From Treponema sp. (GTDB taxonomy: Bacteria; Spirochaetota; Spirochaetia; Treponematales; Treponemataceae): a stretch of DNA of 35,986 nucleotides. Positions 1 to 35,986 of this stretch are shown here, piece by piece. Under the pieces are notes generated by a model. The model was not told where the DNA came from. It made no database searches and worked only from the letters and a program-made list of their open reading frames with translations. Position numbers and translations under genes: made by a program. The stretch spans positions 1 to 35,986 of the forward strand of contig NZ_JAILGZ010000073.1 of the NCBI RefSeq assembly GCF_024696245.1, given 5' to 3'. Within the stretch, counting starts at the first letter, position 1. Every line of letters starts with the position of its first letter.

Positions 1-3000
1 TTGCTTACACTTTCTATCATGCGGTCACCGTCATCATAACTTGGACTTGAGTAGTATCCGTCAGACTGAATTGAATCACTTGAAGAATCAGGTTCACTTT
101 CCGGAGTTGTATTGTCTACGATTCCTGCAAGGGCAACATAAGCTGCTGTATAAGAAGCAGAAAGGTTGTCTGACAATGTTACTGTTGTTCCGCTGACAGA
201 ACTTACAAGATAATAACTTCCGCCAATACTTATAAGGGAATTAACGTGAACATTAGAAGTATCACTCATTGTTATTGAAGGACTTCCGGCTTCAGAAGTG
301 ATTGTCTTTCTGAACCAGTAAAGTCCGTTTTCTGAAACAAGGGTATTGTCACTTGTAGAAGTTTCTGAACCAAGGGCTGCAATTGTTTCTGAAGAAATAT
401 CAAATTCAGCATCATCCCTTGCCTGAAGAACATCATAAAGTTTAGTTACTGTAGAAGAGTTTTCTTCATAAGTACGCTTAAAGAAGAAGGCTGTATAGGC
501 AAAGCCAGACTGTGAAACACTATCAACATCATCTTCAGATGCAACAGAAGAGAAGGTGTACCAGTTGTTACTCTGCTTTACATCAGAACTGATATCAAAG
601 CCGTCATCACCGGAAGCAGCAATTACAGGAGCTTCATTATCATAGTTAATGCTTATTTCTGTAGAACCGGTATTTGCTGTACCTTCAGCACTATCAGTGG
701 CAGAAATTGTATAAGTAAGGGAACCTACACCGTCGTCAGTTGCAAGAGTGTATTCAAAGTAAACATCTGTCTTTGTACTTGAATCAACCCATTCAACACT
801 TGCTCCTGAAACTGTAAGAAGCTCTCCGCCTTCAATAAGAGAAACTGAACCGATAGAAAGTTCATCAAGACTGTCATCGTCATGAACATAACCGGTTAAA
901 GTCCAGCTGCCCTTAACATACATATCAGAAACATATTCCCTGGTAGCTGCAACTGTACTGCCGTCATACTGTACAAGACCAAGGTCATATACATAAGGAG
1001 TATCAGCATCAAAGCTTGCCATAATGCAGGTAGAAGGACTGAACTTACTGTCACTGTCCCTGGCAATAAACTTAAGGGCAATGGCATTTGTTGCTGTAGC
1101 AGAATCTTCAGTAGGGTTAAATTCTTCAGAACCGTTTATATCAAGATTCCAGTAAGTTCCACTGACAGAAACAAGAATTCCATAATCGTCTACAGAATAA
1201 CCAGAAGCTACAGAACTTGAACCGCTTACCCATGCTGTATTAGAAGAAGATGCATCATAAGTGCGCATGTTGTAAACGCTGTAACCACTAGCTGCAAGAT
1301 AATCCAGGTCCTTTGTTGTCATTGAGAAGTCTGTAACTTCATTAGCGTCATCGTAAGTAAAGCTTCCGTATCCGCTGGAAGTATCTGAACCATGACCGGT
1401 AGAAATAATCTGAACCCATACACTGTCAACACCAATATTTGTTCCGTAAGTATCTGTGGCTGTACCATAAACTTTTACAGTACCACCAAGAGTTGTTCCG
1501 GAAGCAGAAGGATAGCTTAAAGAAATAGAAGGCTTATCCCCCTGAGGATCAAACATAATTGTATAGCAGTCTTCAAATACGTTACCTGTTTCGTCGTAAG
1601 CTTTTATCCAGAGGTAAAGGTAAACTATGTTGTCAAAAGAAGTTACATCATCAGTAATACCAAAGCTTTCAAGATAATCAGTCATAAGGCTGGTATGAGT
1701 ACCTGTTTCTGATTCATCATTACCATCAAAGTATACACTCCATGAAGTTCCTGCATCTGTAATCTGAGCATAAGCTGGAGTTGCAGAACAAGTTCCGCTT
1801 ACAGCACTTCCGTTTGAATCAAGACCTGTCCATGCAGTTACGCTTGTACTTCCATCAGGAGCACTTTCTGAAGATGGAGAGAGGGCATAGTAAATTGAAG
1901 ATGCACCGGAAACTGTACCATAGGCAAGAACCGAGCCACTGGAAGTAACAGAAGAAGAAGGTCCTGTAAGTTCAACATCAGGAGCTGTATTATCAATTGC
2001 AACCTGAAGGGATTCTTCTGTCTCAAGACCGGCATTATCTGTAACCGTAACCTTAAGGGAATGAGTACCAGTTGTAAGGGTGTCAGATATTTCTACTTCA
2101 GAAATAGTACATGTACAGTAATACTTTCCGTTAGAATCAAGACTTGCAGTTCCAAGACTTCCTGTATGAACAGTATCATCTCCTGAGATTTCTGCTGTTA
2201 CGCTGGCAATGCCGTTTTCGTCTCCGGCACTGAATGTTACCGTAAACTTAGTACGGGTTCCTCCAAGAGTTGGGAGGGAAGAAGCAGTTTCTGACCATTC
2301 ATCTGTATCTGAGTCATAATATGAATATCTGATAGTTTCGATTACAGGAACTGTCTTATCTATTGCAATATAAAGAGGTAAAGATTTTATATTTGTTCCG
2401 TCAGAAAGTTTAGGCTGAGCAAGTTCACTTGTATTTGAAGTAATAAATTCTCCGCCTTCATTATCTGTAATCTTAAAGAGAACTTCATGGCTTCCGTCTG
2501 CAAGAGTAAAGCTGCCTGCTCCATTAGAAAGAGTTACAGTAGCTGCATCATCATCAGACCATACTCCATCAGTATCAATACAATACTCTATTGAAGAAAG
2601 AGTTCCGTCATCATCACTTACATAAAGCTGAAGGCTGCTTGTATTCTTAAGCCATACAGCAGAATCTGCATCTGCCATAGAGCTGATGTCTTCGATATTA
2701 GAAAGTGTAATTACAGGTCTGTCTGTATCCTGATCTACTTCTACAGCAAGAGGAGTTGAATATCCTGTATTTCCGGCTTTATCTGTTACGCTAAAGGTAA
2801 GGTAAACTGTAACACCATCATCAGCAAGTTCAGATGTTACTACATCACTTACAGTCCAGTTGTTTACGGCATCGATTTCTTTATAAAGAACCCAGCCCTC
2901 TGCTGCTGTACTTGCAGTTGTAAGGGAAGAAATTGAAGAAACATTTCCTGTAGTTTCATCACTAGTATAATAAAGGGAAATCATTCCGCCGCTTTCAAGA

Positions 3001-6000
3001 CCGCTCTTATCACTGGCAGTTCCCTTAATATCAATGGTTCCGTTAATCTGAATTCCATCAGCTGAAGAATCTGCATCAGAAGGAGAAGTAACCGAAAGAA
3101 CAGGGGCTGTCTTATCAACAGCAACTGTTGCAATACTTACCCTTGTTGAGTTACCACTTCCGGCATTATCAACAGCAGTTGCATATACAGTAACGTTTCC
3201 ATCTGAAGCATCACTAAATACCTCAGCTGCATCTATAGTAACAGTCCACTTTACATACTGAGAACTGTATTCATTTCCGTCATCATCACTTCCTGATGTA
3301 ACAAGTTCAATTGTTCCATAAGTTGTATCAGAAGAAGTAATAGTTTTTCCATTTACTTCGATAGTAACGGCTGCAATACCTGCGCCATTTCCGTCTGAAG
3401 CTGTTCCACTGAATACGAGATCCTCTGTTGCATTTGAATACAAGGTAGAAGAAGAAGCTGTAATAGTAGGAGCATCCGTATCAATATGAATGGCATAAGA
3501 CTGAATTCCATTCCATGAATAATCTCCTGATTCCCCATCATCTGAATAATCATCATCCCCATTAAAGTCATAGAATACTGTAAGGGAATCTACCGCTGCA
3601 TTACCTACGTTATCAACTGCAAGAAGAAGAAGATAATTGTCAGTTGCAGTAAATCCGGAAATAGTAGAAGAGTAATTGCTTTCTACTTCAGTAAAATATT
3701 TTACGCTGTCAGAATCTGTATAAGAAACTCTCTTTGTAGAAGTTGTAGTCAAAGGAGAGAAGCTGCCGCTGGAAGATGTTGCATAATTTTCCAGGAAGTC
3801 TGCTATTGCATCTGAATCAGGTTCTTCTGTAAGAATCTGATAGTAGATTTTTGCAAGTCCGGAACCAGTATCAAGGAAGTTACCCCTGATTTTAATTGAA
3901 GTATCATTTCCATAAGAACCAGATGAATACTTTCCGCCAACCTTACTGTCCAGTGAAGAATCATAGGTATACCCGGCAGCCGTAAGTTCATCACTACTAT
4001 TATCAGTATCACCAATACGGAAAACTATATCCTTGTTATTTGCATCTGCCCAGTGAAGTGCCTGAGGTCCTGCAAGGTCAAATACAATTGTAACTACAGA
4101 AGATGCAGAATTGCCTGCACCGTCTGTTACAGTAAACTTAGCCTGAGCACCTGTAGAGAGGGAACTTAAATCAACATCAGCAAATTCCCAGTTATAAAGA
4201 TTTCCGGAATTTTCAGGAACTGTTACAGAACTTGCCTCTCCGCTTGCTGTGAGAATATCGAGAGTAACAGAAGAAACTGCTTTTCCATCAGAAGCATTAC
4301 CCTTAAAGGTAAAGGTATTGCCGGAAGAATTATTTACATAATAAGCAGACTCAGAAGACTTATAGTAAGAAGAAGAGAATGAATTCAATGTAAGGGAAGG
4401 ATTTTCAGTATCAACTACAACTTCAAAAAGCCTTGCACTTACACTTACTACTGAAGAAGTTGCAATCTGGGTACAATTTTTACCATAAGCAACAAGCTTT
4501 CCGTCAGAAGAAGGCTGACTTACAAGCTTCCATGAGCGGATTAAAGTTTTATCAGTAAAGCTGTCATAAGAAGCCCAGTCTGAAATTTCTGCAAGGTCAT
4601 CTGCAGAAGTAAATTCTGTTGCAGAATAAAGCAGGGTATCAGGAACATAATCAACTGAATCAAGAGTAAAGGTAAGGTCTTCTACACCGCTGACAGAGTT
4701 TACATAAGAACCGTAAACAGTAACTTCTGTTTCTCCGTTTACATAAACATTGGAACCGGTCTTAGTAAGGGTTGAATCATTAGAAGTCTGATAATAAGAA
4801 GCAGTAAGTGTTGTATTTGTAGAATCCTTAATAGCAAATCCGTAATTATTGCCATCAAGGGCAACAAGGCTGTTGTCATTTGTATCAGTTCCAAGGATTT
4901 CTACCTTGTAATAAGAACCTGCTTTAAGACCAAATGAAGTATCAAGGTAAAGGGTATATGTATAAGTATCAACAGTTGTATCGTCACCGCTGACACTGTT
5001 ACCGTCACGATCAGTAATGTAAGTACCATCAGTTTCTATAACTGTATCTGTTTCAGCAAGATTAGAATCAAGAAGGATTATTTTTGCACCAAGAGTTGAA
5101 GGATATATTTCTGCCTTATCAATTCCGTAAGAAACCGTAACACTAAGGGAGCCGCTTACAGAAGCTGCAGCAATATCATCTGTATCAGTGTAAGAATAGT
5201 TTACGATTCTGTATGTAGGGTCTGCATCTGAATTAATCATAAAGGCAAACTTAGTATCTGCATCTGCACAATAAGTTACTGCAGTACCTGTCTGCTCATA
5301 AGTTCCCTCAAGAACAGCTTTTACAATAGCAATCTCTTCATCAGTAAGGGTTCCAGAATAAGAGTCTGTAAGAATCTGCATACATTCCTTTACATCTGGA
5401 ACAGAAGTAAGGCCTGCTGTTTTAAGAACTTCCGTAAGACTTTCGTCTAAGAAAACCTTTTCAGAAGAATTACCTAATTCATCATATATCTCAGCTACGG
5501 CATAAAATGTTTTGTTTGTATCCCAGCCGGAGCTGTTTTCTTCTCCATAAATGGCAATATAGTTGTCATAAAGAGCCTGCTGATTTTCGTCAAGGGAACT
5601 GGTATCTGAATAATAGCAGGCAATTGTAACAGCGGTAGAGTTGGCATCAAAACCTGTAAATGAGCTTTTAGCAAGTTCAATTTGATTTCCATCGGAGTCA
5701 TAAACAGAAACTTCCATTCTGTCCAGACTGTGACTGTCACTTATAACACCTGTAAGCTGAACCTTATGTCCAAAAAGATATAAATCCGTATCAGTATCAG
5801 AATCTATGCTTACAACCCCCGGCTTTTCCATAAAGAATAATGGTGCTGTAGTATCAACATCAAAAGTACTGGTTGGTTTACTTGAAGTATGTCCGGAAGA
5901 ATCATAGGCAACAGCAGAGATTTCGTAACTTCCGTCAGAAAGAGTTGCAAGACAGCCTTCAGTTGATTCAGAAAGAGCTGTTGCTAAAAGTGCTGACCAG

Positions 6001-6281
6001 TCATTGCCTTCACCAAGAGTGGCTTCCTGATCTTCAAAAATGACTTCTTCTGTATCCGTATCAATTTTTTTAAGGGTAAGGAGAACTTTTGTAACGCTTT
6101 TATCGTCAGACCATGTACCGGAAACAGTAATAGTATCCTTTACAAGATCTCCTGTAGCCGGATTAACTATAGATACAGTCGGAGCCCTTGTATCTACAGA
6201 AGGTCCAAGACCAATCTCACAGGCAACAAATGTTAAAACCAGAAGAGAAATTGATATTGATAAAAATTTTTTTAAGCTCAT
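1..6281 (-). CDS. Giant Ig-like repeat lipoprotein, 3' end outside window
   Basis: The frame is open from the ATG at 6281 to the left edge, giving at least 2093 codons with no stop, so the C-terminus is missing. A GGAG ribosome site lies 6 nt before this ATG; a second in-frame ATG at 6293 overlaps that site and was not chosen. The N-terminus is basic, then hydrophobic, and ends in FVAC with Cys21. This fits a spirochaetal lipoprotein signal, whose lipoboxes are relaxed. The rest is a chain of Ig/cadherin-like beta domains. Each typically opens with a VDTTAP, IDNTAP or VDKTAP linker, followed by a hydrophobic strand, a GTASD or GTATD turn and a later TDxAGN motif. The composition is rich in Ser, Thr, Asp and Gly and nearly free of Cys after residue 21. 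No enzymatic domain was recognised. Inferred role: surface or periplasmic structural protein or adhesin. The partner and membrane side are unknown. Confidence is high for the architecture and low for function. Confidence 0.85.
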   Translation of the reverse strand, partial: MSLKKFLSISISLLVLTFVACEIGLGPSVDTRAPTVSIVNPATGDLVKDTITVSGTWSDDKSVTKVLLTLKKIDTDTEEVIFEDQEATLGEGNDWSALLATALSESTEGCLATLSDGSYEISAVAYDSSGHTSSKPTSTFDVDTTAPLFFMEKPGVVSIDSDTDTDLYLFGHKVQLTGVISDSHSLDRMEVSVYDSDGNQIELAKSSFTGFDANSTAVTIACYYSDTSSLDENQQALYDNYIAIYGEENSSGWDTNKTFYAVAEIYDELGNSSEKVFLDESLTEVLKTAGLTSVPDVKECMQILTDSYSGTLTDEEIAIVKAVLEGTYEQTGTAVTYCADADTKFAFMINSDADPTYRIVNYSYTDTDDIAAASVSGSLSVTVSYGIDKAEIYPSTLGAKIILLDSNLAETDTVIETDGTYITDRDGNSVSGDDTTVDTYTYTLYLDTSFGLKAGSYYKVEILGTDTNDNSLVALDGNNYGFAIKDSTNTTLTASYYQTSNDSTLTKTGSNVYVNGETEVTVYGSYVNSVSGVEDLTFTLDSVDYVPDTLLYSATEFTSADDLAEISDWASYDSFTDKTLIRSWKLVSQPSSDGKLVAYGKNCTQIATSSVVSVSARLFEVVVDTENPSLTLNSFSSSYYKSSESAYYVNNSSGNTFTFKGNASDGKAVSSVTLDILTASGEASSVTVPENSGNLYNWEFADVDLSSLSTGAQAKFTVTDGAGNSASSVVTIVFDLAGPQALHWADANNKDIVFRIGDTDNSSDELTAAGYTYDSSLDSKVGGKYSSGSYGNDTSIKIRGNFLDTGSGLAKIYYQILTEEPDSDAIADFLENYATSSSGSFSPLTTTSTKRVSYTDSDSVKYFTEVESNYSSTISGFTATDNYLLLLAVDNVGNAAVDSLTVFYDFNGDDDYSDDGESGDYSWNGIQSYAIHIDTDAPTITASSSTLYSNATEDLVFSGTASDGNGAGIAAVTIEVNGKTITSSDTTYGTIELVTSGSDDDGNEYSSQYVKWTVTIDAAEVFSDASDGNVTVYATAVDNAGSGNSTRVSIATVAVDKTAPVLSVTSPSDADSSADGIQINGTIDIKGTASDKSGLESGGMISLYYTSDETTGNVSSISSLTTASTAAEGWVLYKEIDAVNNWTVSDVVTSELADDGVTVYLTFSVTDKAGNTGYSTPLAVEVDQDTDRPVITLSNIEDISSMADADSAVWLKNTSSLQLYVSDDDGTLSSIEYCIDTDGVWSDDDAATVTLSNGAGSFTLADGSHEVLFKITDNEGGEFITSNTSELAQPKLSDGTNIKSLPLYIAIDKTVPVIETIRYSYYDSDTDEWSETASSLPTLGGTRTKFTVTFSAGDENGIASVTAEISGDDTVHTGSLGTASLDSNGKYYCTCTISEVEISDTLTTGTHSLKVTVTDNAGLETEESLQVAIDNTAPDVELTGPSSSVTSSGSVLAYGTVSGASSIYYALSPSSESAPDGSTSVTAWTGLDSNGSAVSGTCSATPAYAQITDAGTSWSVYFDGNDESETGTHTSLMTDYLESFGITDDVTSFDNIVYLYLWIKAYDETGNVFEDCYTIMFDPQGDKPSISLSYPSASGTTLGGTVKVYGTATDTYGTNIGVDSVWVQIISTGHGSDTSSGYGSFTYDDANEVTDFSMTTKDLDYLAASGYSVYNMRTYDASSSNTAWVSGSSSVASGYSVDDYGILVSVSGTYWNLDINGSEEFNPTEDSATATNAIALKFIARDSDSKFSPSTCIMASFDADTPYVYDLGLVQYDGSTVAATREYVSDMYVKGSWTLTGYVHDDDSLDELSIGSVSLIEGGELLTVSGASVEWVDSSTKTDVYFEYTLATDDGVGSLTYTISATDSAEGTANTGSTEISINYDNEAPVIAASGDDGFDISSDVKQSNNWYTFSSVASEDDVDSVSQSGFAYTAFFFKRTYEENSSTVTKLYDVLQARDDAEFDISSETIAALGSETSTSDNTLVSENGLYWFRKTITSEAGSPSITMSDTSNVHVNSLISIGGSYYLVSSVSGTTVTLSDNLSASYTAAYVALAGIVDNTTPESEPDSSSDSIQSDGYYSSPSYDDGDRMIESVS

Positions 6282-6379
6282 ATTATTCTCCATAAAAAAC
6301 TCTAGGACCAGATTTACGAAAATTCTCAAAAGATATTCTCTATATCCTCGGAAGATTTTCTTAATAACATAAATATTAC

Positions 6380-6458
6380 CGCCTGTTTTTTGGAGGAAGA
6401 GCTGCATAATATAATAAAAGAACAGGCTCCATTTAAAGTATAGCCTTTTTCTCCAAAA
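6380..6458 (+). repeat. Dispersed non-coding block, copy A
   Basis: This stretch lies in the 280-nt divergent gap between the Ig lipoprotein and the solute-binding-like gene. It resembles the sequence before the nuclease pseudogene at 35611-35664. Shared parts in the same order are CGCCT, a T5-G run, GCTGCAT, an AT/TA/TAAAA stretch, ACAG and TTTCTCCAAAA. The block includes a TATAAT-like hexamer at 6410-6415. It may be a relic of a mobile gene's 5' region or a shared regulatory site. Confidence 0.4.
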
Positions 6459-6526
6459 TCTCCATTGAAATTCACTGAATTTTTTTTGAATTTTCACCAA
6501 ATTTTTAAACTTTCCGGTAAATTTCC

Positions 6527-6555
6527 TCTACAAAGACGGAATTTCGATGTAAACT
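6527..6555 (+). promoter_or_regulatory. Promoter of the solute-binding-like gene
   Basis: TCTACA (6527-6532) and TAAACT (6550-6555) are separated by 17 nt. Only 6 nt then remain before the ATG at 6562, so transcription would start at or next to the start codon. No Shine-Dalgarno sequence is present. Confidence 0.5.
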
Positions 6556-6561
6556 CCTTCT

Positions 6562-7743
6562 ATGAAAGTAATTGAATTTATTAAAAAACCAGCAGTACTT
6601 ATTCCTGCCGCTGCCCTTATTCTCTTTGCTCTTGTAACTGCAGGAATCCTGAAATCATGTCAGGGTGGTGAATCAGCAAAGGCACAACCTGTAATCGTCT
6701 TTTATGATCTGGATGAAGATATAGAAGAAATCCTTAAATCCCAGATAGAAGAATTGTCCTCAGGCTTAGGCTGCAGTTACAGATTTAAGCACATTGACGG
6801 AGACAAAAAACTTAGTTCCAGGGAAATCAGAAACTACGAACTTTTGATTACAAAAAACGGTATTGCCGCTGATAATCTTTCTGAATCCACCATGACTATT
6901 TCTGACAGATGTTTTACTTCCGTGCCTAATTCACTTTCCATCAACAAAAAGATTCTTCCGATTATTCTTGATCACAATGAAGTTTCCGTTTATACAGTTC
7001 CCCAGAAAAAACTTAACCTTACCCTTCCCTCTACATGGAAGGAATACATGGCTTTTCTTAAGGCAGAACGAGACAGCAGTCTTATAGAAAATCCTTCTAT
7101 CTGTGCCGGAAAAGAAAACAGCCAGCTCTTTGGTTTTATAAGCAACCTTGCCCTTACAAAACTTGGCATTAACGGATACAAGGAACTTACTAAAGAACTG
7201 TCCCTCAGCAATGGAAGAACAGTTACTCCAATGCTTACATCCGTTCTTAACGAAATTAAGGAAATGCAGGACCAGGGACTGATTCTTAAAAACTGGTATG
7301 AAGTTACGGAAAGTGACCTCCTTCAGTATTACTTTAAGGAAAGAAAAACCGGTGTTTACTACATGAGCCTTTCCCTGCACAGAAAAGTTCAGCAGCTTTA
7401 CATCAAGTACTTTGAGACCATGGATTTTCCTAAAGCCGACATTGCTACAAAAGAAGCTGTAACAGGAAGCAGTATTTGTGCCCTTCAGATAAACAACAAA
7501 TTTAAAGGAGAAGAACTTTTAAGCATTCTTCTTTCTTCAAAAGTTCAGGAATACCTTACAGACAAAAGCCGCCTGGCGCCTGTAAATAAAAAATGCATGG
7601 CTTATGACAGTCAGTCTGATGACGTAAGGTTCTGGGTTGCAAGTTCACCGGCAGGACTTATTCCGGACATCAGCTATGCTTCCTTTGATGATCCTGTAAA
7701 GCGCAGCCGTCTGGCAGATGCAATCCGCTCTTACTTAAAATAA
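6562..7743 (+). CDS. Orphan extracellular solute-binding-protein-like lipoprotein
   Basis: The product is 393 residues. The N-terminus has a long hydrophobic stretch ending in LKSC (Cys33), a plausible lipobox; otherwise it is an uncleaved membrane anchor. The body resembles family 1 (sugar-type) ABC solute-binding proteins. It has a central PSTWKEYMAFLK segment like the P-x-TW-x-E-h-h-x-h-h element of that family, and a late segment with SSKVQEYLTD followed by APVNKK, which matches the usual ending around S-x-x-V-Q-x-Y-L and P-V-N-K. No permease or ATPase gene is adjacent, so it may feed a distant transporter or act as a sensor or regulatory lipoprotein. There is no Shine-Dalgarno sequence, and the -10 box abuts the ATG. 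The family assignment rests on motif resemblance only and the ligand is unknown. The gene faces the downstream giant Ig gene and shares its terminator. Confidence 0.65.
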   Translation: MKVIEFIKKPAVLIPAAALILFALVTAGILKSCQGGESAKAQPVIVFYDLDEDIEEILKSQIEELSSGLGCSYRFKHIDGDKKLSSREIRNYELLITKNGIAADNLSESTMTISDRCFTSVPNSLSINKKILPIILDHNEVSVYTVPQKKLNLTLPSTWKEYMAFLKAERDSSLIENPSICAGKENSQLFGFISNLALTKLGINGYKELTKELSLSNGRTVTPMLTSVLNEIKEMQDQGLILKNWYEVTESDLLQYYFKERKTGVYYMSLSLHRKVQQLYIKYFETMDFPKADIATKEAVTGSSICALQINNKFKGEELLSILLSSKVQEYLTDKSRLAPVNKKCMAYDSQSDDVRFWVASSPAGLIPDISYASFDDPVKRSRLADAIRSYLK

Positions 7744-7788
7744 AAAAGTAAAAGTCAGACATCTAATTCAATTTAATTCAATACGTCG

Positions 7789-7854
7789 AGTCAAGGCACG
7801 CTCACGCTTAAAGCCTTGACTTCGCCGTTTTGAGGGTTTTGTAATAAACCCTCA
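7789..7854. repeat. Two consecutive inverted repeats in a convergent gap
   Basis: A 9-bp perfect inverted repeat pairs 7789-7797 with 7813-7821 (AGTCAAGGC, 15-nt loop). A second 9-bp perfect repeat pairs 7831-7839 with 7846-7854 (TGAGGGTTT, 6-nt loop). Neither is followed by a T-run on its 3' side on either strand, so they do not look like terminators. They could be a REP-like palindromic element. Confidence 0.5.
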
Positions 7855-7859
7855 ATAAA

Positions 7860-7906
7860 AAAGGGGCTGAACTTAAAGCATTTAACTGCTCAAGTTCAGC
7901 CCCTTT
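7860..7906. terminator. Bidirectional rho-independent terminator
   Basis: A 15-bp perfect stem pairs 7860-7874 with 7892-7906 and is flanked by an A-run on the left and a T-rich stretch on the right. The loop holds a further AGCA/TGCT pairing. It can end transcription of the solute-binding-like gene (plus) and of the giant Ig gene (minus). Confidence 0.9.
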
Positions 7907-7942
7907 CTATTACTTATTTTATTCTTTTCTTATTCACAGCTT

Positions 7943-10900
7943 TTAGAATACGCTTGTACGTATACCAAGTGATACTGTAAACACTTCCTTCTTAGCATCA
8001 TCACTGGCAATATCCGATGGAATAAACCAGATCTGAGGTTCAGTGTAAAGGGACCAGGTCTTAAAGAGCTTTGCATTCGGAATGGTTACCCTAGGGAACT
8101 CAATCTGAACAAGAGCTGCAGAAAGTACCTGTGATACCTTTTCTCCATCTGTAGAAGTAGCACCAGAATCCGTAAAGTAAGAGAAGTTTGCACCTACAGA
8201 AATAGAAGCACTAAGCCAGTCCCAGTCACGGCCAAAGAAGTACCTGAATGGAATATATCCAATCTGAGCAATAATCTTTGCACCGATTACGTTACCACCA
8301 AAGCGCAGGTCTGTATGTGACTGACCAAGCATGTCAGAAACCATATCACGCTGGCTCTGGGTAAACTGACCAAAGTTAGCCTGAATCTTAACTGCATTAT
8401 CGAATGCTGTAAGACCAATACCAACATTGTAAAGGGTTGCTCCCCATACGCTTACATCAAAGTAAAGACCCTGAATAAAGGCTGGTACTTCATAAGCAGC
8501 CTTGTCACCCTTACGAAGTTCAAACTTAACTGACTTAAGGTTTACGTCATCACTGGTAAGTCCCTTAAAGTTAAGCTGCTGGTTGTAATGACCGCCTTCT
8601 CCCGGTGAAATAAGCTTGATTACAGGAGCTGTTCTGTCAATCTGAACAATAGTTCTTGTAATTGCATTTTCTCCGTTGTACATCTCTGCCTTTACAAGCA
8701 TAAAGTGGGTTCCGGCTGCAATATCAAGGTTTTCAATTCTGTAAGACCAGTTACCCCTGTTCTTGCGGGAAACTGCCTTATAAGACTTACCATTGTCAAA
8801 GCTTACGTATACGCCCTTAATCTTTTTACCTTCAAGTTCACGCCTGCGTTCTACAGAAATATTCTTTTTGTCCTTAAGCTCTGCCTTTTCTTCTTCTGTA
8901 AGAATGTAGCCGGCATTACCTGCAAGGAGAGGTCTGTTCTGAGCAAAGTCACCGTAAGTAAAGTCTGCATTATCCAGAGTTACCCATGGACCATTAGGAG
9001 CGTAAACAAAGGTCTGTTCACGGCTTTCGATTACCTTACCATTCTTTGTGTGGGAGATAACCTTATATCTGTAAACACCTGCTGTAAGGGATACTGTCTT
9101 ATCCTTACCCTCTTCGTCTTTAAGAACGTTTCCTTCCTTGTCATAGAGTTTGTAAACAGGGCAGATTCTGAACTTAAAGTAGCCGTTTGGAGTAAGCATA
9201 CTTGTATTCTTTGTAACATTCTTTCCATAAGGGAGGTGTTCTGCAGCGGCAATAATCCTATTGTCAGAATTAAGCTGTCCGCTTCCGTCCTTAAGGGAAA
9301 TCTCTACATACTGAACAGGGTCATCTTCTTCTGAACTTGTTATACCGTAAATGTTGAATTCACCATTAAGATGTTCACCATTAAGAGGGTAAAGAAGTTC
9401 TGCCCTGGCAAGCTGAGTTTTTGAATCCAGCTGAATGTTGCGGCTTACACGGGTTACGTTTCCGGCAGCATCTTTTCCTGTAAGTTCTACGTTATAGAAG
9501 CCGTCATTAAGGGAACGTTCAATATCAATAATTTCAGAAATAATTTCTGAAGGTGTAAGTTCATAGTGAGCAAGGCGTGATGGTACTGTCTTACCTTCAA
9601 GGGAACGTACTGTAATGTAAAGTTCAGTAAGTCCGATGTTGTCTGTTGTCTGTCCTGAGAAGAAGAGGTTCTTAGAAGTCTTACTGTCATCAAGAGGAAG
9701 CTCAAGCCTGAGTTCAGGAGCAGTATTATCAATGTTAATCAAAGATGAATAAAGACCTGTAATTCCATAGCCGTCATATACCTTAAAGAATACTACGTGA
9801 GTTCCGTCCTGAATTACACGGGTATCAAAAGTATAGCTCCAGTTTGTAGTACCTTCTGCATCATTATAAGAAGCACCGTTATCAATAGAAACCTGAACCT
9901 TACTGATTCCGTTTTTATCGCTGGCAGTTCCCCTGAGGGTTACAATACCCTTAACAGTCTTACTGATATCAGGTTCATTCATCCAGCCCTTTGGTTCTTC
10001 AAGAGAAATACGGAACTTGCGGACATCTTCTGAACCACGGATACCGTTACGGTCAACAGAGTAAACACTTACACTATGTTCGTTGTCTGTCATTGAAGAA
10101 AGTGGAACTTCAATTTCGTAGTTATAGCGGAGGTTTGCATCATCAGTTTCTGCAAGAGAAGGATCAGATGATACAAGCTGATAACGGCCACTGTCTATTC
10201 TATAGTAAACACGGCTTGGACCGTCATCATCAGAAACTACACCGGAAATCTTAAAGTCTGTAGTAAGAACCTGATTTTCTTCCGGCAGGTTAATTTCTAC
10301 AACAGGCTTGTCTGATTCAGAGTTAACTTTAAATTCCCAGCTGTAAGATGAATCAGGAATTACAGTTGAGTTTCCGGCTGCATCTGTAAATACAAATGAC
10401 ATCCTGTTATCAATAGGGAATGCTGCTGTTCCTACTTCCATATGTGGCAGTGAAGAATTAAGGGTCTTTAACGGATTATTTCTGTCTGCTACAGGAACTT
10501 CCTTTCCTTCACTGTCTGTAAGTGTTTTTGCCGGAATATCTTCCGGATGAGCATAGATTTCAAATTCTTCTGAACGTGCTCCACCTGGAGAACGATATGT
10601 AATGCTCTTAAGAAGACCAGCTTCTTTTACAAGGAAGCCGATTGTATTTTCACCGTTAACGCTTGTACTTGCTGCATCAGGAAGAATAACCTGAACCTGA
10701 GGAGCAGTTGTATCTTTCTGAACTACAGTATTGCAGTAAGCAATTTTTCCGGAAGTATCTTTTGCACGGAGTGAAAGACCTGCATATCCGTCAGGAATAT
10801 CACTAAGGTCTACTGTAAAGCTGAATTCTCCGCCACCCTTTGGAATAGAAACAGGCTTCCATTCAGCATCTGCATTATCAGAGAGAGTATATTCAAGGGA

Positions 10901-13900
10901 AGAAACACCATTACCATCTGTAACAGAACCGCTTACACGGAATGACTTCTGTACAAAGGCCATATCCTTAGGTCTGTTAAGGGTAATAGTTGGTTTTGAT
11001 GTATCTACAACAAGGGTAACTTCCGGAGAATTATATGCACCACCGGCTTCGTCTGTTACACGGATAGAAACACCCCTGTATGTACCGTCAGAAGTAGCCT
11101 TAAAGAGAACTGTGTTATTAGGACCGGCTTCTGCAGTTAATCCGCGAACATCGCCCCGGACAGAAGCCTTTATGTTCTGGAAAGGAATATTTGCAAATGC
11201 CTTAAGGGCTGCACCGTCATTAAGAACATAAGATGTACCGCTGAGAGTTACACCATCTGTCTCTGACCAGAAAATCTTTGCAGCATTGTTAAGTACTGCA
11301 TGGGTTCTGAGAACAATAATTGTTCCTGTAATTTCTTTCTTTGTACCACCTGCAGTTGTAACAACAGCCTTGAGGGAGTTAATTTTTGCAGGGAGGTTTG
11401 CCAGAGGGAATTCTGCTGAATATTCAGGACCGGTAGAACCAGGAAGAATAGCAGCTGATTTTTCCGAACCGCCGTTAAAGCTGTATGTAACGCCTGTAAC
11501 TGCAGCATTTGAATTTATTTTAATAAGACCCTTATGACCGGCTTCTGCATTTGTTCCCTTTTCAAGAACAATAGACATACCGCTCTTATAAGGAGCACCA
11601 TCGATTTCTGCAAAATGAGCATCGATTTCTACAGGAGCAGAAACAGACAGGCTTTCTGTATAAGAAGGAGCCTTTCCCTTAACTTCTGCATCTGTTGCCT
11701 TTACTTCAAATTTAAGTGAACCGGTGTCGGCCTTAATTTCGTCAGCCTTAACTACCTTAAAGAGGTTGTCACATTCACCCTGGTAAACACAGATTCCGTA
11801 ATAGTTTTCTCCTTTAAGCCAGAAAAGCTTTGGATCTTTTTTAGAAGACTTTTTATCACCGCCAGCTGCAGGAGGATATGGGATTTTTCTTACAAAAACA
11901 GCCTCTGCTGATTTTTTACCTGATGCTGATTCAGCAACAAGTTCAACAACATACATACCGTCAGAAGCAAATTCCTTGTCTGTTGTAAGATTTGTAATTG
12001 AGAACTTACCCCTTCTGTTAAGGTCAACCTTCGTTAATTCAGAAGTTTCAGGATTGCTGATTACAGAAATAAAACCGCTGTCATCAATCTGAACTTTAGC
12101 AGAGAAAATTCTGTAAGAAATACTTACATCTGAATCTGCAGTTACTCCACCACTAATAGAAAGTTTGTCACTCTGGGTAAGGAACTCAAAGGCCCTTCCG
12201 TTTTCAGTGTCATATTTAGAAGTTGAATCAATTGTAATTACAGGAGCCTTTTCATCAGAATAGAAATACATTTCCTGTGAATCGTAGTTTGTCCAGATAT
12301 CTGTTGTAACCCTTACCTTAAACTTAGCACTGGAAGCACCAGGAGCAGCTGTTACCGTAATAACATTTCCGTCAAAGGCTGCACTTACACCCCTTACTGC
12401 AGGAACTGTTGCTACGGAAGAAATCTTTCCGCCGGCAAAATATCCTGTAAGAGGATAGTCAGGATTAATCTTTACTGCACCATTTTCTGCAACAATTGAA
12501 TCTGTAAAGTATACACCTGGTTTTTCTACATTAATCTGAGTAAGGTCAGTTATATTAAGGATTGCATAATGAAGGCTTTCCCTGTCGTAAATATCAGTTG
12601 CCCTGACAGTAACTTTTGAGAAGCCCCATGGAATATCGTCTCCACCTAAAGGAATACTTACGGTAGCTGACTTTGCGTTTTCTCCAACAGTAAGATCCTT
12701 TTTAATGCTGCCGTTTGAGCCCCAGCTTAATTCCCAGTTAACGGCTTTAAGACCACAGCTGGAATTTACCTTTATTTCGTAAGAACCATTTTCTTCCGGA
12801 TTAATCTTCATACCGTCAGTAAATTCCTGAGAAGATTTACCTGAAAGATATTTTGCCCCGGAATAAGTTGGAGCAATTCCCTTAGACTGGAAGGAAACAG
12901 AAGTTTCGTTACCCTTTACACCATATTTATCTACTGCATAGGCTGTAAGGGTATGAGTACCATCGCTTAATGCACCAGGAATCTGTGTATAGAAAACACC
13001 GTTACATTCAACTGTAGATTCATCTTTGCCATCAAGGGAGTAAATAACCTTTACAACACCATCATCGTCTTCTGCAATACCACGAATAAAGAGAAGTCCG
13101 TCTTCTCCGTCTACACCTTCGTTTTCTACAGGATACTTAATGCTTACAAGAGGCTTGTCTGCTTCCTGATCAAGAAGAATAGTACGCTTTTCTGTTACAG
13201 TATTACCCATAATATCTGTAGCGGTAATCTGGAAAGTTTCTGACTTCTTGTTAATCTTACGGGTATCAAGTTCTACAGACCAGTAAGGATTTCCTGGAAT
13301 AAGGCTGTGGTTATCATCTACGTCCTTATATTCTTCCTTAAAGTCATCCCTTGCATAGAAAGCGCCGGAAAGATCACCAAAGCTCCATTCAAGCTTTTTA
13401 ATACCGTTTACTTCACGCTTTTCTACTTCTTTAGTTTCTTCTCCGTCCTTAATCTTTTCTTTTTTGTAACTGCCTAAAGCATAACCGGCAACACTAAAGA
13501 TACCATTCTGAGCTTCCTTTTCCTGTGGAGTAAGAATCTCAATTTTAGGAGGATTGTTCTTTACAAGGAAAAGATATGTAAGCCTTCCTACTGAACCTGC
13601 ACCGTCCCTTGCCTTTAAAAGACACTTGCGGGCACCTTCTTCAAGCTGACGGCTGTCTACTGTAATGGAAAATTCATATACAACAGAAATACCCTGAGCC
13701 TTTAATGATTCATATTCAGCCTTTCTTTCTTCACCCTGGAAATATTTTGATTTTTCAAGTTTTACTTCTTTAAGATCAGCTGCTTCAAGGTCTGCAAACT
13801 TCTTTTCTTCGTTACAGCTATATTCAAGACTCTGTATTCCGTTACCGTCTGTAACATAACCTTCAATCTTAAAGCGGCCGCTCTTCATTGAACCCATTTC

Positions 13901-14695
13901 TGCAGGATTCATTACGTGGATTTCCGGAGTACGGCGGTCAAGCTGCCATGTTACCTTTACAGAATCACCTCTGTCAGAAATAAGAGGATTTTTAATCTTA
14001 CCGTTCTTTTCGTATTCTTCATTTAACTTTGCAAGATCTTCAGAAGCAAGGGCTTCCTTTGCCTTTATACGCTTGTCTTCTATTTCCTTGATTTTTTCTT
14101 CTGAAAAATTATATGGAGGGCCCATAAGGATTTTCTTATCCTTTTCCCAGGCTTCATCAATAGGAGCTGACTTATCAATACCGTAAACTTCTATTGTATG
14201 AGGACCTTCAAGCCATTCAGTTGTATTAAGTTCATAAGACCAGAATTCCCTTCCGTTTGCAGGCTGAGGAATTCCCTTATAAGGACCGTCATCAAAAATA
14301 ATATAAACTACATCAACACCATCATCATCAGTACAGGTACCAACAATATTAAGGTTACCAGGTACACGCATTCCTTCTGAAGGATTTGTAATACCAACTA
14401 CAGGTTTGTCCGACTCTGAGTCTATGTAAATATTATAAGGACCGGCAACAGTAGTGTTTCCAGCCTGGTCTTCTGCTGTAACTACAATGTTGTACTTACC
14501 TTCTTTTTTCTGCTCAAGAGGGAATGTTTTTTCCCAGCTGTTAAGAGTATTACCGTCTTCCTCTTTGTGGGCTTCTCCAGCCTCTACAGAAGAGGGAATA
14601 GTCTGTTCATCTACCTTTGCAGGATTAGGTGCAGCAGAGGACTGTATTCCAATAATTGAGGCACAAAACAATATTATTAAAGCTTTCTTAAACAT
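7943..14695 (-). CDS. Giant Ig-repeat protein with C-terminal outer-membrane barrel-like domain
   Basis: The product is 2250 residues. The ATG follows a GGAGAG ribosome site. Residues 1-22 form a Sec signal peptide with a likely cut near SSA-AP. At least eight Ig/cadherin-like modules follow. Each has the pattern hydrophobic strand, NPxE or xPxE, basic or polar turn, then FxIxGxVxDDDG or VTDGNG and xxYxxD; clear examples begin with VGITNPSEG, VSIKYPVEN, ITLNRPKDM and VEINLPEEN. A Lys/Glu-rich stretch near residues 195-240 could be helical. The last ~190 residues (about 8515-7946) change character to alternating aromatic and small residues, with motifs such as GLYFDVSVWG, GYIPFRYFFG and SISVGANFSYF, and the chain ends in Phe. 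This resembles a small outer-membrane beta-barrel with a terminal aromatic insertion signal. Inferred role: surface-anchored structural protein or adhesin. It is likely related to the Ig lipoprotein at 1-6281. Confidence 0.85.
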   Translation of the reverse strand: MFKKALIILFCASIIGIQSSAAPNPAKVDEQTIPSSVEAGEAHKEEDGNTLNSWEKTFPLEQKKEGKYNIVVTAEDQAGNTTVAGPYNIYIDSESDKPVVGITNPSEGMRVPGNLNIVGTCTDDDGVDVVYIIFDDGPYKGIPQPANGREFWSYELNTTEWLEGPHTIEVYGIDKSAPIDEAWEKDKKILMGPPYNFSEEKIKEIEDKRIKAKEALASEDLAKLNEEYEKNGKIKNPLISDRGDSVKVTWQLDRRTPEIHVMNPAEMGSMKSGRFKIEGYVTDGNGIQSLEYSCNEEKKFADLEAADLKEVKLEKSKYFQGEERKAEYESLKAQGISVVYEFSITVDSRQLEEGARKCLLKARDGAGSVGRLTYLFLVKNNPPKIEILTPQEKEAQNGIFSVAGYALGSYKKEKIKDGEETKEVEKREVNGIKKLEWSFGDLSGAFYARDDFKEEYKDVDDNHSLIPGNPYWSVELDTRKINKKSETFQITATDIMGNTVTEKRTILLDQEADKPLVSIKYPVENEGVDGEDGLLFIRGIAEDDDGVVKVIYSLDGKDESTVECNGVFYTQIPGALSDGTHTLTAYAVDKYGVKGNETSVSFQSKGIAPTYSGAKYLSGKSSQEFTDGMKINPEENGSYEIKVNSSCGLKAVNWELSWGSNGSIKKDLTVGENAKSATVSIPLGGDDIPWGFSKVTVRATDIYDRESLHYAILNITDLTQINVEKPGVYFTDSIVAENGAVKINPDYPLTGYFAGGKISSVATVPAVRGVSAAFDGNVITVTAAPGASSAKFKVRVTTDIWTNYDSQEMYFYSDEKAPVITIDSTSKYDTENGRAFEFLTQSDKLSISGGVTADSDVSISYRIFSAKVQIDDSGFISVISNPETSELTKVDLNRRGKFSITNLTTDKEFASDGMYVVELVAESASGKKSAEAVFVRKIPYPPAAGGDKKSSKKDPKLFWLKGENYYGICVYQGECDNLFKVVKADEIKADTGSLKFEVKATDAEVKGKAPSYTESLSVSAPVEIDAHFAEIDGAPYKSGMSIVLEKGTNAEAGHKGLIKINSNAAVTGVTYSFNGGSEKSAAILPGSTGPEYSAEFPLANLPAKINSLKAVVTTAGGTKKEITGTIIVLRTHAVLNNAAKIFWSETDGVTLSGTSYVLNDGAALKAFANIPFQNIKASVRGDVRGLTAEAGPNNTVLFKATSDGTYRGVSIRVTDEAGGAYNSPEVTLVVDTSKPTITLNRPKDMAFVQKSFRVSGSVTDGNGVSSLEYTLSDNADAEWKPVSIPKGGGEFSFTVDLSDIPDGYAGLSLRAKDTSGKIAYCNTVVQKDTTAPQVQVILPDAASTSVNGENTIGFLVKEAGLLKSITYRSPGGARSEEFEIYAHPEDIPAKTLTDSEGKEVPVADRNNPLKTLNSSLPHMEVGTAAFPIDNRMSFVFTDAAGNSTVIPDSSYSWEFKVNSESDKPVVEINLPEENQVLTTDFKISGVVSDDDGPSRVYYRIDSGRYQLVSSDPSLAETDDANLRYNYEIEVPLSSMTDNEHSVSVYSVDRNGIRGSEDVRKFRISLEEPKGWMNEPDISKTVKGIVTLRGTASDKNGISKVQVSIDNGASYNDAEGTTNWSYTFDTRVIQDGTHVVFFKVYDGYGITGLYSSLINIDNTAPELRLELPLDDSKTSKNLFFSGQTTDNIGLTELYITVRSLEGKTVPSRLAHYELTPSEIISEIIDIERSLNDGFYNVELTGKDAAGNVTRVSRNIQLDSKTQLARAELLYPLNGEHLNGEFNIYGITSSEEDDPVQYVEISLKDGSGQLNSDNRIIAAAEHLPYGKNVTKNTSMLTPNGYFKFRICPVYKLYDKEGNVLKDEEGKDKTVSLTAGVYRYKVISHTKNGKVIESREQTFVYAPNGPWVTLDNADFTYGDFAQNRPLLAGNAGYILTEEEKAELKDKKNISVERRRELEGKKIKGVYVSFDNGKSYKAVSRKNRGNWSYRIENLDIAAGTHFMLVKAEMYNGENAITRTIVQIDRTAPVIKLISPGEGGHYNQQLNFKGLTSDDVNLKSVKFELRKGDKAAYEVPAFIQGLYFDVSVWGATLYNVGIGLTAFDNAVKIQANFGQFTQSQRDMVSDMLGQSHTDLRFGGNVIGAKIIAQIGYIPFRYFFGRDWDWLSASISVGANFSYFTDSGATSTDGEKVSQVLSAALVQIEFPRVTIPNAKLFKTWSLYTEPQIWFIPSDIASDDAKKEVFTVSLGIRTSVF

Positions 14696-14779
14696 ATCAC
14701 TCTCCGTTAATAAGTCGGACTATTACTTAGATTTTCGGCAGGATTTACCGATTTCTCCATAAAAAAAACCTTAGAAGAA

Positions 14780-14808
14780 ATAACATCTGCTCAATTTAAT
14801 AGTGTAAA
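14780..14808 (-). promoter_or_regulatory. Possible promoter of the giant Ig-barrel gene
   Basis: On the minus strand TTTACA (14808-14803) and TGTTAT (14785-14780) are 17 nt apart. The predicted start near 14773 would give a leader of about 78 nt with a ribosome site. The -10 match is only moderate. Confidence 0.35.
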
Positions 14809-14870
14809 AAGTAACAATTAAAATGTCAAATTTCTCCAATTTTATTATGGGGGTAAATTTCTTTAAAAAG

Positions 14871-14879
14871 TGTTATACT
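14871..14879 (+). promoter_or_regulatory. Extended -10 promoter of the Sir2 gene
   Basis: TG-T-TATACT is an extended -10 element. It implies a start near 14886, just before the AAGGAG ribosome site at 14887-14892. No good -35 box is visible. It overlaps an upstream in-frame ATG at 14870, which therefore cannot be the translation start of this transcript. Confidence 0.6.
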
Positions 14880-14899
14880 TTTTAAGAAGGAGACTGTTT

Positions 14900-15634
14900 A
14901 TGGAAGAAAATATTTCAAAACTTCAGGAACTTATAAATTCCAGCAGTAAAATCGTATTTTTTGGAGGTGCAGGAGTTTCTACAGAAAGCGGAATTCCTGA
15001 TTTTAGAAGTACGGACGGACTTTACCACCAGAAATGGGACTACCCTCCGGAAACCATACTGAGCCACGAGTTTTTCTTTGGAAAGACTAAGGAATTTTAC
15101 CGCTTTTACAGGGAAAAACTTCTTGTATCTGGAATTGAACCTAATGCAGCCCATAAAAAGCTGGCAGAAATGGAAGAAAAGGGAAAGCTTCTTGCAGTTA
15201 TTACCCAGAACATAGACGGACTTCACCAGAGTGCCGGGAGTAAAAAAGTCCTGGAACTTCATGGAAGCACCCTGCGTAACTACTGTACTAAATGCGGAAA
15301 ATTTTACGACGCTGATTATATAAGGGATAACAGTGATGAAGAAGGAATCCCCCGCTGTATGGAATGCGGCGGACTTATAAAACCGGATGTAGTTCTTTAC
15401 AACGAAGGTCTTGATGACAAATGCGTATCTGATTCAATTAATGCACTAATGGAAGCTGACCTTCTTATTATTGGAGGAACTTCCCTTACGGTATACCCTG
15501 CTGCCGGACTTATTCAGTATTACCGGGGAAAAGACATAGTTTTAATAAACAGGGATCCAGGCTCCGGAGATAATATTGCCAGCCTGGCCATTCACGACTC
15601 AATAGGAAAGGTTCTGTCACAGATAAAAGTCTGA
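14900..15634 (+). CDS. cobB: NAD-dependent protein deacylase, Sir2 family
   Basis: The product is 244 residues from the ATG at 14900, which has AAGGAG 7 nt upstream. It removes acyl groups from lysine side chains using NAD+, releasing nicotinamide and O-acyl-ADP-ribose, in the cytoplasm. The family signatures are visible in order: the Rossmann loop GAGVSTESGIPDFR (about 23-36), TQNIDGLH (102-109), the catalytic His121 in ELHGS, a structural zinc site of Cys129/Cys132 and Cys153/Cys156, then GTSLTVYPA and INRD in the second half of the Rossmann fold. The length matches bacterial sirtuins. The residues Ala and Tyr/Arg that would mark a desuccinylase were not assessed with confidence, so acyl preference is open. 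It has its own extended -10 promoter. rsmE follows 20 nt after the stop but appears to have a separate promoter. Confidence 0.93.
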   Translation: MEENISKLQELINSSSKIVFFGGAGVSTESGIPDFRSTDGLYHQKWDYPPETILSHEFFFGKTKEFYRFYREKLLVSGIEPNAAHKKLAEMEEKGKLLAVITQNIDGLHQSAGSKKVLELHGSTLRNYCTKCGKFYDADYIRDNSDEEGIPRCMECGGLIKPDVVLYNEGLDDKCVSDSINALMEADLLIIGGTSLTVYPAAGLIQYYRGKDIVLINRDPGSGDNIASLAIHDSIGKVLSQIKV

Positions 15635-15639
15635 TTTTG

Positions 15640-15648
15640 TGCTATACT
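15640..15648 (+). promoter_or_regulatory. Extended -10 promoter of rsmE
   Basis: TG-C-TATACT lies just after the Sir2 stop codon. Six nucleotides separate it from the rsmE ATG at 15655, so the mRNA would begin at or beside the start codon. There is no Shine-Dalgarno sequence. Confidence 0.6.
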
Positions 15649-15654
15649 GACTGA

Positions 15655-16455
15655 ATGAATATCTGCCTTTTTACTAAAGAAGAGATTAATTCCCCTTTAA
15701 GCCTTAGGGATCAGAGGGGACAGCATCTTATAAAAATTCTCCATAAAAAAGAGGGAGACAGCTTTTCTGCAGGAATAATTGACGGAGAAGCCGGCACTGC
15801 CCTGATTACAAAAATAGAAAGTCGGGAAGAAAAAAGCCCTGACGGAAGAAAAACCTGGCTTGACGGAGAGATTCACTTTGAATTTACAGGCCAGAGTGAC
15901 GGAAAACCCCTTTATCCCCTGGTTATGATTGTAGGATTCCCAAGACCAATTCAGCTTAAACGCCTTTTAAGGGATATTGCCGGACTGGGAGTATGCCAGA
16001 TTCACCTTACAGCCACTGAACTGGGAGAAAAATCCTACCTTAAAGCAGACCTGGCTTCTCCGGAAGAATGCCGCAAAATGCTGCTGGAAGGAACAATTCA
16101 AGCTGCCGGAACCCATGTTCCCCAGGTATTTATCCATGAATCTCTAAAAGACTGCCTTGATTCAATTAAACTTGATTCAGCTCAAAAGCAGGAAAAAACT
16201 GCCCGCTTTGCCCTGGACAACGTAAGTCCTGACATGAGCCTTATTAAACAGATGGATTTACTGGCAGAAAAAGAAGGCTTTAACAAAGCAATTGCTGCCA
16301 TAGGAAGTGAACGAGGCTGGTCTAAAGATGAGAGGGAACTTTTAGAAAGCTATGGCTATATAAGAACAGGCATGGGAATCCGTGTCCTTAGAACTGAAAC
16401 TGCTGCAACAGTAGCTGCAAGCCTGATTCTTGCAAAAATGGGTCTGCTGGGATAA
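15655..16455 (+). CDS. rsmE: 16S rRNA m3U1498 methyltransferase RsmE
   Basis: The product is 266 residues, a SPOUT-family enzyme that methylates N3 of U1498 in 16S rRNA using S-adenosylmethionine. The N-terminal part matches the PUA-like RNA-binding half (RGQHLIKILHKKEGD near residue 21). The C-terminal half carries the knotted cofactor site: IGSERGWSKDE followed by LESYGY and a GMGIRVLRTETA segment, the usual RsmE ending. The family norm in the first element is IGPEGG; here it reads IGSERG, a conservative variation at the same position. A short charged insertion near residues 55-70 lengthens the N-terminal domain. This is the first gene of a compact run with the zincin-like gene 10 nt downstream. 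No ribosome site is visible and the -10 box abuts the ATG. Confidence 0.92.
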   Translation: MNICLFTKEEINSPLSLRDQRGQHLIKILHKKEGDSFSAGIIDGEAGTALITKIESREEKSPDGRKTWLDGEIHFEFTGQSDGKPLYPLVMIVGFPRPIQLKRLLRDIAGLGVCQIHLTATELGEKSYLKADLASPEECRKMLLEGTIQAAGTHVPQVFIHESLKDCLDSIKLDSAQKQEKTARFALDNVSPDMSLIKQMDLLAEKEGFNKAIAAIGSERGWSKDERELLESYGYIRTGMGIRVLRTETAATVAASLILAKMGLLG

Positions 16456-16465
16456 CATCTGAAGA

Positions 16466-17275
16466 ATGGATAACGCAACTATTAAAGAAATGCTCCTGGA
16501 TATACAGGATTCACAGCTGGATTTTACTGTTACAATGACCGGTAAAGAAAGTACAAGGGTAAACGGACTTTACAAGCCGGACTTAAGGGAGATTCTCCTT
16601 CACAATAAAAACTTTAAGACAGACAATCAGCTTATTTATACAGCAATACATGAATATACCCATCACCTTATAAACGAAGAAGACATTGCTAAAAACGGAG
16701 GAAGGGAACCTCCAGGCTGCGCAAGAAGTCATACAAACTATTTCTGGGCAAAATTCCACGGACTTCTGGATATTGCAGAAGAAAAAGGCTACTACAAGCT
16801 GGACATGACTATGTCACCGGAACTTGAAAGCCTTACTCAGGAAATAAAAGATAAATACATAGCACCTAACGGCCACCTTATGCAGGAACTGGGTAAAAGC
16901 CTTATTAAAGCCCATGCCCTTTGTGACCAGGCAAATATCCGTTACGAAGATTATATTGACCGTATACTTCAGCTGCCAAGAACTACAGCAAAGTCCATTA
17001 CAAAAGTAGGACAGCTGCCGGAAACAGATGCTGACTTAGGTTTTGAAAACATGAAACTTGTAGCCGCACAGAAAAAAGTTACCGATAAAGAAAAAGTACA
17101 CGAAGCAATTAAGCAGGGAAAAAGTCCTGACAGCGTAATTGCCATGATGAAGAAAAAAGCAAAGGAAATAGATCCTAAAGAAAAACTAGAAAAAGAACGG
17201 GACCGCCTTACAAGAACTATTAATGAACTTACAACCCGTCTTGAATACGTGGAGGAAAGTCTTGCCAGCTTATAG
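16466..17275 (+). CDS. Zincin-like (SprT/metallopeptidase-like) protein with coiled-coil tail
   Basis: The product is 269 residues with no signal peptide, so probably cytoplasmic. Residues 62-67 read HEYTHH, a canonical HExxH zinc site with Glu63 as possible general base. A second histidine, His89, lies in SHTNYFWAKFHGLLDIAEEKG. This resembles the HGxxFW..LL..A...G element that supplies the third ligand in SprT-like peptidases. Residues after about 195 are strongly charged and helical, ending in a Lys/Glu heptad-like segment that suggests a coiled coil. I do not recognise a named family. It could be an active peptidase on a nucleic-acid- or ribosome-linked substrate, or a degenerate zincin used for binding. 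It sits 10 nt after rsmE and overlaps the next gene by 14 nt, which supports cotranscription. The ribosome site is weak (TGAAGA). Confidence 0.65.
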   Translation: MDNATIKEMLLDIQDSQLDFTVTMTGKESTRVNGLYKPDLREILLHNKNFKTDNQLIYTAIHEYTHHLINEEDIAKNGGREPPGCARSHTNYFWAKFHGLLDIAEEKGYYKLDMTMSPELESLTQEIKDKYIAPNGHLMQELGKSLIKAHALCDQANIRYEDYIDRILQLPRTTAKSITKVGQLPETDADLGFENMKLVAAQKKVTDKEKVHEAIKQGKSPDSVIAMMKKKAKEIDPKEKLEKERDRLTRTINELTTRLEYVEESLASL

Positions 17276-18179
17276 CTTTATCAAAAAAACAGCTGCACTT
17301 TTAATTACCGCTTCTCTTGCAGGGAACCTTTACTGTGATGAAAAAAACAATACACCCTCAGTAGAGACCCCTGCCATAAATACGCCATCTATTCCGGAAA
17401 TTAAAATCGATACTTCCGGAATGCACACCCTTTCTGCACCAACAATCGGAGAAGGTTTTTATACACCAAACACTGTTTCGTCAAAAATATATGACGCTCC
17501 CCAGAGTCAGAAAAAGGTTCAGTCAAAAATAAGTGACGACATTACCACAGATTCAGGCAGCCTTAAAAAAGTTTTGTCTTCAATCAGTGCCCAGGACCTT
17601 TCTACCATGAGTGAACTGGGAATGCTTGACTCCCTGGACAGTTCAGATGACAGCCTTGAAGCAATTCTTAGTGAACTCAGACAGATAAAAGAACAGAACT
17701 CAGAACTTCTTTACAAAACAGAAGCTGACAAAAGTTTTGCTACCCCTGCCAAAGATTATGTAACTACAGAAGGAGAAGAAGACAGTACTTCTTCAAAAAA
17801 GGCTGTGGTAAAACCAAAGATTCTCAGGTTTTCTATTAACAGCTATGACATTCTAAGAACCTGCCGCAAGATTTACATTTCTTCCCTTCAGGAAGATGGT
17901 GCTTTTCTTGTAACAGGAGACAGACGCTATTTAAGTGACGGAAAAACCCGCAGCGAAACCTTTTATCTTTACTTTAATATAGAAAAAGAAAATGGAACTT
18001 CTACATACACAGTTACAGCTCTGGTAAGTCAGGACTACCTTAATGAATATTCCTTTATTTATCAGTTAAGCCAGAAGAAGAACCTTACTGCAACCCGCAC
18101 AGGAAACCTTCTTACAATGCACACTGCTGATGCCAACTGGCAGCTGGACTTTTTAGTAGATCTTGGAGATGAAGAATGA
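17262..18179 (+). CDS. Secreted protein of unknown function, TTG start
   Basis: The product is 305 residues. An upstream in-frame ATG at 17223 lacks a ribosome site. The TTG at 17262 has GGAGG 6 nt upstream and puts a basic-hydrophobic signal peptide (FIKKTAALLITASLAG) at the very N-terminus, so TTG was chosen. The mature part begins with a Pro/Thr/Ser-rich stretch (residues ~30-150) that looks disordered. It then has a compact C-terminal domain of about 110 residues containing YDILRTCRKIYISSL, FLVTGDRRYLSDGKT and a run of beta strands (TFYLYFNIEKENG, STYTVTALVS). I do not recognise this domain. It is probably periplasmic, since the Cys near the signal end is not in a good lipobox. It overlaps the zincin gene by 14 nt and rsmG by 4 nt (ATGA), so translation is likely coupled. 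Confidence 0.6.
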   Translation: MPAYSFIKKTAALLITASLAGNLYCDEKNNTPSVETPAINTPSIPEIKIDTSGMHTLSAPTIGEGFYTPNTVSSKIYDAPQSQKKVQSKISDDITTDSGSLKKVLSSISAQDLSTMSELGMLDSLDSSDDSLEAILSELRQIKEQNSELLYKTEADKSFATPAKDYVTTEGEEDSTSSKKAVVKPKILRFSINSYDILRTCRKIYISSLQEDGAFLVTGDRRYLSDGKTRSETFYLYFNIEKENGTSTYTVTALVSQDYLNEYSFIYQLSQKKNLTATRTGNLLTMHTADANWQLDFLVDLGDEE

Positions 18180-18814
18180 ATGAAAAACTGATTCAGGGCT
18201 GCAAAAAACTGGGACTTACTTTATCAGAAGAACAGTTTAAGCAGCTGGAAATCTATATAAAAGCCGTTCTTGATTTTAATAAAAGCTACAATCTTATGAA
18301 GGCAGATAATGAAGATGAACTTGCAGTAAACCATGTTCTTGATTCACTTGCAGCAGTTCCTCATATTGCCGGATTAATAGACAGTTCTTCTAAAATCGGA
18401 GACATAGGAAGCGGCGGCGGCTGTCCTGGAATTCCACTGGCAGTAGCTTTTCCGGAAAATTCCTTTACCCTGGTAGAGAGAATGGAAAAACGCTGTACCT
18501 TCCTTGAAAGTGCCATTCACAAGATGAACCTTAAAAACGTAAAGGTTTTATGTTCACCGGCAGATGCTGTAGAAAAAGAAATCTTTGACCTTGAAGTTTT
18601 CCGTGCCTTTCATCCCTTTGATAAAAAAATCGTAAAGCTTCTTTTTGCCATGCTTAAAAAAGGCGGACATCTTGCAGCTTACAAGGCAAGGCTTGAAAAA
18701 ATAAAGACAGAAATGTCAGAAGTAGAAGTTATGGTTCCTGACTACAAGGTAATAACACTTTCAGTGCCATACCTTGAAGATCATGAACGCAATCTTGTTG
18801 TAATTAAAAAATAA
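18176..18814 (+). CDS. rsmG: 16S rRNA m7G527 methyltransferase RsmG
   Basis: The product is 212 residues, the normal RsmG (GidB) length. The enzyme makes 7-methylguanosine at G527 in the 530 loop of 16S rRNA using S-adenosylmethionine; loss of it in other bacteria causes low-level streptomycin resistance. Visible features are the N-terminal helical region with YNLMK (39-42) and the NHVLDSLA segment (52-59), then the cofactor loop DIGSGGGCPGIPLA (76-89). An acidic strand end follows in LVERMEKRCTFL, and later FRAFHPFDK occupies the place of the usual S-R-A-F element. The ATG has GGAG 7 nt upstream and overlaps the previous stop codon as ATGA. It ends the rsmE-rsmG run. The convergent esterase stop lies only 10 nt away, and no hairpin was found between them. 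Confidence 0.93.
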   Translation: MNEKLIQGCKKLGLTLSEEQFKQLEIYIKAVLDFNKSYNLMKADNEDELAVNHVLDSLAAVPHIAGLIDSSSKIGDIGSGGGCPGIPLAVAFPENSFTLVERMEKRCTFLESAIHKMNLKNVKVLCSPADAVEKEIFDLEVFRAFHPFDKKIVKLLFAMLKKGGHLAAYKARLEKIKTEMSEVEVMVPDYKVITLSVPYLEDHERNLVVIKK

Positions 18815-18824
18815 AACTTACCCT

Positions 18825-20225
18825 TTACTTTTTTTGTCTGGACAGCCATTCAAAAAGAGTAAGGTCTCCTTCCTGGCACTGATTGTTTAATACATAAGAC
18901 CAGGAAGAATGGCCGTCTATCTCTACCCCTTCACTATCAATTACATTTGGAAAAAGAGAATAATGCAAATCTTTTGCTCCAGCCTGCTTTAATCTTTCAT
19001 AAGTAGGACCATCATGATTTGCTATCTTTATGGTTTCATCATTTTCTGCATGAGTAAACCAGAGGGGTATCTTTGCAAGTTTTTCTATCTGTGCATCAGT
19101 AATTTTTACATCAGGATAGGCTTCACATACGGGAAAAGCTGCTGCAAAAAAGTCAGGATACTGAATAAGCATGTTCATTGTCATATAACCGCCGGCAGAA
19201 CAGCCTCCAACATATATACGTGATGTATCAATCCAGGGATTCCTTGCAATATAAGAATCAATCATGGCCTTTACAACTTGAGTATAATAAGAAACTGCAG
19301 CATAAGGTTTTTTATCCGGGTCTTCATTCTTTTCCATCTCCGGAGCCTGATACTTTCCACTACGAACATCGCTGTCCATAAAGTTAAGGCCTGTTACAAA
19401 TTTTCTTGCTGAATCCAGTTTACGATCTACAGTTCCACCTATATCAACAGGAGCCCATACCCTCATTCCAAAAACATCTGTGTCTATTGTCTCAAGCCAG
19501 CCTGTAGGACACTGGGGAATTAAAACGCAGGCACCTTCAGGAAAATACTTTTGTATATTTTCAGAAATTAAAGCTGTAGATTTTAAGCCCAGTAAAGGCA
19601 TGTATGGATTATCTCCCCCTTCTGCAATTCCGTGGAACCAGATAATAAGGGGTGTATCTGTTTTTTCTTCCGGTGGATTCCAGGAAGCATACTTAATTGT
19701 AAGACCATCTTTTGTAATCATCTGAATGGTAAAATCAGCAGCCGGACTTACAATACCAGAAAGCTGTGTAATGGAAAGCTTAAGATTTTTATTTGTAATT
19801 CTGTAAAGATAGTATTTACACCTTCCCTTTAATATTCTGCCGGTATAAAAATCACATTCTTCATCTTCATAGTGAACAGAAAGTTTTATTGCTATATAAC
19901 GGGATGCATTTTTTACAGGATTACCATATTTGTCAGAAGGATAGACTTCTTCTATCTTACGGGAATAAGCCATACCTCTTGCTGAATCTGTCTGGTCTTC
20001 ATTAACAATTACTCTTTCTACTTTAAAGTCTTCTGTCTTAATTGAATCAGGATTTAAAGTTACTGCAGCATCACAAACAAGAAGATTTACAGCTGCACCC
20101 CAGTCATAGGAATGAAGATACATAACATATTCTTTTTGTCCGGGAACCTTTTCTTTATAAAATTCCTGGGCAAAAGAAAAAAGAGACATAAAAGATAACA
20201 TTATAATAATAAAAGTTTTTTTCAT
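18825..20225 (-). CDS. Secreted alpha/beta-hydrolase esterase with Ig-like N-terminal domain
   Basis: The product is 466 residues with a signal peptide ending about at SFAQ (residue 20), so it is exported. Residues ~25-180 are beta-rich and correspond to the Ig-like domain found before some esterases of the EstA/feruloyl-esterase type. The hydrolase domain follows, with the oxyanion loop WFHGIAEGG (His198-Gly199), the nucleophile elbow GCSAGG (Ser343), a likely acid Asp396 in AENDE, and the catalytic His439 in DGHSSW. It probably cleaves ester bonds, for example on plant-wall polysaccharide decorations or other acylated sugars. A peptidase role cannot be excluded. The gene has no ribosome site. 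Its -10 box lies 7 nt before the ATG, and its promoter stands back to back with that of the HAD-methyltransferase gene. Confidence 0.8.
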   Translation of the reverse strand: MKKTFIIIMLSFMSLFSFAQEFYKEKVPGQKEYVMYLHSYDWGAAVNLLVCDAAVTLNPDSIKTEDFKVERVIVNEDQTDSARGMAYSRKIEEVYPSDKYGNPVKNASRYIAIKLSVHYEDEECDFYTGRILKGRCKYYLYRITNKNLKLSITQLSGIVSPAADFTIQMITKDGLTIKYASWNPPEEKTDTPLIIWFHGIAEGGDNPYMPLLGLKSTALISENIQKYFPEGACVLIPQCPTGWLETIDTDVFGMRVWAPVDIGGTVDRKLDSARKFVTGLNFMDSDVRSGKYQAPEMEKNEDPDKKPYAAVSYYTQVVKAMIDSYIARNPWIDTSRIYVGGCSAGGYMTMNMLIQYPDFFAAAFPVCEAYPDVKITDAQIEKLAKIPLWFTHAENDETIKIANHDGPTYERLKQAGAKDLHYSLFPNVIDSEGVEIDGHSSWSYVLNNQCQEGDLTLFEWLSRQKK

Positions 20226-20232
20226 AATATAA

Positions 20233-20261
20233 ATGTTATCAGTAAATAATTTTTACGTCAC
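20233..20261 (-). promoter_or_regulatory. Promoter of the esterase gene
   Basis: On the minus strand GTGACG (20261-20256) and TAACAT (20238-20233) are separated by 17 nt, with 7 nt between the -10 box and the ATG. This predicts a leaderless mRNA. Confidence 0.5.
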
Positions 20262-20275
20262 CTTAAAAAGCATTA

Positions 20276-20304
20276 TTGAAAGAATATCTTTCTAAGTTTA
20301 TTAT
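20276..20304 (+). promoter_or_regulatory. Promoter of the HAD-methyltransferase fusion gene
   Basis: TTGAAA (20276-20281) and TATTAT (20299-20304) are separated by exactly 17 nt. The TTG could be read as an in-frame start codon, but it is better explained as the -35 box. The true ATG is at 20315, 10 nt after the -10 box, giving a leader of only a few nucleotides. Confidence 0.75.
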
Positions 20305-20314
20305 TCCCTTACTT

Positions 20315-21562
20315 ATGACGGAACTTTATATTTTTGACTTTGACGGCGTAATTATTAACTCAGCTGATGACATTGCAGACAGTATCAATGCAGCTTTAAA
20401 ACATTTTACCTACTGGACCCTTGAAGAAAACCAAATAAAGAATCTTATAGAAGATGACCTTAAAAAAACATTAGTAAATTGCCTTCTCCTTTCTACAAAA
20501 AATCATTACAGATGTGACGATGAAGAAAAAACAGAAAGCATATACCAGCAGTTCCTTAAGGAATACAGAAGCAGGGCAACGGACAAGACAAATCTCTATG
20601 CAGGAATAAAGGAACTTCTTAAAGTCCTTAAGAAAAAAAATAAATACACTGCCCTTATGTCATTAAAATGTCCGGAGCTTACAGAAAGAATCCTTAATTA
20701 CTTTGAAATAGATTCTTACTTTGATGTAATCTCTTACTCTAAAAATATAGAAGAGGCAGTAAATCAAATAAATACAAAAACCGGAAGCCACTTTAAATGT
20801 CAGGATGCAATTGTTTTATCTGACTGCCTTCAGGACATAGAAAATGCCAGGGCTGCCGGATGTAAAAGTGTAGCAGTTCGTGGAGGCATGGGTAAAAGGG
20901 AAGAACTTGTAAAGTGCAATGCGGACCTTTGCTTTAGTGTTGCCAGCGAAATAGAAAAATTCATCAGCATACTTTCTGACCCGGCAAGAGAATCAGAAGT
21001 AAAAAACTTTGCCATGAAAAACGAAGTTCCAATTATGCAGGACGAAGGTTCTGACTTTATATGCAGTTACATTAAGGAAAACAATATAAAAAATATTCTG
21101 GAAATAGGTTCTGCCATAGGTTACTCTTCCATGAAGTTTGCACGCCTTAATCCGGACATACATGTTACTACAATAGAAATTGACAAAAGCCGCTATGACA
21201 CTGCAGTAGAAAACTTTAAGAAAAACAATCTTGAGCAGCAGATAAAAATATTTAACGGAGATGCCCTGACCTATCCTATAGAAGGAAAATACGACCTTAT
21301 TTTTATAGATGCTGCAAAGGCCCAGTACATTAAGTTCTTTGAACGCTTTAAAAACAATCTTGCAGATAATGGAGTTATTTTTAGCGACAACCTTTCTTTT
21401 CATGGAATGGTAGAAGATTTGTCACTTACCCATAACTACAGCACCATTAAGCTTGTAAAAAAAATCCGCAAGTACATAGATTTTTTAAAAAACAACGAAG
21501 AGTTTACAACTGAATTTTTTGACTGCGGTGACGGTATTTCCATTTCTAAAAAAAAGAGCTGA
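20315..21562 (+). CDS. HAD-family phosphatase fused to TrmR-type O-methyltransferase
   Basis: The product is 415 residues with two enzyme domains. Residues 1-~215 are a phosphoglycolate-phosphatase-like HAD hydrolase: nucleophile and acid Asp8/Asp10 in FDFDGV, Ser116 in the motif II position, and Asp170/Asp174 in LSDCLQDIENA (motif IV). Residues ~225-413 are a class I, family 3 methyltransferase. They contain NEVPIM, the cofactor loop ILEIGSAIGYSS (261-272), FIDAAKAQY (330-338), SDN (357-359) and the ending GDGISIS. These match TrmR/YrrM, which methylates 5-hydroxyuridine at tRNA position 34 to 5-methoxyuridine. That tRNA role is inferred from family resemblance. The substrate of the phosphatase half is unknown. 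The gene has its own near-leaderless promoter, and a terminator overlaps the stop codon. Confidence 0.88.
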   Translation: MTELYIFDFDGVIINSADDIADSINAALKHFTYWTLEENQIKNLIEDDLKKTLVNCLLLSTKNHYRCDDEEKTESIYQQFLKEYRSRATDKTNLYAGIKELLKVLKKKNKYTALMSLKCPELTERILNYFEIDSYFDVISYSKNIEEAVNQINTKTGSHFKCQDAIVLSDCLQDIENARAAGCKSVAVRGGMGKREELVKCNADLCFSVASEIEKFISILSDPARESEVKNFAMKNEVPIMQDEGSDFICSYIKENNIKNILEIGSAIGYSSMKFARLNPDIHVTTIEIDKSRYDTAVENFKKNNLEQQIKIFNGDALTYPIEGKYDLIFIDAAKAQYIKFFERFKNNLADNGVIFSDNLSFHGMVEDLSLTHNYSTIKLVKKIRKYIDFLKNNEEFTTEFFDCGDGISISKKKS

Positions 21563-21582
21563 ACTTAAAAAGTCCGGCTCTT
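21554..21582. terminator. Terminator between the HAD-methyltransferase and pbpC genes
   Basis: A 13-bp imperfect stem (21554-21566 with 21570-21582, one wobble and one mismatch) has a 3-nt loop and a long A-run on its left. On the minus strand this gives a strong hairpin plus U-run for pbpC. On the plus strand it overlaps the fusion gene's stop codon and is followed only by a T-rich stretch. Confidence 0.8.
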
Positions 21583-21589
21583 AATTAAA

Positions 21590-23740
21590 TTATTTTACTG
21601 TATATTTAACACTGTCTTTTTCTGAACCACAGCTTATTTCTATAAGGTGCTCTCCCCTGGTTAAAGGAAGATTCCATGAAAAAGGCATTTCCTTTTTTGC
21701 TACAGGCTTACCGTCCAGACTAAGAAAGGCTTCCCTTTCCTTACCGCCGGAAGCAATAACCATAAGCTCCTGTACATTCTCTGGAATTCCAGGATCAAAA
21801 ATAAATACAGCTTCATTCTTTGGGAACATAATTTCAAACTCACCGTCTGAAAAAAAGTCAGTTGCATTTATATTTCTTCCATAAGCCCAGTGCTGATATT
21901 CAGAAGGATAGGTAATTTTTATATGTCCATTTTCTAAAGAATGCCAGTTACAGGTCTGCATATTTGGAACTGCTGTTTTAAGCACATATTCCCAGGCTAC
22001 AGAAGGACAGGCTTCAGAAGGAGCAAGTCCGGACAAAGTACAAACCTTTACCTTTTGATATTTTTCTGGTTCTGCAAAAGGATCACATCCATAACGTTCT
22101 GTTAAAGCATCAAGGATTTCCCTTACAACAAGAGCCGGAATACTGCTGCCTGTTTTGCGTACAACAGTTTCTCCGTCAAAGTTTCCCATCCAGACACCGG
22201 CAGTAAATTTACTTGTTGCACCAATGGCTATAATGTTCTGAAACTGATTGGAAGTTCCTGTTTTAAAAATAGAAGGGTAAGGAGTATCAAAAACCTTTGC
22301 ATGACCAAAGCCAAGCTCCCTGGCATTTTTATCACTTAAAATTGAACACATGATTCTGGCAGTATCTTTCTGATATACCTGATGTCCGTTGAACTTTCCA
22401 TCATTCACAAATGTAGAAAAGGCATTTACCATTTCGTAAAGGGTAACTTCACTGGAACCTAAAGCTAAAGAAAGGCCTGTAGACTCTCTTGTTCCCCTAA
22501 GGGATTCAAAACCCAGTTCTTCAAGCTTAGCCATATACCTGTCTACACCCATATGATAAAGAAGGTAAACTGCAGGAACATTTAAGCTTGAAGCAAGAGC
22601 TACCCTGAACCTTACAGGACCATTAAACTGATTGTTAAAATTCTGGGGAACATAAACACCCTTTCCACCAAAATCCTGAGGAATATCCGGTAAAATTGAA
22701 TTAGGCGAAAATCCGTTTTCAAGAGCAAGGGCATAAAGGAAAGGCTTCATGGAACTTCCCGGCTGATTCTTTACCGTTACACCATCAATCTGACCGGAAT
22801 GCTGGTCGTCATAAAAATCACTGTTACCAATCCAGAGCACGGTTTCTCCGGTAATGTTGTTTATAACGTAAGCTGCACCATTATGAATGCGGGCATCCTG
22901 GTAAGTATGTAGCTGGGAATTAATACTTGTAATAACTTTTTTTGCCAGCTTACTGTCTATGGCAAGATGAAGCTCCGGAGGAATTACTTCCTTTCTGCTT
23001 TTATATTCACCAACAAGATGATTTATATAATGAGGAATTTCAAAAGGATATTCATAAAGCTTTGCCGGTTTATAATCCGAAGGCCGCCTTGGGATTTTTG
23101 CAAGTTCCTTTATTTCTTTATCTGTAAGATGCCCTGGAGTAATGCCGTAAAAAGTTCTTGCAGCAGAAGCAGCGCCTTCACACTGATATCCAAAAGGAAC
23201 GTTGTTTATGTAAAGCTCAAGGATTTCGTCTTTAGAAAGATGTTTTTCAAGATGAAGGGCCTTAAAGGCTTCTACTATTTTTTTGCCAACAGTTACCCTT
23301 TCCTTGCGGGGACTGATAATTCTTACCAGCTGCATTGTTATGGTAGAAGCACCACTAACAACTGTTCCGGCTTTTTTATTTTGCATCATGGCCCTGATTA
23401 CAGAAACTGCATCAACACCATTATGAGAATAAAAATTTTTATCTTCCTGTAAAACAAATTCATCAAGAAGTTCTTTAGGGTATTTTTCAAGAGGATAGTA
23501 TTCACGGTGAAGCCCTTCTTCAAGAGCAAGCACCTGCAGAAGTTTTCCGTCCCTGTCAAAAAAACGGGTACTGTACTGCCTGTGCTTAAACTCTTCAAGT
23601 CCAGGATATGGAATCAAATAAAGGGCAAGATTAAAAAGCAGGACTAAGGCAAGGATTCCTCCGGCAATACCAAGAATAATCTTAGCTGCCAGAGGAAGCT
23701 TTACCTTCATCATTTTTTTTATGATGAACTTAATGTTCAT
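21590..23740 (-). CDS. pbpC: Penicillin-binding protein 1C, bifunctional peptidoglycan synthase
   Basis: The product is 716 residues, a membrane-anchored enzyme acting in the periplasm. One transmembrane helix spans about 19-44. The GT51 glycosyltransferase domain follows, with catalytic Glu99 in QEDKNFYSHNG and the GASTITMQLVR motif (130-140). The transpeptidase domain has the SxxK motif at Ser329/Lys332 (GSSMKPF), SLN at 385-387 and KTGTS from 493. The last ~90 residues form the PBP1C-type C-terminal beta domain, with its usual DGKP and RGEH elements. Family knowledge: PBP1C is thought to assist wall repair and is often encoded next to a bacterial alpha-2-macroglobulin. Here the ATG overlaps the macroglobulin stop codon by 4 nt (ATGA), which supports coupled translation and a shared task. 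Confidence 0.95.
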   Translation of the reverse strand: MNIKFIIKKMMKVKLPLAAKIILGIAGGILALVLLFNLALYLIPYPGLEEFKHRQYSTRFFDRDGKLLQVLALEEGLHREYYPLEKYPKELLDEFVLQEDKNFYSHNGVDAVSVIRAMMQNKKAGTVVSGASTITMQLVRIISPRKERVTVGKKIVEAFKALHLEKHLSKDEILELYINNVPFGYQCEGAASAARTFYGITPGHLTDKEIKELAKIPRRPSDYKPAKLYEYPFEIPHYINHLVGEYKSRKEVIPPELHLAIDSKLAKKVITSINSQLHTYQDARIHNGAAYVINNITGETVLWIGNSDFYDDQHSGQIDGVTVKNQPGSSMKPFLYALALENGFSPNSILPDIPQDFGGKGVYVPQNFNNQFNGPVRFRVALASSLNVPAVYLLYHMGVDRYMAKLEELGFESLRGTRESTGLSLALGSSEVTLYEMVNAFSTFVNDGKFNGHQVYQKDTARIMCSILSDKNARELGFGHAKVFDTPYPSIFKTGTSNQFQNIIAIGATSKFTAGVWMGNFDGETVVRKTGSSIPALVVREILDALTERYGCDPFAEPEKYQKVKVCTLSGLAPSEACPSVAWEYVLKTAVPNMQTCNWHSLENGHIKITYPSEYQHWAYGRNINATDFFSDGEFEIMFPKNEAVFIFDPGIPENVQELMVIASGGKEREAFLSLDGKPVAKKEMPFSWNLPLTRGEHLIEISCGSEKDSVKYTVK

Positions 23741-26700
23741 TTAGAAATATTCCAAACCTGACCTTGTGAACGGCCAAAGATTTCTTCTTCGTACATACAT
23801 TCAGCTGTAATACATGGAGTGTTATACAAGCCTGATCTTGTTGCACGGAACATAAACTCTACAGTTGTTTCTGTTGGATGGAAGTAATCCCAGAAATACT
23901 GAACTTCTGCATCAAATATTTCTCTGTTAGAAAGCCAGTTGTATGAGTACCAGTAGTAATAATAATCATCATCATAATCACTATTACTATTATAACTTCC
24001 ACGGTTATTATCATACTGACTTCCTGTTGTTGCAAATGCAGCATTAAGGATTTCACATCCTGCAGGTACAGGAACACGCATAGCTACATATTCAAGATTA
24101 TCTGTAGAAGAAATATAAACCTTTTCCTTGTAAACATTTCCTTCGATAAGGTTGTTATCTGTAACAAGTTCACCAGTCTTAACATCATAAATTTCTGAGT
24201 AAACACAGATACCTTCATCACGGGCTTCCTGCTTTTCCGGTGGAATAGCATACTTCATGGAAATTGTGTAATAAAGGTTTCCGGTACCAGACTTTCTGAA
24301 TTCAACTGGAACTTCTACATTACTCTCGCTTGAAATATCACCAAACTTAATGCGGCGGTCTACAGCCTTAGCTCCAAGACCTTCAAATTCTCCGGAAAGA
24401 ACAGGTTTGTCGTTAAGATATGCAACTGCCTTAAAGTCAAGGTTCTTAAGGTTACGTCCAAGGATATACTGATTAACGGCTACCATTACGCGAACAGTAG
24501 ACATTGTAGAAGACCAGTATCCCCTTGCAGACTGAAGCTTAAGAAGTTCAAAAATAAGATGATCATTTACATCATCATCAGGACTAATCTTAGAGAAGAG
24601 CTGGAGACAGTAACTGTAGTCATCTGTTGAATCTCCCCACCAGTAGTCATAATCGTTGCTGTCAATATCTGCACCCCTTGATGTAAATGAAATTCTGTTG
24701 CGGATTTTCTTTACAAGAGCATCACGCTTTTTATTCATACCAAGCTGGTCATAAGTAAGGGCAAGAGTTGCCATTGAACCTGCATAGCCTTCTATATCCT
24801 TTTCAAGTTTAGCAAGGTTAGAAGCAGATGGTTTCTTTCCAAGAAGACTGGCAACATAGTACTGATAAACTGCAGTCATTGAACTGTAGTAATCATTATC
24901 CATACTGTCATTTGCTACAGAAATAAGGTAAGAGCCAAGTTTTTCAAGATCAATATTCTTTGTAAACCTAATACCCTTCTGCTGAGCAATGGCAAGAATT
25001 TCACCAATGCGGGCAGATACATAAGCATTAGGTTCGGTTCCATTAGGCCAGTAAGGGAAACCACCATTCCACTTCTGAACATTTTCCCATGAATTGATTT
25101 CATTTACTGCTACTTCAATTGGATCTGCAACCTCTGACTTAAGGTCAAATACATCTATGTAGTCACCAAATACAATCAGAGGGAATACCTTACTTGATCT
25201 CTGTTCCATACAACCGTAAGGATAACGGAATACGTAGTCTACAGCTTCATGAAGCATACCAAGTCTTGTAGGATCAAGCTGTACATAGAATGAACCAACG
25301 CCATCTTCTGCAGCAGGAACCTTTATCATTTCTTTTTTAGCCTTCTTACCGTCACCTGTAACAGAACCAATAGAAGTTACTGTTTCAAAGATATAAGGCT
25401 TTTCGATTTCGAGAGGGAGATAAACCTTTTCGTTTACCTGCTTACTCTGAACTGTCAGCTCTACAGTAATCCATCCGTTCTTAATTGCATGAACGTTGAA
25501 CATAAGAGGCTGGGTTGTACCAGACTTAACTGAAATTGTCTTTGTAAGTGAATCAATTACTTCTGCACGACCAGGAGCCTTTAAGATTCCGTTGGCAGAT
25601 TTTGTTGAACCAGTCTTTTCTGTACCTTCATAAAGGGCAATTGTAACATCTACATCTTCGTCAATTTCTGAGATATTTGAAATAACTGCACCAACTTCAC
25701 TTACGTCATCAAGACGAAGCTTTCTTGGAAGTACATGACGTACAGAAATAGGATTTGCAACATCCATCTGAGATTCAACAAGGGCAAAATTATCACCTGT
25801 TACACCAACTGCTGTAATTCTGTAGGCAGTAAGGGTATCTGGCAATGTGAATGTACAGCTTGCATTACCATCAGCATCAGTAATGATTGATGGTTCAAAG
25901 AGAGCTGTAGGATCAAAGTTTTTGCGCTCTGAGAATTTTCCGTCAGCATCACCACCAACAAGGTTTTTAACTTCATAAGTTACAGGGTCCATAAGATATT
26001 CACGGCTGTCTCCACCATAAACACAAAGAGGGAACCTTGATGGATTATAGAAGAACTGAACTGGATCAGGTACATGGTAATTAATCAGGTCGATAACACC
26101 ACGGTCAACTGCCATCAAAGTAATATCTGCATTAGCAAGAGCTTTTCCATTCTTACTTGCATGAACTTTAATAGTAGCCTTTTCTCCAGGAAGATAAGAC
26201 TTCTTATCTGTTGTAACTTCAATATCGAATGTACGTGATTCCGGACTAACCATAAGGGTTGTTACACCAAAGTAAGGCTTTGGCTTGTCGATATCCGGAG
26301 TATTGTAATCATTCTGAGGCTGACCTTTACGAACAGAGAATGATGACAGGGTAACATAAATTACTGGAACGTAAGAGTCTTTAATTTCTACATCAATAAC
26401 AGATGAACTTTCTTTAAGTTCGATTACTTTTTCTTCAAGAATGCCTTCACGCTCAACAGTAAGCATGTAGCGTCCCTTTTCAAGAGGACTCTGAAGAAGA
26501 ATCTGTGCTGTATCTCCAACAGAATATTCATTCTTATCAGGAGTCATAGAAAGCTGCTGGGAATTATCAGACCAGTACCACCAGTACCAGTCACCACCAG
26601 TTACATAGAAACTGCGTTCTGTAATTACAGAATTTCCGGCAGAGTCTGTAGAAGAAATGCGGAGGGTATAATAACCGCCACGTGGAGGAACAACAGTAAA

Positions 26701-29529
26701 TTCTACAGGTGCTGCAGACAAAGTAAGATCTTCATATTTATCCAGATCTGTTTCATAGTATTTTTCCCAGCGGGTATTAATCTGACCATTCCATGCAACC
26801 TGCTGAACTTCCTTCCAGGATTCACGGAGAAGTTCAATATGAAGGGCCTTTGATTTCTTTGCAGGAAGTTCTCCGGCAGAAGGAACAGCTCCATCAGGAG
26901 TAACACACACATAATTAAAGCGTACTTCTGTACCCTTCTTAGGGAATCCACCTGACTTAAGACGACCAAGACCAAGATAGTAACGGGACGGATGAACAAT
27001 TACGGAACTTGCTGCTGTAATAGCCTGATTACCGGAATCCATTACTTCAATTTCTGCACGATAGTTATAAGGTGCACCAAGGATTTTTTCTCCACCAGTT
27101 TTCTGAGAAAGGCTGGCTTTACCATCAGCACCAAGAACACCAGAATCAGTGTTAAGGGAAGTACGTCCGTCATAATACTGATGTGTACCAAAAGTCATAC
27201 CTTCGTATTTCTTTCCGGCAGGACGATAATTGATAGCTTCCCTTGACCAGCTTGCATTATAAGAAGCACCACTCATGCTTCCGCCACCAAGATACTGGGC
27301 AAGAACATCTACGTTTACATCATCACCCCTGTAATAGGTAATTGCAGGAGTAGATGCCTTTACTTCAAACCTGAGGCGTTCAAAATACTGAACCTGAATT
27401 GTACAGTTTGTATAATCACCACCATTATAATAAGTAATGGTATAGCGGCCAGGTTCAATATCATCAGGAAGAACAAAAGTTCCTGAAGTACAACCATTGT
27501 TATCAAGTGTACCGGACTTTTCATAATATACAGAATCACTGTAGTAATAATCTTCCTTTAATTTAATTTCAAAATCACGTTTACTTGTATCTGGTACGGA
27601 ATATTTACCCTTATAAAGTTCACGATCAATTACTTTATATGAAACCTTTTCACCAGGCTTATAAAGTCCGCGGTCTGTAAACATAAAGGTAACTTTTCTT
27701 TTACTTGCTGAATAAGAAGGTGAATAAGAGTCAACACCATAACGCCACATACTTGTTGTATTACCATCAAAAATCATGTGGTCATCATCAGTTGTTACCT
27801 CAAAGTAAATTGTGTGACTGTAATCAATATCATAGTTGCGTTCAAAATCAATATGAACAAAACCATTAGCATCTGTAACACCGGAACCAATGATATCATC
27901 TCTATAACTATATGGGTCCTTAATAATAGAATCACCTGAATTCCAGCGGTAAATATAATAAGCATTAACTTTTGCCTTCTTAACAGGCTCACCTGTCTTA
28001 AGGCTTGTAACCATTACTGCTGCTGAATCATTACCAAATCTTACACTTGCACCAAGGTCTGTAACCTGCACAAGAAGATTATTTGAAGTAGAAGACTGAC
28101 GGGTTTCATAACCTTCGTTCCACCAGTCATAGTAACGGTAAATGTATTTCATATCAGCATTAAACTGAACCAGTCCGCGATATTCCTTTCCGACTTTTGT
28201 GAGGTATTTAGAAAGATCTACAACTTCAATAACAGTTGTATCGTCAGGAATTTTTTCAGGGTCAAGTTCAACCTGTGCGCTTTTTTCTTTAGTAAGGGCT
28301 TTTCCTTTATTATCCAGAACACCACTTACCCTATATTCTGAACCAGACTGAATATTCTGATGTTCAAAAGCAATTTTTGGAAGGAACTGGGATTCAAGCA
28401 TCTTATTGCCTGAATCTTTAAATGATGCATAACTTCTTGCACTTGGGATTTCAATTGTCTTTGTGTAATTTGAACCAAGACTTCTTCCGTAAACATCTTT
28501 AAGACCACCCTTGATTGTAAGGGTGTAAGAAGAATTGTATTTTACAGGGAAGTTAGAAAGAGTAAGGCGGGCACCACTAAGATCTACGTTATCTTTTTTT
28601 ACCTTAAAGCCTTCAAGATCTGTAGTAATGTATTTTGCAATTTCATCTTCTGTACCTGCTTTAAGAGGTGTATTAAAAATTACTACAACAGGATTTGAAT
28701 AACCATATGAATAAGTATCGTAATAACAATTTTCTATATTAAATTCCGGAATGGTATAAAAACTAAGTTCCTGATCAGAATCCCTTGTTGAAATACAGCC
28801 AACATCAGCCGAAGCACCTTCTTCAAGAACAACCCTTACACTTGCTCCTTCCTCAAGATCTTTCTTAAGGGTAAGTACAACTTCGTATTCTGTATTAGCC
28901 GCCTTAATATCATAAGGAATGCGGTAACCGCTGCTTGTTACATAAATCCACTGTTTTACATGGTCTACGTTTACTTTTGTATTAAAAAGCACACCTACAT
29001 CTTTAGCCTGCTCAAGTGGTACTTTATAGTTATCAACATACTTTCCCTGAGAAACTTCTGTATAACCAGGATGAACAGCTAACATCTTTAATCTCTCAGA
29101 AAAGAAATAGAATGTTGTCTCATCCGTAAGCTTTTCACCAGTTATTGATTTTAAATCCTCTTTTACTTTAACTGTATAAAGCTTCTGGGGAATTACTTCA
29201 TCAGTAGAAATAAATGAAAGAGTACTTGTTGTTGTCCACTTCCAGTATCCGTTAAGTGCAGGTTCAATACTTGCATAATCACAAGTTGCTGTCTGCTGGC
29301 CTAAGGCTGTAAGTGCAACTACAGGTTTAGTAAAATGAATCTGGACTTTAGGATATTTAATATCCGAATTCATTTCACCCTGAGGGGTAACTAAAGCAAC
29401 TTTAAAGCTTACCTCAGAAGCTTTTGAACTTTTACTTTTTTTACTACCGGCTGCAAAAACTGTTACAGTCGCCGCACACAGGAGCAAAAGCCCCACAACA
29501 GCTGAAAGCTTACGTTTTTTTATAGTCAT
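23737..29529 (-). CDS. Bacterial alpha-2-macroglobulin (MG2/thioester protein)
   Basis: The product is 1930 residues from the ATG at 29529, which has a TGAGGT ribosome site; an in-frame TTG at 29541 lies within that site. The signal peptide ends near VFA-AG (residue 26). A Cys at 18 precedes that cut but has Leu at -1, so lipidation is doubtful. The order is typical of the family: N-terminal macroglobulin-like beta domains, a Tyr-rich central region, an extended region with TAYRITAVGV, then the thioester domain with GCMEQ (Cys1440) and helical repeats, and a C-terminal receptor-binding-like beta domain. The family traps attacking proteases: bait cleavage exposes the thioester, which binds the protease covalently. 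The thioester residues are all present. The protein is likely periplasmic and coupled to pbpC, pairing protease defence with wall repair. Confidence 0.93.
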   Translation of the reverse strand: MTIKKRKLSAVVGLLLLCAATVTVFAAGSKKSKSSKASEVSFKVALVTPQGEMNSDIKYPKVQIHFTKPVVALTALGQQTATCDYASIEPALNGYWKWTTTSTLSFISTDEVIPQKLYTVKVKEDLKSITGEKLTDETTFYFFSERLKMLAVHPGYTEVSQGKYVDNYKVPLEQAKDVGVLFNTKVNVDHVKQWIYVTSSGYRIPYDIKAANTEYEVVLTLKKDLEEGASVRVVLEEGASADVGCISTRDSDQELSFYTIPEFNIENCYYDTYSYGYSNPVVVIFNTPLKAGTEDEIAKYITTDLEGFKVKKDNVDLSGARLTLSNFPVKYNSSYTLTIKGGLKDVYGRSLGSNYTKTIEIPSARSYASFKDSGNKMLESQFLPKIAFEHQNIQSGSEYRVSGVLDNKGKALTKEKSAQVELDPEKIPDDTTVIEVVDLSKYLTKVGKEYRGLVQFNADMKYIYRYYDWWNEGYETRQSSTSNNLLVQVTDLGASVRFGNDSAAVMVTSLKTGEPVKKAKVNAYYIYRWNSGDSIIKDPYSYRDDIIGSGVTDANGFVHIDFERNYDIDYSHTIYFEVTTDDDHMIFDGNTTSMWRYGVDSYSPSYSASKRKVTFMFTDRGLYKPGEKVSYKVIDRELYKGKYSVPDTSKRDFEIKLKEDYYYSDSVYYEKSGTLDNNGCTSGTFVLPDDIEPGRYTITYYNGGDYTNCTIQVQYFERLRFEVKASTPAITYYRGDDVNVDVLAQYLGGGSMSGASYNASWSREAINYRPAGKKYEGMTFGTHQYYDGRTSLNTDSGVLGADGKASLSQKTGGEKILGAPYNYRAEIEVMDSGNQAITAASSVIVHPSRYYLGLGRLKSGGFPKKGTEVRFNYVCVTPDGAVPSAGELPAKKSKALHIELLRESWKEVQQVAWNGQINTRWEKYYETDLDKYEDLTLSAAPVEFTVVPPRGGYYTLRISSTDSAGNSVITERSFYVTGGDWYWWYWSDNSQQLSMTPDKNEYSVGDTAQILLQSPLEKGRYMLTVEREGILEEKVIELKESSSVIDVEIKDSYVPVIYVTLSSFSVRKGQPQNDYNTPDIDKPKPYFGVTTLMVSPESRTFDIEVTTDKKSYLPGEKATIKVHASKNGKALANADITLMAVDRGVIDLINYHVPDPVQFFYNPSRFPLCVYGGDSREYLMDPVTYEVKNLVGGDADGKFSERKNFDPTALFEPSIITDADGNASCTFTLPDTLTAYRITAVGVTGDNFALVESQMDVANPISVRHVLPRKLRLDDVSEVGAVISNISEIDEDVDVTIALYEGTEKTGSTKSANGILKAPGRAEVIDSLTKTISVKSGTTQPLMFNVHAIKNGWITVELTVQSKQVNEKVYLPLEIEKPYIFETVTSIGSVTGDGKKAKKEMIKVPAAEDGVGSFYVQLDPTRLGMLHEAVDYVFRYPYGCMEQRSSKVFPLIVFGDYIDVFDLKSEVADPIEVAVNEINSWENVQKWNGGFPYWPNGTEPNAYVSARIGEILAIAQQKGIRFTKNIDLEKLGSYLISVANDSMDNDYYSSMTAVYQYYVASLLGKKPSASNLAKLEKDIEGYAGSMATLALTYDQLGMNKKRDALVKKIRNRISFTSRGADIDSNDYDYWWGDSTDDYSYCLQLFSKISPDDDVNDHLIFELLKLQSARGYWSSTMSTVRVMVAVNQYILGRNLKNLDFKAVAYLNDKPVLSGEFEGLGAKAVDRRIKFGDISSESNVEVPVEFRKSGTGNLYYTISMKYAIPPEKQEARDEGICVYSEIYDVKTGELVTDNNLIEGNVYKEKVYISSTDNLEYVAMRVPVPAGCEILNAAFATTGSQYDNNRGSYNSNSDYDDDYYYYWYSYNWLSNREIFDAEVQYFWDYFHPTETTVEFMFRATRSGLYNTPCITAECMYEEEIFGRSQGQVWNISK

Positions 29530-29567
29530 AAAATACCTCAATTAAAGTGTAATATTTTTATTCGATA

Positions 29568-29576
29568 TGGTATAGT
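29568..29576 (+). promoter_or_regulatory. Extended -10 promoter of the small membrane protein gene
   Basis: TG-G-TATAGT ends 6 nt before the ATG at 29583, with no Shine-Dalgarno sequence. A convincing -35 box is not seen, as is usual for extended -10 promoters. Confidence 0.55.
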
Positions 29577-29582
29577 CTTAAT

Positions 29583-29870
29583 ATGGCCTTAAAAATCACA
29601 ATTATTTCAATAGTTTTTATTCTTGTAGGACTTACTTTTTACATTACAGGACTGCTCTTAAAGTCTTCTGTAAAAAAATCCCCTGGAACAAAGATTGCCG
29701 GAACAATTTTCTATTTAATGGGAGCCCTAACCCTGGTTTCCGGAATACTGGGCCTCTGTTTTAGAAATGAAATAACAAAAACAGCCCTTCAGGTATATTC
29801 CTTAATTTACTTAGTGATAATTTCCATCATTTTCTTTATAATCACAAAGCTTATTAAAACAGAATCCTAA
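29583..29870 (+). CDS. Small integral membrane protein, three predicted helices
   Basis: The product is 95 residues. Three hydrophobic segments are visible, at about 4-26, 38-60 and 67-89, separated by short basic or polar turns (KSSVKKSPG and RNEITK). The chain ends in a Lys-containing tail. No known family was recognised and there are no catalytic motifs. It is 22 nt upstream of the pseudouridine synthase gene, so the two are probably cotranscribed from the extended -10 promoter. It is divergent from the macroglobulin-pbpC pair, with only 53 nt between start codons. Confidence 0.7.
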   Translation: MALKITIISIVFILVGLTFYITGLLLKSSVKKSPGTKIAGTIFYLMGALTLVSGILGLCFRNEITKTALQVYSLIYLVIISIIFFIITKLIKTES

Positions 29871-29892
29871 TGAGATTCACCGAGGCTTTTTT

Positions 29893-30792
29893 ATGAAAGA
29901 AACAATTCACCACGTAAAGGCAAGTACACAGTACAAACGTGAACACAAAGCCGATTACGGTCACGAAAAAATTCAAATCTTATACGAAGACAAAGATATT
30001 GCCGTTATCCTTAAACCAAGCGGAATGCTGTCAGTACCCTACCCTGGCAGTAAAGCCCGCACAGCACTTGATGTACTTGAAAAAATAATGAGAGGCAGAG
30101 GAGACTGGGCTAAAAACCATAAACCTTTTACCGTACACCGCCTTGACCGGGATACTAGCGGAGTTATGATGTTTGCCCTTAACGAAGCTGTTCAGCATAA
30201 GATTATGGCTAACTGGCATACAATGGTTACTGAACGACTCTACCATGCTGTAGCAGAAAATCCCCGGGACCCAAAAAAGACACTGCCGGACTCAGGCCTG
30301 ATAGATGATGACCTTGCCCAGAATGCCCGCCACGTAGGATATGTTCCAGGAGAAGATGACAAGGCAAAAACTACAGCTGCAAGAACCAACTATAAAGTAA
30401 TAGAAAGAGGAAGCACCCACACCCTTTTTGAACTTGAACTTGATACCGGTAAAAAAAATCAGATTCGCGCCCACCTTTCCAACAAGGGCTACCCTCTTGC
30501 AGGAGATGAAAACTACCGGGCTAAAACCGACCCTTTCCACAGGCTGGCCCTTCATGCCCGCAGCTTAAAGTTTATTCACCCTGTTACAGGAGAAAAGATG
30601 CGCTTTGATATTCCTGAACCGGAAGAATGGCTGGAGTATGTAAAAAAAGGTGACAGGCATCCTCAGACCCCTGTATGGTTTAAAAAATTCAAACCTGAAC
30701 CACAGAAAAATATTCCCCTGCAAAAAACTGAATCAAGAAAATCCCTCAGGCACATGAACTTTATAGAAAGGGGAAAGCACTTTTCTAAATAA
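29893..30792 (+). CDS. RluA-family RNA pseudouridine synthase
   Basis: The product is 299 residues. It isomerises uridine to pseudouridine in rRNA or tRNA without a cofactor. The catalytic signature HRLDRDTSG is at 82-90, with Asp85 as nucleophile. The family's earlier KPSGMLSVP segment (41-49) and late GKKNQIRAHL and HARSLKFIHPVTGE segments are also present. There is no S4 domain, so it resembles the shorter RluA/TruC/RluC-core type. A basic, Lys/Arg-rich tail after residue ~255 may bind RNA. The target uridine cannot be deduced from sequence. A weak CGAGG ribosome site precedes the ATG. A strong terminator follows the gene. Confidence 0.88.
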   Translation: MKETIHHVKASTQYKREHKADYGHEKIQILYEDKDIAVILKPSGMLSVPYPGSKARTALDVLEKIMRGRGDWAKNHKPFTVHRLDRDTSGVMMFALNEAVQHKIMANWHTMVTERLYHAVAENPRDPKKTLPDSGLIDDDLAQNARHVGYVPGEDDKAKTTAARTNYKVIERGSTHTLFELELDTGKKNQIRAHLSNKGYPLAGDENYRAKTDPFHRLALHARSLKFIHPVTGEKMRFDIPEPEEWLEYVKKGDRHPQTPVWFKKFKPEPQKNIPLQKTESRKSLRHMNFIERGKHFSK

Positions 30793-30812
30793 AAGTTGTA
30801 TAAAATATCCAG

Positions 30813-30845
30813 AACCGGCCTTTTTACAAAGACCGGTTTTTTTTA
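30813..30845 (+). terminator. Rho-independent terminator after the pseudouridine synthase gene
   Basis: An 11-bp stem (30813-30823 with 30828-30838, one mismatch) with a 4-nt loop is followed by a T-run to about 30845. It lies 20 nt after the stop codon. Confidence 0.88.
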
Positions 30846-30889
30846 TTTTACAGACTGCCTGCTACTAAACATTTACCTTTGAATTATGT

Positions 30890-30895
30890 TAATAT
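30890..30895 (+). promoter_or_regulatory. Possible -10 box of the Omp85-like gene
   Basis: TAATAT lies 7 nt before the ATG at 30903, and no Shine-Dalgarno sequence is present. No convincing -35 box could be placed at normal spacing, so the call rests on position and on the same arrangement at other genes here. Confidence 0.35.
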
Positions 30896-30902
30896 TGTTC
30901 CC

Positions 30903-32123
30903 ATGATTTTTTTTAATACTTTTAAGAAAGCAGCAATTGTCTGTATTTTTTTACTCCTGTCCAGTCAGCTTTACGCAGCAACTATCAGCAGCTATTCAAT
31001 CAAGGGATTAAAACACACAAAAGAAGATTCCCTTGCACCTTACCTGGATACTTTTATCGGCAAAGACAGTTCAGAAATAGACCTGCACGAAATCGAAACA
31101 ACACTCCGCTCATACGGAATATTTTCTGATGTAAAAGTAAGCCTTTCCGAAGAAGAAAACACAACAGATGGTACTGTCTTAAACATTGAACTTAAAGAAA
31201 AAATTACTTTTCTTCCTATACCATTTGCATTTTATTCTTCCACAAATTATGGCGGAGGATTATTCATATTGAATTCCAATGCCTTTGGTAAAAAAGACAC
31301 AATGATGGCCGGAGGAATGTTTTTATCAAACAGAATCTTTGGAATGTTCGGATATTCCCACGAAGCCAATGAAAACTCTTTAGGATGGACAGTATTTACC
31401 AGCGGCGGAAATGCTGATATTGAATTTACAGATTCCAAAGACGAAAGCTTCCTTGAATTTTCAACAGTAAACTATAACGCAACAGTTTCAATAACAGAAA
31501 AACTTAATTCCTTTTGCAAACTAAGTCAGGGAGTTGCTTATTCCTACACCCACTTTAAGGATGATGGTTACGATGACTTTCATAAAATCAGCACAGCCAT
31601 TGCCTTTGCAGCAGACTTTGTTGACTGGAACGGTTACTTTATGCTGACAAAAGCCCTTACAATTTCAGGGGGACTTGAATACTACATCAGTGATGACTTT
31701 ACCCAGAACGCAGGCCTTACTTATTTAATGCAGGATAATTTCTTTACAAACAGAATCCGCTACATAATAGACCTTAAAGCTAAATACGAACACAATGTAC
31801 CTTTAACTTCTTCCATGGAAGCAGGAAACGAAGGAGGAAGAATCCTTTCTGAATATTTCCACACCAGTAAATTTGCCATGGGACGTTTTTCTCTGGAAGC
31901 CGCCCTTCTTAAAAAACCATTATTTACTTTATCAATGCTTACTTCTTATGAATGTGACCTGGCAGAAGATTACGATGACAGTCTTGTTGTTTGTCACGGT
32001 CCTGGCTGCGGTTTCTATCTTTACCTTGAAAAAATCGCCCTGCCGGCTTTAGGTTTTACCTATTCCTACAACCTGACTGAGAAATACCCTACATTTAACT
32101 TTTCTTTAGGAGCTACCTTCTAA
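30903..32123 (+). CDS. Single-POTRA Omp85-like outer-membrane barrel protein
   Basis: The product is 406 residues from the ATG at 30903; the in-frame TTG at 30879 would add eight residues before the signal peptide and is not favoured. The signal peptide ends near LYAA. One POTRA-like domain follows: ISSYSIKGLKHTKEDSL, then an IDLHEIETTLRSYGIFSDVKVSL helix-strand pair and an LNIELKEK strand. The rest (~310 residues) has alternating strands rich in Gly and aromatics and ends SLGATF, with a terminal Phe as in barrel insertion signals. The layout matches small Omp85/TamA-like proteins or two-domain barrels, but BamA proteins have several POTRAs. The family's VRGY/F loop motif was not found. Possible roles are protein or lipid insertion or export. 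Flanking terminators suggest a single-gene unit. Confidence 0.75.
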   Translation: MIFFNTFKKAAIVCIFLLLSSQLYAATISSYSIKGLKHTKEDSLAPYLDTFIGKDSSEIDLHEIETTLRSYGIFSDVKVSLSEEENTTDGTVLNIELKEKITFLPIPFAFYSSTNYGGGLFILNSNAFGKKDTMMAGGMFLSNRIFGMFGYSHEANENSLGWTVFTSGGNADIEFTDSKDESFLEFSTVNYNATVSITEKLNSFCKLSQGVAYSYTHFKDDGYDDFHKISTAIAFAADFVDWNGYFMLTKALTISGGLEYYISDDFTQNAGLTYLMQDNFFTNRIRYIIDLKAKYEHNVPLTSSMEAGNEGGRILSEYFHTSKFAMGRFSLEAALLKKPLFTLSMLTSYECDLAEDYDDSLVVCHGPGCGFYLYLEKIALPALGFTYSYNLTEKYPTFNFSLGATF

Positions 32124-32185
32124 AAGAAAAGATTGTTAATGAAAAAGTATCAGACACAAAGAAACAAATACAAATATAAACAAAA

Positions 32186-32237
32186 AATCCCCGGTCTTAT
32201 GGATTAAGGTTACCCTCTACTCATAAAACCGGGGATT
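32186..32237. terminator. Bidirectional terminator between Omp85-like and MCP genes
   Basis: A 10-bp perfect stem pairs 32186-32195 with 32228-32237 (AATCCCCGGT). A further TTATG/CATAA pairing lies inside the 32-nt loop. It is flanked by an A-run on the left and T-run on the right, so it can serve both convergent genes. Confidence 0.85.
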
Positions 32238-32262
32238 ATTTTTTACAGGCTGATATTAATCA

Positions 32263-34356
32263 TCAAACCTTAAACTTATCTACTTCGTTACCAATGTCTT
32301 CGATAGATTCCTTCATCTGGTTAGAAAGATCAGCAAGAGCTGCACCAGTTTCGTTAATCTTACGTGCACCGGTAGACATTTCTGTCATGCCGTCTTTAAT
32401 GCTGAATGTAGCTTCCTGAAGGCGTTTAATTTCACTAAGAATAGCCTTGTTACCTTCTGCCATTTCTACAGATGCAGTCTTAACTTCGTTAGAAGTATCG
32501 TTCATGCTGTTAAGGGCAACGCTAATCTGTTTAGAACCTTCGTTCTGTTCAAGCATTGCATTTGTAATTTCATGAACAAGGTTATTTGTAGAGTTAATTC
32601 CGTTAAGAACTTCGTTAAAGGCGTTACTTGCTACCTGAGAAGCACTTACGATTGATTCGATGCTTGCTGTAATAGTAGAAAGCTGCTTTCCGATTGTCTG
32701 TGACTGTGAACTTGAATCTTCTGAAAGCTTGCGGATTTCGTCTGCTACTACAGAGAATCCCTTTCCTGCTTCTCCTGCATGAGCAGCTTCGATTGCGGCA
32801 TTCATAGCAAGAAGGTTTGTCTGTTCTGCAATTCCGGAAATAACGGCATTTGCTTCCTGAAGGGCCTGACTTTCACGCTCAATTTCTTCAATACGGGTAT
32901 TAACGTCGTTCTGCTTCTGAACACCAACGATTGTCTTCTGTTCAAGATCCTTAAAGGATTCAGCCATTTTCTGAACTGATGTATTTACAGAATTAATGTT
33001 ACCAATCATCTGTTCTACAGCAGCACTGGCCTGAGTTACGGCTGTACTCTGAGATTCAATCATGCGGTTAAGGGATTCAATATTAGATGCAATTTCGTTA
33101 ACTGCACCGGCTGTCTGATGTACAGATTCAGTCTGATATCCAACCTGACCGCCAAGACTTTCGATATTGCTGATAATTTCTGTAATTGCAGCAGCTGTAT
33201 CATCTGTAGAATCCTGAAGAAGTTCACCAACATCAACAAGCTTTTCCTTGGAATTCTTCATTGTCCTGATGATTTCCTGAAGCTTTGCAGAGAACTGGTT
33301 AAATCCGTCTACTACACGACCGATTTCGTTATTTGTATTAATGTGGATTCTCTGAGTAAGGTCTGCATCTCCAGTTGCAATACCACGAATTGTTTCTTCT
33401 ACAACTGTAAGAGGCTTGAGGGAACGGAAGAGCATAACACCTACAACAAGCACGATTAAAACTGCAAGAACAATTCCACCTATAATAAGAAGGTTTGTTA
33501 CAAGCATGGCTGTTGTATAAATGCGGGTCTCATTAAGCATAACGAAAAGCTTCCATGGTGTACCGGCAACGTTTCTTGAGAAGAATACTTCCGAGTTACC
33601 GTTTTCGTTAGTAATGGTTCCTGAAATTTCTTCTTCTGAAGACCAGGCTCTTGAAAGCTGTGAATAAGAGTCAGGCTGTTCAGACTTAATCTTTTCCATA
33701 TTGGCTCTGGAAATATCACTTGGAATACTTGAACCTACAAGAGTTCCGTTTGAACCGTAAATTGCAAGGTCTCCAACTGAACCAAGGTCAATCTGTGCAA
33801 GGGCATCTGATACAGTCTCAGGATCCATTACACCATAGAAGAATCCTATTGTCTTATCCTTATATTTTGCTGCCTTACAAACATGAACTATTGTTCTTCC
33901 CGAAACTTCTACAGGGTTGTCAATAAATTCATCCTCACCCTTCTTTATGATTGCCTGATAATAATCAGCTCCGGAAACATTTGAAGTATCTCCGTTATCT
34001 GTCCAGTTAACACCATTTTTATCTACGTAACCAATGTATTCAAATACATCAGATCTGTTGTGAATGCGGTTTGTCATCCACTTTACAATTGCGTCAGTTG
34101 AAGCACCCTGCTGAACTATATCTGCATTTGCATAATAATCCATTTTAGAAAGGTAACTGTCTATCTGATGTTCATATACAAGGGCACTCTGATTAGAAAG
34201 TTCCTTGTACTGCATATAGGTATCTTTTTGAATTTCTGTTCTCGCTGAAGCAGAAACCACAAGAATCTGGACTGCGTCAAGGATAATTACTGTTAATGCA
34301 ATAATCATGGCAATAAGAATAAAAAGCTTGCCATTCTTTTGCTTTGCCTGTTCCAT
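32263..34356 (-). CDS. Methyl-accepting chemotaxis protein, Cache-HAMP type
   Basis: The product is 697 residues from the ATG at 34356, which has AGGAGG 4 nt upstream; an in-frame ATG at 34383 lies before that site and was not chosen. The layout is a transmembrane helix at ~11-35, a periplasmic sensor of ~240 residues that looks like a double Cache fold (IGYVDKNGVNW and ADYYQAIIKKG elements), a second helix at ~283-311, HAMP to ~365, then the long cytoplasmic coiled-coil signalling domain. The hairpin tip holds EQTNLLAMNAAIEAAHAG, the CheA/CheW-contact signature. Several Glu/Gln-rich helical faces flank it as methylation candidates. No CheR-docking pentapeptide is seen at the C-terminus. The ligand is unknown; Cache sensors often bind small organic acids or amino acids. 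No other che genes are in the window. Confidence 0.95.
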   Translation of the reverse strand: MEQAKQKNGKLFILIAMIIALTVIILDAVQILVVSASARTEIQKDTYMQYKELSNQSALVYEHQIDSYLSKMDYYANADIVQQGASTDAIVKWMTNRIHNRSDVFEYIGYVDKNGVNWTDNGDTSNVSGADYYQAIIKKGEDEFIDNPVEVSGRTIVHVCKAAKYKDKTIGFFYGVMDPETVSDALAQIDLGSVGDLAIYGSNGTLVGSSIPSDISRANMEKIKSEQPDSYSQLSRAWSSEEEISGTITNENGNSEVFFSRNVAGTPWKLFVMLNETRIYTTAMLVTNLLIIGGIVLAVLIVLVVGVMLFRSLKPLTVVEETIRGIATGDADLTQRIHINTNNEIGRVVDGFNQFSAKLQEIIRTMKNSKEKLVDVGELLQDSTDDTAAAITEIISNIESLGGQVGYQTESVHQTAGAVNEIASNIESLNRMIESQSTAVTQASAAVEQMIGNINSVNTSVQKMAESFKDLEQKTIVGVQKQNDVNTRIEEIERESQALQEANAVISGIAEQTNLLAMNAAIEAAHAGEAGKGFSVVADEIRKLSEDSSSQSQTIGKQLSTITASIESIVSASQVASNAFNEVLNGINSTNNLVHEITNAMLEQNEGSKQISVALNSMNDTSNEVKTASVEMAEGNKAILSEIKRLQEATFSIKDGMTEMSTGARKINETGAALADLSNQMKESIEDIGNEVDKFKV

Positions 34357-34389
34357 AAGACCTCCTGAAATGTGAAAACCCATCCTTTA

Positions 34390-34419
34390 ACTATAACATA
34401 GTTTTTTAAAAACAGTCAT
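34390..34419 (-). promoter_or_regulatory. Possible promoter of the MCP gene
   Basis: On the minus strand ATGACT (34419-34414) and TATAGT (34395-34390) are 18 nt apart. The predicted start near 34383 gives a short leader containing the AGGAGG ribosome site. Confidence 0.5.
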
Positions 34420-34526
34420 TATTATTCACAAAAGTATTGCATAAAATATATAAAAATTGCACTTAATAAACAAATCGTACCTTTGTTTTTTTTAGATTAC
34501 CGCTTAATGCAGCCTTTCTTTTTGCA

Positions 34527-34555
34527 TTGAAACAATCTATTTTCATCTATATAAT
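34527..34555 (+). promoter_or_regulatory. Promoter of hisG
   Basis: TTGAAA (34527-34532) and a perfect TATAAT (34550-34555) are separated by exactly 17 nt. Transcription should start near 34562, giving a leader of about 33 nt with a GGAG ribosome site. No attenuator or histidine-codon leader peptide was seen. Confidence 0.85.
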
Positions 34556-34594
34556 AGGCTTCGCATCAATAATTGTTTTTATTTGGAGAAACGA

Positions 34595-35467
34595 ATGGAA
34601 AAATTGAAGATTCTTCTGGCTAAAGGCCGTATTTATGAATCAGTTTATTCACTTTTAAACGACGTAGGAATTACACTTTATCTTCCTGACCGTCAGTACT
34701 TTCCTGTGACAAATCAGGATGACCTTGCATTTCAGGTTGTAAAACCACAGATTACCAGCGCCCTTCTTGCACAGAATAAAGCAGATGTTGGATTCAGCGG
34801 AAAAGACTGGGTATACGAAAACGGTGTTCAGGACGATGTTGAAGAAATCATGGACTTAGGCTTTGACCCTGTACGCATCGTTGCTGCAATTCCAGAAACT
34901 GTAGACTATGACTCACTTCTTAAAAAGCCACTTACAATTGCAACTGAATATCAGGCTTTAAGTTCTAAATGGATTTCTGATAAAAAGATTGACGGTAAAA
35001 TTTTCCGTACATGGGGAACTTCAGAGGGTTTTGTTCAGGATACACCGGATGCCCTTGCCCAGGTTCTTATTGATAATACTTCTACAGGTTCTTCACTTAA
35101 AGCAAACCGCCTTAAGATTGTTGATACTTTAATGGAATCTTCTACAAGAATGTATGCTTCTAAGGAAGCCCTTAAGGATCCAGCTAAAAAGCAGAAGATT
35201 ATGGAACTTAAGATGCTCTTTGAAACTGTTCTTGCTGCACGTTCAAGAGTAATGCTTGAAATGAATGTTTCTGAAGAAAAGTTTGATGCACTTATTAAGG
35301 GTATTCCTTCCATGAAGAGCCCTACAGTTTCTCCACTCTTTGGTGGAAACGGTTACGCTGTAAAGATTGCCGTTAAAAAATCAGAAGTTCCTACACTTCT
35401 TCCACAGCTCCATGCTCTTGGTGCAACTGATATTGTTGAATACGGTCTGCGCAAGGTTTTGATGTAA
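34595..35467 (+). CDS. hisG: ATP phosphoribosyltransferase HisG, long form
   Basis: The product is 290 residues from the ATG at 34595, with GGAG 6 nt upstream; an in-frame TTG at 34583 is part of that ribosome site. It catalyses the first step of histidine synthesis, joining ATP and phosphoribosyl pyrophosphate. Features include the N-terminal LKILLAKGRIYE strand-loop, DVGFSGKDWVYE in the position of the GITGxDxxxE element, and the phosphate-binding loop IDNTSTGSSLKAN, equivalent to the usual D-x-x-x-T-G-x-T-L. After residue ~215 the chain continues into the ACT-like regulatory domain of long HisG proteins, where histidine gives feedback inhibition in the family. No hisZ is therefore needed. 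No other his gene is in the window. It has a strong promoter and its own terminator. Confidence 0.93.
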   Translation: MEKLKILLAKGRIYESVYSLLNDVGITLYLPDRQYFPVTNQDDLAFQVVKPQITSALLAQNKADVGFSGKDWVYENGVQDDVEEIMDLGFDPVRIVAAIPETVDYDSLLKKPLTIATEYQALSSKWISDKKIDGKIFRTWGTSEGFVQDTPDALAQVLIDNTSTGSSLKANRLKIVDTLMESSTRMYASKEALKDPAKKQKIMELKMLFETVLAARSRVMLEMNVSEEKFDALIKGIPSMKSPTVSPLFGGNGYAVKIAVKKSEVPTLLPQLHALGATDIVEYGLRKVLM

Positions 35468-35486
35468 TTTATTTAATCTGATATTT

Positions 35487-35522
35487 ATCCCCTTTCATTT
35501 TATATGGAAGGGGATTTTTTTT
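35487..35522 (+). terminator. Rho-independent terminator of hisG
   Basis: A 12-bp stem (35487-35498 with 35504-35515, one wobble pair) with a 5-nt loop is followed by eight T residues. It starts 20 nt after the hisG stop codon. Confidence 0.92.
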
Positions 35523-35610
35523 GGTAATTTGTGTGGTTTTTTGTTAAACGATGAAAATATATATATGGGGAATATTTGTTTTTTTTTGAAATCCGCCAGC
35601 TTTTTTAATC

Positions 35611-35664
35611 CGCCTTCTTTTTGTTAAAAAGCTGCATGATTTATAAAAACAGATTTCTCCAAAA
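35611..35664 (+). repeat. Dispersed non-coding block, copy B
   Basis: This stretch before the nuclease pseudogene shares CGCCT, a T5-G run, GCTGCAT, TAAAA, ACAG and TTTCTCCAAAA in the same order with 6380-6458. The spacing differs by small insertions, including about 21 extra nucleotides before TTTCTCC in copy A. An ATCCGCC heptamer is also repeated at 35591-35597 and 35608-35614. Confidence 0.4.
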
Positions 35665-35688
35665 AATTAATGTCAAAATATGGAGAAA
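35654..35688 (+). promoter_or_regulatory. Inverted repeat that could mask a ribosome site
   Basis: TTTCTCCA (35654-35661) is the exact complement of TGGAGAAA (35681-35688). The right arm is the ribosome site of the pseudogene ATG at 35691. The 8-bp stem with a 19-nt loop could hide it in the mRNA. Confidence 0.45.
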
Positions 35689-35690
35689 CC

Positions 35691-35986
35691 ATGAAAGAAA
35701 CCTCTTATTCTAAATCATTAGAAAACCTGACCTTTACTGACGACTATTAAAAGGCCGTGTCTACAAAGATCTGCCTGAAAGCTTTGTAATCTTTATCTGT
35801 AAAAATGATCCCTTTAATTTAGGACTTCCCTGCTACACATTTAAAACCTCATGTCAGCAGACAGCCATTAATGACAAAACAGACAAAACAGTAAAATTGT
35901 TTTATAATGCAAGTGCATGGGATAAATCAGAGGACGAGGAATTAAAAAGCCTCTTTAAATTTGTCTGTTACAACAAAGCGGAAAGT
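35691..35986 (+). pseudogene. Rpn-type PD-(D/E)XK nuclease/transposase, core deleted, 3' end outside window
   Basis: The ATG at 35691 has GGAG 5 nt upstream and encodes SLENLTFTDDY, the usual N-terminus of the Rpn/PD-(D/E)XK transposase family, then stops at 35748 after 19 codons. From 35744 a different frame, shifted by 2 nt, stays open to the window edge. It encodes the family's later part: LLKGRVYKDLPESFVIFIC, then NDPFNLGLPCYTF, then LFYNASAW and ELKSLFKFV. In intact members about 90-110 residues holding the PD-(D/E)XK catalytic site lie between these two parts (family knowledge, from memory). Here they are absent, so an internal deletion with loss of frame is the simplest reading. The product cannot be a functional nuclease. 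The 3' end may continue beyond the window. Confidence 0.8.

Follow-up and report, generated by a model that had tools for sequence, protein, structure and literature searches.

The window analysed here is a stretch of 35,986 nucleotides that runs from base 1 of contig C75 in a 2.66-Mb Treponema assembly; close relatives of this genome are rumen and gut treponemes. Its reverse strand carries an open reading frame (ORF) at 7943..14695 that starts with ATG and encodes 2250 amino acids, opening with a Sec-type signal as judged by eye and closing with a terminal Phe, which is absent from two of 20 relatives (L150 and L155). A preliminary description of the sequence had proposed the order of Sec signal, immunoglobulin-like (Ig) chain and C-terminal barrel, and this plan is borne out by the ORF, by Pfam and by an AlphaFold2 model. 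The features of the gene and of its neighbours are listed in Table 1.

Table 1. Features of the barrel protein gene and adjacent genes in the window
Feature	Position (residues)	Strand	Basis
First giant Ig lipoprotein, truncated at the contig end (N-terminal 2097 residues present)	3..6293	-	Start Met by homology, lipobox ..FVAC by eye, Pfam Big_7/Big_13
393-aa ORF between the barrel and lipoprotein genes	6562..7743	+	ORF list; no Pfam match up to E 1e-5
Eight-stranded outer-membrane barrel (predicted), terminal Phe	7946..8485 (2071-2250)	-	AlphaFold2, VIA-align, conservation
C-terminal half-Ig, first half only (strands about A-B-C), G2045 and D2049	8486..8623 (2025-2070)	-	Own Ig model, Big_7, constant length
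Ig chain	8624..14401 (99-2024)	-	Pfam, own Ig model, conservation in 50-residue bins
N-terminal half-Ig, second half only (strands about E-F-G), W54 and D76	14402..14560 (46-98)	-	Own Ig model, Pfam Big_13, 157/160 proteins
Sec-type signal peptide	14630..14695 (about 1-22)	-	Sequence read by eye

The window protein is a bacterial tandem Ig-repeat protein, with Pfam matches to Big_7 (187.6 bits, cut-off 24.1) and Big_13 (87.6 bits) that both lie far above the curated cut-offs, along with a match to the NCBIfam Ca_tandemer model (62 bits, cut-off 50). An Ig model of 91 positions built from the family itself, and trained solely on whole internal domains, finds 14-15 matches, whole or partial. Conservation in 50-residue bins rises towards both ends of the chain, and the region around residues 750-1050 is variable. 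The barrel is covered by no Pfam or NCBIfam match, either in the window protein or in the last 291 residues of 56 sequences, 31 of which contain a Big_7 match in that segment. Sequence searches of the PDB gave best E values of 0.39 for the whole protein, 0.86 for alignment A1 (defined below) and 0.5 for A2.

Elsewhere in the window, a Sir2-type gene (14870-15634) is divergent from the barrel gene and belongs to a BLAST group found in 34 loci, the window included. Positions 20276-21562 encode a 428-residue protein that fuses a HAD-type hydrolase to an O-methyltransferase, and at 21590-29541 a penicillin-binding protein 1C-like gene (identified by eye) directly follows a bacterial alpha-2-macroglobulin gene, whose 1934-residue product has a bait region and A2M domains.

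Distribution of the family and its lipoprotein neighbours

The 180-residue C-terminal segment is found in 88 of 118 genomes of the genus, which argues that it is more than a chance feature. Each genome has one match, at 47-91% identity when the query's own copy is set aside, and the segment mostly closes an open frame of 1400-2274 codons. Seventy loci in named records carry it, including those of T. ruminis (L071), T. berlinense (L075) and Brucepastera (L079). Alignment A1 contains 55 of these 70 loci and the window protein; the 15 loci outside it (L048, L068, L070, L072, L080-L082, L084-L086, L088, L090-L092 and L103) were excluded without a set criterion. The larger set of 160 proteins used below is the non-redundant part of 170 complete ORFs, from 175 in all.

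A profile of the last 291 residues matched 80 of 296 genomes of the phylum. Fifty-seven of these belong to the class or nearer and are matched to the barrel end, nine are strong matches outside the class (E under 1e-40), and 14 are weaker matches that we did not use. No match was found in a 1.1-Mb genome of the same family or in seven listed genomes of 1.0-1.8 Mb from family f6 of the class. Genome G361 carries two barrel-type genes in tandem (L226 and L227), and L104-L106 likewise have two in a row.

The window lipoprotein is 67% identical to a complete protein of 3186 amino acids that occupies the same place in genome G001, where the barrel protein gene (2252 aa) is followed by a 395-aa ORF on the other strand and by three giant lipoprotein genes (3186, 3229 and 3673 aa). 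The 395-aa ORF resembles the 393-aa ORF of the window in size, strand and place; relatives of the latter occur in six further loci. Additional lipoprotein parts of the window genome lie on contig C128 (L158 1-3540 and 3796-14865). By analogy with G001, there seem to be three giant Ig lipoprotein genes in a row in the window genome too, and contigs C75 and C128 both break inside such genes, probably owing to the similarity of the paralogues.

Linkage of this kind is common. Across the 58 loci with sufficient flanking sequence, a long ORF of the same Ig-related BLAST group, here called a partner, is next downstream of the barrel gene in 36, three of which (L104-L106) have a second barrel-type gene in that position, and lies within 1.2 kb upstream in six more. 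All seven partner ORFs whose start was inspected have a lipobox-like Cys, and the complete ones carry a propeller-like domain at their C-terminus (see below). The two proteins also occur together across genomes, as counted by eye in two tables of 296 phylum genomes each. Within the class, 56 of the 57 barrel genomes have the lipoprotein C-terminal domain (G307 has the barrel only), and no genome has this domain without the barrel; outside the class, seven of the nine strong barrel genomes have it, the exceptions being G144 and G155. The C-terminal domain is a probable propeller, based on a poor model (pLDDT 51.9) for which Foldseek returned sialidase- and glycosidase-like propellers (best E 1.5e-6); Pfam and PDB sequence searches gave nothing useful for this region.

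Half-domains at the two ends of the Ig chain

The Ig chain is out of phase with its own domains. In the window protein, the first match begins in the middle of the fold, covering positions 39-87 of the 91-position model (i-E 3.9e-7) and positions 59-101 of the 102 in Big_13. The last match, directly before the barrel, covers model positions 2-37 (i-E 5e-3) and positions 1-39 of 70 in Big_7 (E 0.0046, below the cut-off). Across the 160 proteins, the chain opens with a second half in 157 and closes with a first half in 140; 137 show both features, and the median split points are model positions 38 and 37. These counts depend on the limits chosen, since 137/160 comes from wider limits that were set afterwards and strict limits gave 70/86. 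Of the 16 misses under strict limits, nine lack an above-threshold half next to the barrel, five are borderline cases and the other two (L079 and L148) start with a whole Ig domain; 23 of the 160 miss under the wider limits. In five deep-branching members, the first Ig match is preceded by 143-273 residues, and four of these start with a half at weak E values (0.004-0.06), the fifth being L148.

The median distance from the signal core to the N-terminal half is 12 residues, too short for the missing strands (154 proteins; a crude measure with a maximum of 114). Few stretches of the protein are as conserved as the barrel-proximal half, yet AlphaFold2 places 31 of its 47 residues (model residues 66-112) under pLDDT 50, so that it is predicted to be mostly unfolded, as expected of half a domain. 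We also considered that the true repeat unit might be a second half followed by a first half, which would make both ends whole. AlphaFold2 left the last second half and the first half that follows it unfolded, which speaks against this unit. These complementary ends, like the linked giant lipoproteins, had been missed in the preliminary description.

The lipoproteins served as a control for the phase of the chain, and 28 of the 29 that have an Ig match within the first 120 residues (29 of 33) start with a whole domain. This control also bears on the idea that the halves are completed in trans by incomplete Ig units of the giant lipoproteins. The co-occurrence of the two proteins and the partial Ig matches in the seven lipoproteins examined would fit such an exchange, but those partial matches may be whole domains with insertions and the lipoproteins begin with whole domains, so we consider completion in trans very unlikely.

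Whether the two halves pair with each other can be approached through covariation. In a direct coupling analysis (DCA) that drew on 1753 whole internal Ig domains (effective number 1029), the top contacts between first and second halves were (20,69), (16,47) and (18,67). Corrected mutual information between the C-terminal and N-terminal halves in the 160 proteins peaks at (16,47), which corresponds to G2045 and W54, with (20,69) in sixth place. Scored over the top 5, 10, 20 and 30 contacts, the C-half with the N-half has raw-score ranks of 3, 10, 6 and 6 among 42 combinations and corrected ranks (rows and columns) of 4, 10, 7 and 7, and the five true domains take raw-score ranks 1-5 at 20 and 30 contacts. 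With contacts learnt from other domains, the ranks are 3, 8, 8 and 10 at 10, 20, 40 and 80 positions.

Other scores are lower. When DCA couplings of matched and shuffled proteins were compared, the two halves ranked 30, 11 and 7 of 42 with a best z of 1.84, against z of about 5-20 for true pairs (10.6-19.8 where the halves score best), although these true pairs lie inside the DCA training set. The matched coupling score itself ranks 27, 23 and 23 of 42, a template-free block score ranks 30 of 42, and nothing stands out in the plain block values. With 10 contacts, the two halves are outranked by four non-partner pairs and about equalled by the neighbouring pair of the first Ig domain and the N-half, and several non-partner pairs pass the permutation test as well. 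Part of the covariation signal is thus column conservation.

Paired substitutions provide a second line of evidence. G2045 and W54 occur together in 147 of the 160 proteins and are replaced by Ala and Phe in 10 proteins of one clade, the eleventh member of which has Gly and Phe; on the tree, this replacement requires a single substitution at W54 and two substitutions at G2045, all in the one clade. D2049 and D76 occur together in 156 of the 160, and both are Gly in a single sequence, L206, in which eight of nine listed internal domains keep the two Asp residues. In internal domains the two Asp residues co-occur with an odds ratio of 86, and the pair looks like a Ca2+ site, in keeping with the Ca_tandemer match.

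The covariation and the paired substitutions hint that the halves join, and we consider their pairing likely. Alternatively, the halves may be unpaired, with the N-terminal half as a capping piece and the 48-residue stretch before the barrel as a linker that engages BAM, the barrel or some partner. The low coupling and template-free scores speak for this, as does the conservation of the stretch, which is high enough for an independent role. We nevertheless regard unpaired halves as rather unlikely, given a split point that is the same in 137 proteins, covariation that falls at Ig contacts, and the joint loss of the Asp pair in L206 at the ends of a chain whose internal domains mostly retain it.

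The predicted C-terminal barrel and the side of the membrane on which the chain probably lies

The AlphaFold2 model built from 56 sequences predicts eight strands in residues 2071-2250 (model residues 117-124, 130-138, 143-152, 173-190, 202-218, 230-245, 254-265 and 278-289), with mean pLDDT of 70-95 in 10-residue blocks. VIA-align places three outer-membrane barrels within the top six matches, each spanning the segment: NspA (Z 13.8, rmsd 3.4, 144 aligned), the OprF barrel (13.6) and OmpA (12.6). Foldseek alone is weak here (best E 0.002, OmpA), and soluble eight-stranded barrels such as avidin (Z about 9) are also among the VIA-align matches. In six of the eight strands, a clearly hydrophobic face lies opposite a polar one, and in every strand conservation across the 56 sequences is higher on the more polar face; strands 4 and 6 barely alternate in and out. 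Residues conserved on the polar faces include D121, K144, Q146, K181, Q238, E240, E260 and R287 (A1 numbering). We favor a predicted eight-stranded membrane barrel over a soluble one because of the polar lumen and the hydrophobic outside of these six strands, and the polar, conserved faces read as a closed, OmpA-like interior.

A structure prediction had been called for in the preliminary description, which saw a barrel-like segment of about 190 residues ending in Phe and much smaller than the usual 12 strands. The predicted barrel has 180 residues and, by AlphaFold2 and VIA-align, the smaller size that was expected, and on the eight-stranded model we reject a further Ig domain or a soluble domain in this position.

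With eight strands, both termini of the barrel lie on one side. On the opposite side, loops L2, L3 and L4 (after strands 3, 5 and 7) range over 5-22, 5-12 and 5-22 residues among the 56 sequences and also vary in sequence; L1, after strand 1, is short, constant and conserved despite lying on the supposed outside. On the side of the termini, turn T1 is fixed at 4 residues, T2 at 11 and T3 ranges from 6 to 12, and the stretch before the barrel is 48 residues long in 56 of 56 sequences. In known outer-membrane barrels, the side that bears the termini lies in the periplasm. By this analogy, the variable loops opposite, the nearly invariant N-terminal side and the polar lumen make it more likely that the Ig chain faces the periplasm, which had been suggested before and appears to be the better reading. 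The accompanying idea of a spacer to the wall is not supported, since the Pfam matches of the window protein include no peptidoglycan-binding domain and a row of about 13 Ig domains would outreach the width of the spirochaete periplasm.

The main rival for the chain is an adhesive role at the surface, in which the Ig chain would be exposed in the manner of an autotransporter, with the small barrel as its anchor and export assisted by BAM or by a helper of another kind, and would act together with the lipoproteins. The order of signal, passenger and C-terminal barrel fits such a protein, adhesins often contain Ig chains and propellers, and three of the 56 members touch the Pfam Autotransporter family (best E 0.007). 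We still judge a surface adhesin unlikely, as the barrel is predicted to have eight strands, its lumen is polar and conserved, and both termini emerge on its conserved side.

A proposed envelope scaffold and its relation to known systems

The reading that we prefer, to which we give about an even chance, is an Ig scaffold in the periplasm that is anchored in the outer membrane, with its half-domains joined within a molecule or head to tail and with the giant lipoproteins as partners. The chain would be exported by Sec and the barrel inserted by BAM, both of which are known pathways. Closed by polar side chains, the barrel would serve as an anchor and not as an exporter, and about 13 Ig domains would hang from its periplasmic side. 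The N-terminal half-Ig could then dock on the half that waits at the barrel. Docking within one molecule would close the chain into a loop that is tethered to the membrane at its two ends, and docking on a neighbour would produce a head-to-tail chain along the membrane; either is compatible with the sequence. Neither arrangement would have the row of domains standing upright in the periplasm, and the giant lipoproteins encoded next door may share the scaffold as partners.

A more far-reaching version holds that the split Ig domain is completed between molecules, the N-terminal half of one protein pairing with the barrel-proximal half of the next and so forming a head-to-tail chain under the outer membrane with a barrel rivet at each joint, and that chain and lipoproteins together make up an envelope skeleton of Treponema and many relatives that is missing in the smallest genomes; to this we assign a low probability. 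The rival explanations considered above are compatible with one another.

An Ig chain that is rooted in a barrel and has complementary ends is a concrete candidate for one of the parts that hold and shape the spirochaete outer membrane around the periplasmic flagella. The listings of our literature searches contained no description of an Ig-barrel envelope system in treponemes. No Ig-barrel protein is named in the excerpts consulted from PMC3931704 (including its Table 2), PMC7171239 and PMC8407342, and T-Mac of T. denticola, as presented in part of PMC11833123, differs in architecture. The findings point to a large and widely conserved treponeme envelope system that, with its barrel also left uncovered by Pfam and NCBIfam matches, seems to be nameless.

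Several known systems share features with the Treponema protein. Type Va autotransporters have in common with it a Sec signal, a repetitive N-terminal passenger and a C-terminal barrel that ends in Phe, but their barrel has 12 strands and their passenger is a beta-helix, whereas the Treponema protein has Ig modules that are probably periplasmic. The Autotransporter beta-domain (PF03797) gives no match to the window protein up to E 1, and assignment to type Va is rejected on the strand number in the AlphaFold2 model. Inverse autotransporters (intimin and invasin, type Ve) have an N-terminal 12-stranded barrel and a row of Ig domains. They resemble the Treponema protein as outer-membrane barrels that bear an Ig row, but the order is reversed and the Treponema barrel is smaller, and this assignment is rejected because the barrel is C-terminal.

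Leptospiral Lig proteins are spirochaete lipoproteins with many Ig domains and by this description resemble the partner lipoproteins; we know of no barrel partner for them. In the donor-strand-complemented fibres of chaperone-usher pili, an incomplete Ig-like fold is completed by a segment from elsewhere. The Treponema protein has complementary halves at the level of sequence, with weak covariation between them, and its incomplete fold may likewise be completed from elsewhere. The fibres donate a single strand, in contrast to about half a domain here, where each subunit also has 11-19 Ig matches and a barrel of its own.

OmpA and OprF share with the Treponema protein an eight-stranded outer-membrane barrel, as predicted here, a polar lumen and probably a periplasmic part. 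The OmpA-type C-terminal peptidoglycan-binding domain has no counterpart, as the protein ends in the barrel and gives no Pfam match to such a domain. OmpA and OprF carry the barrel at the N-terminus, whereas the Treponema protein carries it at the C-terminus, with an Ig chain as its other part.

What the first reader, a model, noticed from the sequence alone, without database searches (positions are those of the whole stretch)
20315..21562. Fusion of a HAD phosphatase to a TrmR-like tRNA methyltransferase
One uninterrupted frame joins a complete HAD domain (Asp8/Asp10, Asp170/Asp174) to a complete family 3 methyltransferase with TrmR-type motifs. Both active sites look intact. I know of no described role for a phosphatase attached to wobble-uridine methylation. 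The pairing could couple a phosphorylated intermediate or metabolite control to tRNA modification, or be a chance fusion kept for expression.
Basis: partly seen in the sequence, partly recalled or inferred. Interest (0 to 1): 0.62.

Follow-up and report, generated by a model that had tools for sequence, protein, structure and literature searches.

The report
Phosphatase-like domain fused to tRNA methyltransferase
In a group of gut Treponema species, the enzyme that probably methylates the wobble base of tRNA is joined to a phosphatase-like domain; the fusion is real and inherited across about 22 species, but in this species the phosphatase half looks damaged, and in related species the same tRNA enzyme has been joined to at least six other kinds of protein.

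Summary
The frame is real: 20315-21562 (+) encodes 415 aa with a HAD_2 domain (residues 5-188) and an O-methyltransferase family 3 domain (228-413). Twenty of the 200 genomes held for the genus (gut treponemes, including the isolate T. berlinense) carry the full fusion, plus one cut by a contig end and one degenerate copy; all fit a single origin. The methyltransferase is TrmR-like by closest structures, metal site, a TrhP-like hydroxylase in the genome, and the ruvX-mltG-trmR-U32-U32 gene order of its Bacilli relatives. The claim of two intact active sites fails for HAD: the window protein and its nearest relative lack the stretch with the motif III Lys-Pro and the Gly of the cap loop, and a third species lost the nucleophile and the cap. 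Eighteen relatives keep all HAD motifs. The junction segment (202-221) is the best conserved. Unexpectedly, TrmR in this family is also fused C-terminally to kinase-like, GNAT, aminoacyl-tRNA-editing, transglutaminase-like, Cof-type HAD and unknown domains: about 35% of TrmR frames in the genus exceed 300 aa, against about 1% for rsmG. Best reading: a fusion-prone TrmR whose HAD domain need not be catalytic.

The parts
20315..21562 (+). Whole fusion gene, 415 aa, stop included (a TTG start at 20276 is also open, but homologues align from the ATG at 20315)
20327..20878 (+). HAD_2 (phosphoglycolate-phosphatase-like) domain, residues 5-188
   Evidence: Pfam E 9.3e-25; NCBIfam phosphoglycolate phosphatase 93.5 bits against a cut-off of 225
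20336..20344 (+). HAD motif I, Asp8-x-Asp10, intact
   Evidence: invariant in 20 fusions
20450..20455 (+). Cap loop, residues 46-47: Glu-Asp where 18 relatives have Gly-Asp or Gly-Asn
20738..20749 (+). Site of the deletion that removes HAD motif III (KPxP); Lys143 lies here
   Evidence: alignment of 20 fusions
20822..20836 (+). HAD motif IV, Asp170 and Asp174 present; the preceding Gly is Ser
20918..20977 (+). Junction segment, residues 202-221, including the last HAD helix; the most conserved part of the fusion
   Evidence: mean entropy 0.47 bit against 1.22 (HAD core) and 0.71 (methyltransferase); helix 213-221 in the model
20996..21553 (+). TrmR-like O-methyltransferase domain, residues 228-413
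   Evidence: Pfam Methyltransf_3 E 6.9e-22; nearest structures are TrmR enzymes
21095..21130 (+). SAM-binding motif ILEIGSAIGYSS, residues 261-272
   Evidence: conserved in alignments
21308..21391 (+). Stretch holding the metal-type residues D332, D358 and N359 of the methyltransferase
   Evidence: invariant in alignments

Best explanation
A TrmR-type tRNA (5-hydroxyuridine-34) O-methyltransferase that was fused once, in an ancestor within this Treponema genus, to a phosphoglycolate-phosphatase-like HAD domain. Shown: both domains, inheritance in about 22 species compatible with one origin, and loss of HAD catalytic elements in the window lineage and in L111. Inferred: a TrhP-like U32 protein makes ho5U34 and the fused TrmR domain methylates it to mo5U34 using AdoMet and a divalent metal. 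The HAD domain is probably a working phosphatase in most of these species. In this species it is probably catalytically impaired and kept mainly as a folded N-terminal module, whose last helix takes the place of the N-terminal helix that stand-alone Treponema TrmR proteins lack. The fusion is one case of a tendency of this gene to fuse with unrelated partners.
For: Fusion in 20 full-length copies of 200 genus genomes, plus one contig-cut and one degenerate; one clade not rejected. TrmR: nearest structures 3ntv, 5zw3/5zw4 and 8k1f; Bacilli homologues in the order ruvX-mltG-MTase-U32-U32 in 23 of 25 loci, as in the characterised yrrM-yrrN-yrrO operon; TrhP-like U32 protein in the genome, no TrhO or CmoB found in the genus. 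HAD decay. Conserved junction. Serial fusion: with the rsmG control.
Against: HAD dN/dS in the window lineage is still about 0.1 (rough, saturated dS), so some function of the domain is kept. Eighteen of 20 fusions keep all HAD motifs, which argues that catalysis matters in most species. Lys143 could replace the lost Lys. pLDDT at the junction is only 58-73. The TrhP-like protein is below the curated TrhP cut-off. No biochemical data.
Confidence: 0.5

Rival explanations
1. Functional coupling: the HAD domain is an active phosphatase on a small metabolite (for example phosphoglycolate or a nucleotide) that regulates or feeds wobble-uridine methylation, so the fusion is a truly bifunctional enzyme.
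For: 18 of 20 fusions keep all HAD motifs; L088 matches solved phosphoglycolate phosphatases at E 6e-26; the fusion is conserved over deep divergence, 48-74% identity.
Against: HAD catalytic elements lost at least twice with the fusion retained; known TrmR chemistry needs no phosphatase; no stand-alone HAD of this kind was found next to solo TrmR genes; six other partner types occur on the same TrmR.
Confidence: 0.2
2. Neutral fusion: the two domains work independently (or the HAD half is dispensable), and the joint frame is kept only for co-expression or by chance in a gene prone to fusion.
For: At least seven partner types fused to the same TrmR in one family; HAD evolves faster than the methyltransferase (64% against 84% identity between L001 and L005) and is decaying in two lineages; no widely conserved gene neighbours of the fusion.
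Against: The junction segment is the most conserved part of the whole protein, also kept in L111; no reversal to separate genes was seen in the fusion clade; HAD still under purifying selection.
Confidence: 0.25
3. The methyltransferase acts on a small molecule (catechol type) rather than on tRNA, and the HAD domain acts in the same small-molecule pathway.
For: The Pfam family (Methyltransf_3) covers both kinds, and the HAD relatives are small-molecule phosphatases.
Against: The best sequence and fold matches are TrmR enzymes, including a tRNA-bound one, well ahead of small-molecule O-methyltransferases; Bacilli homologues sit in a trmR-trhP-type operon.
Confidence: 0.05

Closest known systems
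TrmR (YrrM), tRNA 5-hydroxyuridine-34 O-methyltransferase (B. subtilis 5zw3/5zw4; F. nucleatum 8k1f)
   Same: Fold, SAM motif and metal-type residues; 37% identity to 5zw4 in the fold alignment; Bacilli homologues share the trmR-U32-U32 gene order
   Different: Known TrmR is a single-domain protein; here a HAD domain replaces the N-terminus, and the gene is not next to U32 genes in the window
Phosphoglycolate-phosphatase-like HAD (HAD_2; 2nyv, 2yy6, 2hsz)
   Same: HAD core with cap, motifs I and IV; motif-intact fusions such as L088 match 2nyv at E 6e-26
   Different: Below the NCBIfam phosphoglycolate phosphatase cut-off; the window copy lacks the motif III KPxP segment and the cap-loop Gly
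TrhO-TrmR fusions of oomycetes and a diatom (reported in PMC6599085)
   Same: TrmR fused to another domain in one gene
   Different: There the partner makes the TrmR substrate ho5U34; here the partner is a HAD domain with no known step in the pathway
MTase with C-terminal Cof-type HAD in L107-L110
   Same: Same TrmR family, also joined to a HAD-superfamily domain
   Different: A different HAD subfamily (Hydrolase_3), at the other end of the protein, in a separate clade

Membership tests
TrmR | O-methyltransferase family 3 fold closest to TrmR structures | tested here: met
TrmR | SAM motif and metal-type residues | tested here: met
   invariant in alignments
TrmR | ho5U34-forming enzyme available (TrhP or TrhO) | tested here: inconclusive
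   TrhP-like U32 protein E 1.2e-95 but 321 bits against a cut-off of 534; no TrhO in the genus
TrmR | trmR-trhP gene neighbourhood | tested here: inconclusive
   Present in 23 of 25 Bacilli homologue loci, absent next to the window gene
TrmR | Methylation of ho5U34 in tRNA | not testable with these tools
   needs tRNA mass spectrometry or enzyme assay
HAD phosphatase (phosphoglycolate phosphatase type) | Motif I DxD and motif IV Asp pair | tested here: met
HAD phosphatase (phosphoglycolate phosphatase type) | Motif III Lys in the KPxP context | tested here: not met
   segment deleted in the window protein and L005, present in 18 other fusions; Lys143 as a substitute not testable here
HAD phosphatase (phosphoglycolate phosphatase type) | Cap-loop Gly | tested here: not met
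   Glu46 in the window, Asp in L005, Gly in 18 others
Phosphoglycolate phosphatase (NCBIfam equivalog) | Score above the curated cut-off | tested here: not met
   93.5 bits against 225

The most novel reading that the evidence does not exclude
TrmR in gut treponemes is a fusion hub: wobble-uridine methylation has been physically tied, at least seven times, to different enzymes (two kinds of HAD, kinase-like, GNAT, aminoacyl-tRNA editing, transglutaminase-like), so that tRNA decoding is coupled to metabolism or quality control, with the partner's fold rather than its catalysis sometimes being enough.
Probability: 0.15. Interest if true: 0.75.

Novelty: new variant of a known kind. Interest (0 to 1): 0.5.

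Why it matters
Fusions are usually read as evidence of functional linkage. Here one small tRNA methyltransferase has fused repeatedly with unrelated partners in one bacterial family, while the similar-sized rsmG in the same genomes almost never has. That makes a natural test of whether repeated fusion signals function or tolerance. It also gives an example in which a fused enzyme domain has lost catalytic elements but is kept, and it warns against inferring a phosphatase step in tRNA modification from architecture alone.

Tried and rejected
A chance open frame or assembly artefact: rejected, since about 22 genomes including the isolate T. berlinense carry it. A second functional TrmR paralogue in this genome (contig C25): rejected as probable contamination, because the tsaD on that contig is only 76% identical in DNA to that of the nearest relative G001, while the second tsaD, on C134, is 86-88% identical. 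HAD remnants upstream of solo TrmR genes (L122, L123, L095 and others): none seen. A stand-alone HAD or other partner gene next to solo TrmR as the pre-fusion state: none found in the fetched flanks. TrhO or CmoB in the genus: none. Papers describing a HAD-TrmR fusion: no hit in the searches made.

Full report
Observation. The frame at 20315-21562 (+) is open and encodes 415 aa. Pfam finds HAD_2 (residues 5-188, E 9e-25) and Methyltransf_3 (228-413, E 7e-22). The gene sits alone between two opposite-strand genes, an alpha/beta-hydrolase-like gene and a penicillin-binding-protein-1C-like gene (these two names are my reading of the translations, not a search result).

Distribution. All 200 genomes held for the genus were searched. 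128 have a match at E 1e-30. Twenty carry the full HAD-methyltransferase fusion (the window included; the others at 48-74% identity), one more is cut by a contig end (G212), and one (G230, locus L111) has a degenerate HAD half. The genome-contig scan names carriers as Treponema, including the cultured T. berlinense ATCC BAA-909. In the family sample (195 genomes, 20 genera) and the phylum sample (149 genomes) full-length fusions occurred only in this genus. On the methyltransferase-domain tree the fusions without L111 form one clade (support 0.91). Holding all 22 together, L111 included, gave a higher likelihood than the free quick tree (p-AU 0.86), so one origin fits.

Second copy in this genome. 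A solo methyltransferase on contig C25 (66% identical) follows tsaD. G000 has two tsaD copies while the three relatives checked have one. The copy on C134 is 86-88% identical in DNA to that of the nearest relative G001, the C25 copy 76%. C25 is therefore probably contamination (the assembly is listed at 4.83%), and the fusion appears to be the only such methyltransferase of this species.

The methyltransferase is TrmR-like. The closest solved structures by sequence and by fold are S. aureus 3ntv, B. subtilis TrmR (5zw3 and the tRNA-bound 5zw4) and F. nucleatum TrmR 8k1f (model pLDDT 85.7, pTM 0.64). The SAM motif and metal-type residues are invariant. Homologues in gut Bacilli lie in the order ruvX, mltG, methyltransferase, U32, U32 in 23 of 25 loci (identities). 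This resembles the B. subtilis operon of yrrM, yrrN and yrrO in which TrmR, TrhP1 and TrhP2 were characterised (PMC6599085). The window's genome has a 492-aa TrhP-like U32 protein (E 1e-95, though below the curated cut-off) and a longer U32 protein. U32 proteins occur in 198 of 200 genus genomes, while TrhO and CmoB models find nothing in the genus. This fits the route U to ho5U to mo5U, but it is inference until tRNA is measured.

The HAD domain. In 18 of 20 full-length fusions all HAD motifs are present, and L088 matches solved phosphoglycolate phosphatases at E 6e-26. The window protein and its nearest relative L005 share a deletion of 9-16 residues (depending on the relative compared) that takes out the motif III Lys-Pro segment. 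They also share a cap-loop Gly changed to Glu or Asp, TNK changed to SLK, and the Gly before Asp170 changed to Ser. L111 independently has Gly in place of the nucleophile Asp8 and no cap. HAD catalytic elements have therefore been lost at least twice while the fusion stayed. The HAD half still evolves under constraint (dN/dS about 0.1 for L001/L005, with saturated dS, so only rough) and faster than the methyltransferase (64% against 84% identity). Lys143, shared with L005, might replace the motif III Lys; this is open.

The junction. Residues 202-221, which end in the last HAD helix, are the most conserved stretch of the whole protein (mean entropy 0.47 bit, against 1.22 for the HAD core and 0.71 for the methyltransferase), and the pattern persists in L111. 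The alignment with B. subtilis TrmR begins inside this helix, at residue 214, whereas the solo Treponema TrmR proteins that I looked at begin about 15 residues before the VPIM motif and so lack it. I infer that the HAD's last helix takes the place of TrmR's N-terminal helix. The model has a helix there but with modest confidence (pLDDT 58-73).

TrmR as a serial fusion partner. Many other TrmR genes in the family run on into a different C-terminal domain: GNAT (Pfam E 3e-13, with a divergent subgroup grouped by BLAST), aminoacyl-tRNA editing (5e-21), transglutaminase core (1e-7), Cof-type HAD Hydrolase_3 (1e-57), APH-like kinase (7e-5, exactly at the cut-off) and one unidentified domain (L114). 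About 46 of 132 TrmR matches in the genus are fused, nearly all with frames over 300 aa (hand count, the contig-cut G212 included), against 2 of about 160 listed for rsmG, of similar length, in the same genomes (hand count). Parsimony needs nine or ten changes, with seven partner types. Only one of these types, aminoacyl-tRNA editing, has an obvious link to tRNA.

Interpretation. The fusion is genuine and old within the genus. The simplest account is that this TrmR gene readily fuses with other genes, that the HAD fusion was fixed once, and that the junction became part of the methyltransferase fold. HAD catalysis is probably retained in most species and probably impaired in this one. A bifunctional enzyme with a phosphorylated intermediate is not excluded for the motif-intact species but has no positive evidence. 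My literature searches found no description of this architecture; a TrhO-TrmR fusion in oomycetes and a diatom is reported (PMC6599085).

Limits. Most genomes are draft metagenome assemblies. dN/dS values are Nei-Gojobori on saturated pairs. The tree rests on about 190 columns, with weak deep support and a long L111 branch. That one polypeptide is made, rather than two from an internal start, is inferred from the open frame and was not tested.

Noticed in passing
L107, L108, L109, L110 (G264, G238, G235, G260): TrmR fused at its C-terminus to a Cof-type HAD (Hydrolase_3, E 1e-57): a second, separate joining of TrmR to the HAD superfamily, at the other end.
   Followed up: partly
L039, L118, L119; L034-L036, L038; L025, L041, L042, L112, L113; L040, L043, L044; L114: TrmR fused C-terminally to aminoacyl-tRNA editing, GNAT, APH-like, transglutaminase-like and one unidentified domain.
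   Followed up: partly
L111:3427-4509 (-), genome G230: A HAD-TrmR fusion whose HAD half has lost the nucleophile Asp and the whole cap, yet keeps the junction helix and an intact methyltransferase.
   Followed up: yes
L125 (G000:C25) and L193/L194 (G000:C134): The window's assembly holds two tsaD copies, one of them broken by an inversion-like repeat at C134; C25 probably comes from another Treponema species.
   Followed up: partly
window 21590-29541 (-): A penicillin-binding-protein-1C-like gene overlapping a 1934-aa alpha-2-macroglobulin-like gene, a pairing known from other bacteria (named from my reading of the translation, not searched).
   Followed up: no
window 7943-14695 (-): A 2250-aa predicted secreted protein that looks made of repeated Ig-like segments.
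   Followed up: no
genus-wide: About a third of near-complete genomes in the genus (28 of 85) have no TrmR match at E 1e-30, although U32 (TrhP/RlhA-type) proteins are near universal, so the fate of ho5U34 there is unclear.
   Followed up: no
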